A DNA stretch of 64,000 bases from Sinosporangium siamense. Its GTDB lineage: Bacteria > Actinomycetota > Actinomycetes > Streptosporangiales > Streptosporangiaceae. Both the position numbers and the translations under genes were made by a program. How positions within the stretch are numbered: position 1 is the stretch's first letter; each line of letters begins with the position of its first letter. The stretch lies in the NCBI RefSeq assembly GCF_016863435.1, contig NZ_BOOW01000034.1:1-64000 (forward strand). Reading direction: 5' to 3'. The notes under the pieces were generated by a model. That model made no database searches. It was not told where the DNA came from and was given only the letters and a program-made list of their open reading frames with translations. This document shows positions 1 through 64,000 of the stretch, in pieces.

Positions 1-2
1 CG

Positions 3-149
3 CTGGGTTGGATGATGCTCCACCGCCGACTGGCCCGCGATTACGAGACCCGGCCCGACAACACCGAAGCCATGACCCGTATCGCGTCGATCGACAACCT
101 CGCCCGGCGCATCACCGGCGAAACCACTCCAACCTGGCGAGACATATAA
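3..149 (+). mobile_element. IS5-like transposase, C-terminal end only (cut by window start)
   Basis: The frame entering from the left edge encodes the last 48 residues of a protein containing the motif RRLARDYE, which matches the region around the final catalytic Glu of IS5-family DDE transposases, followed by a short tail ending TWRDI. The stop is at 147-149. A perfect 12-bp palindrome (ACGATTAATCGT, 153-164) follows, then an AT-richer stretch up to the jetD stop at 189. The right end of the IS probably lies in 165-190, so the element appears to sit directly against the end of the Wadjet operon. The left part of the element and its terminal repeat are outside the window, so the family is assigned from the C-terminus only. 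Confidence 0.7.
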
Positions 150-188
150 CCGACGATTAATCGTGAACTTCGCTTTTCAGATGCCCTC

Positions 189-1349
189 TCAAGAGTCCCT
201 GATGGCCGACTGTACTGCTACGTTTGCAACACTCAAGGGAACGCGTTCCTGCTCGATTCGCCGGTGACCCCGCAGTGCCGGGTCCAGCAAGCGCTGATAC
301 ACCGCCCGCTCGGCGTCAGTCAGGTGTGGCAAGGGTTTGGGGACCCCGGGCTGTAGTGGCTTGCCATTGCGGTCGGTGTTGGTGCCGAAAGGTTCGTAGG
401 CGTCGTAGGTGGCCTGGTCCATGAGGATACTGGTGGCCAGGACTCCGTCGTCGCGCCAGCCGTTGAGGATCTCGAAGCCGTAGGCGTCGATATCGCCCCA
501 ATACAACAGGTGGCGTGCGCTGGTGAGCCAGCTGAAGGCCGCTGCGGCCTTGCCGCCGAACCCGTCCCCCTCCACAGCGATGCCACCAGGTAGCGGCGGA
601 AAGTGGATCGCGGTGTCCTTGTTCTCGGAGACGATCACGATGTCCGGCTGGTACGCCGGTGTGAACGTGTCGCCGACGGTCGCGCTGTCGTGGCGCCGCC
701 CGCCCGTCGCGCGGTGGCCGGGGTCGAGGTAGGTGAAGTGGATCCGTGACGGGTGGGCCGGCAGCAGGCCGAGGGTTTCCCGGCCTGCGAGGTTCAGGAT
801 CAGTGGCTGGTGGGTGTTGAGCCATTTGGCGTGGATGCCGGGGATGGGGACCTGCCGTGGGGTGTATCCGGAGGCGTCGTTGCGGGTGAACCAAGTGGCA
901 ACTTCCAGCAGCAGGGCGAAGTCGGTGTCGGTGTGGCCGTCCGCGGCGCGGATGATGCGTTGTGGTTCGGGCACGGCAGGAAAGACATCGGCGAGTAACG
1001 CTGCTCGGCGTCGGCCGCGTTCGAGTCGTTCGGCCCAGTCGCCGCCGACGACGACAGCGGCATCGTCGGCGGTGAAGATCTCCAGGTGGCTGGGTACGTC
1101 TTGGACGGTGGTGAAAACCTGCCGCGACGCGGTGTGCAGTCGGGCGGGGTGTTGCGCGGCCCAGTCGCGCCAGGTGCGGATCAGCGGGTGAATGATCTTC
1201 TGCCATCCACTTTCCAGTGCGTCCTTCTTGTCGGGCACGCTCAGCGGGAACTTGTGCGGCCACGCCTGGCCGACTCCGACGGCCTGGTCGTGCCAGGTGC
1301 TCTCCAGCCTTCGTCGGGCATCGGCGACAACCTGATCCGGAGTCTTCAC
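189..1349 (-). CDS. jetD: Wadjet protein JetD (DUF3322/DUF2220, TOPRIM nuclease)
   Basis: The 386-aa protein is the nuclease of type I Wadjet, which cleaves closed circular plasmid DNA after loop extrusion by the JetABC SMC complex (known for the family). The N-terminal half is the DUF3322 arm. The C-terminal half carries the TOPRIM signature: Glu242 in SENKD after a hydrophobic strand, and GDID at 285-288. A conserved RIEQE stretch at 364-368 lies close to the C-terminus. The catalytic residues are present and the length is normal, so the gene looks functional. It starts with GTG and overlaps the jetC stop by four bases (GTGA), so translation is coupled. The stop codon lies immediately beside the transposase end, so the last few residues may have been set by the insertion. 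Confidence 0.93.
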   Translation of the reverse strand: MKTPDQVVADARRRLESTWHDQAVGVGQAWPHKFPLSVPDKKDALESGWQKIIHPLIRTWRDWAAQHPARLHTASRQVFTTVQDVPSHLEIFTADDAAVVVGGDWAERLERGRRRAALLADVFPAVPEPQRIIRAADGHTDTDFALLLEVATWFTRNDASGYTPRQVPIPGIHAKWLNTHQPLILNLAGRETLGLLPAHPSRIHFTYLDPGHRATGGRRHDSATVGDTFTPAYQPDIVIVSENKDTAIHFPPLPGGIAVEGDGFGGKAAAAFSWLTSARHLLYWGDIDAYGFEILNGWRDDGVLATSILMDQATYDAYEPFGTNTDRNGKPLQPGVPKPLPHLTDAERAVYQRLLDPALRGHRRIEQERVPLSVANVAVQSAIRDS

Positions 1350-4300
1350 GCCGGCCCCTCATCGTCAGAGGTCTGCTGGGCAGGGGTCTGCCGACTCGGT
1401 TCGATCGCGTTGACCGACGAGTAGCCCTTGGGGCTCTTGACCATCAGCAGGACGCGGTCGGCGTGGGGCTCCAGCGAGGTGAACTTGTCGAACGGCGCCC
1501 CGATGATCAGCTGGAATCCCAGGCCCTTCCACGCATCGACTGAGCGGCCGGTGAACTCGCTGTCAGCTTTGACGAACCCTTCATCGAGGAACACCGGGGC
1601 GTAGCGGGGCCGGACGTTCTCGTCGTCGCCGAGTTGGAAGCGCAGCGCGGCCCCAACAATGAACGCGACCAGTTCCTGGGCTTCGCCTCCGGACTTTCCG
1701 CCGATCCTGTCGAAGGTGGCACGCTCGCGGCCTTCGGCATCGTAGGCGACGGCGGTGACGTTGATGTGCTTGCGGACGTCCAGGAAGTAGTCGCGGGTGT
1801 TCTTACCCCTTCCCTCGGGGCGGATCTGCTTCATGAATTGCTGAAGCCGGGCGAAGGCGGCTTGGACGTGGCCGTCGGTCATGCCGTCGACGTTCAGGCG
1901 CGCCAGGGCGTTGAGTTCGCGTTTGAACTTGGTGATGTCGTCGCGGTTCAGGATCCGTAGTTCGATCTTTAGTCGGTCGCGGCGCGCGCCGAAGGGCAGC
2001 CCGGCCAAAATGTTGTTGATGGGCGTGAGCCGATCGATGATCTCGTCGATGGCGTTGCCGAATGCTCCGGCGAGCGGGACAAGGTCTTGGCCGGACCAGT
2101 CAGTCAGGCGCCTGGTCCACTCCTCGCGACGTTTGTGCAGTCCGGTGGTCAGGATCCCGTCGAGGATCTTGCGGTAGGAGGGGTAGTCGTCGATGGAGTC
2201 GGACAGGTTCGGGTCGTTCCAGGTGTGCTGATAGTGACGGAACACCGTCTCCAGGGCCTGAGTGGCCTGCCGTGCCTTGGCTCGAGCGTCCTCGGCGGAT
2301 GCGGCCAGGCGCTTTTCGAGACGTTTGACGCCGGTGGTGAAGCCGTTGAGATCGTCGGCGGTGGCGACCTCGGCGAACTCTGTGTTCAGGTAGGCGGTCT
2401 GCTCGTCGGTGAGGGTGACCGCCTGCTGGGCGTTGATCCGATCGATGGCGCCACTGATGGCGTCTTTTCGTTCGACCAGCTCGCTCCACGCCTTGTCGAG
2501 CCCTGACATTCGGGTGTCGGCACTGTAGTAGGCCTTGTTCGCCTCCCCCAGTTCTCGCTCGACGCCTTCCAGATCGGTGCGGAGTTTGCGCAGCGTGTCG
2601 TCGACTTTGAGGATGTCCTCACGCAGCTGCTGCTTGGCCCGGATGTCGTTTTCGATGCCGTCGGGGTCGATGTCTCTGAAGCGGGCGACAGCTAGGACGT
2701 GGCCATGGGCCACGCGATCCTCGGCCAGTGCGTTGATCTTCCGGTCGGCATCAGCCAGCTTTTGATCATGATGGATCAGGATCTTCTCGATCTCCTCGAT
2801 GTCTTCGGCGATCTCGGCGAGGCGTTCGGTGTTGGTGAAGCCGATGACGTTAGGGGCACCTCGTTCGCCGTGGGCGCCGGAGGTGCCAGATCGGGTCTGG
2901 CCACTTGCGGTGACGCGAAGGCCGGGGCCGCGCAGGCCTTCCGGGCTGTCCACGCACAAGGCGTCGGTGTTGTCGGCGGTAAGGCGGTTCTGGACCCACG
3001 CGGTGAACGGGGAGTCTTTGTATTCGAGTTTCCCTGAGATCCGGTCGGGATGTCGGGTACGTGACCGTGCCGTGGCAGTCAGGTCGACGCCTTCGAAGCT
3101 GATCCGCCCTCGCAGCCGCAGCGGGTCGATGATCTTCGAGACATGGTCCAGCTGATCCGCGTCGACGAGCATGACCCTGGCCAGTCCGAACAAGGTGGTC
3201 TCGATGGCTTTGCGCCAACCCCGCTGATCGGGCGGGACGTCGATGAGTTCGCCGACGAACGGCAGCATCTCAGCATTGAGGTCGGTTTCTTCGGCGATCT
3301 GCATGCGGATCGCGTGGAGCTTGGGGTCCATACGGCCGGCGCGGCCAGACAGGGACTGTTGTTCCTCGAGCAGTTCACGTTTGAGCCCCAGCGGCTCGCG
3401 GGCTTCGTCTCTGATTGCGTCTCGCTCCTCGCGAGCGACCTTCGCGGCGTCTTCGTAGCCGTCCAGGAAGGCTGTGGCAGCGGTCTGCGTGCCAGCGAAA
3501 TCGGATTCGTCGGACAGTACCAGGTGTAGGCGCTGGGTGTTGGTGTTGAAGGTTTTCCGTCGTGACCGGGCAGCCTCGCGATCCTGTCTGAGTTGCTCAA
3601 TGGCCCGTTCCAGGCCGATGATCGTGGCGTTGGCTTCGTTGCCGCCCAGGTCGGCTTCTAGGTTGGTCTTGCGGCCGTTGAGCTCGATGCGCGAGTTCTC
3701 CGCTATGGCTTTGTCGGTCTTGGCTTCGCCGTGCAGGATGCGGTTCGTGGTCTCGGCCGTCTCCAGCAGCTTCTCCTCACACGTCAGCTTCCACAGCCCG
3801 AACGGGGAGTCGCCAGACATGATGTGGATGCCGAAGCCGTCGATGAGCCGGGCTTTGGCCAACTCGGCTTCACGGGTGTCGTTCAGCCCCGGGATCGGCT
3901 CCAGGACGCTGGCCTTGGCCTCCTCGGTGGCCATCGCTGTATGGGCGTCCTCCAGGTCGCCGAAGTGCTCCAGCGCCGCATCCGCTGCGGCATAGGTGCC
4001 GGGCAACTCCAGCACCATGGCGGTGTACAGGTCGTTGACGGAGCTGACCTGGTGGCCAGCTTGGATACGGGCCAGCAGCCGCAGCGCCCGGGCGCCATCG
4101 CCGCCGACGCCGATGCCCAGGCGGGTGAAGAACGCCTGCGAGAACGCGGCGTAGCTAGGGTGCATGCTCAGGTTCGGGAACGCGGCGGTCACTGAACGCT
4201 GATCGAACTTGTCGGCAGCGAACCGTTCCAGGGCACGCAGGTCGATGGCGCCGTCGATCGTGCACATCTTGCGGACCAGCTCACTGTCGCGCGCCGCCGA

Positions 4301-4756
4301 GCGCGGCACGTAGTACAGCCGCGCGACGGTGTAGCGCCGCTGCCTGTCATCGATGAACGTCAGCGCGATCGCGCCCCAGGTGGCGCTGTTTTGTCCCCGC
4401 AGCACCTGGTCGGCGAGTTCCCCGGTGGCGCTGTCCCGTCCGATGTCTTTCTTGCCGCGTAGGTACGACAGCAGGCTGCGCTGGTCCGCGCTGCGGGCCC
4501 GGCCGACGGTCGCGTCGTTGGAGGCCCCGTTGAACGGCACCGAGGAGTCCATTATCACGGCGATGTAGGCGTCCAGGAGCGTGGACTTGCCCGTGCCGGA
4601 CGCCCCTGACAGCAGCGTCGAGGTGGGCGAGAACGACACGCTGGCGTGGCCGGCGAACCCGCCCCAGTTGACCAGCTGAAGAGTCTCCACCTTCCACTGC
4701 GTGATGCCAGCGTCAGCCCCAGGGATGTAGAACATCGAGTCCTGATGCACATTCAC
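1346..4756 (-). CDS. jetC: Wadjet protein JetC (MukB-like SMC ATPase)
   Basis: The 1136-aa SMC-type ATPase is the motor of the Wadjet complex. The Walker A motif GASGTGKS is at 51-58. Long charged heptad-rich segments flank a central hinge-like region around residues 470-640. The ABC signature GKSGGE is at 1020-1025 and Walker B VFLDEGF at 1055-1061, with Asp1058/Glu1059. The motif order and size match JetC/MukB. It starts with GTG and overlaps jetB by GTGA. No zinc hook is visible, which separates it from the SbcC in this same window. All ATPase motifs are intact, so activity is expected. Confidence 0.93.
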   Translation of the reverse strand: MNVHQDSMFYIPGADAGITQWKVETLQLVNWGGFAGHASVSFSPTSTLLSGASGTGKSTLLDAYIAVIMDSSVPFNGASNDATVGRARSADQRSLLSYLRGKKDIGRDSATGELADQVLRGQNSATWGAIALTFIDDRQRRYTVARLYYVPRSAARDSELVRKMCTIDGAIDLRALERFAADKFDQRSVTAAFPNLSMHPSYAAFSQAFFTRLGIGVGGDGARALRLLARIQAGHQVSSVNDLYTAMVLELPGTYAAADAALEHFGDLEDAHTAMATEEAKASVLEPIPGLNDTREAELAKARLIDGFGIHIMSGDSPFGLWKLTCEEKLLETAETTNRILHGEAKTDKAIAENSRIELNGRKTNLEADLGGNEANATIIGLERAIEQLRQDREAARSRRKTFNTNTQRLHLVLSDESDFAGTQTAATAFLDGYEDAAKVAREERDAIRDEAREPLGLKRELLEEQQSLSGRAGRMDPKLHAIRMQIAEETDLNAEMLPFVGELIDVPPDQRGWRKAIETTLFGLARVMLVDADQLDHVSKIIDPLRLRGRISFEGVDLTATARSRTRHPDRISGKLEYKDSPFTAWVQNRLTADNTDALCVDSPEGLRGPGLRVTASGQTRSGTSGAHGERGAPNVIGFTNTERLAEIAEDIEEIEKILIHHDQKLADADRKINALAEDRVAHGHVLAVARFRDIDPDGIENDIRAKQQLREDILKVDDTLRKLRTDLEGVERELGEANKAYYSADTRMSGLDKAWSELVERKDAISGAIDRINAQQAVTLTDEQTAYLNTEFAEVATADDLNGFTTGVKRLEKRLAASAEDARAKARQATQALETVFRHYQHTWNDPNLSDSIDDYPSYRKILDGILTTGLHKRREEWTRRLTDWSGQDLVPLAGAFGNAIDEIIDRLTPINNILAGLPFGARRDRLKIELRILNRDDITKFKRELNALARLNVDGMTDGHVQAAFARLQQFMKQIRPEGRGKNTRDYFLDVRKHINVTAVAYDAEGRERATFDRIGGKSGGEAQELVAFIVGAALRFQLGDDENVRPRYAPVFLDEGFVKADSEFTGRSVDAWKGLGFQLIIGAPFDKFTSLEPHADRVLLMVKSPKGYSSVNAIEPSRQTPAQQTSDDEGPA

Positions 4757-5553
4757 GCTAGCGCCTCCATCTCCACCACGTCCTCCGCGTCCTCCACGTC
4801 TTGCGGGTCATCGTCGATGTCGGTGCCGAGGTCCTCGGCGGTCGTGCCCTGTCCACCGTTCTTGGCGATCAGCCACTCGTGCAGTTCGGCCAGCCGGGCA
4901 AGCGGCAGCAGGACGGCGATGACCGAGGAGATCCGCAGCCGGTCAACGTCGTTGGTCCGGGTCAGGACCCGGCTGGCGACCATGTTGTCGACAGCTTTCT
5001 CCGCGCGCCCCTTGTCTCGCGACCGGTCGGTGGCATGCGGTGGCCGGAAGGTGGCGATGTAGTCGAGCAGCTCCTGCCGCTCGACGGTGACGTCGTCGTG
5101 GCCGGCCTGCTGCTCGGCGCGGTGCCGGTGCCGCAGATATGCCAGCAGGATCGTCTCCTCGCGGGTGTAGGCGGTGTTCTGCAGCAGGGTCGGGAAGTCG
5201 GCGCCATCGGAGATGACTTTCCTCTTGTAGGCGACCTCGTGCTGCAGGTCCAAGTGCAAGTCGAGGAACATGTCGTTGAGCCGTGACTTGATCAGCTGGC
5301 TGTGTTCGCGAATGACGCGCCACTCGGCGGGGTTGCCTGTGGCAGAGACGAACTTGTTCCGCATAAGGCATACCAGCGCGCGCCGTTGCTCCAGCGACAG
5401 GCCGCCTTCGTCGCCGGAGAACAGGGCGAGGGTGGACCGGTCGGCGTCGCTGTCGTCGGCGAGATCCTCGCCTGTCGCCGAGAATTGCTCGTCGTATCCG
5501 CTCAGCGCTTCCTCGAGGCTGTCGTCGATCTCCGACGAATTGAGCTCAAGCAT
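4753..5553 (-). CDS. jetB: Wadjet protein JetB (DUF4194, MukE-like)
   Basis: The 266-aa MukE-like (kite-type, tandem winged-helix) subunit bridges the kleisin JetA and the SMC JetC. The protein has an acidic N-terminal tail, a helical core with the DUF4194 pattern (EQRRALVCLMRNKF; YTREETILLAYLRHRH) and a very acidic C-terminus. The reading frame is open further upstream, but the ATG at 5553 is preferred: it has AAGGA seven bases before it and overlaps the jetA stop by eight bases, whereas a longer start would run deep into jetA. It is the second gene of jetABCD. Confidence 0.9.
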   Translation of the reverse strand: MLELNSSEIDDSLEEALSGYDEQFSATGEDLADDSDADRSTLALFSGDEGGLSLEQRRALVCLMRNKFVSATGNPAEWRVIREHSQLIKSRLNDMFLDLHLDLQHEVAYKRKVISDGADFPTLLQNTAYTREETILLAYLRHRHRAEQQAGHDDVTVERQELLDYIATFRPPHATDRSRDKGRAEKAVDNMVASRVLTRTNDVDRLRISSVIAVLLPLARLAELHEWLIAKNGGQGTTAEDLGTDIDDDPQDVEDAEDVVEMEALA

Positions 5554-7057
5554 CAGTGATTCCTTCATCAGCTGCGGCGGCAAGTCGTTCGGCGTGGTGG
5601 GAGGACAGCAAAGCGGTAGGGGCCAGGAAGGTGCGGCGGTGCCCGTCAGGGCGGATGGCACGGAACTCCTCGGTGGTCCCGTCGGCGATGGAGGAGTCGT
5701 CGAGGCCGGAGAGTATGTGCAGAAGTCCCAGGATCTCCACCGGTCGGCGAAGATCTGTCGGGAGAGCGTTGAACACCTGTGCTGCGGTTGCCACGCCGGA
5801 CTCCATCAGCGCGTCGATGAGGGCGGCTCGCATCTGCTCTAGCGACGGGCCGCCCGCGGCCCTCAACTCCTCCACGCTCGGCGGGGCCGGAATGTCGTCG
5901 TCGGCCTGCCGCAGCGGAGGTGGTGGGGCGGCTGCGGCCGGGTCGTACATCTTCTCCCGCAAATGGCCGATCTTCGCCACCGGCGGCAGCAGGTCAACGT
6001 CGACCATCGATCTGGGCCCTGCTGTCTCCATCCAGGTCATCAACTCCCGCTGGATACCGCGAAGGACACGCTCCAACTCGCGCTCGGCGAGCGGGTCGTT
6101 GTTGACGATATGCTCCTTGAGGGTCTTGGACAGCCGGTGCCGCTGGTCCAGAACGTCCCTGGTGCCCTGGCGGATCACTGTAACCGTGCCCCGCAGCTCG
6201 GTCACGTCGCGCCCGTCCAGCGCCTCGGCAGCCGGGTGGCCGAGCAAGACCTGGATGTTCTCGCGCAGCTCGTTCATTAGCTCTGCGTCTCGCAGCAGCT
6301 CGAATGCGCCGTCGAAAGCCCGTCCCTCAGGGGTGGTCCGCAGTAGGCGGTCCTGGCTCTCCAGATACTCGTCCAGAACCTCGCCGACCACTCGCTCTTC
6401 GTCACGCAGGTCCCGCAGGATCTGGCGGTGCATATCAAGCATGGATTCCTCGACGCGTTTGAAGTCCGATGGCAGCTGGCCGATTAAGTCCATGAGGTTG
6501 GCGTATCCGTCGAGCATCCGATCCTCGGATGCGGCGGCCACGCCGCCGCCGCCGGCGATGCGGTCGCGCTCGACCTCCAACTCGCGGATCTGCGCGTTCA
6601 GGCGATCGACACGATCCTGGGGATCTGCCGAGGCCTCGGTCGCCCAGCGCCGGACCGTGTCCAGGATCATCGTCAGGCGGGACTCGGAGACCAGCGCCCG
6701 ATCTCGCGACAGGTTTTGAATCAGGTCGAGAGCTTCCAGTGACGACGATGTCAGCGAGTACACCAGGCTGCCGTCCGGGGCGTTGTCGCGGAACAGCCAC
6801 TGGTTCTTCACCCACGCGTTGCACAACACCCTGCCGCTCTCCGAGGCCGGCACCTCGATGCCTTCACCGAGCATCTCGCCGAGGTACGTGTCGACCTGCG
6901 TATGGAGGGCGTCCACCTGGATCGAACGCTGGTCTCGGGAGAACGCGCTGCGCAGCACAGCCACCCGGAACGCACCCCATTTACCATCAAGCAGCCTCAG
7001 AGTAGGGCGAGCTAGGGCATCTCCGGCACGTGCCAGTTCGCCGACAACGCCACTCAT
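5546..7057 (-). CDS. jetA: Wadjet protein JetA (DUF3375, MukF-like kleisin)
   Basis: The 503-aa first gene of the Wadjet operon is a kleisin that closes the JetC dimer. The N-terminus (ARPTLRLLDGKWGAFRVAVL, then the helical segment containing QVDALHTQVDTYL) is typical of DUF3375. A helical middle region holds several Leu-rich coiled-coil segments, and the C-terminal winged-helix-like part contains LPTDLRRPVEILGLLHIL. AGGTGG lies just upstream of the ATG. The three downstream genes overlap in series (8, 4 and 4 bases), so jetABCD is one transcript. About 250 bp separate it from the helicase gene upstream on the same strand. Confidence 0.92.
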   Translation of the reverse strand: MSGVVGELARAGDALARPTLRLLDGKWGAFRVAVLRSAFSRDQRSIQVDALHTQVDTYLGEMLGEGIEVPASESGRVLCNAWVKNQWLFRDNAPDGSLVYSLTSSSLEALDLIQNLSRDRALVSESRLTMILDTVRRWATEASADPQDRVDRLNAQIRELEVERDRIAGGGGVAAASEDRMLDGYANLMDLIGQLPSDFKRVEESMLDMHRQILRDLRDEERVVGEVLDEYLESQDRLLRTTPEGRAFDGAFELLRDAELMNELRENIQVLLGHPAAEALDGRDVTELRGTVTVIRQGTRDVLDQRHRLSKTLKEHIVNNDPLAERELERVLRGIQRELMTWMETAGPRSMVDVDLLPPVAKIGHLREKMYDPAAAAPPPPLRQADDDIPAPPSVEELRAAGGPSLEQMRAALIDALMESGVATAAQVFNALPTDLRRPVEILGLLHILSGLDDSSIADGTTEEFRAIRPDGHRRTFLAPTALLSSHHAERLAAAADEGITDA

Positions 7058-7310
7058 TCACCCACCTGCCATAGTTTTCGCACGGATTTCCTGTCGCAGG
7101 GTAAGTCACGCTCAAGACCGCATATCGATATGTCGCATTCGCTACGATTCACGATCAGCGAATGACGGATCTGTGGGAGCTGCGCCATCGTCGCTACTCG
7201 ATTCGGCCGGAATAGTGAGGCACGCCTATAGCTGCGGCCAATTGATTGAAGGCCCCGCGCCGACGGCGTGTTCTGCAGTACCGCGTTGGCTCCCCAGCGT
7301 GACATGGCTT
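7058..7310. promoter_or_regulatory. Intergenic region upstream of jetA
   Basis: This 253-bp gap lies between the SF1 helicase gene and jetA, which share a strand. It is AT-richer than the flanks and holds no convincing gene. It is the only space for a separate Wadjet promoter or for a terminator of the helicase unit. No clear -35/-10 pair or strong hairpin was seen. Confidence 0.4.
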
Positions 7311-8657
7311 CTACCCCGCCACGCGGTGCTGGGCGAGCTTGCTCAGCACCACCTGGTTGGCCTCCCAACCGTCGGGAAACTTCGCCTCGACCGACAGGTG
7401 TACCGGCTCGGTCGAAGCATGGCTGTCCAGCAGATCACTGACTCCAGTGCGTGCGACCACGATGCACGCCTGGCGGTGGCGAGAGGTGAGCACGCACAGC
7501 CGTCCCGCCTCCAGGTGGAACGTGCTCGCATCCCGGCGACCCGACAGCGGATGCACGACGATGACGACCTCGAACTCGCGGCCCTGCAATCGGTTGGCAG
7601 TGTCGACCGTCACTGCTGGCGCGGCGGAGTTACCGCTGAGGACGAGCGCGGCGCGCACCAGGTCGGCTTGGTCCCGGTGGGCTACTCCGATTGCCAGATC
7701 GCTGGCGTTCAAGGGCCGGCCGCTCGGATGGCGCTCGCACGTGCCGACCGCGCCGCGCTCCAGCAGGCGGGCTGCTAGGTTGGCGGCGGCCTGGATGGTT
7801 TCGGTGTCGGTGCGCGCGACATGACGGCGCGGTAGCTCGTGCAGCGCCCATCCGGTAGTGAACGCCATCTTCAGGGTCTCGTCCAGGTAGGTGTCGCCGA
7901 ACCCGGCGGTGCGGAACTCCAAGCCACGGACGTCCGGGCCGGTGCCAGCGCGGAAGCCTTCGAACGGGTAGAACGCCGCAGAGATGGTGGGTGCGGCCGA
8001 TGCCGGAAGTCGCCAGGAGACCGGTAGCCGATGTACAGGGATGCCCTTGTTGTGCTCCAGCATCACCGTCACCCCATTGAGCGTCGGGTCATGCGGCAAC
8101 CCAATCCACCGCTCGGTGCCAACGACGGTGAAAGGGTCCAGCTGTCCGGGATCACCGACGAACAAGCCGCGGTCGAACCGCTCGACGATCTGCAGCAACA
8201 TGTCCGAGCGCATCTGGTAGGACTCGTCCAGGATCGCCCAGCCGAACGTGCCGTCGCGGACCGTGGCCCACTTGGCTGAGGTGCCGACGATGATCTGGCA
8301 GCCGGCCAAGTCTCGCAGCGTGTTGCCGACGACGGTATTGAGCGGGTCGGATACGGCCGGCGGCGGGAGGTAACTGGAGGCGGACAGCCTGCCGATGGTG
8401 ACATTGGGGCGTGCGGCAGCCAGACGCACTATGAGGTCGTCGACCTGGTTGTTGGTCTGCGCAACGATGATCGAGTGCTCGGCACCATCGGCGAGTTCGC
8501 CGGCGGCGCGCACCACTAGGGTGCTCTTCCCAGCTCCCGGCGGGGAGTCAACGACCACCGCCTTGCGGCTGGTGTGGGATAGGTCGTCCATGATCGCGTT
8601 GATCGCCGTATCGGCGGCCGCGGCCGGGTCGAACGCCGCCACATGGTCAGTCTGCAT
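7311..8657 (-). CDS. Compact superfamily 1 DNA/RNA helicase (Upf1/Dna2-like core)
   Basis: The 448-aa protein is almost only a helicase core. Walker A SPPGAGKST is at 38-46, motif Ia-like AQTNNQVDDL at 66-75, motif II ILDESYQ at 142-148 (DES where DEA is usual), motif III GDPGQLDP at 168-175, motif IV SWRLP at 214-218, motif V TANRLQGREFE around 353 and motif VI TSRHRQA at 391-397. No nuclease domain or UvrD-type insertions are seen. The ATG overlaps the stop of the preceding gene by 11 bases and has GAGGAG upstream, so it is the last gene of a four-gene coupled unit with a RecB/Cas4-like nuclease. Inference: it supplies DNA unwinding to that nuclease, as in AddAB/AdnAB but on separate chains. 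Confidence 0.8.
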   Translation of the reverse strand: MQTDHVAAFDPAAAADTAINAIMDDLSHTSRKAVVVDSPPGAGKSTLVVRAAGELADGAEHSIIVAQTNNQVDDLIVRLAAARPNVTIGRLSASSYLPPPAVSDPLNTVVGNTLRDLAGCQIIVGTSAKWATVRDGTFGWAILDESYQMRSDMLLQIVERFDRGLFVGDPGQLDPFTVVGTERWIGLPHDPTLNGVTVMLEHNKGIPVHRLPVSWRLPASAAPTISAAFYPFEGFRAGTGPDVRGLEFRTAGFGDTYLDETLKMAFTTGWALHELPRRHVARTDTETIQAAANLAARLLERGAVGTCERHPSGRPLNASDLAIGVAHRDQADLVRAALVLSGNSAAPAVTVDTANRLQGREFEVVIVVHPLSGRRDASTFHLEAGRLCVLTSRHRQACIVVARTGVSDLLDSHASTEPVHLSVEAKFPDGWEANQVVLSKLAQHRVAG

Positions 8658-10167
8658 TGCCCCACTCCTCGGCGGCGTTGTCTTCAGGGTTGGTGTCGGG
8701 GTCGTCGTCGGCCGGGCTGCTGTGCGTCCACGGCATGCTGTCCGGCTCTGGGAACACCGGGGTCGGCCGCCAGCCGGGGTCGGGCAGGTAGTCCATGTGT
8801 TGCCCCAGCACGGGCACGGAGCCTTTCAGGGGGACGACGCCACGACCCATGCCGCCGGTGACCTCGACGAGGATCTGCGTCGATGCCCCGTCCGGGACCG
8901 AGGCGATGATCAGCGCCTTGTGGCTGTTCGGCATCGACGGGCTGATCAGGGTGACTCCGGGAGCCAGGCGAACTGGGTCGTAGGTGGTCACGGTGATCCG
9001 CGGCCGGGGGACGCGCCTATTCTTTGCGGTGGTGACCACCCGGTCGGGCTCGGCGCCGGTGACGACGCCGGCGAACGCCTCGCCCATGCTGCGCCGGTCG
9101 GCGAGGGCCAGCGGGTCATCGAAGGCCATGTCAGCCTCGAAATCGGCCTGGGCCCGCTCCAGTCGGCTCAGCCGCCGTGCTGCGCCGATCGCGCCGTCGT
9201 GTTTGCGCTGCGGCAGGCCGCCACCATCCTGATAGTCGGAGTAGGCGGTGAAGGAGGCGAGGTCGCGTTCGAACCGAGCGGCGGTGCGTGGCGCTTCCGG
9301 GACGGCACGCAACAGGGAGACCGCTGCCCACATTAGCCGCCAGGTGGGTTTGATCTGCTCGCCGATCAGCTCCCGCAGGTCAGCCTCAGCAGCGGCAGTC
9401 GCCGCGATGTCGCCGCGGGCATAGGTGTCATCGAACCGACGTATTGCCGGTGCGAGGTAGGTCTTGTCGAACTCCGGAGAGGTCGCGGGGCCCGCCGGCG
9501 GGCACACGGCCGGATTCTCGGCGTCGGCGATGGCCTGCGCGACGCTCAAGCCCTCGGGCGGGTCGATCCATCCCATGATCGAGGCAAGGTTCTGGTCCTC
9601 CATGGTGCTCTGCCCGGTGGCCCAGTGCTCGGCGAGCATCCCGGTGACCGGCAGCAGCATTGAAGTTCCGGCCTGCTCGGCGGTCTCGGCCAGGAACGTC
9701 AGCCACATTCCCAGCTGTGGCACCACCGGCGCCACCGGGTAGGGGCCCTCAGCCTTGCGGTACCGACACATCCGGCCGAGGTCGATCAGGGCTTTGATGC
9801 CGCCGGGGTTGGGGACCAGGATCTGGGGAGCGTCGGTGTACCGGGAGGTTGGGCCCTCAACGCGGGAAGCCACCTCGCGACGGTGCAGTCGGTGGGAGTC
9901 GATGTAGTTCATCACGATTCGGCCGAGATCGGCGGCGAACGCGAAACGCTGGTCTCGGTTGCGTGGCTGGGCGACGACCAGCAGCTTCGGGGCCGTCCGG
10001 GACGTCCCTGCCATCGCCGCCAGCGGGGCACCGGCCTCGCCCGCCATGGTCAACGGCACGATCACCAGCGGCTTGGCTGACAGACGCCGGTGTCGGAAGA
10101 CGGTGAGCGACACCGCCCGCATCTGCTCCATCGCCTCCAGGTGCGCCATCGCTGACACTCTGCTCAT
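8647..10167 (-). CDS. Unrecognised 506-aa protein of the helicase-nuclease unit
   Basis: I do not recognise this protein. It is soluble, without signal peptide or membrane segments. Visible traits are an alpha/beta N-terminal part (residues about 30-75, with LVIVPLTMAGE and LLVVAQPRNRD), a helical Trp-containing middle, a charged region with many Arg/Asp, a later beta-rich part (PRITVTTYDPVRLAPGVTLI), and an acidic disordered tail. The frame is open further upstream, but the ATG at 10167 overlaps the preceding stop in ATGA and is the natural start. It sits between nuclease and helicase genes with overlaps on both sides, so it very probably works in one complex with them. Confidence 0.75.
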   Translation of the reverse strand: MSRVSAMAHLEAMEQMRAVSLTVFRHRRLSAKPLVIVPLTMAGEAGAPLAAMAGTSRTAPKLLVVAQPRNRDQRFAFAADLGRIVMNYIDSHRLHRREVASRVEGPTSRYTDAPQILVPNPGGIKALIDLGRMCRYRKAEGPYPVAPVVPQLGMWLTFLAETAEQAGTSMLLPVTGMLAEHWATGQSTMEDQNLASIMGWIDPPEGLSVAQAIADAENPAVCPPAGPATSPEFDKTYLAPAIRRFDDTYARGDIAATAAAEADLRELIGEQIKPTWRLMWAAVSLLRAVPEAPRTAARFERDLASFTAYSDYQDGGGLPQRKHDGAIGAARRLSRLERAQADFEADMAFDDPLALADRRSMGEAFAGVVTGAEPDRVVTTAKNRRVPRPRITVTTYDPVRLAPGVTLISPSMPNSHKALIIASVPDGASTQILVEVTGGMGRGVVPLKGSVPVLGQHMDYLPDPGWRPTPVFPEPDSMPWTHSSPADDDPDTNPEDNAAEEWGNAD

Positions 10168-11420
10168 GCCGTAGCCCCCGCCCCGTCGGCCTGGCCCAAG
10201 ACCTCGGTGCGCAGGCGAGCGGCGTGCCGCAGCGCGGCGGCCATCTCGGCCTGGTCCGCGTCTGGTGTGAGCTCGCCGCGCGCCAGGCCCAGGGCCATGG
10301 TGGCGGTGTCGATTCCGCCGAGCTGCTCGCGCACCGCAGAACCGAGTACATCCAGCGACGCGCATGCGCGAGCACGGGACCGGCAGAAGAAGGCCATCTC
10401 GCAGTGGCTCAAGCAGTCCGGGCGATACAGCGCAGGCACCTGATCCAAGGCCTCGGCGAGTTCTTCGGCCGGGCGCAGCGCCCGGCCGGACTTATCGATG
10501 GCGAGGTCGAAGGTGAGGTCTTCGGGTAGCAGAGACACCAGGTCGCCGATGTGCTCGATCCGGGTCAGCTGGCGGGTCAGCGTGGCGACCTGCTTACGGG
10601 CGTCGACGAACGCCGCGGTGGGGCTGTTGGTGAAGTCCTTGGGCGCGACGAGCAGCATCGTGTCGGACACGGCGTCCGGGCCGATCCCGGCATCCGCCAG
10701 CATCGCGCGCAACGCGATGACATAGGCGCTGGCCTGCGTCGTCGCCGCCTTGACCTGGGCCGCGTCGGCCCGGCCGTCGATGATCGGGAAGCTCTTGATC
10801 TCCACGACGTGGAACCGGTCTTCGATGCGGAACGCCACCAGGTCCGGCTCGAGGAACACCGTGTGCCCGCCGACCTGCAGACGCAGCATGGGGTGGTCAT
10901 ACAGCGTTCCGGGAGATTTCCCGAGAGCCGTGTTCACCAGCAACTGCCGGGTGCGGGAGTGACGAACTTCGGGGCTGGCGTTACCGCCGACGTCGTTCAG
11001 GTCCTGATACGCCACCTCCGGCAGCGTCAGTTTCAAGGTTTCGCGCAGCACGCGGATCAGCTCCGCGCAGCCGTTCGCCTTAACCAACGCTTCGAATACG
11101 TTGCCACGGGCGATAGCGAAGGGGGACTGGCCGAACGGCGTCGGGAAGCCGGCATGCGCGGCGATTGCGGCCTTGTCGGAGCCGGAGGCATCCAGAACGG
11201 CCCGAAGCGTACAGCGGGGGTTGTTCTCCAACGCGGCCAAAGACCGGGCGCTGTAGGTCAGGCGCGGTGCGGAGCCGCGTAGCCCGTCGAGACGTTCGTC
11301 GACTGCTGCTTTCACGGTGTCGGGATCCTTGAAGGGGACGAAGGGATCGCTGGCGGGGTCAAGCTTCGGCTTGGTGTTTGCTGACGTTACCCAGCGGCGC
11401 GCCGAACAGCTGCTGGGCAT
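10164..11420 (-). CDS. RecB/Cas4-type PD-(D/E)XK nuclease with probable Fe-S cluster cysteines
   Basis: The 418-aa protein has the ordered elements of Cas4/AddB-like nucleases: a first cysteine at 70 (NNPRC), a G-x-x-x-E element RGNVFEALV at 105-113, catalytic EPD at 191-193, EIK at 207-209, QASAY (QxxxY) at 229-233, and a cysteine group at 336, 340, 346 and 353. This fits an iron-sulfur-stabilised RecB-family exonuclease, though the metal cluster is inferred. The ATG at 11420 lies 62 bp inside the upstream gene; an in-frame GTG at 11315 is an alternative start. It ends in an ATGA overlap with the next gene. Confidence 0.8.
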   Translation of the reverse strand: MPSSCSARRWVTSANTKPKLDPASDPFVPFKDPDTVKAAVDERLDGLRGSAPRLTYSARSLAALENNPRCTLRAVLDASGSDKAAIAAHAGFPTPFGQSPFAIARGNVFEALVKANGCAELIRVLRETLKLTLPEVAYQDLNDVGGNASPEVRHSRTRQLLVNTALGKSPGTLYDHPMLRLQVGGHTVFLEPDLVAFRIEDRFHVVEIKSFPIIDGRADAAQVKAATTQASAYVIALRAMLADAGIGPDAVSDTMLLVAPKDFTNSPTAAFVDARKQVATLTRQLTRIEHIGDLVSLLPEDLTFDLAIDKSGRALRPAEELAEALDQVPALYRPDCLSHCEMAFFCRSRARACASLDVLGSAVREQLGGIDTATMALGLARGELTPDADQAEMAAALRHAARLRTEVLGQADGAGATA

Positions 11421-12192
11421 CGGTGAACCGGTGTGCGCGCCGGGCTGCCGCCGCGCGGTCGGCGCGGTCGGTGTCTATGTGCACCTGCAGTTCCGCACCC
11501 GCGGCGTCCATCACCTGCCGCGGGTCTACGGGGTGCTCGTGGCTGGCCGGGCCCGTCGGCGCCGCATCAGGGATACTCGCCGCGAAACGCCACAGTAGCC
11601 GCAGCGCCGCCGGGCTGGGTCCGGTTTGACTGGACCCGGCCACAGCCTGCACCGCCTCGGCCACGCGGATCGCACTGGAGAGGTAGTCGACGCGAGGTGA
11701 CAGCGGGCCGATAATGCGTTGCTCCAGTGCCCAGGTGCTGACTGTGATGAGCGCGCGCATCGGGGACAGCAGGTCATACGCAAGTGCAGGACACAGGTAG
11801 TAGGGCCGCGAGCCGGGGGTCGCCCGATAGGAGCGCTCCTCGTCCCGGCGCAGGCTGGAAAGTTTGGCAGCAGTCAACTCACCGACGAAGAACGCCTCAT
11901 GCACGCTGACGATCAGCTTCGGCGCCGCCGGCACACCGAGGAGCATCAACACCCGGTGCACGTGTTCCCGGGCCGGCAGCATCGCCCCCCCCATTCTCAG
12001 CGCGGGTGCCGACGGTGGCGCATGCGTCTCCGCTGGAGCGTCATCGGTGTCGACGAGGGCGTCCCAGGCCCGTTCAGCGCGGCGGAGTTGGGCGCGCAGC
12101 TCCGCGGTACGCTCAGCGTCCCCGGTCGCATCACGGATGGCGCGGCGCAGCTGGTTGATGCGCGTTTCTAGTGCGTCCAACGGATCACTCAT
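11359..12192 (-). CDS. Unrecognised 277-aa protein, N-terminal coiled coil and possible winged helix; first gene of the helicase-nuclease unit
   Basis: I do not recognise this family. Residues about 1-45 form a charged Leu/Arg/Glu coiled coil (DALETRINQLRRAI). After a Pro/Ala linker, residues about 70-125 resemble a winged-helix fold ending in a wing-like RPYYLCPAL; the rest is helical. The ATG at 12192 is used; an in-frame ATG lies four codons upstream. No strong Shine-Dalgarno is present. It is the promoter-proximal gene, its 3' end overlaps the nuclease gene, and it diverges from sbcD. Inference: a DNA-sensing or structural subunit, or a regulator of the unit. Confidence 0.7.
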   Translation of the reverse strand: MSDPLDALETRINQLRRAIRDATGDAERTAELRAQLRRAERAWDALVDTDDAPAETHAPPSAPALRMGGAMLPAREHVHRVLMLLGVPAAPKLIVSVHEAFFVGELTAAKLSSLRRDEERSYRATPGSRPYYLCPALAYDLLSPMRALITVSTWALEQRIIGPLSPRVDYLSSAIRVAEAVQAVAGSSQTGPSPAALRLLWRFAASIPDAAPTGPASHEHPVDPRQVMDAAGAELQVHIDTDRADRAAAARRAHRFTDAQQLFGAPLGNVSKHQAEA

Positions 12193-12326
12193 GGACCACA
12201 CCATACCAGTCTTCCCGAGTCTTCCAGACTTTCCCCTGGTCTTGGTGTACGGTCGTCTTCAACATCCTTCCGACCGCGTCGTCGCCGCCAGCGGCGATCC
12301 CGCGGATCTTCCCCTGGAGGCATCCC
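12193..12326. promoter_or_regulatory. Divergent promoter region between the helicase-nuclease unit and sbcDC
   Basis: This 134-bp gap serves both directions. It is rich in GTCTTCC-type repeats (GTCTTCC occurs twice within about 15 bp near 12210-12226) and is pyrimidine-skewed on the plus strand. A clear sigma-70 promoter could not be fixed by eye. A shared regulatory region suggests that the two units are co-controlled. Confidence 0.45.
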
Positions 12327-13643
12327 GTGACGGGACGCGTATTCCACACCTCCGACTGGCACCTGGGCCGCCAGATCGGCCGCCACCGACGCGACGCCGA
12401 ATTCGACGCCGTCCTGGCCGAGATCGTTGAAATTGCCGCCGATTTCCGGCCCGACCTCATCGTGCACAGCGGAGACCTATTCGACAGCTCCCGGCCAGGG
12501 CTGGACGACATCGTTCGCGCTGCGCAGACGCTTCGCCGCCTCGAACAGGTCGCCCCGGTCGTCGTCGTCGCCGGCAACCACGACACGCGCAACGTGCTGA
12601 CGTTCCTGGAGTTCATCCTGAACGACATGGGCAGACAGGACAGAACGCAGGCGCGGGTCCGCTTCGCCACCGACGCCCGCCCCGACGGGCTTCTCATCGC
12701 TGAATACCCCGCTGCCGACGGGGAGTCGACCATCCGGATCGGCGCGCTGCCGTACCTGCACCCCAACCGGTTCGCCTACGACTTTGCCGACCCGGCGACT
12801 GCGACCGCGGCCTACGCCGAGCGGATGCGCGCCGTCCAGGCCGACGTCCACCAGCGCCTGACCTCGGGCGCCAGGCCGGACCACCTTCTGGTCTTCGCCG
12901 CCCACCTGTTCGTCGAAGGCGCCGTCCCGTCGCGTTCGGAGAAGCCGATAAGCATCGCAGACGACTACGCCGTCGTAGCGGGCGCCCTACCAGGCGTCGT
13001 TTACGGCGCTCTGGGCCACATCCACAAACCTCAAGCGATCACCAGCGCCCCCTTCCCTGCCTATTACGCTGGCAGCCCACTGCAGCTGGACTTCGGCGAG
13101 ATCAACGACACCAAGAGCGTGGTGCTGGCCGAGATCGCGCCGGGCCGCGAACCCCGCATCACCACCGAGCCGCTGACGTCGGGCCGCCGCCTGGTCAAAC
13201 TCGAGGGCACGTTGGACGAGATCGCACAACGCGCCGGCCGCGTCGGCGACGCCTGGGTGAAAGCCGTGGTGAAGGCTGAAGCCTCCAACCCGCATCTGGG
13301 CGAGACCCTGCAGAAGATGCTTCCGGAAGCGACGCTCGTCATCATCGACGAGATCCGCCCCGGAGCGGCGAACCGCGTGCTAGATCGCAGCGCGGCTGCC
13401 GAAGAACTGCCCGGCGTCGACGAGCTTCTCCGCTCGTACCTGGACGACCGAGGCACCAGCGGCGTCGGCCTCGATCGTGTCATGGCCGCCTTCGGCGCCT
13501 TGTGCGACGAGCCGGACCCGGAGGCTCCCTCCCCGTGCTGTGAGGAGACGCTGCTGTCTGCGGCCATCGCCGGCTCCGGTCTGGACGGGATCGACCGGTC
13601 CGGCCTACTCACCGCGATCCCCTCGCCGGAGGGCGTGCGATGA
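12327..13643 (+). CDS. sbcD: Exonuclease SbcCD subunit D (metallophosphoesterase)
   Basis: The 438-aa Mre11-type nuclease has all the calcineurin-like metal motifs in order: SDWHLG near the N-terminus, HSGDLFD, GNHD, a later AAHLFVEG and GHIHKP. The frame is open further upstream, but the GTG at 12327 begins exactly at the conserved first strand (VFHTSDWH) and is preceded by GGAGG six bases away. It overlaps sbcC by four bases (ATGA), so the two are co-translated. It forms a complex with SbcC that trims hairpins and protein-blocked DNA ends. Its place between two defence-like units suggests an accessory copy, although the chromosomal copy cannot be excluded. Confidence 0.92.
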   Translation: MTGRVFHTSDWHLGRQIGRHRRDAEFDAVLAEIVEIAADFRPDLIVHSGDLFDSSRPGLDDIVRAAQTLRRLEQVAPVVVVAGNHDTRNVLTFLEFILNDMGRQDRTQARVRFATDARPDGLLIAEYPAADGESTIRIGALPYLHPNRFAYDFADPATATAAYAERMRAVQADVHQRLTSGARPDHLLVFAAHLFVEGAVPSRSEKPISIADDYAVVAGALPGVVYGALGHIHKPQAITSAPFPAYYAGSPLQLDFGEINDTKSVVLAEIAPGREPRITTEPLTSGRRLVKLEGTLDEIAQRAGRVGDAWVKAVVKAEASNPHLGETLQKMLPEATLVIIDEIRPGAANRVLDRSAAAEELPGVDELLRSYLDDRGTSGVGLDRVMAAFGALCDEPDPEAPSPCCEETLLSAAIAGSGLDGIDRSGLLTAIPSPEGVR

Positions 13644-16600
13644 AGCCTTTGACGCTGTCGCTGACCGGGTTCCGCAGCTATCCCAACCCGGTCACCGTAG
13701 CCTTCACCGGCAAGACCCTAATCGCCGCGCTCGGCGACACAGGCGCCGGCAAGAGCAGCCTGCTAGAGGCCATTACGTTCGCCTTGTTCGGCAGGAGCTC
13801 CTGGGACGGCAAGGCGTCCCGCCAGCTCATCGCCGACGGTACGTCGGCCATGAGCGTCGAGCTGCTCTTCCTGCACAACGACGAGCGGTGGCAGGTGCAC
13901 CGCACGAGCCACGCCACCAACCCCAACGCTGGCCGGCACCACCTGAAGAACATGGACACCGGCGAAGAAGCCGACGGCGCCACCAGCGTCAATATGCGTA
14001 TCAAGACCCTGCTGCATATGAACGACGAGACGTTCCTGCGCGCCGCACTGCTTCCGCAAGGCCGCTTCGACCGGCTGCTGGTCGCCACCATGAGGGACCG
14101 CTCCAAACTACTCCGTGAGCTGTTCGGCGCCGACTCCCTGGAGACCGTCCGCGCTCAAGCCGACCGCCAGCTGCACTCCGTCGAGCAGCTATTGGCCGTG
14201 GCCACGGTAAAGCGGGACACCATGCCGGCCGACCCCGAGCAGACCGCGAACGACGCCTGCCTCGCCGCCGAAACCGCCGAGGCGATCGCTGGCCGCCTGG
14301 AGAGCACCATCACCGCCGTCAAGGCGTTGCAGAACCAGGCCTCTCAGGCCGAAACCGCTGCCGCAGCGGCACGCACGCAGGCACAGACCCTATCGACGCT
14401 CGCCACCACCGACGCCGACGCGGTCCTGGCCCGGCTCGAGCCCATTACTGCTCAAATCGCCGACCGACGCAATGATCTGGACCGCCGCGCCAGCGCCGCC
14501 GTTGCCACCGAAAGCGACCTCACCTCAGCCATCGGGGGCGCGGACCGCGATGGCGAAGGACTCGCTGCGCTCGGCCAGGCGGCAGCGTTGCTGGAAACCC
14601 TCGCCGCCCGCACCGAGGAACAGCGGACAGAACACGACCGGCTGACTGCGACCGCCGACCAGCTTGCCGCCGAAGCCGCCGACATCACCGATGCCCAGAG
14701 GGAACTTGCGGTCCGTGCCACCCGTGCCGACCCCCTCACTACCGCCGCTGCGGCCGCAGCCGACCTCAGCGCGAAGGTCCGCACTCGCGTATCGGCAACC
14801 CGCGAGGCGGTAACAGCAACGGCAACCGCGGCCCGGCAGGTCGCCGATGCTACGCAGGCCCAAACGACCGCGGAACAGAAGCGGGATGAACTCCAGGTTC
14901 GCATCGCACCGGCCGAACAACAGGCCGAGGACGCCCAAAAAGAGCTCACCGCCGCGCAGACGCTCCTGGAATCCTTGCGCTCACGCGACCGCGTCGCCGA
15001 GTTCGCTGCTGAACTGCACCCCGGCGACGACTGCCCAGTGTGCCAGAGGGCCGTTCCCGACGACTTCGAACCCGTGAGCAAGGCCGGCACCGCCGCCATC
15101 AGAAAGGCGAACGCGGACCTGCGCACCGCCCAGGAACTGCTGGTGGACGCCAACACCCGAGTCGCCGAGGCTAAGGCTGCACTGGCAGCTGCCGAGACCA
15201 GTGTCAAGGAACGTGAAACTGCACGCCGAAAGGCTGCCTCCCGCGCTGCGCAGGCCGCCGACACCGCCGACACGATGCTGCAGGAACTCTCCTCGTCGGC
15301 GAGTGACGCCGTGCCAGGCGCCCAATTCGACACGGTTGCTGCCCAGGCGACCCTCCAACACGCCATCGCGGTACTGACCACCGCTCCCGCCGACGACGCG
15401 GCAGCATCGGAACTCGCCGCGCCGATCACCACCGCGCTGTTCGAGTACGAACAGGTCGCCGCCAGTCACGCCGAACAGCTGCACAGCAAAGCTGCCGGCT
15501 ACACCGCCACTATCGCCGCCGACGGCAAAGCCCTGGACCAACGCAAGGCGGCCTACGAACGAGGACTGGCCGACAATGACGCCGCCAATAAGCGGCACAC
15601 GGCCGCAACCGCCAGACTGGCCGCCGCCGTTGGTTCCTTGCCTTCGCGCTTCAGACAAGTGCTGCCCGCCGAATGGCTCGCCATCACCGCAGCCGAGGCG
15701 AATGCCGCGGCCGCTCAGGTCAACGCCCGCATGGCCGAAGTCCAGAAGCTTATCGACGATCGGGAACGAGCCCGCGCTGAGGCAGCCGAGGTGAGCAGAC
15801 TGCAGCGCGACCTCGAGCGGGAAGCGGCGGCCGCAGTCGATCGTCCGCTGGGCCAACTGCGTGCCTCCCTCGAGGTCTGGTCTCAAGCCGCCCAGCAGGC
15901 CGCCTCCCGGCTGAACGACGGCCAGGCCGCAGACATCGAGGTGCCCCGCGTTGACACCGATGCCGCCGACATCGGGGAGCTGAGATCGGTTGCCGCGGCC
16001 CTGTCGACGTCCACCGCCGCACTGGACCGTGAACTGCACGCTGACGCGGCCCGGTGCGCTTCGCGCGAAGCCGACGCCGTCGCCGCTCTCGGCGAGTACG
16101 CCAAGGAACTCTCCGACATCGAAGGTTTGGACACCTCGATCGATCTGACAACCCCGGACGCGCTAATCACCCTGGCGACCGCCGCCGGCCACGCGAAGCG
16201 CGAGGCCGCCGGCCGGCGCAAGGAACAACAGACCGCGCAAGAACAGATCAGACCGGCTGCCGACCTGGACTTCGCCATCACCGCCGGACAGACAAGGCTG
16301 GACACGTTGAGCGTGCTGCGCCGGGAGCTCGTCGACGCCAAGTTCCTTGGGCACCTGACCACGCTGCGGACCCGCGCTCTGCTCGGCGTTGCCAGCGACC
16401 TGCTCGGGCAGATGTCCGACGACCGGTTCGGCTTCGCCGAGACCTTCGACATCATCAGCCGAGGCTCCGGGGTGGAACACCATCCCAACCGGCTCTCCGG
16501 CGGAGAGAAGTTCCTCGCCTCGCTCGCCCTCGCGCTGGCTCTGGCCGAGATGCATTCCCGCGGCGGTACGCGCCTTGGTTCGCTGTTCCTCGACGAAGGC

Positions 16601-16837
16601 TTCGCGGCGCTGGATACCACCACCCTCGAGGCGGCGCTGGAAGTGCTCCGGGCACAAGCCGGGGGTGACCGTCTGGTCATGGTGATCAGCCACCTGCACG
16701 CTATCGCCGAAGCCGTCGACGACGTGTTGTGGGTGGAGAGGACCCCTGCAGGATCCTCGGCGCGCTGGCTGACCCAGGAGGAACGCGACGAGTTGGTGCA
16801 GGCGAATCTGGCCAGCGGGCTGCAAACGCTGGCATGA
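13640..16837 (+). CDS. sbcC: Exonuclease SbcCD subunit C (Rad50-like ATPase)
   Basis: The 1065-aa Rad50-type ATPase has Walker A GDTGAGKS at 32-39, two long Ala/Glu/Arg/Gln-rich coiled coils, a zinc hook CPVC at 465-468, ABC signature LSGGE at 952-956 and Walker B LFLDEGF with Asp985/Glu986. The length and layout are normal for actinobacterial SbcC. The start overlaps the sbcD stop in ATGA. A large hairpin follows directly after the stop. The zinc hook distinguishes it from the Wadjet SMC protein nearby. Confidence 0.94.
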   Translation: MKPLTLSLTGFRSYPNPVTVAFTGKTLIAALGDTGAGKSSLLEAITFALFGRSSWDGKASRQLIADGTSAMSVELLFLHNDERWQVHRTSHATNPNAGRHHLKNMDTGEEADGATSVNMRIKTLLHMNDETFLRAALLPQGRFDRLLVATMRDRSKLLRELFGADSLETVRAQADRQLHSVEQLLAVATVKRDTMPADPEQTANDACLAAETAEAIAGRLESTITAVKALQNQASQAETAAAAARTQAQTLSTLATTDADAVLARLEPITAQIADRRNDLDRRASAAVATESDLTSAIGGADRDGEGLAALGQAAALLETLAARTEEQRTEHDRLTATADQLAAEAADITDAQRELAVRATRADPLTTAAAAAADLSAKVRTRVSATREAVTATATAARQVADATQAQTTAEQKRDELQVRIAPAEQQAEDAQKELTAAQTLLESLRSRDRVAEFAAELHPGDDCPVCQRAVPDDFEPVSKAGTAAIRKANADLRTAQELLVDANTRVAEAKAALAAAETSVKERETARRKAASRAAQAADTADTMLQELSSSASDAVPGAQFDTVAAQATLQHAIAVLTTAPADDAAASELAAPITTALFEYEQVAASHAEQLHSKAAGYTATIAADGKALDQRKAAYERGLADNDAANKRHTAATARLAAAVGSLPSRFRQVLPAEWLAITAAEANAAAAQVNARMAEVQKLIDDRERARAEAAEVSRLQRDLEREAAAAVDRPLGQLRASLEVWSQAAQQAASRLNDGQAADIEVPRVDTDAADIGELRSVAAALSTSTAALDRELHADAARCASREADAVAALGEYAKELSDIEGLDTSIDLTTPDALITLATAAGHAKREAAGRRKEQQTAQEQIRPAADLDFAITAGQTRLDTLSVLRRELVDAKFLGHLTTLRTRALLGVASDLLGQMSDDRFGFAETFDIISRGSGVEHHPNRLSGGEKFLASLALALALAEMHSRGGTRLGSLFLDEGFAALDTTTLEAALEVLRAQAGGDRLVMVISHLHAIAEAVDDVLWVERTPAGSSARWLTQEERDELVQANLASGLQTLA

Positions 16838-16915
16838 CGCAGAGAGCATCCCGTGTGCCTCTACTTGGCCCCAAGACCGCAGCGGACGATGGCACACGGG
16901 ATGCAACTCTCTGCG
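16838..16915 (+). terminator. Long interrupted inverted repeat after sbcC
   Basis: The sequence starting at the base after the sbcC stop pairs with 16891-16915. An outer 8-bp arm (CGCAGAGA with TCTCTGCG) and an inner 14-bp arm (GCATCCCGTGTGCC with GGCACACGGGATGC) are separated by a 3-base bulge, with a 31-base loop. There is no T-tract. It probably ends the sbcDC transcript; an insertion-element end is another possibility. Confidence 0.6.
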
Positions 16916-17367
16916 CGCACACTCCTGCATTCCTCGCCGGAGCCGCACGGCACACGCACTCTGAGAGCGGCCGGCAACCTGTCTGCCAGCCTCGGCGGTA
17001 GCCCGATTACCGACAGCGACCGGGGTCGACGTCGCAGACGGTAATCGGATTCGGGAAGATCGACGATCTCGCCTCTTGCAAGTAGTCGCCAGTACGGCCC
17101 GCTCGTCGACGAACTCGCCGTCGCGCCGGTGCTCGGTGGGTGGGACCACGATCGCGAGGACGAGCGTGTCGCTGCCCACGTTGCGGCCGAGTCAGAAGAC
17201 CAGCCCTTCGTTGGACCGGTGCTCACCACTGCTGGCCCTGCAGCGCGGACCTGGTCGGGGCTCCATCGGACTTTTTGACCTGTGATTATTTGCTATGGCT
17301 TTCGGCGTTGTGTTTTAACGTGGCGTTCCGGGTAGCGCCTTAGAGCGTATCGGCGAGCAATTGATGT
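16916..17367. other. Gene-poor stretch with a possible decayed minus-strand frame
   Basis: No intact gene is supported here. On the minus strand, about 17195 to 16940, a frame reading VPPTEHRRDGEFVDER shifts by one base into YWRLLARGEIVDLPESDYRL, which together look like one protein broken by a frameshift. The family is not recognised. The 3' part near 17270-17360 is AT-rich and has no recognisable content. Confidence 0.3.
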
Positions 17368-17721
17368 TTGAACCGGTCAGCGCGATTTCGGGCGGTGTGT
17401 TGCGCGGCCCGACTCGCCTTTAGGAGCAGGCACGCGCACTACGTCGGCCAGGAGGTCACCGTCGCAGTGGGCCATGAAACCGGCGAGGACACAGCTCAAC
17501 GAGTTCGGGACCTGCTCGGCCACTACGACCCCTCCCGCGCTCGCTCCGACACGATCCGCGGCCACTTCGGTGTGGACAGCGCCGCCATCGCGGCGGCAGA
17601 AGGCCGGTTCATCGACAACCTCATCCACACCAGCGACGACGCCGCAGGCGCGGCACGCGAGTTCGCGGTGTGGTTCGGGCCGGCGCACCTGCCCGCACTC
17701 CGCCTCCAGGAGGTCCGATGA
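17368..17721 (+). CDS. Nucleoside-diphosphate-kinase-like protein, N-terminus short or truncated
   Basis: The C-terminal 80 residues match the NDK fold: RVRDLLGHYDPSRAR, then TIRGHFGVD, then NLIHTSDD with the His equivalent to the phospho-accepting residue, then AAREFAVWF. The usual N-terminal strand and Lys-rich start (KPDGV) are missing, and the first 30 residues look non-native, so either the gene is N-terminally truncated or the true start is about GTG 17468. NDK transfers phosphate among nucleotides. The stop overlaps the ATG of the next reading frame (CGATGA), so it is the first gene of an operon with a radical SAM protein and a DEDDh exonuclease. Confidence 0.6.
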   Translation: MNRSARFRAVCCAARLAFRSRHAHYVGQEVTVAVGHETGEDTAQRVRDLLGHYDPSRARSDTIRGHFGVDSAAIAAAEGRFIDNLIHTSDDAAGAAREFAVWFGPAHLPALRLQEVR

Positions 17722-17812
17722 AGCAGCCCGTCTACCTTGGTGACATCTCCCTGTCCCGACGCCCGCTGAAGCTGATGCCCGCCCAGCAGCAGGCCGGGTT
17801 GGACACCCCTAC

Positions 17813-18976
17813 ATGGCGCAGATCGTCACCAACCGCAAGTCCGGACTCTCGCTCAACCACATCATCGGCTGCCCCCTGGACTGCGGCTACTGCGTCCGGC
17901 ACTTCTGGGGGAACTTCGAGCAGAAGATCCCCCAGCTTCTCATCCCCACCGAGGACGCCGTCGAGATGCTCCTCACCCACCGCGAGTTCCGGCCGCACAC
18001 CACCCCTGTCCAGCTCTTCAACAAGGCCACCGACCCGATGCTGCCGGGAGTGAAACCGCACACGTTCGCGGTGCTAGAGGAGATGGACCGGCGCGGCCTG
18101 AGCAACCTGGTGCTCGTCATCACCCGCTTCCACGTCACCGCGGATGACATGGCCCGCTTGGAAAGGCTCCGCCATGTGCGGCCGACGCTGCTGTTCACCT
18201 ACTCGGGCATCGAGGACGCCCGGATCGAGCCGATCGCCAAGTCCACCACGACGGTGGACTCGATCCTCAACGCGGCACGCCACCGCGAACGGTCGCGTGT
18301 CATCCTCTACTGGAGACCGATCGTGCCCGGCTGGAACGACACGCCCGAGACCATGGCCGGTGTGCTGGAGGTCGGACGCCACGTGAACGCCATCGTGTTC
18401 ACCGGCTACTACCACAAGGAGGAGAACGCCGGCCATCTGCGTGACCTGGGGGTGGAGGTCCCCTATGGCACCGGCTGGGAGCGGCGCAAGGTCCTGCCCG
18501 CCGAGGTTGACGCCCGCGTGGTCCAGGCGTGGAAGGACTCTGGCATCGCCACGCCTCTGTTCCGCAAGGCCAGTTGCGGGGTGACCTACGCACACCGGGA
18601 AGCCGACTACAACGGGCACCTGGGCGTGCCCGAGCTGTGCGACATCTGCCCCGCCGCCCAGCTCGCACGCTGCACGGACGCGCACCGCGCACCGACCCGC
18701 GCCGAGTTCCGGGCGGCGCTGGAGTCGTTCGGCTACGACGAGACCACACCGTTCCTCGTGGAGGACGGCCATGTCCTCACCCATGCGCTGGGAGAGCAGC
18801 GCCGATATGCCCTCCAGCATGCTCTGGGTTACCAGATCTGGGAGGTCGACCACCCGCATCTTCACGCCGCGCACGGCCGTGCCCTGCAAGGATACGAGCC
18901 AGGTGAAGACGATCTCCGTGTGCTGGCCGACGCCCGCGACAGGCTGACCGAAAGCGCACGCTACGACGACGACTGA
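17813..18976 (+). CDS. Radical SAM protein (probable frameshift near N-terminus)
   Basis: The intact frame of 387 residues carries the [4Fe-4S]/SAM motif CPLDCGYC (Cys20, 24, 27) and a second Cys-containing C-terminal part (CDICPAAQLARC). The substrate is unknown. Immediately upstream, an ATG at 17719 that overlaps the previous stop opens a different frame (VYLGDISLSRRPLKLMP, AGLDTP) with no stop before the junction. Adding one C in the CCCC run near 17804-17807 would fuse it to the frame at YMAQIVTNRK. The ATG at 17813 has no Shine-Dalgarno. Thus the real protein probably began at 17719 and is about 31 residues longer, and the gene is either frameshifted or carries a sequencing error. Confidence 0.8.
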   Translation: MAQIVTNRKSGLSLNHIIGCPLDCGYCVRHFWGNFEQKIPQLLIPTEDAVEMLLTHREFRPHTTPVQLFNKATDPMLPGVKPHTFAVLEEMDRRGLSNLVLVITRFHVTADDMARLERLRHVRPTLLFTYSGIEDARIEPIAKSTTTVDSILNAARHRERSRVILYWRPIVPGWNDTPETMAGVLEVGRHVNAIVFTGYYHKEENAGHLRDLGVEVPYGTGWERRKVLPAEVDARVVQAWKDSGIATPLFRKASCGVTYAHREADYNGHLGVPELCDICPAAQLARCTDAHRAPTRAEFRAALESFGYDETTPFLVEDGHVLTHALGEQRRYALQHALGYQIWEVDHPHLHAAHGRALQGYEPGEDDLRVLADARDRLTESARYDDD

Positions 18977-18984
18977 GGGGTGCC

Positions 18985-19620
18985 ATGCTGGATCGGCCCT
19001 GGACAGCGGCTCCACTCGTGGTTGTGGATCTAGAGGGCACCGGAGCCCAGGACCGCGAGCACGAGGCGATCCTCGAGATCGCCCTCATCCCGCTGTCCGG
19101 TGGCCGCCTCGACATGAGCACCGCCTTCACCAGCCTGATCAACCCCGGACGGCCCGTCCCCCGCCGTCCGTGGATCTCCCCGGGAATAAACGACGCCGTT
19201 CTGAGGAATGCCCCGGCATCCTTTGAGGTCGAGCCGGAGTTGGTCACCCGTCTGGGTGGGGCATGGCTGGTGGGCCACAACGTCGGTGTCGACTGGCGTC
19301 TGCTGCATCGCCGCCATCCGTCGGTCGGCCCGGCGGGGCTGATCGACACGCTCAGGCTCGCCCGCCGCTCCGGTCACGGCCGGCGGGCCTCTCTGATCTC
19401 GCTGGTGGATGAGTACTCGCTGCGAGACGACGTCGACCGTCGCGTTCCGGCCGGCCGGCCGCATCGCGCGCTGTGGGATGCAGCCGCGACAGGGCTGCTG
19501 CTGGCAAAACTCTTCGCTGGCCACTGGAACAAAGAGCCGACGCTAGGAGAACTGCTGGCAGCGGGAGGCCCACCTAGCGATCCCGCTGTCAGCGACGGGG
19601 CGCAGGAGCAGCTCTGGTGA
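18985..19620 (+). CDS. DEDDh 3'-5' exonuclease
   Basis: The 211-aa protein has the DnaQ-like exonuclease motifs: Asp15 and Glu17 in VVDLEGTG, Asp103 in VGHNVGVDW, and His160/Asp165 in PHRALWDAA. All five catalytic residues are present. It starts eight bases after the radical SAM stop with GAGGGG upstream, so it is co-transcribed. It resembles the DNA polymerase III epsilon exonuclease fold but lacks polymerase-binding features; its role here is probably degradation of DNA or RNA, or of modified nucleotides made by its neighbours (inference). Confidence 0.85.
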   Translation: MLDRPWTAAPLVVVDLEGTGAQDREHEAILEIALIPLSGGRLDMSTAFTSLINPGRPVPRRPWISPGINDAVLRNAPASFEVEPELVTRLGGAWLVGHNVGVDWRLLHRRHPSVGPAGLIDTLRLARRSGHGRRASLISLVDEYSLRDDVDRRVPAGRPHRALWDAAATGLLLAKLFAGHWNKEPTLGELLAAGGPPSDPAVSDGAQEQLW

Positions 19621-19675
19621 CCTGATAACAGATCCACGGAAGGATGCACCCGCCTGCCTACCAGTAGGCGGCCCC

Positions 19676-19944
19676 TTGGACGAGGCGGGTCACCGTCTGG
19701 GGCTTCGACGATTTCGAGGGCAGTCGGCCGTGGGCACCCTCCACGCCGAGCTGACCTGGGGTGGGATCTGGATCAGGACCATCTCTTCGGCACCGCCCAG
19801 GGCCAGCCCGCCGTTGGCGGTGTCCAGGCGGTGCAGCAGGTCGCCGCAGATGGCGACTCTGATCTCCAAGCGGGTGGTCGCCCCGGTGAGGTCCACCAGT
19901 TGGCCGTCCTTTAGCCAGCGCAGTGTGCACTGGACGGTGGTTGC
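19676..19944 (-). pseudogene. Decayed phage baseplate/tail protein fragment (BppU-like N-terminal domain)
   Basis: On the minus strand one can read YHLEID, then a stop, then TVQCTLRWLKDGQLVDLTGA, then TTRLEIR with LDTANGGLALGG. This pattern (xVDLTGxTxRxxIR followed by LDTANGG) is typical of phage baseplate upper-protein-type domains. An in-frame TAG interrupts the start. Near the end the coding sense jumps between frames (LEIVEAPDG in one, TVTRLVQGAAYW in another), which shows at least two frameshifts. It is therefore the remnant of a phage gene. Confidence 0.6.
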
Positions 19945-20014
19945 CTAGTCGATCTCGAGGTGGTAGGTGGCGGCCAATTGCGTCCCTTCTCTATTGCTGG
20001 AAATGAGAAACAGC

Positions 20015-20035
20015 CCTCACCTGAAGGGAGTGAGG
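20015..20035 (-). terminator. Short hairpin downstream of the 20.07-20.53 kb gene
   Basis: CCTCAC at 20015-20020 pairs with GTGAGG at 20030-20035 around a 9-base loop, about 30 bases past the stop of the minus-strand gene. It is weak and has no T-tract. Confidence 0.35.
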
Positions 20036-20067
20036 ACTGGTGGAGTTCCTTCTTCTTACGCCGGGGG

Positions 20068-20532
20068 CTACTCGGAGGCCGCGCTCTTGTCGTTGTGCAG
20101 GAAGGTGATGAGGGCGGTCAGAAACGCCCGGCCGAGGGAGAAGCCGATGAGCTTCCAGTGGATTCCGGCGCCGGCCTGGAGCGAGGCGAGTGCCCGGCCG
20201 ATGTCGATCAGGACCGAGGCGAGCAAACCTTGTAGGCCGGTGTGCTTAGCCCGGTAAGCAATGTTGGTGACCTTCACGTCTCCTGTGCTTACCGTGTCGT
20301 CCAGAGGGTGGTCGTCCAACTCATGCAACTCGGCATGCGGTTCGACGTAAGGCTGGTCATACGGCTCGGCCCGGTCGATCTCCGGTGGGGCAGAGGAGCG
20401 AACAGGCCGGTGTGGTCGACACCCGCTTTTGGAGAGCGGTGCTTGTGGGTCTGGCTCACATGGCGTAGGCGAGACCGCCATACGCGCTGGTTGAGTTATC
20501 GTCGGCCTAGCCGATAACTGAACGACCGTCAC
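20068..20532 (-). CDS. Hypothetical protein, possibly phage-derived, start uncertain
   Basis: The C-terminal 65 residues (from NIAYRAKHTGLQGLLASVLI to LGRAFLTALITFLHNDK) are well-behaved coding sequence with one amphipathic or membrane-leaning helix. The upstream part is Pro/Asp/Glu-rich and may be coding or not. The full frame gives 154 residues from GTG 20532. A GTG at 20277 preceded closely by AGGAGA would give a 69-residue protein and is an attractive alternative. It lies next to the decayed phage baseplate gene, so a phage origin is plausible. Function is unknown. Confidence 0.45.
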   Translation of the reverse strand: MTVVQLSARPTITQPARMAVSPTPCEPDPQAPLSKSGCRPHRPVRSSAPPEIDRAEPYDQPYVEPHAELHELDDHPLDDTVSTGDVKVTNIAYRAKHTGLQGLLASVLIDIGRALASLQAGAGIHWKLIGFSLGRAFLTALITFLHNDKSAASE

Positions 20533-20626
20533 CCGGGTGATGGCGATGCGCCCATCGAAAGGCCCGCGAAGCGTGGGGACTCTGACCGGTCCAGAGCATG
20601 ACGGTGCCCGGTCGCGGATGGCCGAC

Positions 20627-21286
20627 TCACGGCTCGAGCCAGGCCGCGAGGTCGTGGCCGGCTGAGGGGTCGTCGGCGATCAGGAGGCCGGTGGTGGTGG
20701 CGAGGTGGTGGCGCATCGCTCGTTCCGCGGCGGCCTGGTCGCCGGCGACGATGGCGGTGGCGATCGCGGTGTGTTCGGCGATCACCTGGGCTACCGCGCG
20801 GGCGGCGGGCACGGTGGTGCGGCCGTGCAGGACGACGGTTTCGCGTAGGCCGGCGACCATGTCGGCCAGGCGGCGGTTGCCGCTTGCGCGCAGGATGATG
20901 TCGTGGAAGTCCCGGTCGGCGGCGAACATGGCGTCGGGTTCGTCGCTTAGTTCGCGCATGCGGTCGAGGGCTGCGTGCAGGCGGGCGTGGTCGGCCTCGC
21001 CCATGCGCAGGGTGGCCACTCGGGTGGCTGCGGGTTCGAGTAGCAGTCTGAGGGCGCCGACCTCGACCACGTCGTGGATGTCGCTGCCGAGGACGCGGGC
21101 GCCGCGGTTGCGCTCGATCTTGACCAGGTTGGCGTCGGCCAGACGGAGCAGTGCCTCGCGCACCGGGGTGCGTGAGGCGCCGAAGCGCTCGCCCAGTTCC
21201 TGTGCGGAGTACAGCACGCCGGAGATCAGTTCGCCGCGGCGGATGGCGTCGCGGATCGCGATGGCGAGGCGGTCGCTCTTGGTCAA
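20627..21286 (-). CDS. GntR-family regulator, FCD (FadR-C) type
   Basis: The 219-aa protein has an N-terminal winged helix (ELGERFGASRTPVREALLRL) and an all-helical FCD effector domain with metal-ligand-like positions DRDFHDIIL, EHTAIATAI and MRHHLATT. It starts at TTG 21286. It is divergent from the FAD/Fe-S dehydrogenase gene; a perfect inverted repeat lies between them and is the likely operator. The ligand is probably a carboxylic acid, as known for FCD proteins and suggested by the neighbouring hydroxyacid dehydrogenase. Confidence 0.88.
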   Translation of the reverse strand: MTKSDRLAIAIRDAIRRGELISGVLYSAQELGERFGASRTPVREALLRLADANLVKIERNRGARVLGSDIHDVVEVGALRLLLEPAATRVATLRMGEADHARLHAALDRMRELSDEPDAMFAADRDFHDIILRASGNRRLADMVAGLRETVVLHGRTTVPAARAVAQVIAEHTAIATAIVAGDQAAAERAMRHHLATTTGLLIADDPSAGHDLAAWLEP

Positions 21287-21340
21287 CGGCGGTCTTCTTT
21301 CTACTGGTGGTGCTGGTAGTCAAGCATGCCGGGACCGTCC

Positions 21341-21373
21341 CATAGTTGCATGCTACTGTTGCATGCAACTATG
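21341..21373. promoter_or_regulatory. Perfect 13-bp inverted repeat, probable GntR operator
   Basis: CATAGTTGCATGC (21341-21353) and GCATGCAACTATG (21361-21373) are exact reverse complements separated by seven bases. The right arm ends 15 bases before the dehydrogenase ATG, overlapping where the leader or promoter must lie. Its position between a GntR gene and its divergent target supports an operator. Confidence 0.75.
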
Positions 21374-21388
21374 CGAACAGGAGACATC

Positions 21389-24208
21389 ATGGGCACGGTA
21401 GCCGCCCTGCTGCGCGAACGGCTCGGCGTGGCATCGCTGGTGCGTGACGGGGAGGCGGTCAGGGCCGCCTATTCCAGTGACGCCTCCATCTATCGGATGC
21501 CGCCGCTCGCGGTGGTGACGCCACGTGACGGGGCGGACGTGGAGCGGGTGCTGGAGGTGGCGCGGGAGACCGGCACGCCGGTCACCGCGCGTGGGGGCGG
21601 GACCTCGGTCGCGGGCAATGCGATTTCCTCCGGCATCGTGCTCGACTTCTCCGCTCGCATGAACCGGATCCTGCGGATCGACCCGGAGGCGAAGACTGCC
21701 GTGGTCGAGCCGGGTGTGGTGCTCGACGATCTGCGCGACGCGGCGGCGCCGTACGGGCTGACCTTGGGGCCCGATCCCTCCACGCACTCGCGCTGCACGC
21801 TCGGCGGCATGATCGGCAACAATGCGTGCGGGTCGCACTCGGTGGCGTGGGGCACCACGGCGGACAATGTCGTCTCGCTCACCCAGGTGCGTGCCGACGG
21901 CGGAACGCACACCGCCACCGCGGGCACCTCCGGCGATCTCGCGCTCGACGAGACGCTGAGGCGCTGGCGGGGTCCGCACCTGGCCGCCGTGCGCACCGAG
22001 CTGAACCGCTTCTCCCGTCAGGTCTCGGGATACGGTCTTCACCACCTGCTGCCCGAGAACGGGTTCGATGTGGCCAAGGCACTCGTCGGCAGCGAGGGCA
22101 CCTGTGGCATCCTCACCGAGGCGACCGTACGGCTGGTGCCGGCGCCGCGCAGCAGGGTCCTGCTCGTGCTGGGCTTTCCCGACGTGTTCGCGGCGGCGGC
22201 CGCGGCGCCGGAGCTGGCGCGCTCCCGTGCGCTCACGGTGGAGGGCATGGGGACCGATCTTTTGGCCGCGCTCCGGGCCCGAGGCGGGAAGGTCCCGGAC
22301 CTGCCGGCCGGCGACGCGTGGTTGTACTGCGAGTTCGGCGCGGATGAGCCCGGCGCTGCCGTCGAGGCGGCTCGGCTGGTCGCCGCCGGGGTAAGCGCGA
22401 GCGCCGAACTGGTCGAGGACCCGGCGCGGGCACGTGCGCTGTGGCGGATCCGCGAGTCGGCCGCGGGCATCGCCACGCGCATGGCGGACGGTGGCGAGGC
22501 GTGGCCGGGCTGGGAGGACTCCGCCGTGCCTCCCGACCGGCTGGCCGGCTATCTGCGCGATCTGTACGCGCTCCTGGCGGAGCACGGGCTGCGCGGCGTG
22601 CCGTTCGGCCACTTCGGCGAGGGGTGTCTGCACCTGCGCTGCGACTTCGAGCTGGGCAGCGAGCGGGGGCTCGCCGCCTACCGCGCCTTCATCACCGACG
22701 CCGCGTCTCTCGTGGCGGCGCACGGAGGGTCGGTGTCGGGTGAGCACGGCGACGGCCGGGCGCGCTCCGAACTTCTCGGGGCGATGTACTCGCCGGCGAT
22801 GCTTACGGCGTTCGCCGGGTTCAAGTCCGTGTTCGACCCGGACGGGCTGCTCAATCCCGGCGTACTGGTCTCGCCCGACCCGATCGACGCCGCGGTCCGT
22901 CCCGGTCCGGGGCGCGCCGCGTTCGAGCTGCGGCCGGTGCACGCCTTTCACTCCGACGGCGGATCGTTCGCCACGGCTGTGGACCGGTGTGTCGGGGTGG
23001 GGCTCTGCCGTACGGAGAACTCGGGGAGCATGTGCCCGTCGTTCAAGGCCACGCGTGACGAGGTGCACTCCACGCGGGGGCGGGCGCGGGTGCTGAGCGA
23101 GTTGCTGCGCGGTGCGACGGTGACGGGCGGTTATCGGTCGGAGGAGGTGCGCGACGCGCTCGACCTGTGCCTTTCGTGCAAGGCGTGCGCGAGTGAGTGC
23201 CCGGTCGGTGTGGACATGGCTACGTACAAGGCCGAGTTCCTGCATCACCATTACGCGGGCCGGTTGCGGCCGGCGGCTCATTACACGATGGGCTGGCTGC
23301 CGGTGGTGTCGCGCCTGGTCACGGCCGCACGGCCGCTGTCGCGGCTGGTCAACGCCGCCCTCGCCCGCCCGCGTGTGGCCGCTGCCGTCAAACGGGCCGG
23401 CGGTGTGGAGCCGCGGCGCGACCTGATCCGCTTCGCCGACAGGTCGTTGCGTTCGTCGGTACGGCTGCGCGACAAGGCGGGCCGGGCGCCGGGCGATGAG
23501 CGACCGGGTGTGGTGCTGTGGCCCGACACGTTCACCAACTACCTCCAGCCGGAGATCGGGCGGGACGCGGTGGTCGTGCTCGAGGCGCTCGGTTACCGGG
23601 TCGAAATGCCGCGCGGGCCCGTGTGCTGCGGACTGACCTGGCATTCCACCGGCCAGCTCGGCGTGGCGCGCAAGGCGCTGCGCCGCGGGCTCGACGCGCT
23701 CGAGGAGCAGCTCGGCGAGGGAATGCGGGTGGTCGGTCTTGAGCCGTCGTGCACGGTCATGTTGCGTGACGAGGCGCGTGAGCTGCTGCCGGGCGACGCG
23801 CGGGCCGAGTTGCTCGGCTCACGCGTCGACACATTCGCCGAGGCGGTAGCGCGGGCGGGGACGTGGCCGTTCCGCCGGCTTGAGGCGTCGGCTGTGGCCC
23901 AGGTGCACTGCCACCAGGAGGCCAAGGGGTCCTACTCGGCCGACCAGGAGGTGCTGAGGCGGCTCGGGGTGGCGGTCGACGCGGTCGGGTCCGGATGTTG
24001 CGGGCTGGCCGGGAACTTCGGCTTCGAGCCCGGGCACTACGAGGTGTCGCAGGCGTGTGCCGAGCGCGAGCTGTATCCGAAGGTGCGGGCGTCGGGCGAA
24101 GATGATCTGGTGCTGGCCGACGGGTTCTCCTGTCGCACCCAGGTCGCCCACGGCACCGACCGGACCGCCGCGCACCTGGCCCAGATCCTCCGCTCCGCCC
24201 TCCACTGA
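21389..24208 (+). CDS. FAD-binding and Fe-S fusion oxidoreductase (D-lactate / D-2-hydroxyacid dehydrogenase type)
   Basis: The 939-aa protein joins a GlcD/Dld-like flavoprotein to a GlcF-like Fe-S protein. The FAD-binding PCMH domain includes VTARGGGTSVAGNA and GGMIGNNACGSHS. The C-terminal part has two ferredoxin-like cysteine sets (CVGVGLC with a later CP; CLSCKACASECP) and two CCG-type motifs (VCCGLTWHS and GCCGLAGNF). It oxidises a D-2-hydroxyacid and passes electrons toward the quinone pool (family knowledge). The ATG at 21389 is chosen over an upstream in-frame ATG because AGGAG lies five bases before it and the operator falls between. The GntR neighbour probably represses it. Confidence 0.88.
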   Translation: MGTVAALLRERLGVASLVRDGEAVRAAYSSDASIYRMPPLAVVTPRDGADVERVLEVARETGTPVTARGGGTSVAGNAISSGIVLDFSARMNRILRIDPEAKTAVVEPGVVLDDLRDAAAPYGLTLGPDPSTHSRCTLGGMIGNNACGSHSVAWGTTADNVVSLTQVRADGGTHTATAGTSGDLALDETLRRWRGPHLAAVRTELNRFSRQVSGYGLHHLLPENGFDVAKALVGSEGTCGILTEATVRLVPAPRSRVLLVLGFPDVFAAAAAAPELARSRALTVEGMGTDLLAALRARGGKVPDLPAGDAWLYCEFGADEPGAAVEAARLVAAGVSASAELVEDPARARALWRIRESAAGIATRMADGGEAWPGWEDSAVPPDRLAGYLRDLYALLAEHGLRGVPFGHFGEGCLHLRCDFELGSERGLAAYRAFITDAASLVAAHGGSVSGEHGDGRARSELLGAMYSPAMLTAFAGFKSVFDPDGLLNPGVLVSPDPIDAAVRPGPGRAAFELRPVHAFHSDGGSFATAVDRCVGVGLCRTENSGSMCPSFKATRDEVHSTRGRARVLSELLRGATVTGGYRSEEVRDALDLCLSCKACASECPVGVDMATYKAEFLHHHYAGRLRPAAHYTMGWLPVVSRLVTAARPLSRLVNAALARPRVAAAVKRAGGVEPRRDLIRFADRSLRSSVRLRDKAGRAPGDERPGVVLWPDTFTNYLQPEIGRDAVVVLEALGYRVEMPRGPVCCGLTWHSTGQLGVARKALRRGLDALEEQLGEGMRVVGLEPSCTVMLRDEARELLPGDARAELLGSRVDTFAEAVARAGTWPFRRLEASAVAQVHCHQEAKGSYSADQEVLRRLGVAVDAVGSGCCGLAGNFGFEPGHYEVSQACAERELYPKVRASGEDDLVLADGFSCRTQVAHGTDRTAAHLAQILRSALH

Positions 24209-24308
24209 ACCGCACCACGCTGTGATCCGGGCCCCCGCTCCGCACCTCAACGCGGGGCGGGCGGCCCGGTGACGTCGGTCTCCACTCCGCGCCACGCTGT
24301 AGACCAAG

Positions 24309-24344
24309 CAGGCCCGGACCGCGCCACACTGCGGTCCGAGCCTG
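24309..24344. terminator. Bidirectional terminator hairpin
   Basis: CAGGCCCGGACCGC (24309-24322) pairs with GCGGTCCGAGCCTG (24331-24344) with one mismatch and an 8-base loop. It lies between the convergent ends of the dehydrogenase gene (24208) and the hexapeptide gene (24359). Confidence 0.7.
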
Positions 24345-24358
24345 CGATCCCCACACCT

Positions 24359-24901
24359 CTACACAGGCTGGGCGGCCCGGTGGCGTTCCGCGTTGGCGCG
24401 GTAGTCGCGCGCGTTCTCCTCGATGTCGGCGATCTCCGCCGCCGTGAGCGGCCGGAGCACCCTGCCTGGCGACCCGACCACGAGGGACCCGGCGGGGATG
24501 ACCGCTCCCTCAAGAACGAGGGACCCGGCCGCAAGCAGGCAGCGTTCTCCGACCACCGCACCGTTGAGCACGATCGCCCCCATCCCCACCAGCGACCCGT
24601 CGCCGATCACCGCACCGTGCACCACGGCCCGGTGACCGATCGTCACCCCCGCGCCTATCTGCACGGGAAACCCGGGATCCGCGTGCAGTACAGCCCCGTC
24701 CTGCACGTTGCTGCCCGCCCCGACCACGATGCGGTCGCCGTCGCCGCGCACCACGGCCGAATACCAGACCCCGACGCCCACCTCCAGCACGACGGCGCCC
24801 ACGACCGTCGCCCCCGGCGCCACCCAGGCCGAGGCGTCCACGGCGGGTGCCGCGCCGTCCAGCGCGAGCACCAGCGCCCGATCCTCCGCGCCCATGTTCA
24901 C
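24359..24901 (-). CDS. Hexapeptide-repeat protein, gamma-carbonic-anhydrase/PaaY-like
   Basis: The 180-aa left-handed beta-helix has repeated [IV]-G-x-x-[ASTV] hexapeptides (GAVVLEVGVGVWYSAVVRGD; IGAGVTIGHRAVVHG), with two His in GHRAVVHG and one in AVLHAD as possible metal ligands. The GTG at 24901 overlaps the preceding enoyl-CoA hydratase stop in GTGA; an ATG two codons later is also possible. Such proteins often accompany CoA-thioester catabolic genes (PaaY, CaiE), sometimes as thioesterases. The exact activity is not defined. Confidence 0.8.
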   Translation of the reverse strand: MNMGAEDRALVLALDGAAPAVDASAWVAPGATVVGAVVLEVGVGVWYSAVVRGDGDRIVVGAGSNVQDGAVLHADPGFPVQIGAGVTIGHRAVVHGAVIGDGSLVGMGAIVLNGAVVGERCLLAAGSLVLEGAVIPAGSLVVGSPGRVLRPLTAAEIADIEENARDYRANAERHRAAQPV

Positions 24902-25659
24902 CGTCCCTTGAACTGTGGCGTCTGCCGCGCGAAGAACGCGGCGATGGCGTGCTTGTGGTCCTCGGTCGCCGACAGCTCGGCGAAGTGCTGCAGCTCGCGC
25001 TCCATCGCCTCGGCGTAGGGCAGGTCGAGCGCCTCGCCGATGGCCTGCTTCGCCCGCCGTACCGCCAGGGGGGCACGGCCGGCGATCTCGCGGGCGGTGT
25101 CCATCGCGGTGGTCAGCACGTCGGCGCGTGGCACCGAGCGGGCGACGATGCCCAGGCTCTTAGCCTCGGCGCCGGTGAAGGTCCGCCCGGTCAGAATGAC
25201 GTCCTTGGCGACCGCGGGGCCGGCCAGCCTGGTCATGCGGGTCGTGCTCACCACCAGCCCGACCCGCACGCCTGCCGCGCGCAGCAGCGCGTCGTCGGCG
25301 GCGACCCGGATGTCGCACGAAAGCGCCAGCTCAAGGCCGCCGCCCATGCAGTGGCCGTTGATCGCGGCGATGACCGGGATGGGAAGGTTCTCCAGGCCGT
25401 CGTAGATCTCGCAGTCGTCGTCGAGGAATCTCCGTACCGTCTCCGGCGTGAGATCGGCCTCCTCGTTGAGGTCGGCGCCGGCGCAGAAGGCGCGCTCGCC
25501 CGCGCCCGTCACCACCAGCGCGCGGATCTCGGGATCGGCGGCCACCTTGGTGATGGCGGCGACCAGATGCGGGCGCATCCCCGCCGTGATGATGTTGAGC
25601 GGCGAGTTCTCCAGGGTCAGCAGGGCGACGTGCCCGTCAACGCTCAGCGTGGCGTTCAC
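24898..25659 (-). CDS. Enoyl-CoA hydratase/isomerase family protein
   Basis: The 253-aa crotonase-fold protein has the oxyanion-hole loop GAGERAFCAGADL and the motif GHCMGGGLELALSCDI. The first crotonase Glu (GGGLELAL) is present, but the position of the usual second catalytic Glu reads RAAGVRVGLV, so it may be an isomerase, hydrolase or decarboxylase rather than a hydratase. Its start overlaps the stop of the CoA-transferase gene by four bases, and its end overlaps the next gene by four. It acts on a CoA ester made by the upstream transferase (inference). Confidence 0.85.
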   Translation of the reverse strand: MNATLSVDGHVALLTLENSPLNIITAGMRPHLVAAITKVAADPEIRALVVTGAGERAFCAGADLNEEADLTPETVRRFLDDDCEIYDGLENLPIPVIAAINGHCMGGGLELALSCDIRVAADDALLRAAGVRVGLVVSTTRMTRLAGPAVAKDVILTGRTFTGAEAKSLGIVARSVPRADVLTTAMDTAREIAGRAPLAVRRAKQAIGEALDLPYAEAMERELQHFAELSATEDHKHAIAAFFARQTPQFKGR

Positions 25660-26843
25660 GCGATCACCTTCGCGTCCCTGAGCTCTGCCAGGTCGGCGGC
25701 GCCCAGGCCGAGCTCGCCGAACACCTCGTCAGTGTGCTGGCCCAGGTCGGGAGCGGCGGTACGTACCGACGCCGGCGTGTCCGACAGCTTCACTGCGGGG
25801 CCGAGCGCCTTCAGCGGGCCTAGGGTCGCGTGTTCGATGTCCACGACCATGCCCCTCGCACGGGTGTGGGGGTCCTCAAGCGCCTCCGGCACCGTGTGGA
25901 TGGGGCCGGCGGGGATCCCCGCCGCTTCCAGCAGGGCCAGCCAGTCGTCGCGTTTCCGTGTCACCGTGCGTTCCTCGATCTCAGCGACCAGCGCGGCGAG
26001 GTTGGCCAGCCGTTCGGTGTTGGTGGCGAAGCGTGGGTCGGCGGGCAGGTCGGGGCGGCCGATCACTTCGCAGAAGCGCGGCCAGTGCCTGTCGCCGTCC
26101 GCGCCGACGGTGAAGTGCCCGTCCGCGCAGCGGAAGGCTTGGTACGGCGCGCCGAGCCGGTGCGCGGAACCGGTGGGCCTGGACGTGACGCCCGTGTGGA
26201 AGTATTCGACCGACTCCCACACTTCCAGGCCGAGCCCGGCTTCGAACAGCGAAGCGTCAACCTGCTGGCCGACCCCCGTGCGCTCCCGGGCGGCCAGCGC
26301 GGCCAGGATGCCGTATGTGGCGAAAAGGCCCGCGGTCAGGTCGGTGATGGGCACCCCGCATTTGACCGGCGGGCCGTCCGGCTCCCCGGTGATCGACATC
26401 AGCCCGGTCATGCCCTGCGCGACGAGATCGAAGCCGCCGCGCGCCGAATACGGCCCCGTCTGGCCGAAGCCGGAGATCGAGCAGTGGATCAGCCGCGGGT
26501 TGGCGACCGAGAGCGTCTCGAAGTCGATGCCGAGCCGCGCGGCGACCCCCGGGCGGAAGTTCTCGATCACGATGTCGGCGTTCTCGGCGAGCCTGCGCAC
26601 GAGCTCACGGCCACGCTCGTCCTTGAGGTTCACAGACACACCGCGTTTGTTGCGGTTGACCGCGAGGTAGGCGCCGCTGACGTTGTCGGCGACGCGCGGC
26701 GCCATCTGGCGGCTGTGGTCGCCGTGGCCCGGCGCCTCGATCTTGATCACGTCGGCGCCGAGGTCGGCCAGCAGCATCGCGGCGTACGGCCCGGCGAGGA
26801 CTTGGCTGATGTCGAGGACGCGGACACCGGACAGTGCACTCAT
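25656..26843 (-). CDS. Family III CoA-transferase (CaiB/BaiF)
   Basis: The 395-aa protein shows the family start (LSGVRVLDISQVLAGPYAAM), NVSGAYLAVNRNKRGVSVNL, and GVPITDLTAGLFATYG, whose Asp is the catalytic residue of family III transferases. It moves CoA from a donor thioester to a free carboxylic acid. It is the first gene of the minus-strand trio and diverges from the aldehyde dehydrogenase gene; a palindromic site lies in the 59-bp gap. Confidence 0.9.
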   Translation of the reverse strand: MSALSGVRVLDISQVLAGPYAAMLLADLGADVIKIEAPGHGDHSRQMAPRVADNVSGAYLAVNRNKRGVSVNLKDERGRELVRRLAENADIVIENFRPGVAARLGIDFETLSVANPRLIHCSISGFGQTGPYSARGGFDLVAQGMTGLMSITGEPDGPPVKCGVPITDLTAGLFATYGILAALAARERTGVGQQVDASLFEAGLGLEVWESVEYFHTGVTSRPTGSAHRLGAPYQAFRCADGHFTVGADGDRHWPRFCEVIGRPDLPADPRFATNTERLANLAALVAEIEERTVTRKRDDWLALLEAAGIPAGPIHTVPEALEDPHTRARGMVVDIEHATLGPLKALGPAVKLSDTPASVRTAAPDLGQHTDEVFGELGLGAADLAELRDAKVIA

Positions 26844-26860
26844 GAACCTACCTTTCTCAC

Positions 26861-26881
26861 ATGTATTGTCAGACCATACAT
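26861..26881. promoter_or_regulatory. Palindromic operator between CoA-transferase and aldehyde dehydrogenase genes
   Basis: The dyad reads ATGTATTGTC-A-GACCATACAT, symmetric except for one pair near the centre. It sits in the short divergent gap, so it can control both directions. Its core GTC-N-GAC recurs upstream of the 31.6 kb gene and, with one change, of the 28.4 kb gene. The FCD regulator at 30.7 kb is the likely binder. Confidence 0.7.
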
Positions 26882-26902
26882 AGGTCAGGGTAACGAAGGA
26901 AA

Positions 26903-28258
26903 GTGAACTCTTTGATCGTCGAAAGCTGGAACCCCTATCGCTCCGACGACCTGGTCGCCACCGCGCCCGCCGCCTCCCGCGACGACGTCACCCGCGCCGC
27001 GCAGGCCGCCCGCACCGCGCAGGCGGAGTGGATGTCGATCGGCCCCACCGCGCGCGGCGCCGCCCTGCGCAGGATCGGAGACCGCCTTGAGCAGGAGGCG
27101 GGCGCCCTGGCCGGCCTGATGGTGCGCGAGGTGGCCAAGCCGGTAGCCGAGGCGAAGGGCGAGATGGCACGTGCGATCGGCATCGTCCACTACGCGGCCC
27201 AGCAGGTGCTCGACCCCTACGGTGAGACCTACCCGAACGACGCGGAGGGTTACCTTCTCACCCAGAGGCGGCCACGCGGGCTGGCAGGGCTCATCACGCC
27301 GTGGAACTTCCCGATCGCGATCCCGCTCTGGAAGGCGGCGCCCGCGCTGGCCACCGGGAACGGCGTGCTGCTCAAGCCCAGCCCCGAGGCGCTCGGCTGC
27401 GCCACGGAACTGGTGCGGATCCTGGCCGCCGAGCTACCTGAAGGGCTCGTCGCACTGCTCCCAGGCGGCGCGGAGACGGGAAGCGCGGTCGTGTCGGCGG
27501 CCGACGCGGTCTCCTTCACCGGGTCGTGCGCCGTGGGCCGTACGGTGATCTCCGCGGCGGCCGGGCGCGGGGTGCCGGTCCAGGCCGAGATGGGCGGGAT
27601 GAATCCGGCGATCGTGCTCGCCGACGCCGACATCGAGCGCGCGGCGGCGGACCTCGCGTATGCGGTGACGGGATACGGCGGGCAGAAGTGCACCGCCACG
27701 CGGCGGGTGCTGTGTGAGCGGGCCGTATACGACGACGTGGTGGCGGCCTTGCGCGAACGGCTGGCCGGTGCCGTCGCGGGAGATCCCGCCGACCCGGCGA
27801 CCGTGGTCCCGCCGCTGATCAACGCAGCGGCGACGGAGCGGGCCCGCGCCGTCGTCGACGAGGCGGTGGCCGCCGGGGCCACGCCCGTCTATCGCGGGGA
27901 GGGCGGGGTCGCGCTCCTCACGGGCGTGCCCGCGCGGGCCGTGCTGGCGCGCGAGGAACTGTTCGGTCCCGTCGTGCAGGTGGCGGCGGTCGACTCCCTC
28001 GACGAGGCCGTCGCGACGGCGAACGACACCGAATACGGACTGACCGCGGGCGTGTACGGCAGAGCCGTCGACGCCTGCCTCCGCGTCGCCGAGCGCCTCG
28101 ACGCGGGCATGATCAAGATCAACGCTCCGACCACGGGCGTCGGGCTCCACACCCCCTTCGGCGGCTCCAAGGCCAGCAGCTACGGCCCCCGCGAACAGGG
28201 CAAGACCGCCCGCGACCTCTACACCCAGATCCACACCATCACGCTCGGCACCCCATGA
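26903..28258 (+). CDS. NAD(P)-dependent aldehyde dehydrogenase
   Basis: The 451-aa enzyme has the ALDH motifs: the Asn motif TPWNFPIAIPLWK, the general base Glu229 in AEMGGMNPA, the catalytic Cys263 in GGQKCTATRR (34 residues later, as in the family), and EELFGPVVQV. It resembles succinate- or alpha-ketoglutarate-semialdehyde dehydrogenases, but the substrate cannot be fixed. The start is GTG with GAAGGA just upstream. It is the first gene on the right side of the divergent operator and oxidises an aldehyde probably made by the aminotransferase (inference). Confidence 0.88.
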   Translation: MNSLIVESWNPYRSDDLVATAPAASRDDVTRAAQAARTAQAEWMSIGPTARGAALRRIGDRLEQEAGALAGLMVREVAKPVAEAKGEMARAIGIVHYAAQQVLDPYGETYPNDAEGYLLTQRRPRGLAGLITPWNFPIAIPLWKAAPALATGNGVLLKPSPEALGCATELVRILAAELPEGLVALLPGGAETGSAVVSAADAVSFTGSCAVGRTVISAAAGRGVPVQAEMGGMNPAIVLADADIERAAADLAYAVTGYGGQKCTATRRVLCERAVYDDVVAALRERLAGAVAGDPADPATVVPPLINAAATERARAVVDEAVAAGATPVYRGEGGVALLTGVPARAVLAREELFGPVVQVAAVDSLDEAVATANDTEYGLTAGVYGRAVDACLRVAERLDAGMIKINAPTTGVGLHTPFGGSKASSYGPREQGKTARDLYTQIHTITLGTP

Positions 28259-28294
28259 GCCTCCCGCGCGTGCGCCTAGCCCTTACCTCCCGTT

Positions 28295-28334
28295 GACCAA
28301 AAATGGTCTTTATTTATATGGTCAGTCCATACTA
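28295..28334. promoter_or_regulatory. Two dyads upstream of the first M29/NicX-like gene
   Basis: GACCA (28295-28299) and TGGTC (28304-28308) form a small inverted repeat. Next to it, 28315-28334 contains ATGGTC-A-GTCCATA, similar to the site at 26.87 kb. They lie 20-60 bases before the start codon, with TTTATT/TATATG AT-rich sequence between, which may be the -10. Confidence 0.55.
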
Positions 28335-28354
28335 ATGATGATCTGGAGACCGCC

Positions 28355-29329
28355 TTGCCCGATCACTTCCTCCTCCGCCCCGCCCACCGCATCCTCGAGC
28401 AGTGCCTGGCGCTGAGCCCGGACGAAACCCTGCTGGTCCTCACCGACAGCGCCACCACGAAGTACGGCGCCGCGTTCGCCGCGGCGGGCCACATCATCGG
28501 CGCCGAGGTCGTCGAACTGACGATGACGCCGCGCACCCGCCACGGCGAGGAGCCACCGGCGCCGGTGGCCGCCGCCATGGCGGCGGCCGACGCGATCGTG
28601 GCCCCCACCACCTTCTCGGTGAACCACAGCCAGGCCAGGCTGGCCGCCTCACGCGCCGGTGCCCGCCTGATCTTCATGCCGGACGTCTGCGACGAGGTGT
28701 TCACCGACGGCTCACTGGAGATCGACTTCGCCGAGCGCAAGGTCGTCATCGACCGCATCGCCGCGATTCTCGACGCGGGCTCGACTTACCGGGTGACCAC
28801 GCCGGGCGGCACCGACCTGACCGCGTCCATCGCCGGCAAGAAGGCCGTCCCCCAGTCTGGCATCTGCCACGAACCGGGCACGATCTCGCCACCGCCGTGC
28901 ATCGAGGTGGCAGTCGCCCCCGACGAGGGCACGCTTGAGGGCGTCATGGTCGTGGACGGCGCCCTGGTGCCCGGCGGCCCCGCAGAATCGCCCGTGCGCG
29001 TCACCTTCCAGCAGGGCCGCATCACCTCGATCGAGGGCGGCAGGCAGGCCGACGCCTTCAGGGCGCTGCTGGAGTCCTACGGCGACCAGAACATGTATCA
29101 CGCGGTCGAGCTGGGCCTCGGCATGAACCCCAACGCGCGCATCGGCTCGGGCGGCGGACTGGAGGACGAGGCCGAGCTCGGCACCATGCACGTCGGCATC
29201 GGCAACGGCATCACCTTCGGCAGCAGCGTGCGCGCGCCGGGCCACTGCGACCTGGTCACCCGCGATGCCCGCGTCACCGTCGACGGTGTGGTGATCCTCG
29301 CCGACGGTGTCACCCTCCCGCAAGCCTAG
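28355..29329 (+). CDS. M29-peptidase / NicX-like metalloenzyme (paralogue 1)
   Basis: The 324-aa protein belongs to the fold of thermophilic metalloaminopeptidases (M29) and 2,5-dihydroxypyridine dioxygenase NicX. Visible are the N-terminal Rossmann-like half (ETLLVLTDSATTKYGAAFA), the C-terminal acidic and His residues (ELGLGMNPNAR, TMHVGIG) and the metal motif HCD in PGHCDLV. It starts at TTG 28355 after CTGGAG. Together with its paralogue at 31.6 kb it may be a ring-cleaving or hydrolytic enzyme of this catabolic island. Peptidase activity is not assured. Confidence 0.7.
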   Translation: MPDHFLLRPAHRILEQCLALSPDETLLVLTDSATTKYGAAFAAAGHIIGAEVVELTMTPRTRHGEEPPAPVAAAMAAADAIVAPTTFSVNHSQARLAASRAGARLIFMPDVCDEVFTDGSLEIDFAERKVVIDRIAAILDAGSTYRVTTPGGTDLTASIAGKKAVPQSGICHEPGTISPPPCIEVAVAPDEGTLEGVMVVDGALVPGGPAESPVRVTFQQGRITSIEGGRQADAFRALLESYGDQNMYHAVELGLGMNPNARIGSGGGLEDEAELGTMHVGIGNGITFGSSVRAPGHCDLVTRDARVTVDGVVILADGVTLPQA

Positions 29330-29367
29330 GCGCCGGCCTCTCCGGCGACCCGATCGTTAGGAAACGC

Positions 29368-30636
29368 ATGTCCCCCACGCTGTCCGAGCAGGCCGCCCGC
29401 CTCTTCCCGCCGGCCGCCGCCCGGCACACCGACCTCGCCATCGTGAGCGCGGAAGGCGCCTACGTGACCACCGACGACGGCCGCGTGATACTCGACTTCG
29501 CCAGCGGCGTCGCGGTCACCAACGTCGGGCACGGCCACCCCGCGGTCATGGCGCGGGTGCGCGCCCAGCTCGACACGCTCGTCCACGCCGGCCACAACGT
29601 AGGCGTCTACCCGACCTACATCGAGCTCGCCGCCGAGCTGGTCGAGCTCGCCGGCGGCGATCGCAAGGTGTTCTTCGCCAACAGCGGGGCCGAGGCTCTG
29701 GAGGGCGCGGTCAAGCTGGCCCTGCACGTCACCGGGCGAGCGGGATTGATCGCCTTCAAGGGCGGCTTCCACGGCCGCACCCTCGGCACGACCGCGTTGT
29801 CGGCCTCCGCCTCGGCCTACCGAGGCGGCTATCTGGCCGCGCTACCCGCCGTGAACCACCTCGACTACCCCTCCGCGTTCGCGCGGCAGGAGACCGAGGA
29901 GGCGGAGGTACGGCGCTGCCTGGCCCAGCTTGACGAATACTTCGACCTGGTGGTTCCCGCCGACCGGGTGGCGGCGATCGTCGTCGAGCCGATCCAGGGC
30001 GAGGGCGGCTACCTGCCGGCTCCCGCGGCGTTCCTGCGCGGCCTGCGCGAGCGGTGCGACAGGCACGGCATCGTGCTGATCTTCGACGAGATCCAGTCCG
30101 GGTTCGGCCGCGCGGGCGACATGTTCGCCTACCAGGACAGCGGCGTCGTGCCGGATGCGCTGGTGCTGGCCAAGGGGATCGCCAACGGGTTCCCGCTGTC
30201 GGCGCTGGTGGCGAACGCGGAGCTGATGCAACGCTGGCCGGCCGGGGCGCACGGAGGCACGTTCGGCGGAAACCCGGTGGCGTGCGCCGCCGCTCTCGGC
30301 GTTCTCGAGGTGCTGCGCGACGGCGCGCTCGCGAACGCCAGGACGGTGGGCGCGCGGTTGCGCGACGGACTGGCCGACATTGCCAGGCACCTGCCGTACC
30401 GCACCGATGTCCGTGGGCGCGGCGTGATGCTGGGTGTCGAGCTCAGACACAACGACCACACACCGGCTGTGGAAGCGGTCGCCCGCGTCCGCGCCGCCGC
30501 GCTTGAGTCCGGGCTGCTGGTGCTGAGCTGCGGCGTCCACCGCAACGTCCTGCGCCTGATGCCGCCGACCACCCTCACGGCGGCGGAGGCCGACTCCGCC
30601 CTGGACATCCTCGCCAAGGCCATGACCGTCGCCTGA
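29368..30636 (+). CDS. Class III PLP aminotransferase (GABA/omega-amino acid type)
   Basis: The 422-aa enzyme has NSGAEALEGAVKLA, FHGRTLGTTALS, the Asp motif IFDEIQSGFGR, and the Schiff-base Lys269 in LVLAKGIANGFP. It transfers an amino group from an omega-amino acid or amine to a keto acid, giving a semialdehyde that the aldehyde dehydrogenase nearby could oxidise (inference). AGGA lies upstream of the ATG, 38 bp after the previous gene, so the two are likely co-transcribed. Confidence 0.9.
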   Translation: MSPTLSEQAARLFPPAAARHTDLAIVSAEGAYVTTDDGRVILDFASGVAVTNVGHGHPAVMARVRAQLDTLVHAGHNVGVYPTYIELAAELVELAGGDRKVFFANSGAEALEGAVKLALHVTGRAGLIAFKGGFHGRTLGTTALSASASAYRGGYLAALPAVNHLDYPSAFARQETEEAEVRRCLAQLDEYFDLVVPADRVAAIVVEPIQGEGGYLPAPAAFLRGLRERCDRHGIVLIFDEIQSGFGRAGDMFAYQDSGVVPDALVLAKGIANGFPLSALVANAELMQRWPAGAHGGTFGGNPVACAAALGVLEVLRDGALANARTVGARLRDGLADIARHLPYRTDVRGRGVMLGVELRHNDHTPAVEAVARVRAAALESGLLVLSCGVHRNVLRLMPPTTLTAAEADSALDILAKAMTVA

Positions 30637-30656
30637 ACCGCCGCCCTCACGAACGG

Positions 30657-30696
30657 GAGGTCCCCCCTGGGCCGTTCCAGCCCGGGGGGCCGCCTC
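30657..30696. terminator. Bidirectional terminator between aminotransferase and GntR genes
   Basis: GGAGGTCCCCCCTGGGC (from 30657) pairs with GCCCGGGGGGCCGCCTC (to 30696) with a short central loop and few mismatches, between convergent genes ending at 30636 and 30701. Confidence 0.7.
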
Positions 30697-30700
30697 GTGC

Positions 30701-31426
30701 TCAGTCCGCCTGTCCCTCGACGAGGGCGTCGTAGAAGCCCTCGACGTGGGCACGCATAAGCGTGGTGGCGCGGGCGCCGTTACGGGCGCGCAGCGCGTCG
30801 AGGATGTCGCGGTGCTCGCCCACAATCGCGGCGACGAACTCCGGCCAGTCGGGCTGGGCGTTGAAGGCCGCGAGCATCGAGGTCGCGATGCCGTCGCGCA
30901 GCGCGTTCATCATGTCGGCGAGCAGCGGGTTGCCCGCCTTGGTCGCGAGCATGAGGTGGAACTCGGCGTCGAGGTCCTGCACCTCCGACGGCGTCATGCC
31001 CGGCTCCGCCATCTGGTCGAGCAGGTCGTCGAGCTCGGTCAGGTCGAGGTCGTCCTGGGCGGCGAGCAGTTCCACCGCCTGCTTCTCGAGCCCTACGCGC
31101 ACCGTCATCAGGTCGGCGATCTTGTAGCTGGCCAGGCCGACGTGCAGGCGCATCAGATTGGACAGCGCGACCCCCGGCCGCGCCGTCATGATCAGCCCTG
31201 ACGTGGGCCCGTTGCCCGGCCGGGCGTTCACAATCTCCATCGCCTGCAGGGCTCTGATCGCCTCGCGGACCGACGCGCGCGAGACGCCGAGCTGCTCGGA
31301 CAACGCGCGCTCCCCGGGGAGCCGGTCGCCCGCGCGCAAGCGCCCGGCCAAGATCTCGGCCTTCAATCGCGAGATGACCACTTCGTAGGTCGGTTCGCGG
31401 TTCACGGGTGCCAGATCGAGCTCCAT
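30701..31426 (-). CDS. GntR-family regulator, FCD type (second)
   Basis: The 241-aa protein has a winged helix (ERALSEQLGVSRASVREAIR) and an FCD effector domain with DLDAEFHLML, GEHRDILDAL and RAHVEGFYDAL as metal-ligand positions. The ATG at 31426 is chosen: GAGGAA lies upstream, and the 68 residues that could precede it have no family character. It diverges from the second M29/NicX-like gene. Related dyads in front of three operons nearby are its probable targets. Confidence 0.88.
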   Translation of the reverse strand: MELDLAPVNREPTYEVVISRLKAEILAGRLRAGDRLPGERALSEQLGVSRASVREAIRALQAMEIVNARPGNGPTSGLIMTARPGVALSNLMRLHVGLASYKIADLMTVRVGLEKQAVELLAAQDDLDLTELDDLLDQMAEPGMTPSEVQDLDAEFHLMLATKAGNPLLADMMNALRDGIATSMLAAFNAQPDWPEFVAAIVGEHRDILDALRARNGARATTLMRAHVEGFYDALVEGQAD

Positions 31427-31554
31427 CGCCGCATTCCTCGGGTTGTCGGGACGGGATTGCCAGGTTGACCGTAGCGCACCCGACGGGGGATTCCGCCCCT
31501 CAAGGATACGTGCCGTGCAATCAAACCCTTGACCACCATATGCTACGAGATTAG

Positions 31555-31576
31555 TTTGGTCTGACCGAAGACCAAA
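31555..31576. promoter_or_regulatory. Inverted repeat upstream of second M29/NicX-like gene
   Basis: TTTGGTC (31555-31561) and GACCAAA (31570-31576) are perfect complements with an 8-base spacer. The left part TGGTC-T-GACCG also repeats the GTC-N-GAC core of the 26.87 kb site. It lies between the GntR gene and its divergent neighbour. Confidence 0.6.
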
Positions 31577-31596
31577 GAACGAACGGAGAGCACCGG

Positions 31597-32577
31597 ATGA
31601 AGGACGAAGCGGTGTCCCGTGGAGCGGCACGCCTGGTCGCGTGCGCAGCTCCGCGACCGGGCGAGCAGGTGCTCATCCTCACCGACGACGGCCTCGACGC
31701 CGCCATTGCGCGGGCGTTCCGCGCAGCCGTGGAAGACCACGGAGCGGAGGTCACGGTTGTGGAGATGCGCCGCCAGGATGTGGCGCGATCCCAGCCGAGC
31801 CCGGTGGCCGCCGCCGGTTTCAACGCCGCCGACGTCGTCATCGAGCTGACCACCCAGTTCGTTCAGCACAGCGTCGCCAGGCAGAACGCCCAGCGCGACG
31901 GATTGCGTTACCTGTTCATCGGCGACATCGACGCCGCGATGCTGGCCGGGCCCGGCGCCGTGTACGCCGACTTCGACCACCTCGCGCCCCGCATCGTCGG
32001 CGTGGCCGACCTCGTCACCGCCGCCGAAACCATGCGGCTCACCACCGCCGCGGGCACCGACATCACACTGTCGACCGCCGGGCGGCCGGGCCGCGCGCTC
32101 ACCGGCCTGGCCAGGGAGCCGGGCCAGTTCGGCGCGCCTCCGTGCCTGGAAGCCGGAGTGATCCCGGTCCGCGGCTCCGCGAACGGCACGATCGTCGTCG
32201 ACGCCTACTGCGTCGGCGTCGGCCTGATCACCGAGCCGTTCACGGTCGAGGTCGAGGACGGCAGGGCGGTCGCCGTACACGGTTCCGCCCAGGCGGACCG
32301 CCTGCGCCGCATCCTTGCGGACACCGGCAACCCGCACGCGTACGACGTGTGCGAGGTCGGCATCGGCCTGAACGACCAGGCGCTGCTCATCGACAACGTG
32401 ACCAGCGCCGAGGCGTGCTACGGCACCGCGCACATCGCGGTCGGCACCACGCCCGCAGACCCCGGCATCCAGATCGTCGACGCCGGCATCCACGTCGACA
32501 TGGTCTTCCATAACCCGACCATCGAGATCGGCGGCCAAACGGTGTTCCGCAACGGCACCCTTCTCCACGCCATCTGA
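31597..32577 (+). CDS. M29-peptidase / NicX-like metalloenzyme (paralogue 2)
   Basis: The 326-aa paralogue of the 28.4 kb protein is clearly diverged but collinear. It shares the N-terminal ADP-like fold (GEQVLILTDDGLDAAIARAF), CEVGIGLND, CYGTAHIAVG and the metal motif HVD in IHVDMVF. It starts at ATG 31597 after ACGGAGAG. A 33-bp gap leads to the MHS transporter gene, suggesting a two-gene operon. Two such proteins in one cluster point to two related substrates or steps. Confidence 0.7.
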   Translation: MKDEAVSRGAARLVACAAPRPGEQVLILTDDGLDAAIARAFRAAVEDHGAEVTVVEMRRQDVARSQPSPVAAAGFNAADVVIELTTQFVQHSVARQNAQRDGLRYLFIGDIDAAMLAGPGAVYADFDHLAPRIVGVADLVTAAETMRLTTAAGTDITLSTAGRPGRALTGLAREPGQFGAPPCLEAGVIPVRGSANGTIVVDAYCVGVGLITEPFTVEVEDGRAVAVHGSAQADRLRRILADTGNPHAYDVCEVGIGLNDQALLIDNVTSAEACYGTAHIAVGTTPADPGIQIVDAGIHVDMVFHNPTIEIGGQTVFRNGTLLHAI

Positions 32578-32610
32578 CCCCCCAACCTGTTGCACGTAGT
32601 AGGAGTACCG

Positions 32611-33933
32611 ATGTCCGTCCCCACCCCCAAAGAGCGCAGGACCGCAGCCTTCGCCTCCGCAATCGGCACCACGATCGAGTGGTACGACTTCTTCATCTAC
32701 GGCCTGGCCGCGGGTCTCGTGTTCAGCACGGTGTTCTTCCCCGCGAGCGACCCGTTCGTCGGCATCCTGCTGTCCTTCGGCACGTTCGCGGTCGGCTACA
32801 TCGGCCGGCCGATCGGCGCCCTCCTGTTCGGCCACTTCGGCGACCGGATCGGGCGAAAGTCCGCGCTGATCATCACCATGATGATCATGGGTGTATGCAC
32901 CACGCTCATCGGCCTCCTGCCCTCCTACGAGTCGATCGGCATCTGGGCGCCCGCGCTGCTCATCGTGCTGCGCATCGCGCAGGGCATCGGCATCGCCGGC
33001 GAATGGGGAGGCGCGGTCCTGCTCGCCGTGGAATACGCGCCGGCCAAGCGCCGCGGCCTGTACGGCAGCTGGCCGCAGATCGGCGTGCCCGTCGGCCTGG
33101 TGCTGTCGAGCGCCGTGTTCTTCGTGCTGACCGGCACGCTGAGCGACGCCGACATGCTGGCCTGGGGGTGGCGCATCCCCTTCCTCGCCTCCGTCGTGCT
33201 CATCGTCGCGGGCATGGTGATCAGGCTGAAGATCATGGACAGCCCGGCCTTCCGCAACCTGCAGGAGCAGGGTGAGGTGGCCAAGGCGCCGCTGCGCGAC
33301 CTGCTGAAGACGCCCAAGAGCACGATCTTCCTGGCCATGGGCACCAAGTGGGCCGAGGGCGTCGGCTTCAACACCTGGGCTGTCTTCGCCGTCACCTACC
33401 TCACCGTGCACGCCGGCATGACCAAGGACTCCGTGCTGCTGGCGGTCACCATCGCCGCCGTGGTAGCCGCCGTGTTCATCCCCATCTGGGGTCTGGTCTC
33501 CGACCTGCTGGGCCGGGCCAAGATCTACGGCGCGGGCGCGATCGCACTGGGCCTGGCGGCCTTCCCCGCGTTCATGCTGTTCGACACCGCGTCCGAAGTC
33601 ATCGTGACGCTGACGCTCGTCGTCGTCTTCGGCATCGCCTACCCGCTGATGTTCGCCCCGCAGGGCGCGCTCTACTCAGAACTGTTCCCGGCGAAGGTGC
33701 GTTACAGCGGCATCTCGGTGGTCTTCCAGTTCGCGAGCATCGTCTCCAGCGGGCTGACCCCGCTCATCCTGACCTACCTCCTGGTCCTTGGGGGCGAGGA
33801 GCCCTGGCTCATCTGCCTTTACATGGCCGCCGTCGCCACCATCACCACCCTGTGCGTGTACGGCTTGCGCCGCCGCCTCATCCACACCGACGAGGAGATC
33901 GCCACCGAGGGCGCCAGGGTCGGCGTTTCCTAA
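32611..33933 (+). CDS. MHS-family metabolite:H+ symporter (MFS)
   Basis: The 440-aa protein has about 12 membrane segments and the MHS hallmarks: GTTIEWYDFFIYGLAAGLVF at the N-terminus, then GRPIGALLFGHFGDRIGRK, and RIAQGIGIAGEWGGAVLL. Members import organic acids, shikimate, alpha-ketoglutarate or betaines. The ATG at 32611 (after TAGGAG) starts directly before TM1; an earlier in-frame start adds seven residues without support. It probably imports the compound degraded by the island. Confidence 0.9.
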   Translation: MSVPTPKERRTAAFASAIGTTIEWYDFFIYGLAAGLVFSTVFFPASDPFVGILLSFGTFAVGYIGRPIGALLFGHFGDRIGRKSALIITMMIMGVCTTLIGLLPSYESIGIWAPALLIVLRIAQGIGIAGEWGGAVLLAVEYAPAKRRGLYGSWPQIGVPVGLVLSSAVFFVLTGTLSDADMLAWGWRIPFLASVVLIVAGMVIRLKIMDSPAFRNLQEQGEVAKAPLRDLLKTPKSTIFLAMGTKWAEGVGFNTWAVFAVTYLTVHAGMTKDSVLLAVTIAAVVAAVFIPIWGLVSDLLGRAKIYGAGAIALGLAAFPAFMLFDTASEVIVTLTLVVVFGIAYPLMFAPQGALYSELFPAKVRYSGISVVFQFASIVSSGLTPLILTYLLVLGGEEPWLICLYMAAVATITTLCVYGLRRRLIHTDEEIATEGARVGVS

Positions 33934-34473
33934 ACAGAACCGGCTCGCGGCCAGACCGTTGCTACGTCGCCGTGCCTGCGGATAGGTGGGCAGGCTGAGG
34001 ACGGCAGGCGCGATGGGCGCGGCGGCGACGTGGCGTAGCTGAAAGGCGGAAGGGGCGAGCGCTTGAGCGCGCTCGCCCCTTCTGCGTTAGTGCTCTCTGC
34101 CGATGCCGGCTGGAGTTGCTTCGCGGCTCGTAACCTGCCATGCACTACCACTGATTGCAGAACGGCCAGAGTATGACGTTCGTCCCGACACCTTCGGAAC
34201 GGCACCCGTCACCGGCTCGTTTCCTTGCCGGCCGTCAACGGTGGCGCCGCTCCGGCCGATGACGGTGAGGGCGCCCGGGCATATACCGCGCCTCGCCTCT
34301 ATCTCATCAGTACGATGTTCCTACTGCCCATTTCGGCCCTGAAATCACGTTAGGGCGATTCCAGGGCACCGGCCGAGGCGCAGGTCTCTAGAACGTCATT
34401 TTTGTGCACTTCTAACGATGTTCCAGCTGGTCCTGAATTCCATACTGAAGCCCATCTGTGGAAGGAGGGGCAC
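33934..34473. other. Gene-free stretch after the transporter
   Basis: Apart from the terminator at 34049-34082, nothing recognisable is seen. Composition is lower in GC from 34100 on, which marks the passage into different, probably acquired, DNA. Confidence 0.4.
34049..34082 (+). terminator. Strong terminator hairpin after MHS transporter
   Basis: GAAGGGGCGAGCGC (34049-34062) and GCGCTCGCCCCTTC (34069-34082) form a perfect 14-bp stem with a 6-base loop, about 115 bp past the transporter stop. There is no T-tract, as often in actinomycetes. Confidence 0.75.
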
Positions 34474-36819
34474 GTGCCGCCGATCAAGCCAGAGGATCTG
34501 CCCGCCGAGATACACGCCATTCTCGGCGAAGCTGCCCGGGAGGGCGCATGTCCGGACGAACAACCGGTGTGCCAGCCGGACGTGCGGGTGACGGCGCAGC
34601 TGACCGACGACCCACCGCCGAGCGAGGTCGTTCTACCGTGGCGAATCTCCAACGCTCAAAAAGGCGACCTGATCCTCGCGCCAGGCGGCCCGCACGGGTT
34701 CATCGGCGGGTTGTTGCTGCAACTCGAACCCCCGCAGATCTTCAGCCATATGGGAATCATGACCAGTGATTTCACCGAGGTGCGGCAGGCCACGGCGAAC
34801 CCGACCTGGATGAAGAAGTTCTATAACGGAAGCATCTTAGGCATCGAGCCGGCTCCGACCAACGGTTTTCACGAGGACGCATTGCGTCACCAGTGGCCGG
34901 GCACGGTCACCCAGTCGGTCGAGTCCGCTTACCTGACGTGGCGGGATCATCCCGTCGAGCGGGATTCGAATGGGGAGGCTCGGAGATATCCCGACGGAGA
35001 CGAGATTCCACTCTCCGGGTTCTCGGAACTGGATGAGACAACCGGACGCCGCTATCACATCGACTCTCTGTCCTTCGAGCCCAAGATCATGACGATCGAG
35101 GGCACCGAGCGGCTCGTGTGGCCCATCGTCGTGCAACCTTGCTGGCACCAGGAGTCTCAATTTCCCGAGATCCGCAGGGCATTGCATCGTGTCGCGGACG
35201 CGTCCAAAGACATCCATGGTCACTACCGGTTCTATGCCTACACTAAAGGCGATATCGGTGGAGATTCGGCGATGTTCGGACCGCCCCGTCTGGAGAGGAT
35301 GGGTGCGGACCTGTCCAGCGAATGCACGGGCCTACGACCGCTCGTACCGCTGACCGCATCGGTCCCCCTCCAGTGCGCCAGCCTTGTGTGGCAGGCCGTC
35401 CAGCTGGCCAACGAACGTGCGGCGCGCCTGGGGCACCGGAGAATCGTTCTGGACGGTCGCCAGGAGATCTTCTATCCGGGTTACGAGTGCTCCGCCGAGT
35501 CGCACCTGCCGCGGAATCCGTTCGGGTACAAGGTCGAGCCGACTACACCGGACGGGCTGTATCACTACGACGAGGGGGACCGGAGGAGGGCCGGGGAGTG
35601 GCTGTACGAGCGGGTGGTCACCGAGGTCAGAGATTCTTTGGGTGAGCAGCTTCCCGAGGTCGAGGCAAGGCTCGGTTTGGCCGCGGGAGTTCTGCAGCTG
35701 GGCACGTTGCTCACCATGCTCGCAACCTTGCCGTTGCAGCTCGTCACCACGTTACTGGGCATCAGCGTCGTCACCGTCAAGGAACTTATCGTTCTGCTCA
35801 GTGACATGCCGTCGGATACAGCGAACCAGATGTGCAACGCTTTCGCGTCCGATAAGTGCGACGCCAGCGCCACGGACGACGACTCGTGGCGACATCCCGG
35901 GACCGGAGACAGCGTCAGCCCCGACAACACCTACCATGCCTGGGCACCGCACAACGTGGACACGAGCAGCGAGATCGTGCACGGCATCTATGGATTCAAC
36001 GACAGGATGCGGGTCAGCCCGCCCACCCTCGTGGCCAACCCACCGCCACCGAGCAGCTGGCAGATCTCGCAGGGAACCGGAGGTGTCCAGGGGCGGGTTT
36101 TCTATCGTGAAACACAATCAGGCACCGAGGTTCCGGTTCCCGCAAGGGTGCGAATCGGATGCTCGTCGTTCTACGCCCACAAAGACTCTGGCGTGTTCGA
36201 GCTGGGTGGCCTACCTGCGGGAAAGTACTGGTGCGAGGCGCTCTACAACGACCACGACCAGCAGATCGTGATGAAGTCGGCCGGACAGGTGGTCGAAGTT
36301 ATCGCCGAAGGATTCACCGACCACTTCGAGATCGAGCTGATCCCGCCACCTTCGGTCCGGCGCGAGATCGTCATCGAGGTCCGTGGGCGATCGGTCAACC
36401 GGCGCCTGATCGGCGAAGACCGATGGAAGCACACCACCTACGTCCTACCGCCGGTATATCTGGGCCTGGACTACTTCCCGGCCGGGCATCCCCGGCACGC
36501 GGAGGCTCGCAGGGCGACACAAGTGTCGAGCGTCGCCATCACGGACTTCGGTCGCGCCGAGGTCCGAGTGGACCTCGAACTTCTTGACGACACGACCATC
36601 AGAGTCGTCGCGGCCGCCCGCCTCGTGGACGCCGACGACGACGTCACATTCGACACCCCCGCGTGGGAGGGCCAGTCCGAGACCTTGATCGCGCCCAAGT
36701 CGAACGCTAACGACGGAGCCACCGGCCGCATTTCCGCCCATTCCGAAAAGATCTCTGTCGAACCCGTTCATGCATGGACGGAGCTGACAATCCACAACAA
36801 TCCTGTGACTTGGTGGTAG
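34474..36819 (+). CDS. Large NlpC/P60-like (permuted papain-fold) protein with carboxypeptidase-regulatory-like domain
   Basis: The 781-aa protein resembles YiiX/YebB-type permuted NlpC/P60 proteins. It has GDLILAPGG near 64-72, His92 in SHMGIM, and Cys301 in QCASLVWQAV, the probable nucleophile pair. A hydrophobic helical stretch follows near residues 410-450 (GVLQLGTLLTMLATLPLQLV). Then comes a beta-sandwich segment (VQGRVFYRET, FELGGLPAGKYWCEA) typical of carboxypeptidase-regulatory-like domains, and a further beta-rich C-terminus. No signal peptide is evident. The GTG at 34474 is preferred because GGAGGGG lies just before it; an ATG at 34402 has none. Codon use is less GC-biased than in the neighbours, suggesting acquisition. 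The substrate (lipid, amide or peptide) is unknown. Confidence 0.65.
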   Translation: MPPIKPEDLPAEIHAILGEAAREGACPDEQPVCQPDVRVTAQLTDDPPPSEVVLPWRISNAQKGDLILAPGGPHGFIGGLLLQLEPPQIFSHMGIMTSDFTEVRQATANPTWMKKFYNGSILGIEPAPTNGFHEDALRHQWPGTVTQSVESAYLTWRDHPVERDSNGEARRYPDGDEIPLSGFSELDETTGRRYHIDSLSFEPKIMTIEGTERLVWPIVVQPCWHQESQFPEIRRALHRVADASKDIHGHYRFYAYTKGDIGGDSAMFGPPRLERMGADLSSECTGLRPLVPLTASVPLQCASLVWQAVQLANERAARLGHRRIVLDGRQEIFYPGYECSAESHLPRNPFGYKVEPTTPDGLYHYDEGDRRRAGEWLYERVVTEVRDSLGEQLPEVEARLGLAAGVLQLGTLLTMLATLPLQLVTTLLGISVVTVKELIVLLSDMPSDTANQMCNAFASDKCDASATDDDSWRHPGTGDSVSPDNTYHAWAPHNVDTSSEIVHGIYGFNDRMRVSPPTLVANPPPPSSWQISQGTGGVQGRVFYRETQSGTEVPVPARVRIGCSSFYAHKDSGVFELGGLPAGKYWCEALYNDHDQQIVMKSAGQVVEVIAEGFTDHFEIELIPPPSVRREIVIEVRGRSVNRRLIGEDRWKHTTYVLPPVYLGLDYFPAGHPRHAEARRATQVSSVAITDFGRAEVRVDLELLDDTTIRVVAAARLVDADDDVTFDTPAWEGQSETLIAPKSNANDGATGRISAHSEKISVEPVHAWTELTIHNNPVTWW

Positions 36820-36943
36820 CGCCGCGTCGCGCTACGGCCTGAGGCCGGCGATCACGGAAATCCCTGCCGTGATTCGCATCACGTGATTCCTCTGCGGCGC
36901 CACGCATTTCCCCTTTCTCGCTCACTGCCCCGACCACAGCACG

Positions 36944-36979
36944 TGAAGTGGCCCCGGAGCATCCTCCGGGGCCACTTCA
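36944..36979. terminator. Perfect 16-bp bidirectional terminator
   Basis: TGAAGTGGCCCCGGAG (36944-36959) and CTCCGGGGCCACTTCA (36964-36979) form a perfect stem with a 4-base loop between two convergent genes. Confidence 0.85.
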
Positions 36980-37006
36980 TGTGCAGGGGGTGTCGTTAAA
37001 ACTCGT

Positions 37007-38587
37007 TCAATGGTCGAAGGAACGGGCCGTCACGCTCCCAAGCCCATTACTCCCGTCCTTTGACAGATAAACGGTTATCCCTTCTTCGTGGAGGTTGATC
37101 CACCCGCCACCCTGCCCGTAGGGGGCATCCTTCGCGCGTATGGAGTCGGCGTACACAACGCCATGGTTGTCCGTTCCGCCCTGGTATACCTGCACCCCAT
37201 ACCTGAGGAAGCTGATCCATCCGTCATCGTTGTTCCTTCCCTGCACCCATTCGGTGTTGACGCCCCTGAGGTCGGCCTTATCGGCGTACAGGACGCCCGC
37301 GTCATTGGAGCCGCGGGTGCGCCAGACTTTCACGCCACCCTGGAGGAAGGTGATGTCCCCGTCACCCTCATTGAGCCCCTTCACATACTCCGCGGCCAGG
37401 CCACTGACGGTGGCCTCACCCGCATACAGGACCCCCGCGTCGTTGGAACTACGTGAACGCCAGACCTTCACGCCACCCTGGAAGAAGGTGATGTCCCCAT
37501 CACCCTCATTGAGCCCCTTCACATATCCCGCCGCCAAACCACTGACGGTGGCCTCACCCGCATACAGGACCCCCGCGTCGTTGGAACTACGTGAACGCCA
37601 GACCTTCACGCCACCCTGGAAGAAGGTGATATCCCCATCACCCTCATTGAGCCCCTTCACATACCCCGCCGCCAAACCACTGACGGTAGCCTCACCCGCG
37701 AACAGGGTGCCCAGGTCATTGGAGCCGCGCGTGCTCCAAACCTTCACCCCTCCCGGGAGGAGAGCGAAGGCCCCGTCGCCCTGGGCCGCCCCCTGGACCC
37801 ACGGGGTGGTGACGCCATCGGTGGCGGTAAGAGTTTCCAGGATGGGATTGCGCACCTGAACGGTCGTGGTGAGGGTGTGCAGCCGGCTGCCGAAGCTCGC
37901 GATAAGGGTGTAGGTGGTGTCGCGTTTGGGGGCGTCGGCGGCGTCCAGCACCAAGGAGTACGGACCATGCGACCCCGTGTGCTTGACCTTGGGAACGGTC
38001 TTCCGGCCACCCGGGAACAGGATCTCGTATGTGAAGTCGTCGGATCCCTCCCAGCCCAGCGTGACCTTTGTTCCAGCGTCCACTACGGCGTTGTCCGCGA
38101 GGAAGCTGTGCGGCGCCGGTATCTCCTTTGGCGCGGTCTTCACCAGCGCCACCGCCGTATGGCTGTCGCGCGGCTTCCCAGTCTTGCTTCTGCTGGAGGC
38201 CTCGGTCACCCGCAGCACGGCCAGTCCGGGTTTGGGGGCGACGGTGACGTTCTCCAGCGTCAGCACCACGTAGTCACCGGGGCCGAAACTGATTGCTTTA
38301 CCGCCCTGGTCGGTGACCTCGAAAGCGGAGCCTTGCGTCTGAACGGTCACCGAACGGGTGCCACCTGTCTTAATGTCGGTGTACTCGCCTTTGGGGGTGA
38401 TCGTGGTGATGTCCTGGGTGAGGTGGCCGGCGTCAGTGCCGACGGGAACCGTTACCGTGATCTTGGAGTACGCCGTCTGCCCGGTGTTCGTGACGAGCAG
38501 ATACACCGTCCCCGTGGACTTGGACTTCCGCCCCGCCTCTGACGCCACCAGAGGCGCCGGGTCGGTGATGACGGTGTAGGTCAGCAT
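37007..38587 (-). CDS. Repeat-containing beta-rich protein (46-residue tandem repeats)
   Basis: The protein has about 526 residues. The N-terminal half is beta-sandwich-like, with TYTVITDPAPLVAS, TGTVYLLVTNTG and a second Ig-like unit (VDAGTKVTLGWEGSDDFTYE). The C-terminal half holds five to six tandem repeats built on GLNEGDGDITFFQGGVKVW and SSNDAGVLYAGEATVSGLAA; the central ones are nearly identical. No signal peptide or transmembrane segment is seen. The start is ATG 38587, or the TTG two codons upstream, which has AAGGAG at ideal distance. The repeats resemble stalk or fibre modules, but the family is not recognised. It converges with the NlpC/P60-like gene. Confidence 0.7.
   Translation of the reverse strand: MLTYTVITDPAPLVASEAGRKSKSTGTVYLLVTNTGQTAYSKITVTVPVGTDAGHLTQDITTITPKGEYTDIKTGGTRSVTVQTQGSAFEVTDQGGKAISFGPGDYVVLTLENVTVAPKPGLAVLRVTEASSRSKTGKPRDSHTAVALVKTAPKEIPAPHSFLADNAVVDAGTKVTLGWEGSDDFTYEILFPGGRKTVPKVKHTGSHGPYSLVLDAADAPKRDTTYTLIASFGSRLHTLTTTVQVRNPILETLTATDGVTTPWVQGAAQGDGAFALLPGGVKVWSTRGSNDLGTLFAGEATVSGLAAGYVKGLNEGDGDITFFQGGVKVWRSRSSNDAGVLYAGEATVSGLAAGYVKGLNEGDGDITFFQGGVKVWRSRSSNDAGVLYAGEATVSGLAAEYVKGLNEGDGDITFLQGGVKVWRTRGSNDAGVLYADKADLRGVNTEWVQGRNNDDGWISFLRYGVQVYQGGTDNHGVVYADSIRAKDAPYGQGGGWINLHEEGITVYLSKDGSNGLGSVTARSFDH
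37317..37730. repeat. Three tandem 138-bp DNA repeats inside the repeat protein gene
   Basis: Units begin near 37317, 37455 and 37593, each starting with a GAACGCCAGACCTTCACGCC-like sequence. The last two are almost identical at the DNA level, including third codon positions, which shows recent duplication or gene conversion. Confidence 0.8.
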
Positions 38588-38593
38588 GGTCAA

Positions 38594-39472
38594 GGTCGCG
38601 ACTCCTTCGTTTGGAGGACGGCGCAGGCTGATGAGCGGTGCGCCCAGACAGGACCGAACTGGGCGGGACAGGCAGCGATACGGGTGACACATCCGAAACC
38701 CGCCGCTTGCGACGCACCGCAGAAGATCACCCCTAGATCCAATCGCCCAGCGTTGGACCGTGACAAGATCACTCAAGGCGGTCATAACAGGGCGACTTGG
38801 CAACCACCTCAGTGTCTTGACACACCTTCGGACCATGCGTTAGGGCGCCACGAGGCCCTGGCAAGGTGATGTTGGGGGCGGTGCCGTACTTCGCTCAGTC
38901 TTCCTGCCGGAGGCTCCGTACACCGGTCGAGGCCCTAGCCGGAGCAGCTCGTCGCCCGTGAGCTGCCATAGGGACTGCATCCCCTGAATCGTCTATTCGC
39001 AACTGATGTGGGTGGCGTTCGGCCGCATCAGGGCGGGCCACACCGATGAGTCGCGTAGCGCCAGGCTAACGTCGATTCCGACTGACTCGGTGGCGGCCAT
39101 GGCAGCGCGGAGGAACTGGACTGCAACTCCGTCATTGTCGACATACCGCGCTTCCTTTGCCCTGCGCCGACGGTAACAGACATGCGGTCGCCGCCAAAGG
39201 CATGGGAAACGGGCTTCCGGATTGCTCCAAAGACCCTTCTCGCCTGCATCTTCTGGTGGGGTGTTCACGAGAGGTAGCGACCTGGCGGGATTGGGACCGT
39301 TTGCAGATCGCTTCGCTGCGAAGCCCCGGACGCGCAGGGCGGGTGAACCGGGGGCGGAACCGGGGCCAGGTCAGGGAAGTCCCCTATTTCTAGGCGCCGT
39401 GATCTCCAGTTGACTGTGTGACCGTGTGCGCAGCGGCTCAGCCTGGCCGGTTGCAAGAAAGACGGAGATCAG
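38594..39472. other. Long stretch without a supported gene
   Basis: No intact gene or RNA is recognised. A minus-strand frame at 38993-39268 ends with ARYVDNDGVAVQFLRAAMAA and VGIDVSLALRDSS, which has coding-like composition and may be the remnant of a gene, but no start signal or family is visible. Confidence 0.3.
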
Positions 39473-40312
39473 ATGAGCCCAGCCCAGCAACCCGTGTCAG
39501 GAATGACATTCCGATCGCTGCGCGCCTTCTTGGCCATAAGCTTTGGATTGACATGGGGCATCGCCCTGCTCCTGATTCTCTTCACGGCCCAGATCGAAGC
39601 CGTCTTCGGCGAACTCAGCCTGACGAACCCGCTGTTTATTCTGGCCGTCTACGCTCCCGGTTTCGCCGGTGTATCACTGGTATGGCGTCACTACGGACTC
39701 AAGGGCCTCGGCAGCTATTTCCGGCGCCTCACCTTGTGGCGGATGCCGGCCGCCTGGTGGGTCTTCCTCGTGGCCGGTATCCCGCTCCTGTTCTACGTGG
39801 GAGCGGCGATGAAGGGAACGATCAGCGATCCCTTCCCGTACTCACCCTGGTATGCGGTACTACCGGCCCTGGCGATGCACCTTTTCATCGGGCCCATCGA
39901 AGAGTTCGGCTGGCGTGGTGTCGCACTACCTCTGTTGCAGCGCCGTATGGCGCCGCTCTGGGCGAGCCTGGTTTTGGGCGCGATCTGGGCCCTGTGGCAC
40001 CTGCCCGCCTTCCTCCTTAGCGGGACGCCGCAGAGCGCCTGGTCGTTCGGCCCGTACGTCATCGCGGTCATTGCCATTTCGGTCATCGTCACGCCCATGT
40101 TCAATGCGGCGCGGGGCAGCATCCTCGTCGCGGTCCTGTTCCATTTCCAGATGAACGGGCCTGCATGGCCCGACGCCCAGCCGTGGGACACGCTCGTGTT
40201 CGTTGTCGCGGCCGTGATTGTTGTCGTGCTGAACCGGAAGTCCATGTTGAGCCGCGACGGGGCCGCGACGGAAATCCTCATGCCGGAGCCCGTTACATCA
40301 TCAGTGAAGTAG
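39473..40312 (+). CDS. CPBP-family intramembrane glutamic protease
   Basis: The 279-aa protein has eight or so hydrophobic segments and the CPBP (Abi) motifs: EEFGWRG (motif 1, catalytic Glu pair), ALWHLP (motif 2) and FHFQMN (motif 3). Members are Rce1-like membrane proteases, in bacteria sometimes linked to bacteriocin immunity or processing. The ATG at 39473 has GGAG upstream. It stands alone, convergent with the SnoaL-like gene. Confidence 0.88.
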   Translation: MSPAQQPVSGMTFRSLRAFLAISFGLTWGIALLLILFTAQIEAVFGELSLTNPLFILAVYAPGFAGVSLVWRHYGLKGLGSYFRRLTLWRMPAAWWVFLVAGIPLLFYVGAAMKGTISDPFPYSPWYAVLPALAMHLFIGPIEEFGWRGVALPLLQRRMAPLWASLVLGAIWALWHLPAFLLSGTPQSAWSFGPYVIAVIAISVIVTPMFNAARGSILVAVLFHFQMNGPAWPDAQPWDTLVFVVAAVIVVVLNRKSMLSRDGAATEILMPEPVTSSVK

Positions 40313-40545
40313 CCGAACGTGAACAGGCCGTGTCACAACGGAGTAGAGCAGGGCCGGGGGCGGCCGACATGGCGCCGAGTGCGGGCCGACTGGCAACGGC
40401 CCGCAGAGATCGGTCATCCCGGAGAGGCGAGCCGACGGTCGGCACCGGAGAAGATGAGGAGCCGGACGTCGACCGGGGACCAGGGAAGAGCCCCACAGGA
40501 CGACAGTCCGGCCGTGGAGTCAACGGGCGGCCGAGGCCAGCGCGA

Positions 40546-41196
40546 TCATGGCTCCCTATGCGTCACTGGGCAGCCGCCGGTCAGCTTGCCGAGGAAGTCA
40601 TTGGGGTCGTAGTAGTGCTCGACCTCCACCAGCTTAAGGTCGTCGGTTAGCTTTGCCACGCTGATGCCGTACATTTCGACCGTCTGCCCATTGGGCGGGA
40701 AACCCTGGTACTCGCCGTCAAACGCGCCCCAGTGGCGCCACTTGAAGGTGACGACAGGTGGCGGGCTGAGCACTTCGAGAACCTCCCAGAAGAATCCGCC
40801 GGGGAAAGCCTTGTGGAAGACGCGGTGTGAGGAATCGAAGGTCTCCTGCCCGCTCCGGTAGAAGACGCTGTCTCCGATCAGAATGTTGTAGCTGCCGATC
40901 TCCGCGATATCCGCCGCGGTGGCCCACGGACCGCCGTTGACATTGGTCCGGAAACGCTCGGTGACCATCGAGGTCCAGGTCGCCGGATCCTTCTTGTGCG
41001 AGACCTCCATCTCGAAGACCTGCACGATCCGCTCGACTACGGCCTCCAGCGAGTCAGGCTCGAAGTGATGCGTCCGCTGTTGCGGCATGACTTCATGTGA
41101 CAGGTCGTAGTCGGGCAGACCGTCGCGCCATTCACTCGAATCCGCGGCCTCGACCACCGCGGAACGTCCCTGGAGCCATAACGGGGTTTCGGACAA
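40546..41196 (-). CDS. SnoaL-like (NTF2-fold) protein
   Basis: The 216-aa protein has the polyketide-cyclase-like alpha+beta barrel pattern: a helical start (LEAVVERIVQVFEME), DSVFYRSGQETFDSSH, FFWEVLEVLSPPPVVTFKWR and VEHYYDPNDFLGKL. It starts at TTG 41196 with AAAGGA upstream. Such proteins include ester cyclases and carotenoid or drug-modifying isomerases; the activity is undefined. No operon partner is seen. Confidence 0.65.
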   Translation of the reverse strand: MSETPLWLQGRSAVVEAADSSEWRDGLPDYDLSHEVMPQQRTHHFEPDSLEAVVERIVQVFEMEVSHKKDPATWTSMVTERFRTNVNGGPWATAADIAEIGSYNILIGDSVFYRSGQETFDSSHRVFHKAFPGGFFWEVLEVLSPPPVVTFKWRHWGAFDGEYQGFPPNGQTVEMYGISVAKLTDDLKLVEVEHYYDPNDFLGKLTGGCPVTHREP

Positions 41197-41548
41197 GAAA
41201 ATTCCATCCTTTCGGACTGCTACCTTAGAAACGAATTAAGCCGGTAAATCCTGATGGATGTGATCTGTCCCGTCAAGCGCCCGGCCTGCGGTGATCCACT
41301 TAACTCGATACCGCTCTCGGCTGAGGTCTCCTGACCTGGGCCCTCGATCAGCCGGTTCTCATCCCGCCGACGTCTGAAGGGTGCGTCACCGCGGGCTGCA
41401 AGACGGGGGAACTGCGCACACTGGGACAGCGGCTGACCAAGTTGCGTGAGCCCATCGCAGCGGCGAACCGCCGGTCATGACGGGACTGGGTGATGGCATG
41501 CCTGCCGTACCTCGACGAAGAGCTCCGCATCCGAGTGACGAACACTTC
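41197..41548. other. Gene-poor stretch upstream of DUF2268/MerR remnants
   Basis: Short coding-like pieces appear in different frames (for example GQRLTKLREPIAAANRRS followed by a stop, and PYLDEELRIR), consistent with a decayed gene. No complete gene is supported. Confidence 0.3.
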
Positions 41549-41683
41549 ATGGGTCCCTGCCAAGGATTGACCGGGTTCGGCGGCATCTCGGGCAACCTCG
41601 CCATCACGTTCTGGCCCTCCCCCGAGAACGTGGAGCGGCTGGAGGCCACCGCCGTGCACAAGCTCAATCACAACCTGCGGTGG
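41549..41683 (+). pseudogene. DUF2268-type zinc protease remnant with altered HExxH
   Basis: The frame reads GFGGISGNLAITFWPSPENV and then ATAVHKLNHNLRW. This matches the zinc-binding region of DUF2268 putative Zn proteases, where HELNH is expected, but here Glu is Lys (codon at 41660). The rest of the domain is missing or in other frames. Confidence 0.6.
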
Positions 41684-41710
41684 AGCCCGGGCGGAACTGG
41701 AGGAACGGAG

Positions 41711-41952
41711 CGGACGATCCAGGAACTCGCGGCGAGGGCCGGCATCACCAGCCGGACCCTCGTCACTACGACCGCGTCGGGCTCGTGGTCCCGTCCCGGG
41801 CCGGCGCGAACGGCTACCGCTACTACAACTCCACCGCAGTCGCCCGGCTACAGCGGATCCTGCTCATGCGCCGGCCCGGCATGGGCTTGCCGACCATCGC
41901 CGAGGTCCTGGCGGAGAAACGTGCAGGATCTCAGCTGTCTAGCGTTGCTTGA
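41711..41952 (+). pseudogene. MerR-family regulator fragment with frameshift
   Basis: TIQELAARAGITSRTL lies in one frame, and HYDRVGLVVPSRAGANGYRY with LQRILLMRRPGMGLPTIAEV lies in the next. Together they form a MerR winged-helix domain (expected SRTLRHYDRVGL). A single C deletion at about 41760 would explain the shift. The frame then stops at 41952, so the effector domain is missing too. MerR genes next to DUF2268 genes are common, so both are probably remnants of one locus. Confidence 0.75.
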
Positions 41953-42310
41953 GGCGGAGAGCTTCTTCGCGGACCTTGACCTGGATGGACCGCTCGTGCT
42001 TCAGCCACTCCGGGTTCTCCGCTTTCAGCGCATCGATCTCATCGGTGGTGAGCGGTCCGGTGATCCCACCTCGGGCCAGGCCGGCGATGGAGACCTTGAG
42101 CTTCGCGGCGATGACCTGCTTGGTGTGCGGGCCGTTGCGGCGCAGGTCGGCGAGCCAGGCGGGTGGCTTCGACTGCAACTCGTTCAGCTCGTCCCTGGAG
42201 ATGACACCCGCCTGGAACTCGGCGGGAGTGGCCGAGAGGAGGACACCCAGCTTCTTGGCCGCGGTCACGGGCTTCATTGTCTGGACGGTCTTCGATTTGG
42301 GCGAGGTCAT
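41939..42310 (-). CDS. DUF5997 family protein
   Basis: The 123-aa protein contains KPVTAAKKLGVLLSATPAEF and AKLKVSIAGLARGGITGPLT, which match the actinobacterial DUF5997 family, probably a small helical DNA-binding-like protein. The ATG at 42310 starts directly before the conserved region; the frame is open upstream but overlaps the divergent gene. It is divergent from an effector-domain gene, a pairing I know from other actinomycetes. Function is unknown. Confidence 0.85.
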   Translation of the reverse strand: MTSPKSKTVQTMKPVTAAKKLGVLLSATPAEFQAGVISRDELNELQSKPPAWLADLRRNGPHTKQVIAAKLKVSIAGLARGGITGPLTTDEIDALKAENPEWLKHERSIQVKVREEALRLKQR

Positions 42311-42365
42311 GGGGTCAAGAATAGTCAGCCAGAATAGGCTCCTCTGACATCGGTACCCTGAGGAA

Positions 42366-43097
42366 GTGACTGATGGAGAGACCGGCAGGATGTTTCGACT
42401 GGCGTATGTGCCCGGGGTGACACCCGCGAAATGGGTCAACATCTGGGCCGAGAGAATGCCCGGTGTGCCGCTCACCCTGGTCTCGGTTCCCGCCGCCGAG
42501 GTGGTGGGAGTCCTGCGTAGCGGCGACGCCGACGCCGGCTTCGCCAGGCTGCCGGTCGACCGGGACGGACTCAGCGTGATTCCCCTCTACGTGGAGACCA
42601 CGGTGGTCATTGCGCCCAAGGACCACGCGATCGCCGCCGCCGACGAGGTAACGATCGCCGACCTTGTCGACGACGAGGTGTTCCATCCCCTGGACGACAC
42701 CATCGAGTGGACGGTCCGGCCCGGGCAGCCCGCGTTCATCCGCCCGGCCACAACGGCGGACGCGGTCGAGCTCGTAGCGACCGGCGCCGGGATTCTCATC
42801 GTTCCGCTGTCACTGGCGCGCCTCCACCATCGCAGGGATCTCACTTACCGGCCGGTAACGGACGCGCCGCAGTCTCAGGTTGCGCTGACCTGGCCCACGG
42901 ACGCGACCACCGATCTGGTGGAAGATTTCATCGGCATCGTCCGCGGCCGGACGGCGAACAGCTCGCGGGGCCGCACCCCCGCCTCCCCTGCGGAGAAACC
43001 GGCGCAGCGGCAGGCACGAAAGCCCGCACGGAACGGCTCCGCTCGCCGGGCCGCGCCGCCAACCAGCCGGAAACAGCGGGGCCCCCGGCCTCGGTGA
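42366..43097 (+). CDS. LysR-type effector-binding domain protein without HTH
   Basis: The 243-aa protein is a periplasmic-binding-like domain as found in LysR regulators (RLAYVPGVTPAKWV; VSVPAAEVVGVLRSGDADAG; GAGILIVPLSLARLHHRRDL), but no winged helix precedes it. A basic Arg/Lys/Pro tail follows from about residue 195. It starts at GTG 42366 (alternative ATG 42390). It is divergent from the DUF5997 gene, so the two may form a split regulator: DUF5997 binding DNA and this protein sensing a ligand (inference). Confidence 0.8.
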   Translation: MTDGETGRMFRLAYVPGVTPAKWVNIWAERMPGVPLTLVSVPAAEVVGVLRSGDADAGFARLPVDRDGLSVIPLYVETTVVIAPKDHAIAAADEVTIADLVDDEVFHPLDDTIEWTVRPGQPAFIRPATTADAVELVATGAGILIVPLSLARLHHRRDLTYRPVTDAPQSQVALTWPTDATTDLVEDFIGIVRGRTANSSRGRTPASPAEKPAQRQARKPARNGSARRAAPPTSRKQRGPRPR

Positions 43098-43204
43098 CCT
43101 TCAGACAGATACGTCGCTGCTCACCGGACGACACCAACCGGAGATCCGGACGTACGGGCTCAGCCCACTCCCGCAGCGCCGTGAGACCGTTGGCAGAGGG
43201 TTCA

Positions 43205-43540
43205 TCACCCGGAAACCTCGTCGAGCCACAGGCGGTCGCCGAAGCCGCCCCGTTCGGCCCGCTTGTGGCGGGCTGCCTCTTGGAGCTCCTCGAAGGAGAG
43301 TCCAAGTGTCTCGGCGAGGGCCCCCAGCACCTCGTAGATATCGGCCAGTTCCCCGAGACGGTCCTCAGGCTCGGCTCGGCGCAGTTCTTCGGCCTCTTCG
43401 GCGAGTTTGGCGATCAGCGCGGGGAACAACTCGGCTTCATCGAGGACGCGCACCTGGGCCCTCCGGCCGGCGGACTCGATGATCTCCGGGATCCGGTCAC
43501 GCACCAGCTTGCCGTACGTGATCGTCTGTTCCTGGCCCAA
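43205..43540 (-). CDS. MazG-like nucleoside triphosphate pyrophosphohydrolase
   Basis: The 111-aa all-alpha protein has the conserved start (TYGKLVRDRIPEIIE) and the metal-binding helices KLAEEAEELRR and ELADIYEVLGAL. It probably hydrolyses non-canonical NTPs or is related to phosphoribosyl-ATP pyrophosphatase. It starts at TTG with GGAGG eight bases upstream. It is a single gene. Confidence 0.8.
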   Translation of the reverse strand: MGQEQTITYGKLVRDRIPEIIESAGRRAQVRVLDEAELFPALIAKLAEEAEELRRAEPEDRLGELADIYEVLGALAETLGLSFEELQEAARHKRAERGGFGDRLWLDEVSG

Positions 43541-43621
43541 GATGTCGCCCTCCTGGTCGATACCGCTCGCGTTGACAACCCGGCCTCAACGGCCCCAGCG
43601 CACATCAGGTGACCGGCATTC

Positions 43622-44017
43622 CTAGCAAGAGTCGATGCCATACACATGAAGGGGTGACGCCGTGGTCAGGCCTGCTGCTGCTAAGAAGTCGGACAGGCCG
43701 ATCTGCCTGCCGGACGTGCCGTCGTCCCACCGAGCGATCAGGCGGCCCTTGTCCCAGGGGGCGACGTCTGGCCCGGGGTGGCGTTCCACGGTGCCCACGC
43801 CGCGGCGGTAGTGAAGGTGGAGATACTCGTCTTCGGCCGTCCAGGCGTACCACTGGCTGGGGCAGGCACGGCAGGTCTGCTCAGTGCGGGCGATCACCCA
43901 CTCCCGGGCTTCGCCGTACTGAGAGGCGGCTGAGGCCTGCTCTATGCGCAACCGCACCTCGGCGTCCACCGCCCATCGCTCCGCGGTCAGTACGGCGGGG
44001 CCCCCGTAGCGGGTCAC
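43622..44017 (-). CDS. Hypothetical protein, 131 aa
   Basis: The start is GTG with GGGGAGG just upstream. The protein has LTAERWAVDAEVRLRIEQAS, a CRAC pair in RTEQTCRACPSQWYAW, and WDKGRLIARWDDG. No family is recognised. Codon bias is normal for the region, and it follows the VOC gene on the same strand after 54 bp, so it may be co-transcribed. Confidence 0.6.
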   Translation of the reverse strand: MTRYGGPAVLTAERWAVDAEVRLRIEQASAASQYGEAREWVIARTEQTCRACPSQWYAWTAEDEYLHLHYRRGVGTVERHPGPDVAPWDKGRLIARWDDGTSGRQIGLSDFLAAAGLTTASPLHVYGIDSC

Positions 44018-44071
44018 GGAGCCTCCCCGTAGCGGATCACTGGCATCGCCGGGCGGCGAAGCAACGGCTGG

Positions 44072-44455
44072 TCAGACGGGCTTGAGCCGGGCGTGCAGGA
44101 GGCAGAACTCGTTGCCCTCCGGGTCGGCCAGGACGTGCCAGTTCTCCGTGCCGGTCTGGCCGACGTCGACGGGTTTGGCGCCGAGGGCGAGTAGCCGTTC
44201 CAGTTCGGCGTCCTGGTCGCGGTCGGTGGCGTTGACGTCGATGTGCAGCCGGAGTTTCCCGGTCCGCGGCTCGTTGCCGGGGCTGAGGATGATGGTGGGC
44301 TGGGGGCCGCCGAAGCCGGTGCCGGGTGGCCCGATCTCGATGCTTCCGTCGTCCTCCCTGCCGAGTTCGACGTAGCCGAGGACCTCGCTCCAGAATGCGG
44401 CGAGCCGGTCGGGGTCGGCGGCGTCGAGGACCAGCTCACTGATGCGGCATGCCAT
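44072..44455 (-). CDS. VOC-family (glyoxalase-like) protein
   Basis: The 127-aa protein has two beta-alpha-beta-beta-beta units: SELVLDAADPDRLAAFWSEV at the N-terminus and RLHIDVNATDRD with VLADPEGNEFCLL at the C-terminus. The ATG at 44455 begins at the conserved first strand. Metal ligand positions include His in LHIDV and Glu in GNEFCLL. Substrate unknown. Confidence 0.85.
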   Translation of the reverse strand: MACRISELVLDAADPDRLAAFWSEVLGYVELGREDDGSIEIGPPGTGFGGPQPTIILSPGNEPRTGKLRLHIDVNATDRDQDAELERLLALGAKPVDVGQTGTENWHVLADPEGNEFCLLHARLKPV

Positions 44456-44596
44456 GCCCGTCAGTGTATGTGGACACCCCGGTCGACGCCTCTCGTTTAT
44501 AACCCGGTTGTCGGCGTCGGACATTTACAAAGGGCCAAGACCGACGTCGCCGTACCCTCCGCCGACGAGACCGCGGGAGTGGACGACTGGAAGGAC

Positions 44597-45679
44597 TCAC
44601 GAGGCTGAGCCGGTGCGGCGGCGCCAGAACAGGGCGTCGGGCCAGCGGTTTTCCATGGCGTACACCGCGGCGCGGTTGTGGAGGTAGGTGTCGCAGGTGG
44701 TGTCCAGCTCGTTCTCGTAGGCGGAAAGAACACCGGTGTCGCCCGCCAGCAGGGCGGGGACCAGGGTGGCGGCGGTGCGGGCCGTTTGAAGGGCACGGGT
44801 CACGCCGCTTCCCGTGACGGGGTCCACGGTCAGAGCCGCGTCGCCGACCGCCAGCCAGGGGGCTGTGTGGTCGGGGCGGTGGAGGCGGTGTGAGGCGGCG
44901 GGGAACACCCTGGGGCCCCAGGCAACCATGCCCTTGGCGCGGTTTGCGGTGACGGGGGCGGTTGACGACAGCAGGTCGGGCCAGCGGGCCGGAAGGGATT
45001 CTCTACGGCAAATGTCGCCGTCCGTCATCAGCACCACTGCCATGCCGGAAGGGGGAACGGGGGCGGAATACCACCACCCCGACGGCATGGTCTCCACGCA
45101 CACATAACCTTCGCCGCTCACATCTACCCCGCCGCACAGGACCGTGATCCCCACATGACGGTCGAACAGCACCCTCCCCGCGCCCAGTCTCCGGGCCACC
45201 GCGGCGGCGCGGCCCGTCGCGTCGATCAGCACGCGAGAACGCACCACACCGCCCCCCGCCGTCCGCACCAGCCAGCGGTCGTCGGCCGGCCGGTCGCAGC
45301 CGACAACCGACGTGTTCTCCAGCAGCTCGGCCCCGGCGGACCGGGCGGCGAAGGCCAGCATGCGGTCGAACGCGCACCGGTCGACGTGCCACCCGCAACC
45401 GTGGCGGTTCATCACATAAGACTGCGTCAACGGGTCGGAGCCACCCCAAACGCTGCGTGTGCCGTACGAAACCAGTGGCCCCAGCCCCATGAAACCGTCC
45501 CACACCCCCAACTCGGTCAGCAGCGGCCGCACTTCGGGTGCCAACGACTCGCCGGCGCGCGGTCCGCGGAAGTCCGACCTTTCCAGGAGCACCACCCGGT
45601 GCCCCTCCAGGGCGAGGCGGCGGGCGGTCGCCGAGCCGGACGGGCCGGCTCCGACGACCGCCACATCGACATCCGTCAC
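44597..45679 (-). CDS. LodB-like FAD-dependent oxidoreductase (maturation factor of quinone oxidase)
   Basis: The 360-aa flavoprotein has the FAD-binding GAGPSGSATARRLALEGH at the N-terminus, a DATGRAAAVARRLGA motif and WLAVGDAALTVDPVTGSGV near the C-terminus, in the style of halogenase/LodB proteins. The GTG at 45679 overlaps the stop of the LodA-like gene in GTGA, so the pair is coupled. In characterised lod/gox operons LodB-type flavoproteins make the cysteine tryptophylquinone of the LodA-type oxidase; the same role is inferred here. Confidence 0.82.
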   Translation of the reverse strand: MTDVDVAVVGAGPSGSATARRLALEGHRVVLLERSDFRGPRAGESLAPEVRPLLTELGVWDGFMGLGPLVSYGTRSVWGGSDPLTQSYVMNRHGCGWHVDRCAFDRMLAFAARSAGAELLENTSVVGCDRPADDRWLVRTAGGGVVRSRVLIDATGRAAAVARRLGAGRVLFDRHVGITVLCGGVDVSGEGYVCVETMPSGWWYSAPVPPSGMAVVLMTDGDICRRESLPARWPDLLSSTAPVTANRAKGMVAWGPRVFPAASHRLHRPDHTAPWLAVGDAALTVDPVTGSGVTRALQTARTAATLVPALLAGDTGVLSAYENELDTTCDTYLHNRAAVYAMENRWPDALFWRRRTGSAS

Positions 45680-48600
45680 GGGTCGGCACGCCCCCGCCGG
45701 ACCGGGGCGGGCTCGCGGTCGCCGCCTCGCCACACCGCGCCCGTCAAGGTCTTCTCCCGCACGAACACCTCGCCCGCGAGCGTGGTGCCGCGGGCCCGCA
45801 TCCGGATGCGGTAGACCCCGGGGCCCGTCGTGTCGAAGCCCTCGGTGAAGCGGCCGGGTTCGCCCTCCGGAAGGGACACCCGGGACTGGCCGCCGTCAGG
45901 TGCGGTGATCTCCGCCCAGACGTCGGCGTGCTGCCCGAGCGGCACGCCTGACTGCGTCAGTGTGGCGTGCAGAGTGATACGTGCCCCGGGTTCCATGCCT
46001 GCCTGGTCGGCCCGCGCGTCGAAGGCGAGGTTGGAGTAGGTGTGCACGACGAGGCCGTACGGCACAGCCAGCCAGGCCGGCGGCTGTTCGGCGGCCAGGA
46101 CGCCGGCCCGCCGGTCGCGGGCGTCCAGCGGGGCCCTCGATCCTCCCTGTGCGAGGGCGGTGTAGCGGACGGAGGCGTCGGCGCCGTCGCGGGTGTCGTT
46201 CGGCTCGGTGCGGGGGAGGCCGATCTTGAGGACGGCGTGCCAGGTGCCGCCCGCGTCGTATCGGTCGGCGGTCAGTTCGGCGGGCAGGGCCAGCCGGTAG
46301 TAGCTCACTCCGTCCGCCTGCACATAGCGCATGCCGGGCTCCGAGACTGCCCGCCAGGGTTCGATGAGCTGCCCGCTCGGGGTCTCCACCCGGAAGTCGA
46401 CGACCCGGGTGGACGGGGTCAGGAGGATCACGTCGACTCCGCTGTCGGCGGCGGTGAGCCGGAAGGGAATACGTTCGACGCGGTCAGGGAGGAGCGTGCC
46501 CTCGGGGTCGAGCACGATGCCGGCGTCGCTCACTCCGGCGAGGATCTGCAGGAAATACTTTTGCAGGAGGAATCGACTGCCCGTCTCCCCGGTCATCAGC
46601 AGATAGCCGCCGTTGTTGCCGGAGATCGCCTGAAGTGCGGACACACTGATGTTGTGCGGCCGCCCGAGGCCCACCGCGTAGGTGGGCTCGTTGATGCCGG
46701 GCGCCACCTCGGAGATCGGGCGGGGGTGGTTCTCCACGCCGCCGGTGACGACCACCAGCGATTTCACGTCGAACTCCGCGGCCTCGCCGAGCGCCTCGCG
46801 CCCTTCGGCGATGCCGTCGCCGATGGAGGTCTCGCCTTCGGGGTCGAGTCCGGGGCCGCGGATGGCGTCCTTGACGGCGTTGCGGGCTGCGTCGGACCGG
46901 CCGCCCGCGCCGAGCGGCACCACCGGGGACAGCACCTGGGCGTCCTCGTTGAACCCCACGACGCCGACGCCGTCACCCTCCAGCATGACGTCGGCGAAGA
47001 CGCTCGCTGCCCGCTGGAGCGCGGCGTGTCTGGACTGCCCGTCGGCTCCCTGACCGGACATGCTGCCCGAACGGTCGAGTACAAGCGCCGCGGCCGCCGT
47101 CCTGCGGGCGACGGTGTCGCCGATGACGGTGATCTCCCAGACTCCGGTGCCGCCCACCTCCTCCACGGTGAGCTTCTGCGGCGGCAGCACCGCCCCGGCC
47201 GCGCCGGTACGGTAAACCACCCACAACCGGGCGGTCACCACGGAGTTGCCCTCGGTGACCTCGACGGTGACGGAGGTGTTGGCGGCGGCCAGCCGGGGGT
47301 GCGAGGGGGCGCCGTCCGCGGTGTAGCGCAGGGCCACCGCCCTCGACGGCGAGCTCACCTCGAAGGTGATGGGCAGCGCCGTCTCCCGCACCATGCCCAT
47401 CGGCCCCTGGGGGACGGCCTGGAAGTTGAGCAGCGGGGTCAGCAGGTGGACGCTCACCACGTTGGTGTCACACCGGTCGACTTCCACGATTTCCGTGCCC
47501 TGCCGTACGACGAAGCCCAGCCGGTGCCAGTTGTCCACCATGCTCTGCCAGTCGTCGACCAGGCCGGCGGTGAAGAGCTGGCGGGGTGTGCCCTGGCGGG
47601 TGACGAAGTTGGGCCGGGGCACCGGCCACCACTGGTCGCCGCACGCCCAGAAGTCGCTCTGCCAGGGCAGGGCCATGAGGTGGGTGAGGGCGCCCGGTGT
47701 GAGGAGGTCGTGGTTGAGGCGGAAGGGTTCGAGATATTTCGAGGCGTCGATGATCGTACGGCTGGAGCCTGGCAGGCCGCCCGCTTCGATGCCGGGCGCG
47801 AAGGACCCGCCGACGCACGCCTCCAGGGCCGCCCGGTCCAGGCCGCCGGGTGTGATGTCCTGCTCGGGCGAGGGCGGCCCGGTCCAGTCGTTCTCGTAGT
47901 CGCCGTTCTTCCACCGCTCCATATGCGCGTACTGCACGGCGGTCAGCCGGCCGTCGCCGTCCCCGTCGTTGAGGGACGGCATGTTGCCGCCCTCTCCCCC
48001 GGGTGCCTTCAGCCGGTCGAAGATCGCCTCGCGCTGCGCGGTGCCGGTGACGGGGTCCGGCCAGGTGTGGGCGCGCCCGGCCGGCGCCACCCATCCGCTG
48101 TCGCGGGCACGCTGCAAGACGGGGTGGATGTCGCCGGTGTAGGACGTGGTGGCGGGCGCGGGCAGCAGGCCGCCGTCCACCATGGCCTGGAGGACCCGGT
48201 CGTAGAGGGTGATCGAGTTGTCCTGGTCGGGGGCGAACTTCGGCGGCCCGACAAGCACCCACGCGCCGAGTGCCCGGTGTTCCGAGTCGTCGGCGCGCAG
48301 CCGGATCGTCGCGGAGACCGGGCCGTCGGCCACGTCGTCATACCAGTCGTCGTTGGCCCAGAAGTCGCCCAGCGCGGTGCCGATCGGTGAGGCCGCCGCG
48401 CCATAGCCGCCGAGGACGAGCAGGTGATTCTCCGGGGTGCTGCGAATCTCGCCGAGGGGCACGGTCGTGACCGGGGCGCCGGCGAATGTGATGGTTCCGG
48501 TGTCGAACGCCTGCTCCTGGCCGGGGCCGGTTAAGGTGCGCGGGCCGGGGTCGATGCTCAGGTCTGCGGGGGGCTCGTTGTTGCCGCGGTCGGGGTGGGC

Positions 48601-48858
48601 GGCCTTGGTGTTGGCAAGGTGGACGACCCAGGTTATCTGGGCCTCCGCATCGGTGATCTCCTCGGTCGTGCCGTCGTCGTGGTGGGCGTAGACGCGGAAT
48701 CGGGCCGCCTGCCGTTTCACCCGGCATTGCGCGTCCTTATATCCGCCTTCGGGTTCCGGACGCTGACCTATCCGCTCCGGGCCGATGAAGAACTCGTCGG
48801 GGCTGTTGCCTACCCGGGCGATTCCGATGGCCGGGTGAATTTTGTAGACGGTCGCCAA
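45676..48858 (-). CDS. LodA/GoxA-like CTQ oxidase fused to a von Willebrand factor A domain
   Basis: The 1060-aa protein starts with the LodA signature (IHPAIGIARVGNSPDEFFIG). The cofactor-forming residues appear present: Cys348 in ACVGGSFAPGIEAG and Trp in CGDQWWP (410-411), which would be joined as cysteine tryptophylquinone. LodA/GoxA proteins of about 700 aa oxidise lysine, glycine or other amines to aldehyde, NH3 and H2O2. Here a VWA domain follows, with the MIDAS motif DRSGSMS (Asp595, Ser597, Ser599), then beta-rich domains to the end. The TTG at 48858 follows GGGGGAG and directly precedes the conserved start; upstream codons have no support. The fusion is unusual; it may position the oxidase on a surface or partner. 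Confidence 0.85.
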   Translation of the reverse strand: MATVYKIHPAIGIARVGNSPDEFFIGPERIGQRPEPEGGYKDAQCRVKRQAARFRVYAHHDDGTTEEITDAEAQITWVVHLANTKAAHPDRGNNEPPADLSIDPGPRTLTGPGQEQAFDTGTITFAGAPVTTVPLGEIRSTPENHLLVLGGYGAAASPIGTALGDFWANDDWYDDVADGPVSATIRLRADDSEHRALGAWVLVGPPKFAPDQDNSITLYDRVLQAMVDGGLLPAPATTSYTGDIHPVLQRARDSGWVAPAGRAHTWPDPVTGTAQREAIFDRLKAPGGEGGNMPSLNDGDGDGRLTAVQYAHMERWKNGDYENDWTGPPSPEQDITPGGLDRAALEACVGGSFAPGIEAGGLPGSSRTIIDASKYLEPFRLNHDLLTPGALTHLMALPWQSDFWACGDQWWPVPRPNFVTRQGTPRQLFTAGLVDDWQSMVDNWHRLGFVVRQGTEIVEVDRCDTNVVSVHLLTPLLNFQAVPQGPMGMVRETALPITFEVSSPSRAVALRYTADGAPSHPRLAAANTSVTVEVTEGNSVVTARLWVVYRTGAAGAVLPPQKLTVEEVGGTGVWEITVIGDTVARRTAAAALVLDRSGSMSGQGADGQSRHAALQRAASVFADVMLEGDGVGVVGFNEDAQVLSPVVPLGAGGRSDAARNAVKDAIRGPGLDPEGETSIGDGIAEGREALGEAAEFDVKSLVVVTGGVENHPRPISEVAPGINEPTYAVGLGRPHNISVSALQAISGNNGGYLLMTGETGSRFLLQKYFLQILAGVSDAGIVLDPEGTLLPDRVERIPFRLTAADSGVDVILLTPSTRVVDFRVETPSGQLIEPWRAVSEPGMRYVQADGVSYYRLALPAELTADRYDAGGTWHAVLKIGLPRTEPNDTRDGADASVRYTALAQGGSRAPLDARDRRAGVLAAEQPPAWLAVPYGLVVHTYSNLAFDARADQAGMEPGARITLHATLTQSGVPLGQHADVWAEITAPDGGQSRVSLPEGEPGRFTEGFDTTGPGVYRIRMRARGTTLAGEVFVREKTLTGAVWRGGDREPAPVRRGRADP

Positions 48859-49165
48859 TGCTCCCCCTTCTCGTCGCGCGGCGCTGTGAAGAACGTGAAA
48901 TCGCGCCCCTACCCCGTCTCCCGTGGCCTGCCTGCCGGTATGCAGCCCGAGGTCGGCGAGTGCCCTCCGTTTCCCAATGCGGAGGGCACCCCGCAAATAT
49001 GGATTTCCCGACTAGCCATGTCAAGACACTTGTCCACTATCGGCCTTGTTGCAGCAAAAACTCAGGCGAATATCTTTGATTTCACGAGTCAGCCCCTTTG
49101 ACGGACAAGAGCCCCACAGAGGCCGTCGAATCTCATCCCGCAATAAAATCTGCAATAATCCCAAA
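48859..49165. promoter_or_regulatory. Divergent intergenic region between lodA-like and methyltransferase genes
   Basis: This 307-bp stretch is AT-richer than its flanks. Close to the methyltransferase start, TAAAAT (49144-49149) could be a -10 for a leaderless or short-leader transcript. No other gene is seen. Confidence 0.35.
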
Positions 49166-49855
49166 ATGCCTGCACGCACCGCCTACCACGACGACCTGGG
49201 CGACCACTTCGCCCGGCACGCCGCCGACAGCCCCTACAACGCCTACGTCGACCGCCCCGCCATGCTCGACCTGGCCGGGGACGTCACCGGCGCGAAGATC
49301 CTCGACGTCGGCTGCGGCGCCGGCCACTACACCGCCGAGCTGCTCGACCGGGGAGCCGAGGTGGTGGGCGTCGACGGCAGCGCCGCCCTGATCCGTCACG
49401 CGCGGGCCCGCACCGGCGGGCGGGCCGACCTGCGCCTCCACGATCTGGAGGAGCCGCTCGACCTCCCAGACGGTGCGTTCGACGGCGCGTTGTGTGCCCT
49501 CGTCCTCCACCACATCACCCGCCGCGCCCAGCTGCTCGGCGAGTTGCGCCGCGTACTGCGCCCGGGCGGGTGGCTGCTGATCTCGACGACCCACCCGACG
49601 GCCGACTGGGTGCACTTCGGCGATTCCTACTTCACCGACGAGTGGGTGGACCTGCCCGTCGGCGGGCCGCTCTCCATCCACTATCAGCGGGCGACCCTGG
49701 AGATGTTCCTGACGGAGGTGCTGAGCGCCGGTTTCGTGCTGGAGCGGCTCATCGAGCCGGTTCCCGTGCCGAGCCTGCGGGAGGTCGACCCGGCGGCCTA
49801 CGAGAAGCTCACGCGGCGGCCGTCGTTTGTCGGGGTGCGGCTGCTACGCCTCTAG
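49166..49855 (+). CDS. Class I SAM-dependent methyltransferase
   Basis: The 229-aa protein has the SAM-binding motif KILDVGCGAGHYTAELL, the acidic strand end VVGVDGS, FDGALCALVLHHI (motif IV) and VLRPGGWLLIS. It resembles UbiE/COQ5-like small-molecule methyltransferases. ATG 49166 is preceded by no Shine-Dalgarno; it may be leaderless. The substrate is unknown. Confidence 0.88.
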   Translation: MPARTAYHDDLGDHFARHAADSPYNAYVDRPAMLDLAGDVTGAKILDVGCGAGHYTAELLDRGAEVVGVDGSAALIRHARARTGGRADLRLHDLEEPLDLPDGAFDGALCALVLHHITRRAQLLGELRRVLRPGGWLLISTTHPTADWVHFGDSYFTDEWVDLPVGGPLSIHYQRATLEMFLTEVLSAGFVLERLIEPVPVPSLREVDPAAYEKLTRRPSFVGVRLLRL

Positions 49856-49988
49856 CCGGAGCCGGTCGGTTGCCGGGCTTCTGCCGTACAGCACCGTCAG
49901 GAGGAATGCGCCGGCAGTCGGCCTGTTCCGCTTCCGCGCCGTGACCGCCCCCACCCCGATCCAGGTGAGGGGCGACCGGTGGACCGGG

Positions 49989-51299
49989 CTACCCGTTGAC
50001 CAGCCGGTACGGCTGGCGCGGGCGGCCGGCGTGGGGGGACTTGACGGGGGGCAGGGCCCAGGCGAGGCCCTCCTCGACGAGGTTTTGCAGCACCCGTCTG
50101 GCGCTTCGCTGCGCCACGCCGAGGATCTCGGCGACGATCTCCGCGTCGACCACCATCGCCTCCGGGTCGTCCCCGAGGTGGCGCAGGAGGCGGTCGCGCA
50201 CCTTGACCGCCTTGGACTCGGTCTCGGGCTCGGTCTCCACCTCGACCTTGCGGCGCTGCCGCAGCGGCAGCGACAGGGAGGTGCCGTCGTCGCCCACGAG
50301 GAACGCGGCGGCGGCGTCCGAGCCGCGTGCGCGTTCGAGGGCGGTGAGGGCGTTGGCGTCGGCGTCGCGGGCGGTGTGGCCGAGGCCGATGCCGACGTCC
50401 ACGGCGACGCCGACGTCGGCCCGCACGCGGTCCATGAAGGGCGCGACGGTGAACTCCTCGGTCGCGTGCGTCAGGGCGCCGACGGTGGTGGTGACGACGT
50501 AGCTGTTCTCCTCGCGGGGGGCCACGGTGGCGCCCATGAGCCGGACGTCGGCCAGCAGGGCGCGGTGGAGGGAAAGCTTGAGCTCCTGCTGCCAGTAGTT
50601 GCCGGGGCCCGAGTAGGTGGGGCGGGCGGAGGCGCCGAGCTCCACCAGCACGATCGCGATCTGCGCCTCCCCCAGCCGGCTCCCGGCGCCGAGCAGCGCC
50701 GCGGTGTCGAGGGACTGCCGCACGGTGTCGGTGGTGGGTTTGACGCGGAGCACGGGCACGCCGTCGTCGGCCAGCTTGTCGGCCACGGACCTGACGGTGG
50801 TGACGGCGGCGCCGGTGGCGCCGCTCTTGTGCAGGCGTTCGTGGAAGCCGTGGAAGTCGCGCACCGAGTCGGGCCGGAGGTATTCGCACACGTGCACGCC
50901 GGAGGCCGGCACGCCGATCTCGTCGTATGCCTCGGCGACCTCGTCCTGGGAGAGGGAGTCGATGCTGATCCTGGCCGGGTCGATGCCGTGCCGCAGCACC
51001 CCCCGCAGGAGGCAGGCGTAGAGCCCGGCGCCGCTGACCGGCACGTGGGTCGCCGGCACGGGCAGCTCACCCGTCTGGCGGGCCAGGTCGTGCTGGAGGG
51101 GCCCGGTGAAGAGCACGGCGTCGATGGTGCTTAAGATCTTGGATAACCGGTCGGGTATTTCGAGCTCGCAGGGCTGGGACGCCCCGACCAGCCGCAGCGA
51201 CGCCGCCGACGGCAGGCCCGCGCCGATGTGCACGATCTGTTCGACAAGGTCGTGTGGCCCGACCACTCCAATAGCGATCTTGGACCGCAGGCGCTCCAT
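49989..51299 (-). CDS. Putative regulator with GGDEF-like/GTP-cyclohydrolase-III-like domain and C-terminal winged helix
   Basis: The 436-aa protein begins with KIAIGVVGPHDLVEQIVHIG, has an alpha/beta sensor-like N-terminal half, and a later domain with VAVDVGIGLGHTARDADANA that resembles the cyclase fold shared by GGDEF proteins and archaeal GTP cyclohydrolase III. After a Glu/Thr linker, the last 80 residues form a winged helix (AEILGVAQRSARRVLQNLVE, then a wing GRPRQPYRL). The ATG at 51299 has a near-perfect Shine-Dalgarno (GGGAGGTGAT); longer starts do not. It probably senses a nucleotide or small molecule and controls neighbouring genes (inference). Confidence 0.65.
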   Translation of the reverse strand: MERLRSKIAIGVVGPHDLVEQIVHIGAGLPSAASLRLVGASQPCELEIPDRLSKILSTIDAVLFTGPLQHDLARQTGELPVPATHVPVSGAGLYACLLRGVLRHGIDPARISIDSLSQDEVAEAYDEIGVPASGVHVCEYLRPDSVRDFHGFHERLHKSGATGAAVTTVRSVADKLADDGVPVLRVKPTTDTVRQSLDTAALLGAGSRLGEAQIAIVLVELGASARPTYSGPGNYWQQELKLSLHRALLADVRLMGATVAPREENSYVVTTTVGALTHATEEFTVAPFMDRVRADVGVAVDVGIGLGHTARDADANALTALERARGSDAAAAFLVGDDGTSLSLPLRQRRKVEVETEPETESKAVKVRDRLLRHLGDDPEAMVVDAEIVAEILGVAQRSARRVLQNLVEEGLAWALPPVKSPHAGRPRQPYRLVNG

Positions 51300-51499
51300 A
51301 TCACCTCCCATTCTGCCGAGCAGGGCGGTGACGGCCTCCCTGAGAACCACCGCTCTCTCGTCATTGAGACCTGAGAACATTACCGGTCCCGGCGCGACGC
51401 GAGGCGGTCGGCTCCCTCCTTCGCGAGCACTCCGACCTTGACTTCTCCTGTCAGCTAATCGGCTTTCCCCATTCAAGCTACGAGGAAGGCGCCGGGCGG

Positions 51500-52018
51500 T
51501 CAGCCCTCCAGGCGGGCGGCGTCCTCCGGCCATGCCTTGCGCACGCCGCCGGCCTCCAGCCAGCGCTCGTAGCGTTGGAAAACCTGCGGGGTGTCCTCAA
51601 GCAGGAAGGTGTAGAAGTCGCGCATCGAACGGAGCTTCACCGCACTGACGGAATGCGGCTCACGCGCCATCACCTCGTCGTCGAGCGTGTGCAGCAGCTT
51701 CCTCAGCTCTTCGTCGCCGTTGAGCTGCGCGCGCTGCCACGCGTCGAGCTCGATGCGGAAAAGGTCCCGGCGGGTCTCCACCGACACCTCCCGGTCGACC
51801 AGCCCGAGGGAGTTGAGCAGCCGGGCCATGGTGGAGATCGACGACGAGCTGGCGGACAGGTGCTCGGCCAGCTCACGGCTGGACAGGTGCGGCTCGTCGG
51901 TGACCAGGAGCGCAGCGAGGATCCGGCAGGCCATGGGCGGCAGGATCCCCTGGAAGAGCTCGGTCAGCCGGTCGACGAGCGCCGCCTCGCCGAGGTCGCC
52001 CGATTGCGCTTTGGGCAT
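51500..52018 (-). CDS. MarR/GbsR-type transcriptional regulator
   Basis: The 172-aa protein has a winged helix with ACRILAALLVTDEPHLSSRE and LAEHLSASSSSISTMARLLN, and a C-terminal dimerisation helix. ATG 52018 is chosen, with GAGGGA upstream. It is divergent from the DUF885-esterase-MFS operon. A perfect inverted repeat and a sigma-70-like promoter lie in the gap, so it is the likely repressor of that operon. Confidence 0.82.
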   Translation of the reverse strand: MPKAQSGDLGEAALVDRLTELFQGILPPMACRILAALLVTDEPHLSSRELAEHLSASSSSISTMARLLNSLGLVDREVSVETRRDLFRIELDAWQRAQLNGDEELRKLLHTLDDEVMAREPHSVSAVKLRSMRDFYTFLLEDTPQVFQRYERWLEAGGVRKAWPEDAARLEG

Positions 52019-52152
52019 GTTCCCATCCCTCTGCCGAAGCCCGCGCGGGAACCCCGGCTGGTGTCGTCTGTGCGATCGCTGTCGTCTGCCGACAGGCGCG
52101 AGACCTTCGCTCGACCTCCGGTGGACTGCTCTCAACTTACCACGTAACGTCG

Positions 52153-52168
52153 TTCAGAGATTTCTGAA
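52153..52168. promoter_or_regulatory. Inverted repeat, probable MarR-type operator
   Basis: TTCAGA-GATT-TCTGAA is a perfect 6-bp dyad with 4-base spacer, 13 bases upstream of the -35 of the DUF885 operon promoter and 135 bases from the regulator start. Confidence 0.55.
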
Positions 52169-52180
52169 TAGCCATCAGTA

Positions 52181-52210
52181 TTGACTAAACGGCACTCGCC
52201 ATCGAATAAT
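52181..52210 (+). promoter_or_regulatory. Sigma-70-type promoter of the DUF885-esterase operon
   Basis: TTGACT (52181-52186) and AATAAT (52205-52210) are separated by 18 bases and lie about 40 bases before the GTG start at 52248. Confidence 0.6.
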
Positions 52211-52247
52211 CGCCGAAATCCCTGATACGAGCAGCTCTGGAGATTTG

Positions 52248-53960
52248 GTGCCCGCAGAACCCTCCGATCCACGCGCCAGTTCCCGTCTGGCCGAGCTCGG
52301 CGACGACTACTTCACGACGTTTCTCGCCAGTGACCCCTTCAGCGCGAGCATGCTCGGCCTCCCCGGCTACGACGCCCTTGTGCCGGACCCGGGCTTGGCC
52401 GCGAGGGACGCGCTCGACAAGGACCTGTCCCGCATCCGGGCCGCGCTGGAGGAGGTGGCCGACGGCGACCTGTCCGACGAAGACAAGGTCACCAAGGGCG
52501 CCCTGACCCGCGCGCTCCACGACGGCCGCGCCGAGCTGCGGCACGGCGTGTCCGACGTGGCGGTGACGGCGAGCATCGTCGCCCCGCAGATCCAGATGCT
52601 CCACGCCGTCGCATCCATGCCGGTCACCGACGGCGACCGGGGCCGCGACTACCTCTCCCGCCTCGACGGGCTCGACGGCTTCCTGGACGGCTGGCGCGAC
52701 GTCTACCTCGCCGCCAAGGCCGGCGGCAGGTTCCCGGTGCGGGCGGGGGTACGGCAGGCCATCGGCCGGCTCGACCGCAATCTCGCGGGCGACGTCGCGG
52801 CCGACCCGCTGCTGCGGCCGGTGGCGGGCGGCGACGAGGCGGCCGAGCCCTTCCGCGAGGAGGCGCTGCGGCTGATCGAGGAGAAGGTGCGGCCCGCCGC
52901 CCGGCGCCTGCGGGACACCTTCGAGCGCGACCTGCTCCCCGTGGGCCGCTCCGACGACGAGCCGGGCATCTGTCACATCCCCGGCGGGCTCGCGGCGTAC
53001 GCGGACGCCATCGCCCAGCACACCACCACATCGCTGACGGCCGAGGAGATCCACCAGATCGGCCTGACCTGCCTGGCCCGGCTCCGCGAGGAGTTCGCCG
53101 AGGTGGGCGGCAGAGCGCTCGGCATCACGTCGGTGCCCGAGATCCTGCGCACGCTCAAGGACGACCTGTCGCTCAGGTTCGAGACGTCCGAGGAGATCGT
53201 GCGGCTCGTGGACGGCGCCCTGGAACGTGCCAAGGGGGCGGCGGGCGACTGGTTCCCCGCCTACGACATCCCGCCGTGCGTGACCGAGGAGATGGACGAG
53301 TTCGAGGCGGCGGCCGCCCCCGCGGCCTACTACCGGCCCCCGGCGCTCGACGGCTCCCGGCCCGGCACCCACCGGGTGGCAACCGTCGACCCGCGCTCGC
53401 GCTCCCGCTTCGAATACGAGGCGATCACCTTCCACGAGAGCATCCCCGGCCACCACCTGCAGCTCGCGGTGTCCCAGACACTCACCGGCCTGCCTGACTT
53501 CCGCCGCCACCTCGGCGCCGCGCTCACCGCCTATGTCGAGGGCTGGGGCCTCTACGCCGAGCGGCTCGCCGACGAGATGGGGCTCTACAGCTCCGATCTG
53601 CAGCGCCTCGGCATGTTGTCCACCGACGCCTGGCGGGCGTGCCGGCTCGTCGTCGACACGGGCCTGCACCACTTCGGCTGGTCCCGGGAGCAGGCGATCG
53701 CCTTCATGCGCGACAACACCGCCACCAACGAGGCCAACGTCGTCAACGAGGTCGAGCGCTACATCACGATGCCCGGCCAGGCACTCGCCTACATGATCGG
53801 GCGCCGCGAGATCGACCGGCTGCGTGACGAGGCCCGTGCCGTACTCGGGCCCCGCTTCGACATCAAGGAGTTCCACGGCCAGGTCCTCGGTCACGGCGCT
53901 CTGGCGCTGGACGTGCTCGACGACACCATCACCCGCTGGGCCGCCCGGGCCACCCGCTGA
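52248..53960 (+). CDS. DUF885-family metallopeptidase-like protein
   Basis: The 570-aa soluble protein has the DUF885 zinc motif HESIPGHH (396-403) and the downstream Glu in AYVEGWGLYAE, so catalytic residues are present. Family members are carboxypeptidase-like. GTG 52248 is preferred to the adjacent TTG 52245 because GGAG lies five bases before it. It is the first gene of an operon with two esterases 15 bp downstream, suggesting a cytosolic hydrolytic pathway for a peptide or ester compound. Confidence 0.85.
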   Translation: MPAEPSDPRASSRLAELGDDYFTTFLASDPFSASMLGLPGYDALVPDPGLAARDALDKDLSRIRAALEEVADGDLSDEDKVTKGALTRALHDGRAELRHGVSDVAVTASIVAPQIQMLHAVASMPVTDGDRGRDYLSRLDGLDGFLDGWRDVYLAAKAGGRFPVRAGVRQAIGRLDRNLAGDVAADPLLRPVAGGDEAAEPFREEALRLIEEKVRPAARRLRDTFERDLLPVGRSDDEPGICHIPGGLAAYADAIAQHTTTSLTAEEIHQIGLTCLARLREEFAEVGGRALGITSVPEILRTLKDDLSLRFETSEEIVRLVDGALERAKGAAGDWFPAYDIPPCVTEEMDEFEAAAAPAAYYRPPALDGSRPGTHRVATVDPRSRSRFEYEAITFHESIPGHHLQLAVSQTLTGLPDFRRHLGAALTAYVEGWGLYAERLADEMGLYSSDLQRLGMLSTDAWRACRLVVDTGLHHFGWSREQAIAFMRDNTATNEANVVNEVERYITMPGQALAYMIGRREIDRLRDEARAVLGPRFDIKEFHGQVLGHGALALDVLDDTITRWAARATR

Positions 53961-53974
53961 GACAGGAGACCACG

Positions 53975-55294
53975 ATGACGCAGACCCTTGAATCGCCCAG
54001 GCTCACCCGTTTTCTGAAGGCGGTCGAGAACGGCGAAGCCGACGCGGCCGACGCCCTGGCCGACGAGCTCAAGGCCTCGGGCGGCCCCCTCCTCGACGAG
54101 CAGGAGGACGGGAGCGTGCTCGTCACGTTCGTCTACATCGGGCAGGCGAACACCGTACATCTCAACAGTCAGGCGACGGCGGACGTCGACGGCCGTGGGC
54201 CCCTCATGACGAGGGTCCCCGGCACCGACGTGTGGTATTTCTCCGCGCCGATCAGCGACCGGAGACTCTCGGTCACCTACCACTTCCAGCTCGACGACCG
54301 GATAGCCGAGATGTCGGCGGTGGAGATGATGCAGCTCTTCCGCGAGCCGCCGAAGGTCGAGGCGATGATGCGGGAAGCCGTGCTCCACTCGCGGCCCGAC
54401 CCCTTCAACCCGGACGAGAGCATCCACAAGATCGAGGATCTATTCGAGGAGGAGGAACGGTGCCTGCTGCGCACTTCCGTGCTGAGCCTCCCCGACGTCG
54501 ACCGGGCCACGTGGTTCGGCCCACCGCGCCTTCCGGGCGCGACCCTCCACACGCACACCCTGCGCTCGGAGATCCTCGGCAACGAGCGCAAGGTCGTGGT
54601 CTACCTGCCTCCCGTGCCGCTGCCGGAGAGCGGAGATCACCCCGTTGTCGTCGTGCAAGACGGCGACGGCTTCCTGAGCGACGGCTTCGAGCACATCTTC
54701 ACAAATCTCATCGCGGACGGCGAGGTTCCGCCTTTCGTGGGGGTTTTCATCTACAACCCCACGGTCATGTCGCGCATGGAGGAGATGAGCTGTCAGCCGC
54801 AATACGCCGCGTTCTGCGCCGACGAGCTGATGCCGTGGCTGCGGGAGAAGTACGGCGTGACCGCCGACCCGGCGCGCACCGTCGTGGCCGGGTGCAGCTA
54901 TGGCGGGCTTGCCTCGGTCTGGCTCGGCTACTCGCGCTCCGACGTGTTCGGCCGGGTGCTGTCGATGTCCGGGTCTCTGTGGTGGGGCAAGGTCGGCTTC
55001 TTCGACAACGAGGGCGGGCCGCTGGAGTTCGGCCGTGACGACGAGCCCCAGTGGCTGAACCGGCAGTTCGCGTCCGCGCCCCGCAAGCCCGTGAGGTTCT
55101 GGATCGACGCGGGCACGCTGGAGACCAACCCGCTGGAGGACGGCGTCAGCCTGCTTTCGGCCAACCGCAACCTGCGCTCCGTGCTTGAGGCCAAGGGCTA
55201 CGAGGTGCGCTACCACGAGTTCTCCGGCGGGCACGACAACGCCGGATGGCGGCGCTCCCTCCCGCTGGGCCTGCGCTATCTCCTCGGCGCCTGA
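53975..55294 (+). CDS. Fes/enterochelin-esterase-like hydrolase (tandem copy 1)
   Basis: The 439-aa protein has an N-terminal beta-sandwich of the Fes type (SVLVTFVYIG; TDVWYFSAPI) and an alpha/beta-hydrolase domain with GCSYGG (Ser308 nucleophile), an acidic residue in FWIDAGTLE and His in GGHDNAG. Known relatives cleave siderophore esters. ATG 53975 has AGGAGA upstream and lies 15 bp after DUF885. No siderophore genes are visible nearby, so the substrate may be another lactone or ester. Confidence 0.85.
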   Translation: MTQTLESPRLTRFLKAVENGEADAADALADELKASGGPLLDEQEDGSVLVTFVYIGQANTVHLNSQATADVDGRGPLMTRVPGTDVWYFSAPISDRRLSVTYHFQLDDRIAEMSAVEMMQLFREPPKVEAMMREAVLHSRPDPFNPDESIHKIEDLFEEEERCLLRTSVLSLPDVDRATWFGPPRLPGATLHTHTLRSEILGNERKVVVYLPPVPLPESGDHPVVVVQDGDGFLSDGFEHIFTNLIADGEVPPFVGVFIYNPTVMSRMEEMSCQPQYAAFCADELMPWLREKYGVTADPARTVVAGCSYGGLASVWLGYSRSDVFGRVLSMSGSLWWGKVGFFDNEGGPLEFGRDDEPQWLNRQFASAPRKPVRFWIDAGTLETNPLEDGVSLLSANRNLRSVLEAKGYEVRYHEFSGGHDNAGWRRSLPLGLRYLLGA

Positions 55295-55329
55295 GTCCGC
55301 TCACCCGCTTTTACTCAAGGGAACCACGC

Positions 55330-56679
55330 ATGACGACATCCATGATTCAGCCGGCCGTCGATTCTCCGAGGATCAGCCGCTTTCTCCAGGCGGTGCACGA
55401 AGGCGAGGCCGACGCGGTCGAGAGACTCCAGAGCGACCTGCGGGAATCGGCGGGCCCGCTCCAAGAGGAGATGGAGGACGAGAGCGTCATCGTCACCTTC
55501 GTCTACATCGGCCCCGGCGACCAGGTCAATCTCTACTGCCAGCTCGTCGTCGACCCGGGGCAGATGAACAAGGCGATGACCCGCGCCGACGGCACCGACG
55601 TCTGGTATCTGTCCCACCGCGTCACCGACAGGAAGCTCTCAGTCGGTTACCGCTTCCTCGTCGACGACCCGATGGTCTCGCTCAGCATGGACGACGCCAT
55701 GGTGCTGATGCAGCAGCCGGACAAAATGACCGCGCTGATGGACGAGAGCGCCCGCTGCTCCCGGGACGACGCCTTCAACCCCGACCGTTTCGACATCGGC
55801 ATGGACCAGTATCTCGACCCGGCCAAACCCCATGTCACCGTGTGGACCTCCGTACTCAGCCTGCCCGATGTCGACCCGGTCACCTGGCACGGCCCGGCCC
55901 GCCTTGAGGGCGCGACACTGCACACGCACACCTTCCGCTCGGAGGCATTCGACAACGAGCGCACCATCACGGTCTACACCCCGCCGGTGCCGCTGCCGGA
56001 GGGATGCGACCACCCGGTCGTCTTCCTGATCGACGGGGAGATGATGCTGGCCGAGGGATACGACCACATCCTCACCAACCTCATCGCCGCCGGGGAGATC
56101 CCCCCGCTCGTCGGGGTGTTCGTGCACAACGTGTTCGCCGACTCGCGCATGCTGGAGATGAGCTGCCGGCAGGAGTTCGTCACGATGTACGCCGACGAGC
56201 TCATGCCCTGGCTGCGCGCGGAATACGGTGTGACCGCCGACCCGGCGCGCACCGTCGTGTCCGGCTCCAGCTACGGCGGGCTCAGCTCAGCCTGGCTCGC
56301 CTACAACCGCAGCGACGTGTTCGGCCGGGTGCTGTCCATGTCGGGCTCCCACTGGTGGGGCAAGCGCACCGCCTACGGCGCCGACTCAGGCCCCTACGAC
56401 TTCGGCCGCGACGACGAGACCGAGTGGCTGACCAGACAGTTCGCCACCGCTCCCCTGCTTCCGGTCAGGTTCTGGATCGACGCGGGCACCCTGGAGAACG
56501 ACCCCGGCGTCGACGGGCTGAGCCTGCTCTCCTCCAACCGCAACCTGCGCACGGTGCTCCAGGCGAAGGGCTACGAGGTGCGCTACCACGAGTTCTCCGG
56601 CGGGCACGACACCGCCGGATGGCGGCGCACCTTCCCCCTCGGCCTGCGCTATCTGCTGGCCGGCGGCCACGACGGCTGA
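55330..56679 (+). CDS. Fes/enterochelin-esterase-like hydrolase (tandem copy 2)
   Basis: The 449-aa protein is collinear with the preceding gene along its whole length and shares long stretches (GYEVRYHEFSGGHD; NRSDVFGRVLSMSGS), so it is a tandem duplicate. GSSYGG carries Ser314; FWIDAGTLEND and GGHDTAG complete the triad. ATG 55330 follows AAGGGA, 36 bp after copy 1. Divergence in the N-terminal domain suggests different substrates or a heteromer. Confidence 0.86.
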   Translation: MTTSMIQPAVDSPRISRFLQAVHEGEADAVERLQSDLRESAGPLQEEMEDESVIVTFVYIGPGDQVNLYCQLVVDPGQMNKAMTRADGTDVWYLSHRVTDRKLSVGYRFLVDDPMVSLSMDDAMVLMQQPDKMTALMDESARCSRDDAFNPDRFDIGMDQYLDPAKPHVTVWTSVLSLPDVDPVTWHGPARLEGATLHTHTFRSEAFDNERTITVYTPPVPLPEGCDHPVVFLIDGEMMLAEGYDHILTNLIAAGEIPPLVGVFVHNVFADSRMLEMSCRQEFVTMYADELMPWLRAEYGVTADPARTVVSGSSYGGLSSAWLAYNRSDVFGRVLSMSGSHWWGKRTAYGADSGPYDFGRDDETEWLTRQFATAPLLPVRFWIDAGTLENDPGVDGLSLLSSNRNLRTVLQAKGYEVRYHEFSGGHDTAGWRRTFPLGLRYLLAGGHDG

Positions 56680-56809
56680 CGCCGTACCTCTCGAAGTCGC
56701 GCGGTGGCGGGGGCCGCCGCGCGACCCGCCCCTCCTGACCACCCCACCCACGCCACCCGCGCACCGCGCCACCTCACCTCCGCGCGGCGCGCCCTCTCAG
56801 GAGAGAGCC

Positions 56810-58243
56810 ATGTCGAAAGCCCACGCCGAAAGCCCCCCGGAAGACGACTCCTCCCCCGCTGCCGAAGGCGTCTCATGGACGGTGACCGCCTCCCTCGGGG
56901 TGATACTGGCCTCGATCGCCGCCATCGAGGCCATGCCCGCCGTCGCACTTCCCCTGCTTCAGCGCGAGTTCAACACCACCCCGGCGGGCGGCTCGATGCT
57001 GATCGTGGTGTCCGCGCTTATGGCAGCGGTCATCTCTCCTCTCGTCGGCAGGCTCGGCGACAGATACAACGGGCGTGACGTGACGCTAGTCCTCCTGCTC
57101 GTCGTGGTGATCGGTGGCACGATCTCCGCCCTCGCCCCTACCCTCGCGCTTCTGGTAGTGGGCCAGGTCTTCCTCGGCTGCGGCATCGGCTTCATGCCGC
57201 TCGCCTTCGTGCTCCAGCGCAAGCTTTTCCCGCCGGCCAGGATGAAGGTCGCGACGGGGATCGTCATCTCCACGTTCATGGCCGGCGGCACCGCGGGCGC
57301 GCTCCTCGCGGGCCCGATCGCCGAGGGGCTGTCGTGGCATTGGATGTTCGGCCTGCCGACGATCCTCATGACCGCCGCCGGCCTCATCTTCATGCTGGTC
57401 ACGCCGCGCGCCCCGCTGGCCTCGCCACCTGTGCGCGGCGCCTTCGACTGGGCCGGCGCGATCCTGTTCACCGCGGCGCTGATCGTGCTGACGCTCTTCG
57501 TGTCGATGGTGTCCGACGCCGGGCTGTTGTCGGTGCCGTCCCTCGCGGCCCTGGCCGTGCTCGCGGGACTTGTCGCGCTGTGGGTCCGTGCCGAGAGGCG
57601 GGCGAAGGAGCCGCTGGTCGACCTCAAGATGCTGCGGGGGCGTGCCATCCAGGGTGTGGCCGTCGTGGAGCTGGCCGCCGCGGTGGCCAGTGCGTTCGGG
57701 ATGTTCATGCTGCCGCAAATCCTCGCGGCGCCTACCTCGACGGGTTTCGGGCTCGGTCAGTCCATCACCGTCATCGGTTTCACCCTGCTGCCGGCGTCGA
57801 TCGTCGCCCTGGTCGCGGCGCCGCTCGGCGGCCTCGCCGACGCCCGTTTCGGATCACGCGCAGTCGTCCTCGCGGCGACCGCCGGGATCGCGGTGTGCCT
57901 CGTGCCGATGCTGACACTCCCCTCGCAGGTGTGGCACTACGTGGCCTTCATGGTGGCGTACGGCACAGCCCAGACGTTGACGATGACCTCGCTGACCAAC
58001 GCGGTGATCTCCGTGGTGGGCCCGAACGAGACCGGCATCGCGACTGGGTTGTTCATGGTGATCCGCTCGGTGGGCACGTCCCTCGGCACCCCCGTCGTCG
58101 CGCTGGTCATCACCGCGGGCCCGGACGGTCTGGGCACCGCCGACAGCTACGTGATGGGCTACGCCCTGGCCATCGGGGCGTTCGTCGTCACGGCGGCCCT
58201 CACCTTCTTGATTCCGGGGCGTCGCGCCACGACCACGGCCTGA
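56810..58243 (+). CDS. MFS drug/metabolite exporter, DHA2 (14-TM) type
   Basis: The 477-aa membrane protein has about 14 hydrophobic segments, the motif LVGRLGDRYNGRDV after TM2, and GPIAEGLSWHWMFGLP typical of EmrB/QacA-like exporters. ATG 56810 follows CAGGAGAGA. It closes the DUF885-esterase operon after a 130-bp gap, so it may export the substrate or product of these hydrolases. Confidence 0.88.
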   Translation: MSKAHAESPPEDDSSPAAEGVSWTVTASLGVILASIAAIEAMPAVALPLLQREFNTTPAGGSMLIVVSALMAAVISPLVGRLGDRYNGRDVTLVLLLVVVIGGTISALAPTLALLVVGQVFLGCGIGFMPLAFVLQRKLFPPARMKVATGIVISTFMAGGTAGALLAGPIAEGLSWHWMFGLPTILMTAAGLIFMLVTPRAPLASPPVRGAFDWAGAILFTAALIVLTLFVSMVSDAGLLSVPSLAALAVLAGLVALWVRAERRAKEPLVDLKMLRGRAIQGVAVVELAAAVASAFGMFMLPQILAAPTSTGFGLGQSITVIGFTLLPASIVALVAAPLGGLADARFGSRAVVLAATAGIAVCLVPMLTLPSQVWHYVAFMVAYGTAQTLTMTSLTNAVISVVGPNETGIATGLFMVIRSVGTSLGTPVVALVITAGPDGLGTADSYVMGYALAIGAFVVTAALTFLIPGRRATTTA

Positions 58244-58255
58244 ATTCGATCTTGA

Positions 58256-58288
58256 ATGCCCCGTGGTCCACGGTGGATCATGGGGCAT
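58256..58288 (+). repeat. Imperfect inverted repeat directly before a start codon
   Basis: ATGCCCCGTGGTCC (58256-58269) and GGATCATGGGGCAT (58275-58288) pair with two mismatches over a 5-base loop. It begins 12 bases after the MFS stop and ends at the base before the next ATG. It could end the MFS transcript or control translation of the next gene. Confidence 0.5.
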
Positions 58289-59233
58289 ATGTCGGAGGTT
58301 GTGATCGATCCCGAGGTTCCCGAACGTTCGCGGAAGCTGCTTCAGGAGCACCCGGAGGCACTCCACCCGCCCGGAACGCTCCTCCGTAAGCCGCGCTTCG
58401 GCGGGCGAACCTGGCGGGACCTCGGGATGTGCCTCCTGCACGCGCCCGGATGGGCACTGCTGCCCGCGGTCATGGGGTCGTTCCACCGCGGCGGCGTCCA
58501 GGTCTTCGGCTTCCTCGCGCAGGCCGGGGTCATCTGTGCCGGCGGTCTCGCGGTCTACACCGGGACCTCACTCCTTTCGGTCGCGCCGGCCGGCGCGGCG
58601 GTCGCGGCCGGGGTCATGTTCGGGTTGTGCGGGGAAGGCGAGGCCGCACGCCTCGGGCGCACCCTGCGCGACCGCTATGTTCGGCCCGAGGACCTCGGCG
58701 ACAGCGAGGTCGACCTGCTGCACAGGGCCGGGTCCGCGGTGGCCGCCGTGCTCGGGTCGGAGGTGAACAGGGCCGGGCTGCTCGACGACGTGCGCAACAC
58801 GGTGACACTGCCCGCCCAGGTGTGGGAGATCGCGCAGACACTCGCCCAGGTGGACGCGCTGCGCAGAGAGCATGAGGCGGTGCCGGACCGGCGGGACCCG
58901 AGGATAGCCGTCATGCTCCACGCGCAGGGCGAAGCGCTCGCCCTGGCGACCGCGTCGGTGACCCGGCGCGTCGGCGCCCTGGAGGACTACGCCGTCCAGG
59001 TCGTGGCCGCCGACGACGCGCTGCGCCGGTGGGAGACCGCGCAGCGGCTGTCCACCCGGAGCGACGCCTACCGGGAACTGCTCGCCAGGACCGTGCGGGA
59101 CGAACTCGCCGTCACCCAGATCGAGGGCCTCACCGAGGACGCGCGCAGGATCGAGGAGGCGCTGCTCAGCAGCGTCGACCAGGCGCGCAGAAGCGGCCTG
59201 CGCCTCGTCGTGCCGGTCAAGGAGGCGAGCTGA
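58289..59233 (+). CDS. Hypothetical membrane-associated protein, 314 aa
   Basis: After 60 soluble residues come two or three hydrophobic segments (WALLPAVMGSF; VFGFLAQAGVICAGGLAVY; SVAPAGAAVAAGVMFGL). A helical, probably coiled-coil cytosolic part follows (residues about 130-310). ATG 58289 is chosen; an ATG three codons earlier lies inside the hairpin. It overlaps the next gene by one base (TGATG), so the pair is coupled. Family not recognised. Confidence 0.65.
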   Translation: MSEVVIDPEVPERSRKLLQEHPEALHPPGTLLRKPRFGGRTWRDLGMCLLHAPGWALLPAVMGSFHRGGVQVFGFLAQAGVICAGGLAVYTGTSLLSVAPAGAAVAAGVMFGLCGEGEAARLGRTLRDRYVRPEDLGDSEVDLLHRAGSAVAAVLGSEVNRAGLLDDVRNTVTLPAQVWEIAQTLAQVDALRREHEAVPDRRDPRIAVMLHAQGEALALATASVTRRVGALEDYAVQVVAADDALRRWETAQRLSTRSDAYRELLARTVRDELAVTQIEGLTEDARRIEEALLSSVDQARRSGLRLVVPVKEAS

Positions 59234-60234
59234 TGCCGCTCTCACCCGGAGGACGCAGACTGCACGACCCCGTGCCCCGCTGGATGAGCGGATTCGGGGT
59301 GGTCGTCGTGCTCGCCTACGCCGGGGCCTTAGCCGCCGCCCCCGCCGTGGAGGACCTGCTGGCCCGGCGCGTCTTCACCGCGAAGGTGGAATACGAGGTC
59401 ACCGGCAACGGCCTCGCCGACGTGGAGACGGCCCTCCCGGCGCGCAGGCGCCTCACGGGCGCCGAGGTGCCGCTGAAGCGCCGGCAGACGCTCCATCGCG
59501 GCCAAGAGGCCGTGGTCACCGCCTCGGGGGTGGGCGGCGCCATCGTCGGCTGCCGCCTCACCGTCGACGGGGTGCTCGTCGCCGCCGACGCCGGTCAGCG
59601 GGCGACGTGCGCGGTGACGGTCGGCGACACCGCGGCCGGCCCGCCGGAGGGCACGGACGACGTGCCCGCGACAGGCGAGATCGCGGAAAGACCGAGGTTC
59701 GAGGGCCGCACCTCGCCGGTCGAGGGCCGGCTGACCGACCCGGAGGCCGGCCTCTCCTACGCCCGCCTCGGCGGCGCGTGGGGCCCGCCCCGCGGCGGCG
59801 AGGACACACCCGTGGTCGCCGGGGGCGCGCTCACGCTGTGGCGCCACTCCCTGCCCGAGCGCGGATGGTTCTCGGCGTACGGCTCGGGCCTGCTCAACCC
59901 GGGGCTCCTCTACCACGTCACCCCCGAGAAGGACCTCTTCCCCGCCGCCCTCGCCCAGCAGGACGCCCTCACCCGGCTCGCCACCCCCGGCTGCTCCTAC
60001 CGGGACCTCGCCTCCCACCCGCTCACCGTCGGCGGCCGTCCGGCCTGGCTCATCACCAGGGAGGTCACCCTCAGCCCGGAGGCGAACTCCACCGTCCGCA
60101 GCGAGATCAACACACTGGTCCTGATCGACACCGGCGACGTGCGCCCGGCCTACTTCTTCGTCACCATGGCAAGCCCGGCACACGACCACCTACCGGACAT
60201 GAAGCGCCTGGTCTCCTCCCTCCGCGTCATCTGA
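59233..60234 (+). CDS. Hypothetical single-pass membrane or exported protein, 333 aa
   Basis: One N-terminal hydrophobic segment (FGVVVVLAYAGALAAAPAVE) is followed by an extracytoplasmic-looking domain with three Cys in total and beta-rich regions (TGCSYRD-like context, SHPLTVGGRPAWLITREVTL). It may be an anchored lipoprotein-like or stress-sensor protein. It is translationally coupled to the membrane protein upstream. Family not recognised. Confidence 0.65.
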   Translation: MPLSPGGRRLHDPVPRWMSGFGVVVVLAYAGALAAAPAVEDLLARRVFTAKVEYEVTGNGLADVETALPARRRLTGAEVPLKRRQTLHRGQEAVVTASGVGGAIVGCRLTVDGVLVAADAGQRATCAVTVGDTAAGPPEGTDDVPATGEIAERPRFEGRTSPVEGRLTDPEAGLSYARLGGAWGPPRGGEDTPVVAGGALTLWRHSLPERGWFSAYGSGLLNPGLLYHVTPEKDLFPAALAQQDALTRLATPGCSYRDLASHPLTVGGRPAWLITREVTLSPEANSTVRSEINTLVLIDTGDVRPAYFFVTMASPAHDHLPDMKRLVSSLRVI

Positions 60235-60236
60235 CC

Positions 60237-60713
60237 TCATGCCTGCCATATGCGGCTGCGGAGGTCGCCACCTCTGACGATCTGGATCCGCCAGGGTTCG
60301 AGGCGGAGAACATGCAGCTTGGGGTCCTCGGGCGAACTCCAGAACCGCCCGAGGTCGTAACCCGCACCCCTGGGGCTGGTCCGGAGGTAGAGGTCCCACA
60401 CATGACGCCTCACCTCCGGATCGTCGTCCCACGCGGCCACCGTGTCGATCGCTACGGCGTTGTGGCCCCGGGACGTCAAGTAGGAGAAGTTGGTGTGGGG
60501 ATTGCCGGCGATGTGGGCGGCCTTCACGGGGGTCTTGTAGGTCGCAAGCCACCCGAGAGGCACCCCGTCGACCACGTCCCATACCGGAATCAGCACCCGC
60601 GTTCTAGGCCGCCCTTTGGCGTCCACGGTCACCATCGTGGAGTAGACGGTGCTCCCCACGTAGGCGTCGAACTCCTCTTTCATCTCGGCGAAAGTCTGCA
60701 CCTTGGACGTCAT
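60237..60713 (-). CDS. Pyridoxamine 5'-phosphate oxidase-fold (FMN/F420-binding) protein
   Basis: The 158-aa protein has the split-barrel pattern: STMVTVDAKGRPRTRVLIPV, WLATYKTPVKAAHIAGNPHT, NFSYLTSR and LHVLRLEPWRIQIV. GAGGAGC precedes the ATG. It ends three bases from the convergent gene. Members reduce cofactors or small molecules with F420 or FMN, but the role is not fixed. Confidence 0.82.
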   Translation of the reverse strand: MTSKVQTFAEMKEEFDAYVGSTVYSTMVTVDAKGRPRTRVLIPVWDVVDGVPLGWLATYKTPVKAAHIAGNPHTNFSYLTSRGHNAVAIDTVAAWDDDPEVRRHVWDLYLRTSPRGAGYDLGRFWSSPEDPKLHVLRLEPWRIQIVRGGDLRSRIWQA

Positions 60714-60842
60714 CTCAGCTCCTCAGTAGTTCCGTCCCGCACTCATCGCCAAGTGCGAGGGCTCCCGGCTAATTCCCGAGGAGGGAGCTCACGTGGGGCG
60801 AGGTACGCGCGTCCTCGCGCCGGGCGCGGAGACAGCCGCCGT

Positions 60843-61028
60843 ATGAAGACACAAGCCCGGTGCACGGATGGGTCGTGGCGTTATCTGCCCGATGTGAACT
60901 CGCTGCGCGACGCGTCGAGGCGGGGTGCCGACGGGCCCGGCTCCTTGGGGGAGGCGCGGGCGCTGGTGCGGCGGGCTCTGGACGCCGGAGGGCATGACAA
61001 CGTGGCCGTCGTACTGTTGCGCGCCTAA
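60843..61028 (+). pseudogene. PP2C phosphatase C-terminal remnant
   Basis: The frame ends with ARALVRRALDAGGHDNVAVV, the hallmark last metal-binding (GxxDN) motif and strand of PP2C Ser/Thr phosphatases. The remaining 200-plus residues are absent. It is a truncated fragment. Confidence 0.6.
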
Positions 61029-61138
61029 ATAACGGCGGCGACCGCATTGAGGTTTGGTCAAGGGTGCTCTGCCGTACTGGACTTTACGGTCAGGACCGTT
61101 ATAGCGTGCGGGCAAAACTTCACAAGGGAGCCAGCGAC

Positions 61139-63106
61139 ATGATCCCCCGCCGCCGATTCCTGCTGGGCACCGCCGTGTCCACCGCGACCCTGGCGCTTCC
61201 GGCCACCCCCGCCCTGGCCTCCTCCGGCCCGACGACCCCGACTGCCGCCTCCAGAGTGCCCGAGGGCACCGTCACCGATCTCGGTCCCGCCAGCGTCGCC
61301 AGTCCGCTGGGCAACGGCGAGTTCGTGGGTGACGTGCTCTACATGGGCTCTCGCGGCCTGTCGCCCAACGTCGTCGGTGCGTGGGACCTCACCAAGGACA
61401 CCATCACCGCGCACCACGACATCCCCAGCGGTGTCGGCATATGGGCGATGTGCAAGGTCGGTAACGACGTCTATGTGGGCACACACTCCCGCTCCGACCT
61501 CTACAAGATCGACACCCTGACCGGCGAGACCCGCAAACTCGCCGAATATCCCGACCCCTACATCTGGACCATGGCCTCCTCGCCCGACGGCAAGATCTAC
61601 ATGGGCACGTCCCTGCCGGGCCGCGTGGTCGAATACGACCCTGCCACGGGCACGAGCCGCGACCTCGGCCAGCCCGCGCCCGGCGAGTCATATGTCCGGA
61701 GCATCCAGGCCGACGCCACCCACGTCTACGCCGGTGTCGGCAGCAATGCCCACCTCGTCGCGATCGACAGGCGCACGGGTGAGAAGCGCAACATCCTGCC
61801 CGCCGAACTCGCCGACCGCGACTGGGCGTCCAGCATGTCGATCTCCGACACCCACGTGGCGGCCGGCCTCAACTCGCTGGCCGAGCTAGTCGTGCTCGAC
61901 AAGGCCAACCCGGCGGACTACAAGGTCGTCAAGGCGACCGGCCCGGGTGAGAAGTACATCGTGTCGGTTCACATCTTCGACGGCTGGGTCTACTTCGCCG
62001 GCCGCCCCTCCGGCACCATCTACCGCTATCAGATCGCGACCGGCGTCTACGAGGTGCTCGGTGTGCCGTTCCCCGAGGCGGCCACCTGTCGTGTGCTCGA
62101 GCACGGCGGCAAGATCTACGGCCTGCAGGACACGGGCGTGTTCGTCTACGACCCGGCGAACGGGAACATGGACTACCGCAGCCACGTGCAACGCGGATTC
62201 CGGGCCGCGGCCGAGGCGCCCATGTCGGTGCACTCCGACGGCAAACGGGTCTACGTCGGCGGCAAGAGCGGCGCCGACATCCACGACCTGGCCAGCGGCA
62301 AGGTCACCCGGCTGTCCATCCCCGGCGAGCCCAAGACCATGATCACCCACAAGGGTGTCACCTACCTCGGCATCTACACCCAGGCCGCGCTCTACTCTCA
62401 CCGCGCGGGTGAGGCCGAGGCCAAGCTGCTGTTCCGCACCGGCAACCAGCAGGACCGCCCCAGGGATCTGTGCGTCGACCGGCTGACCGGCCTCATCGTG
62501 ATGCCCACCCAGTCCGAGCCGGGCCACCCCAACGGCGCCCTCGACGTCTACAACCCCCGCACCGGCAAGCTCGACACCTACCGCCCGGTGATCGACCGCC
62601 AGACCGTCTTCTCCGTGACCGCCGTGCTCGGCACCGTCTACCTCGGCACCAGCACGCAGGAGGGCCTCGGCTCCCCGCCGGTCACACCCAACGCCAAACT
62701 GGCCGCCTTCGACCTGCGCACCCGCAAGGTCACCTGGCAGATCGAGCCACTCCCCGGCATCTCCGCCGTCACCGACCTCGCGCACACACCCCTGGCGGTG
62801 TACGGCATAAGCAACACCGGCGTGCTGTTCGAATATCACCTGCTGAAGCGCAAGATCACCCGCACGCTCAAGGTCAACAACCGGGGCGGCGACCTGCTGA
62901 TCGCCGGCTTCACCGCCTACACCAGCGACGTCAACGCGGTCTACCGCATCGACCTGCGCGAGTGGACCGTCTCGAAGATCGTCGAGGGTCTGGCGAGCGA
63001 CTGGTTCGGCGGCGGCTCCAAGCTCAACATCGACCCCTCCCAGAAGGCGCTATACGGCATCAAGGGCCGCAACCTCATCAAGATCGCGATCTCCCCGCAC
63101 CACTGA
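61139..63106 (+). CDS. Tat-secreted beta-propeller protein
   Basis: The 655-aa protein has a Tat signal (PRRRFLLGTAVSTATLALPA, then AxA cleavage near residue 26) and a series of propeller blades: repeated YDPATG, IDRRTGEK, YNPRTGKLD and DLRTRKVTW turns as in PQQ/YVTN-type repeats. It is an extracellular protein, possibly binding or enzymatic, but no catalytic motif was seen. ATG 61139 follows AAGGGAG. A small dyad ACGGT-CAGG-ACCGT (61087-61100) lies in the promoter zone. Confidence 0.85.
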   Translation: MIPRRRFLLGTAVSTATLALPATPALASSGPTTPTAASRVPEGTVTDLGPASVASPLGNGEFVGDVLYMGSRGLSPNVVGAWDLTKDTITAHHDIPSGVGIWAMCKVGNDVYVGTHSRSDLYKIDTLTGETRKLAEYPDPYIWTMASSPDGKIYMGTSLPGRVVEYDPATGTSRDLGQPAPGESYVRSIQADATHVYAGVGSNAHLVAIDRRTGEKRNILPAELADRDWASSMSISDTHVAAGLNSLAELVVLDKANPADYKVVKATGPGEKYIVSVHIFDGWVYFAGRPSGTIYRYQIATGVYEVLGVPFPEAATCRVLEHGGKIYGLQDTGVFVYDPANGNMDYRSHVQRGFRAAAEAPMSVHSDGKRVYVGGKSGADIHDLASGKVTRLSIPGEPKTMITHKGVTYLGIYTQAALYSHRAGEAEAKLLFRTGNQQDRPRDLCVDRLTGLIVMPTQSEPGHPNGALDVYNPRTGKLDTYRPVIDRQTVFSVTAVLGTVYLGTSTQEGLGSPPVTPNAKLAAFDLRTRKVTWQIEPLPGISAVTDLAHTPLAVYGISNTGVLFEYHLLKRKITRTLKVNNRGGDLLIAGFTAYTSDVNAVYRIDLREWTVSKIVEGLASDWFGGGSKLNIDPSQKALYGIKGRNLIKIAISPHH

Positions 63107-63114
63107 CGGTGACC

Positions 63115-63149
63115 GGAGACCCCGCCGTGCTGCGTGCGGCGGGGTCTCC
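63115..63149 (+). terminator. Terminator after beta-propeller gene
   Basis: GGAGACCCCGCCG (63115-63127) and CGGCGGGGTCTCC (63137-63149) form a perfect 13-bp stem with a 9-base loop, nine bases past the stop. Confidence 0.85.
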
Positions 63150-63159
63150 TCATGTCATG

Positions 63160-63179
63160 ACAGTAAAAAATTTTAGTAT
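63160..63179 (+). promoter_or_regulatory. AT-rich promoter and dyad in front of the PadR gene
   Basis: An AT-rich dyad (AGTAAAA against TTTTAGT) covers 63162-63177, and TAGTAT (63174-63179) is a good -10 only ten bases before the ATG. The transcript is probably leaderless. The dyad is the likely PadR autoregulatory site. Confidence 0.55.
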
Positions 63180-63188
63180 CATCCATAC

Positions 63189-63719
63189 ATGTCACTTCGT
63201 ATGGCCTTACTGACGCTGATCGCCGGGGCACCCCGCAGCGGATATGACATCGGGCAGGAGTTCGACGGCGTGCTCAAGTTCGTGTGGCACGCCAAACCCA
63301 CGCAGGTCTACCCCGAGCTGAAGCGGCTGGCCGGAGAGGACCTCATCCGCGAGCAGGACACGGGGTCACGCGGGCGCAAGCCGTACGAGATCACCGAGAA
63401 GGGCGTCGCGGAGCTTCGCGCCTGGCTGACCGGCACCTCGGCCGACCATTCGCAGCGCAACGAGACCGCCCTGCGGTCGTTCGCGCTGTGGACGGTGAGC
63501 CCCGCCGAGGCCGGGGACTTCCTGCGCGAGGAACTGGAATACCACCGCGCCCGCCTGCGAGGCATGCGCGCGCTGAAGAACGGCCTGGACCTGTCGCAGG
63601 CCCAGGACCGGGCCGCGCTGCTCGGCGTGGAACTCGGGATCCGGCGGCTGGAGGCGATGGTGTCGTGGGCCGAGTGGGCGATCGAGAACGTGGCGGCGTG
63701 GCCGGAGGGGTCGCAATGA
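63189..63719 (+). CDS. PadR-family transcriptional regulator
   Basis: The 176-aa protein has the PadR winged helix (ALLTLIAGAPRSGYDIGQEF, with QVYPELKRLAGEDLI and GRKPYEITEKG) and a helical C-terminal domain. ATG 63189 has no Shine-Dalgarno and follows a -10 by ten bases, so it is likely leaderless. Its stop overlaps the hydrolase start in ATGA, so the pair is coupled. It probably represses itself and the hydrolase. Confidence 0.9.
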   Translation: MSLRMALLTLIAGAPRSGYDIGQEFDGVLKFVWHAKPTQVYPELKRLAGEDLIREQDTGSRGRKPYEITEKGVAELRAWLTGTSADHSQRNETALRSFALWTVSPAEAGDFLREELEYHRARLRGMRALKNGLDLSQAQDRAALLGVELGIRRLEAMVSWAEWAIENVAAWPEGSQ

Positions 63720-64000
63720 GCCTCGGATACGAGGAGTTCGGCACCCCTTCGGGGACGCCTGTGCTCTTTGTCCACGGTTACGCCTCCTCCCGGTGGGCGG
63801 CAGGGTGGACGTTGTCGGCCGGCACACTGGACAAGTACGGCGTGCGCGTGGTCTCGGTCGACCGGCCCGGATACGGCAGGTCGAGCCCGCAGGCCCAGTG
63901 GACGCGGGACACCGTGGGCGTCCTCGACCGTCTTGGGATCGAGCGGGTGGTGGCCGTGGGCGTGTCCATGGGAGCGTCGTCCGCCTTGCGCCTCGCCGCC
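63716..64000 (+). CDS. Alpha/beta hydrolase (cut by window end)
   Basis: The first 95 residues are in the window. They contain FVHGYASSRWAAG (oxyanion-hole HG), VDRPGYGRSSP and the nucleophile elbow GVSMGAS, as in alpha/beta hydrolases. It overlaps the PadR stop by four bases. The substrate is unknown. Confidence 0.88.
   Translation, partial: MSLGYEEFGTPSGTPVLFVHGYASSRWAAGWTLSAGTLDKYGVRVVSVDRPGYGRSSPQAQWTRDTVGVLDRLGIERVVAVGVSMGASSALRLAA

Follow-up and report, generated by a model that had tools for sequence, protein, structure and literature searches.

A block of six genes, encoding an HTH-like protein, a predicted nuclease (Nuc), a 506-aa protein (U506), a helicase (Hel) and the SbcD-SbcC pair, lies beside a type I Wadjet in the window, the whole stretch of 64,000 nucleotides that was analysed, and in related loci the same block is tightly linked to Wadjet types I, II and III, with which it has been repeatedly re-paired. 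The presence of one set beside three Wadjet types suggests joint action against invading DNA, and the six genes probably constitute a DNA-end-resection module working with Wadjet. Such a six-gene set beside Wadjet in these actinobacteria is apparently undescribed, and a literature search did not find a report of it.

Organization of the locus

The features of the locus are as follows.

189..1349, minus strand: JetD, Wadjet type I nuclease (PADLOC JetD1, E 1.8e-90)
1346..4756, minus strand: JetC, Wadjet type I SMC ATPase (PADLOC JetC1, 1242 bits)
4753..5661, minus strand: JetB ORF, Wadjet type I (PADLOC JetB1, E 5.2e-88)
5546..7057, minus strand: JetA, Wadjet type I (PADLOC JetA1, E 1.8e-164)
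7311..8657, minus strand: Hel, bare SF1B helicase (AAA_11/AAA_12, Upf1/SMUBP2-like), 448 aa
8647..10167, minus strand: U506, uncharacterised, 506 aa from a conserved ATG
10164..11315, minus strand: Nuc, predicted RecB/Cas4/Dna2-like nuclease (ORF reaches 11420, 418 aa)
11359..12192, minus strand: HTH-like protein, 277 aa from ATG 12192 (ORF to 12192/12204)
12205..12226, minus strand: candidate operator with direct repeats TGGA/CGGGA/TGGT, just upstream of the HTH-like gene
12327..13643, plus strand: SbcD (Mre11), Pfam Metallophos match, divergent from the four genes
13640..16837, plus strand: SbcC (Rad50), Pfam AAA_23 and SbcC_Walker_B

The adjacent JetABCD genes (189-7057) match PADLOC JetA1-D1, and JetB probably starts further downstream than its ORF, with homology from about residue 60 on. 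The gap between Hel and JetA is 253 bp in the window and 153 bp in a related locus (L078), and another (L039) has 28 bp between SbcC and JetA3. An earlier note on this DNA had described four overlapping minus-strand genes placed between Wadjet and SbcCD. The four ORFs are indeed present there, with overlaps of 11 bp (Hel/U506) and 4 bp (U506/Nuc), but the HTH-like gene and Nuc probably do not overlap, since the likely start of Nuc is GTG 11315, the sole alternative start codon ahead of the conserved region, with which a 379-aa RefSeq homologue in L078 agrees. The flanks are likewise real, but the four-gene boundary does not hold, since in close relatives the unit includes SbcCD and is usually partnered by Wadjet. 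The joint recovery of U506 and Hel in 94 rows (identical proteins collapsed, window included, a few loci possibly double-counted) shows that they are not chance ORFs. Residue conservation was read from alignments of 73 Nuc (only 9 of them of the close class), 95 U506, 94 Hel and 32 HTH rows, from which identical and odd-length proteins had been removed.

Linkage of the six genes to three types of Wadjet

Using U506 alone as query, 23 close loci were found, including the window (L001) and excluding the duplicates L120/L121 (= L034/L035) and L002/L003/L004 (= L031/L039/L032). SbcD is divergent from the four genes in all 23, with SbcC next in 22. Wadjet abuts the block in 21 of the 23, on either flank, and belongs to type I in 8 loci (one a remnant), to type II in 7 and to type III in 6. 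The two loci without a visible Wadjet are L038, which is itself damaged, and L116, whose contig starts about 80 bp past SbcC and whose opposite side is Wadjet-free for about 26 kb. L040 has an intact module with a Wadjet remnant, and L079 and L114 retain Wadjet with a broken SbcCD. A 24th close place, a second copy in one genome (G1030) that lies outside the 23, has a JetA1 place beside it. Two divergent lineages (U506 at 44% and 39%) repeat the plan of SbcCD, four genes and Wadjet, with Wadjet beyond SbcC in both: the Wadjet of L153 is of type I (47-53% identical), and that of L154/L161 is assigned to type II by weak tblastn matches (E 3e-7 to 6e-22). Altogether, 23 of the 25 SbcCD-bearing forms examined have an adjoining Wadjet.

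As a control, 20 Wadjet I/II places were opened in Streptomyces genomes that lack the close module, and none showed HTH, Nuc, U506, Hel, SbcC or SbcD (E 1e-5, up to 9 kb each side); the distant form of the module was absent from the same places too. Across 80 genomes, 32 of 36 JetA2 and 2 of 7 JetA1 places are not beside a close module. The 69 Streptomyces genomes without it contain 28 JetA1/JetA2 places, about 0.4 per genome, and therefore chance adjacency would be of the order of 0.001 per locus, counting types I and II. On the U506 tree the Wadjet types interleave with 9 label changes, of which well-supported branches force at least 3 (I), 6 (II) and 2 (III), and this speaks for repeated re-pairing rather than a single frozen island. 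The module as a substitute for a missing JetD was rejected, since JetD is present in the checked examples of types I, II and III.

Distant forms and the Streptomyces core locus

The unit, in four-gene or three-gene form, is frequent without SbcCD and Wadjet: all 20 distant loci inspected within the window's family and all 9 Streptomyces core loci inspected lack both over about 5-10 kb. Its function therefore does not depend on Wadjet. A U506 homologue is present in 378 of 392 sampled Streptomyces genomes, and the nine core loci are syntenic. The earlier note would have given up its reading had U506 homologues stood alone in conserved housekeeping loci; a syntenic locus does exist, yet with the nuclease and the helicase beside U506. 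The Nuc-U506-Hel trio may hence be an ancestral DNA-end-processing machine recruited to defence. In 10 of the 17 non-core distant loci opened, all ten from Streptomyces, the partner lying divergent from the four-gene core is a pPIWI-RE island with a PDDEXK gene. The expectation that the four genes travel beside defence genes was thereby borne out, by Wadjet in the close loci and by pPIWI-RE in these ten. Lone forms are common, and one locus (L160) has U506 and Nuc with no Hel; L010, L014 and L145 extend past contig ends.

Predicted nuclease, helicase and the uncharacterised proteins

Nuc has the RecB/Cas4-like pattern of D, ExK and QxxxY with one N-terminal and three C-terminal cysteines, and is predicted from its sequence to be a RecB-family nuclease with four Fe-S-type cysteines that would hold a putative cluster. 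The motifs named earlier as EPD/EIK/QxxxY (E191-P-D193, E207-I-K209, Q229, Y233) are kept in 9/9 close rows, and the full set of 73 rows retains D193 in 66 and E207 and K209 in 65 each. The five cysteines thought to be placed as in Cas4/AddB were reduced to four: C70, C336, C340 and C346 do not vary across 20 aligned sequences, window included, and are kept in 72/73 (C70) and 73/73 (the other three) rows. The last three are spaced CX3CX5C; Dna2 and Cas4 have CX2CX5C. Searches with Nuc gave little. Sporadic Pfam matches only were obtained with 20 diverse members (PDDEXK_1 in 1/20, E 0.031), PDB sequence profiles gave no meaningful match to any solved nuclease, and the best matches of the diverse alignment, designed repeat proteins, were taken as artefacts. 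The AlphaFold2 model of Nuc has a mean pLDDT of 50.9. Among the Foldseek matches listed for it, 32 of 50 are of EXO5, Dna2, MGME1, AdnA, Cas4, RecE or phage-exonuclease type, with none at E <= 0.001, a best E of 0.008 and a DinG as the top match.

The reading of Hel as a bare SF1 helicase is supported, and its class is the Upf1/DNA2-type SF1B one, since its Pfam scores of 32.6 bits for AAA_11 and 30 bits for AAA_12 exceed the cut-off of 27 and the Walker A/B and other SF1 motif residues are conserved across 94 rows. Further matches are to NCBIfam PLuB_AAA ('PLuB system helicase-like protein'; E 3.1e-13, 48 bits, below the cut-off of 999), to the NCBIfam IGHMBP2-family helicase (E 1.9e-7, below cut-off), to SMUBP-2 (phmmer, E 1.5e-5) and to a PHROGs family of unknown function (E 2.6e-10).

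U506 kept its standing as an unrecognised protein, with no match at E < 0.01 in Pfam, PADLOC, NCBIfam, PHROGs or PDB sequences, nothing meaningful in PDB sequence-profile searches and sporadic Pfam matches only for 19 diverse members. HerA-like and viral matches were given no weight. A phage origin was rejected, since 50,697 phage records gave no match and 39 pattern matches in viral contigs yielded 0 confirmed. The alignments given to AlphaFold2 held the window and only 10 (U506) or 9 (Nuc) close relatives, and both models are poor. The U506 model, with a mean pLDDT of 49.8 overall and block means of 59-87 across residues 361-460, suggests, at low confidence, a helical core followed by a C-terminal beta-barrel-like region at about 365-462, with no Foldseek match at E <= 0.001.

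The HTH-like protein is possibly a DNA-binding regulator. The gene is conserved, but the winged-helix assignment found no family match at E < 0.01 in Pfam, PADLOC, NCBIfam or PHROGs, and it is the conserved direct repeats upstream that point to a regulatory role. These repeats are spaced about 10 and 8 bp and form the sole such triplet in the window; in-phase TGGA pairs occur in 41 of 51 related loci vs 0.58 expected from mononucleotide shuffles.

Proposed function and alternatives

The locus had been read as a split helicase-nuclease with a likely role in defence or DNA-end processing. The joint presence of nuclease, helicase and unrecognised protein with defence neighbours sustains that reading, but not its limit to four genes. 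In the mechanism that we infer, JetABCD measures and linearises small circular DNA, as known for Wadjet. The SbcC-SbcD of the module would then recognise the ends, including protein-blocked and hairpin ends, and clip them, as SbcCD does elsewhere. A three-subunit assembly of Nuc, U506 (as scaffold or DNA-gripping barrel) and the Hel motor, in make-up like a Dna2 or AddAB divided among three chains, would resect and degrade the DNA, while the HTH-like protein would bind the helically phased repeats before its own gene and control the module. Linear replicons, which Wadjet leaves uncut, could be a further target of the module, such that the pair would cover both DNA topologies. In the portions available of two reports, linear plasmids escape Wadjet (PMC10586767), and E. 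coli deleted for rad50 or mre11 is transformed more readily by a hairpin-ended linear plasmid, nearly as well as by a circular one (PMC12624138). The literature searched, as far as its text was available, contains no statement on the fate of DNA after the Wadjet cut. More tentatively, the split Dna2-like part with Mre11-Rad50 might be a bacterial resection counterpart, a degradative back-end that plugs into topology-sensing immunity, that is common to all three Wadjet types and, where a PIWI island replaces SbcCD, to pPIWI-RE, and that together with Wadjet extends protection to linear replicons.

The same enzymes could instead protect the host by repairing accidental Wadjet breaks in the chromosome, helping with end resection and recombination as an insurance against autoimmunity. 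SbcCD and Dna2/AddAB-type enzymes are repair enzymes, and the near-universal U506 homologue in Streptomyces with its syntenic core loci is as expected for a repair gene set; however, the close SbcCD-bearing form is patchy (11/392 Streptomyces genomes), with two copies on plasmids and some near contig or chromosome ends, and most Wadjets do without the module, so that this explanation is judged unlikely. That the genes are an ordinary DNA-repair helicase-nuclease operon devoid of any immune role, a useful cassette that hitch-hikes beside Wadjet, is very improbable: the syntenic core copies and the Wadjet-less L038 and L116 would suit it, but closely related modules have repeatedly changed the type of Wadjet beside them, which is hard to square with passive hitch-hiking, and nearly all SbcCD-bearing forms examined have a Wadjet alongside.

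The pairing of the four-gene core with pPIWI-RE and the PDDEXK gene, and its occurrence alone elsewhere, would also fit an independent system against mobile elements, with its own trigger, that only shares islands with Wadjet and pPIWI-RE. Random island neighbours should vary, whereas Wadjet is next to the block in nearly all close loci, in three types and on either flank, and recurs in both divergent SbcCD-bearing forms; independence is thus rather improbable. Under the favoured reading, an end-processing module has been joined to three Wadjet types, apparently several times, which opens the questions of clean-up and of linear DNA to direct test. Nuc-U506-Hel also gains an initial clue to its function, U506 being a protein that no searched family library names.

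Comparison with known systems

As proposed earlier, the unit matches no named system among those in PADLOC: HTH, Nuc and U506 match no PADLOC model, and Pfam, NCBIfam and PHROGs give nothing for these three of the four proteins, while SbcC, SbcD and Hel have generic PADLOC matches only (for Hel weak ones to MkoA/MkoC, best E 3.1e-6). Membership in Cas4 and in AddAB/AdnAB was rejected on gene architecture and the lack of family matches. Nuc shares with Cas4 the RecB-type motifs and four Fe-S-type cysteines, and Cas4 is among its weak fold matches, but it has no Pfam or PADLOC Cas4 match, and no Cas protein occurs among the ten window genes scanned. AddAB/AdnAB likewise combine a helicase with a RecB-family nuclease, AdnA is among the weak fold matches, and the cysteines of Nuc we take to be AddB-like; however, AddAB/AdnAB have a UvrD-type SF1A motor fused to the nuclease, whereas the window helicase is separate and of AAA_11/AAA_12 type.

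The pPIWI-RE island is an alternative partner of the four genes in ten Streptomyces loci, but none of its models is matched by the ten window genes scanned, which run from Wadjet to SbcC, and adjacent pPIWI-RE, DinG-like helicase and REase genes occur only in class B loci. In the text available, the 2013 description of pPIWI-RE names only these three components (PMC3702460). Wadjet I-III is the usual partner, yet the six genes are not Jet genes and are all missing from the 20 ordinary Wadjet loci. The window SbcCD pair has the expected Mre11-Rad50 motifs, with five phosphoesterase motifs in SbcD and Walker A GDTGAGKS, a CPVC hook and LSGGE in SbcC, but it is an extra copy in a genome with two other SbcD-like places (34% identical) and is divergently paired with the four genes. 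Dna2, the eukaryotic nuclease-helicase that is the resection partner of Mre11-Rad50, is a single chain of nuclease, beta-barrel, stalk and SF1B helicase. It shares with the window the Fe-S-type RecB nuclease and the SF1B helicase, it takes ranks 3, 14 and 18 of the weak Nuc fold matches, and the gene order Nuc-U506-Hel presumably parallels its order of nuclease, barrel and helicase. The window has three separate genes instead; U506, with a barrel-like C-terminal part in its low-confidence model, may supply the 1B-type barrel and stalk, and the likeness of the whole trio to Dna2 is drawn as an analogy.

Organization of the locus and of its four proteins

An earlier note had claimed four minus-strand genes in the window, and all four were indeed found, read away from a divergent promoter region as follows.

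Genes of the window locus (window positions)
Left of the four genes: type I Wadjet (anti-plasmid system JetABCD), with PADLOC matches for 4/4 subunits
7311-8657, minus strand: Hel, SF1B-like helicase, fourth gene from the promoter region
8647-10167, minus strand: U506, 506-aa protein, third gene
10164-11315 (ORF to 11420), minus strand: Nuc, RecB-type nuclease, second gene
11359-12192, minus strand: HTH-like gene, first gene
Right of the four genes, plus strand: SbcD and SbcC; catalytic motifs, Walker A and CxxC hook all as expected

Since two other SbcD-like places (34% identity) exist elsewhere in the genome, the window SbcCD is an extra copy in this genome. Hel and U506 have one genomic place each at E <= 0.001. 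From JetD to SbcC (189-16837) the ten genes have a GC3 of 0.78-0.86 as compared to 0.88-0.96 in five other window genes sampled, a lowering in keeping with horizontal acquisition.

Hel exceeds the Pfam cut-offs for AAA_11 and AAA_12 and finds SMUBP-2 in the PDB search, all remaining library matches being below cut-off. Nuc gave no match in the family libraries; nevertheless the RecB-type residues E191-P-D193, E207-I-K209, Q229 and Y233 are present, and cysteines C70, C336, C340 and C346 are invariant in an alignment of 20. Its predicted model is of low confidence, pLDDT averaging 50.9 overall and 51-88 by block over residues 151-260; among the PDB matches listed 32/50 are nucleases of the EXO5/Dna2/MGME1/AdnA/Cas4/RecE/phage-exonuclease kind, but no listed match reaches E 0.001 and the top one is a DinG. 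Within 34 rows mostly from Streptomyces, E207 is retained in 28 and K209 in 26; some copies in this set have lost one or the other. For U506, family-library and PDB sequence searches matched nothing meaningful and the predicted model is poor. The HTH-like protein had no family-library match, and we infer that it binds DNA.

Immediately 5' of the HTH-like gene lie helically phased direct repeats, (Y)TGGA(A). Of 51 loci in which the HTH start could be placed, 41 have two or more TGGA units in phase and, under this strict test, 10 do not; mononucleotide shuffling of the 250-bp stretches concerned predicts 0.58 such loci. Because the loci are related, they are not 51 independent cases. The window triplet (12205-12226), outside this set, is degenerate with a single strict TGGA. 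These repeats are a candidate shared control element.

Distribution of U506 relatives

With U506 as sole query, relatives were found in 213/345 genomes of the order Streptosporangiales, 14/396 genomes of an Actinomycetota sample (the window's own counted), 11 loci of named genomes and three plasmid records, one of which is 11.9 Mb of Nonomuraea DNA deposited as a plasmid; phage records and viral contigs contained none. Among Streptomyces, 378/392 genomes have a homologue of some class at E <= 0.001. By identity to U506, relatives fall into a close class (65-88%) and distant classes (about 38-51%).

The close class is linked to SbcCD and Wadjet

From the close class, 23 distinct loci were examined: the window, L031-L041, L111-L119, and L078 and L079 on plasmids. 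SbcD is divergent from the HTH-like gene in 23/23 and followed by SbcC in 22/23, which together with the four genes defines a six-gene module, damaged in three loci: L079 (SbcCD split among several frames, at the record edge), L114 (SbcD truncated, SbcC absent) and L038 (deletion across Nuc and U506, SbcC end in a different frame). Wadjet directly adjoins the module in 21/23, none being seen near it at L038 and L116.

Wadjet type beside the module in close loci
Type I: window, L040 (remnant), L078, L079, L112, L117, L118, L119
Type II: L033, L036, L037, L111, L113, L114, L115
Type III: L031, L032, L034, L035, L039, L041

Typing was by PADLOC (window, L036, L037, L039, L078, L111, and L034 through L137), by DUF3375/DUF2397 (further Streptomyces loci), by annotation (L079) or by tblastn (remaining close loci). 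Type I and 6/7 type II systems lie at the Hel side, and those of type III and L033 at the SbcC side. JetD was found in the examples checked, and therefore the module is no substitute for it.

Individual loci show further features. L078 is on a linear 300-kb plasmid. L119 (G1030:C1:8759-10258 and 9259114-9260613) has equal-scoring U506 copies near both ends of a long contig, as if arranged in terminal repeats, each adjoined by JetA1 (type I JetA). In L040 (Catenulispora rubra) the module is intact beside fragments of JetA, JetB and JetC. L116 lies where a whole-chromosome contig begins; the usual Wadjet position (9725-12623) is filled there by a 487-aa UvrD-like helicase, whose GajB-like matches are weak, together with a 157-aa ORF and a DUF6083 protein.

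As control, 20 of 28 JetA1/JetA2 places (JetA1 2/2, JetA2 18/26) from 69 Streptomyces genomes lacking the close module were opened. The Wadjet genes themselves were detected, and none of the six genes was found at E 1e-5 up to about 9 kb on each side in any of the 20, one stretch (L168) being short due to a contig end. Because all 20 lack them, the six genes mark a Wadjet subset and are no general neighbour. In a set of 80 genomes, 11 of them chosen because they bear the module, module-adjacent places amount to 5/7 for JetA1 and 4/36 for JetA2. Scored with DUF2397, these four JetA2 (L111, L113, L114, L115) reach 157-161 bits, whereas the other 32 above cut-off reach 217-538; JetA2 beside Streptomyces modules is a divergent sub-lineage. 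The 28 places in 69 genomes amount to about 0.4 in each genome of several Mb, which puts the probability of one within 10 kb of a given locus at the order of 0.001. By this estimate, from JetA1/JetA2 places alone, chance falls far short of explaining Wadjet adjacency in 21/23 loci and the several independent pairings.

Placed on the U506 tree, Wadjet types require 9 changes as compared to 12.2 for shuffled labels, 6/200 shuffles having as few; they are partly clustered, yet far from a single origin per type. Well-supported branches force at least three changes for type I, six for type II and two for type III. Type II L114, with its broken SbcCD, groups on very short branches with type I L117 and L118, and the U506 proteins of type II L037 and the type I window share 85% identity.

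Distant classes have other partners or none

Seventeen non-core distant loci were opened. L153 (U506 44%) repeats the whole plan, with four genes, divergent SbcCD and then type I Wadjet (47-53% identical), as does L154/L161 (39%) with type II by weaker tblastn matches and a peptidase-like gene between SbcC and Wadjet; pPIWI-RE-like genes lie about 15 kb beyond, on the opposite side (L162). In 10/17 (L128-L130, L143, L144, L146-L150) the four genes are paired, in divergent orientation, with a PDDEXK gene plus the three genes of a pPIWI-RE island, families being checked in L128/L129 and other loci by tblastn. The PDDEXK gene and the island together occupy the position of SbcCD in the Wadjet-linked form. 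L145 has a DUF6119 gene there, followed by the contig end; in L151, L152 and L155 about 7-9 kb of surrounding sequence contains neither SbcCD nor Wadjet nor pPIWI-RE; and L160 has U506 and Nuc without Hel. Defence-like neighbours include a PD-Lambda-1-like protein (L129:5425-7404), a Snf2-type helicase (L130:12235-15411), an SMC-like ATPase (L128:16464-18887) and an Hsp70 protein with NYN RNase domain (L151:15226-17328).

Lone forms also exist. In Streptosporangiaceae, the window's family, L042-L061 contain Nuc-U506-Hel in 20/20 and the HTH-like gene in 17/20, with SbcCD, Wadjet and pPIWI-RE in none of the stretches examined. The Streptomyces core loci opened (L122-L127, L156-L158) contain this trio with the same conserved neighbours in 9/9, the HTH-like gene being detected in none.

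Possible role and relation to known systems

A module that combines a dedicated Mre11-Rad50 with a nuclease of RecB type and an SF1B helicase would be suited to consume the linear product of Wadjet cutting; alternatively, it would target linear replicons, a common feature of such hosts. According to PMC10586767, Wadjet cleaves small circular DNA and spares linear DNA. According to PMC12624138, Mre11-Rad50 targets free, blocked and hairpin ends, and its removal in E. coli increases transformation by a hairpin-ended linear plasmid nearly to that by a circular one. As read from its genes, the composition of the module is probably what such a DNA-end-consuming role would call for. As the main rival reading, the module would mend damage caused by Wadjet. 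The existence of lone forms suggests a possible origin of the trio in DNA repair.

Among the papers listed by the literature searches, whose coverage takes in a minority of subscription papers and no bioRxiv preprints, there was no description of the six-gene module associated with Wadjet. Apparently, known enzyme types and a known defence partner form a recurrent, undescribed combination with one wholly uncharacterised subunit, U506, which at a guess might be the missing barrel and stalk of a Dna2-like assembly. The likeness of the module to eukaryotic resection, in which Mre11-Rad50 acts with Dna2, is one of analogy and not of whole-system homology.
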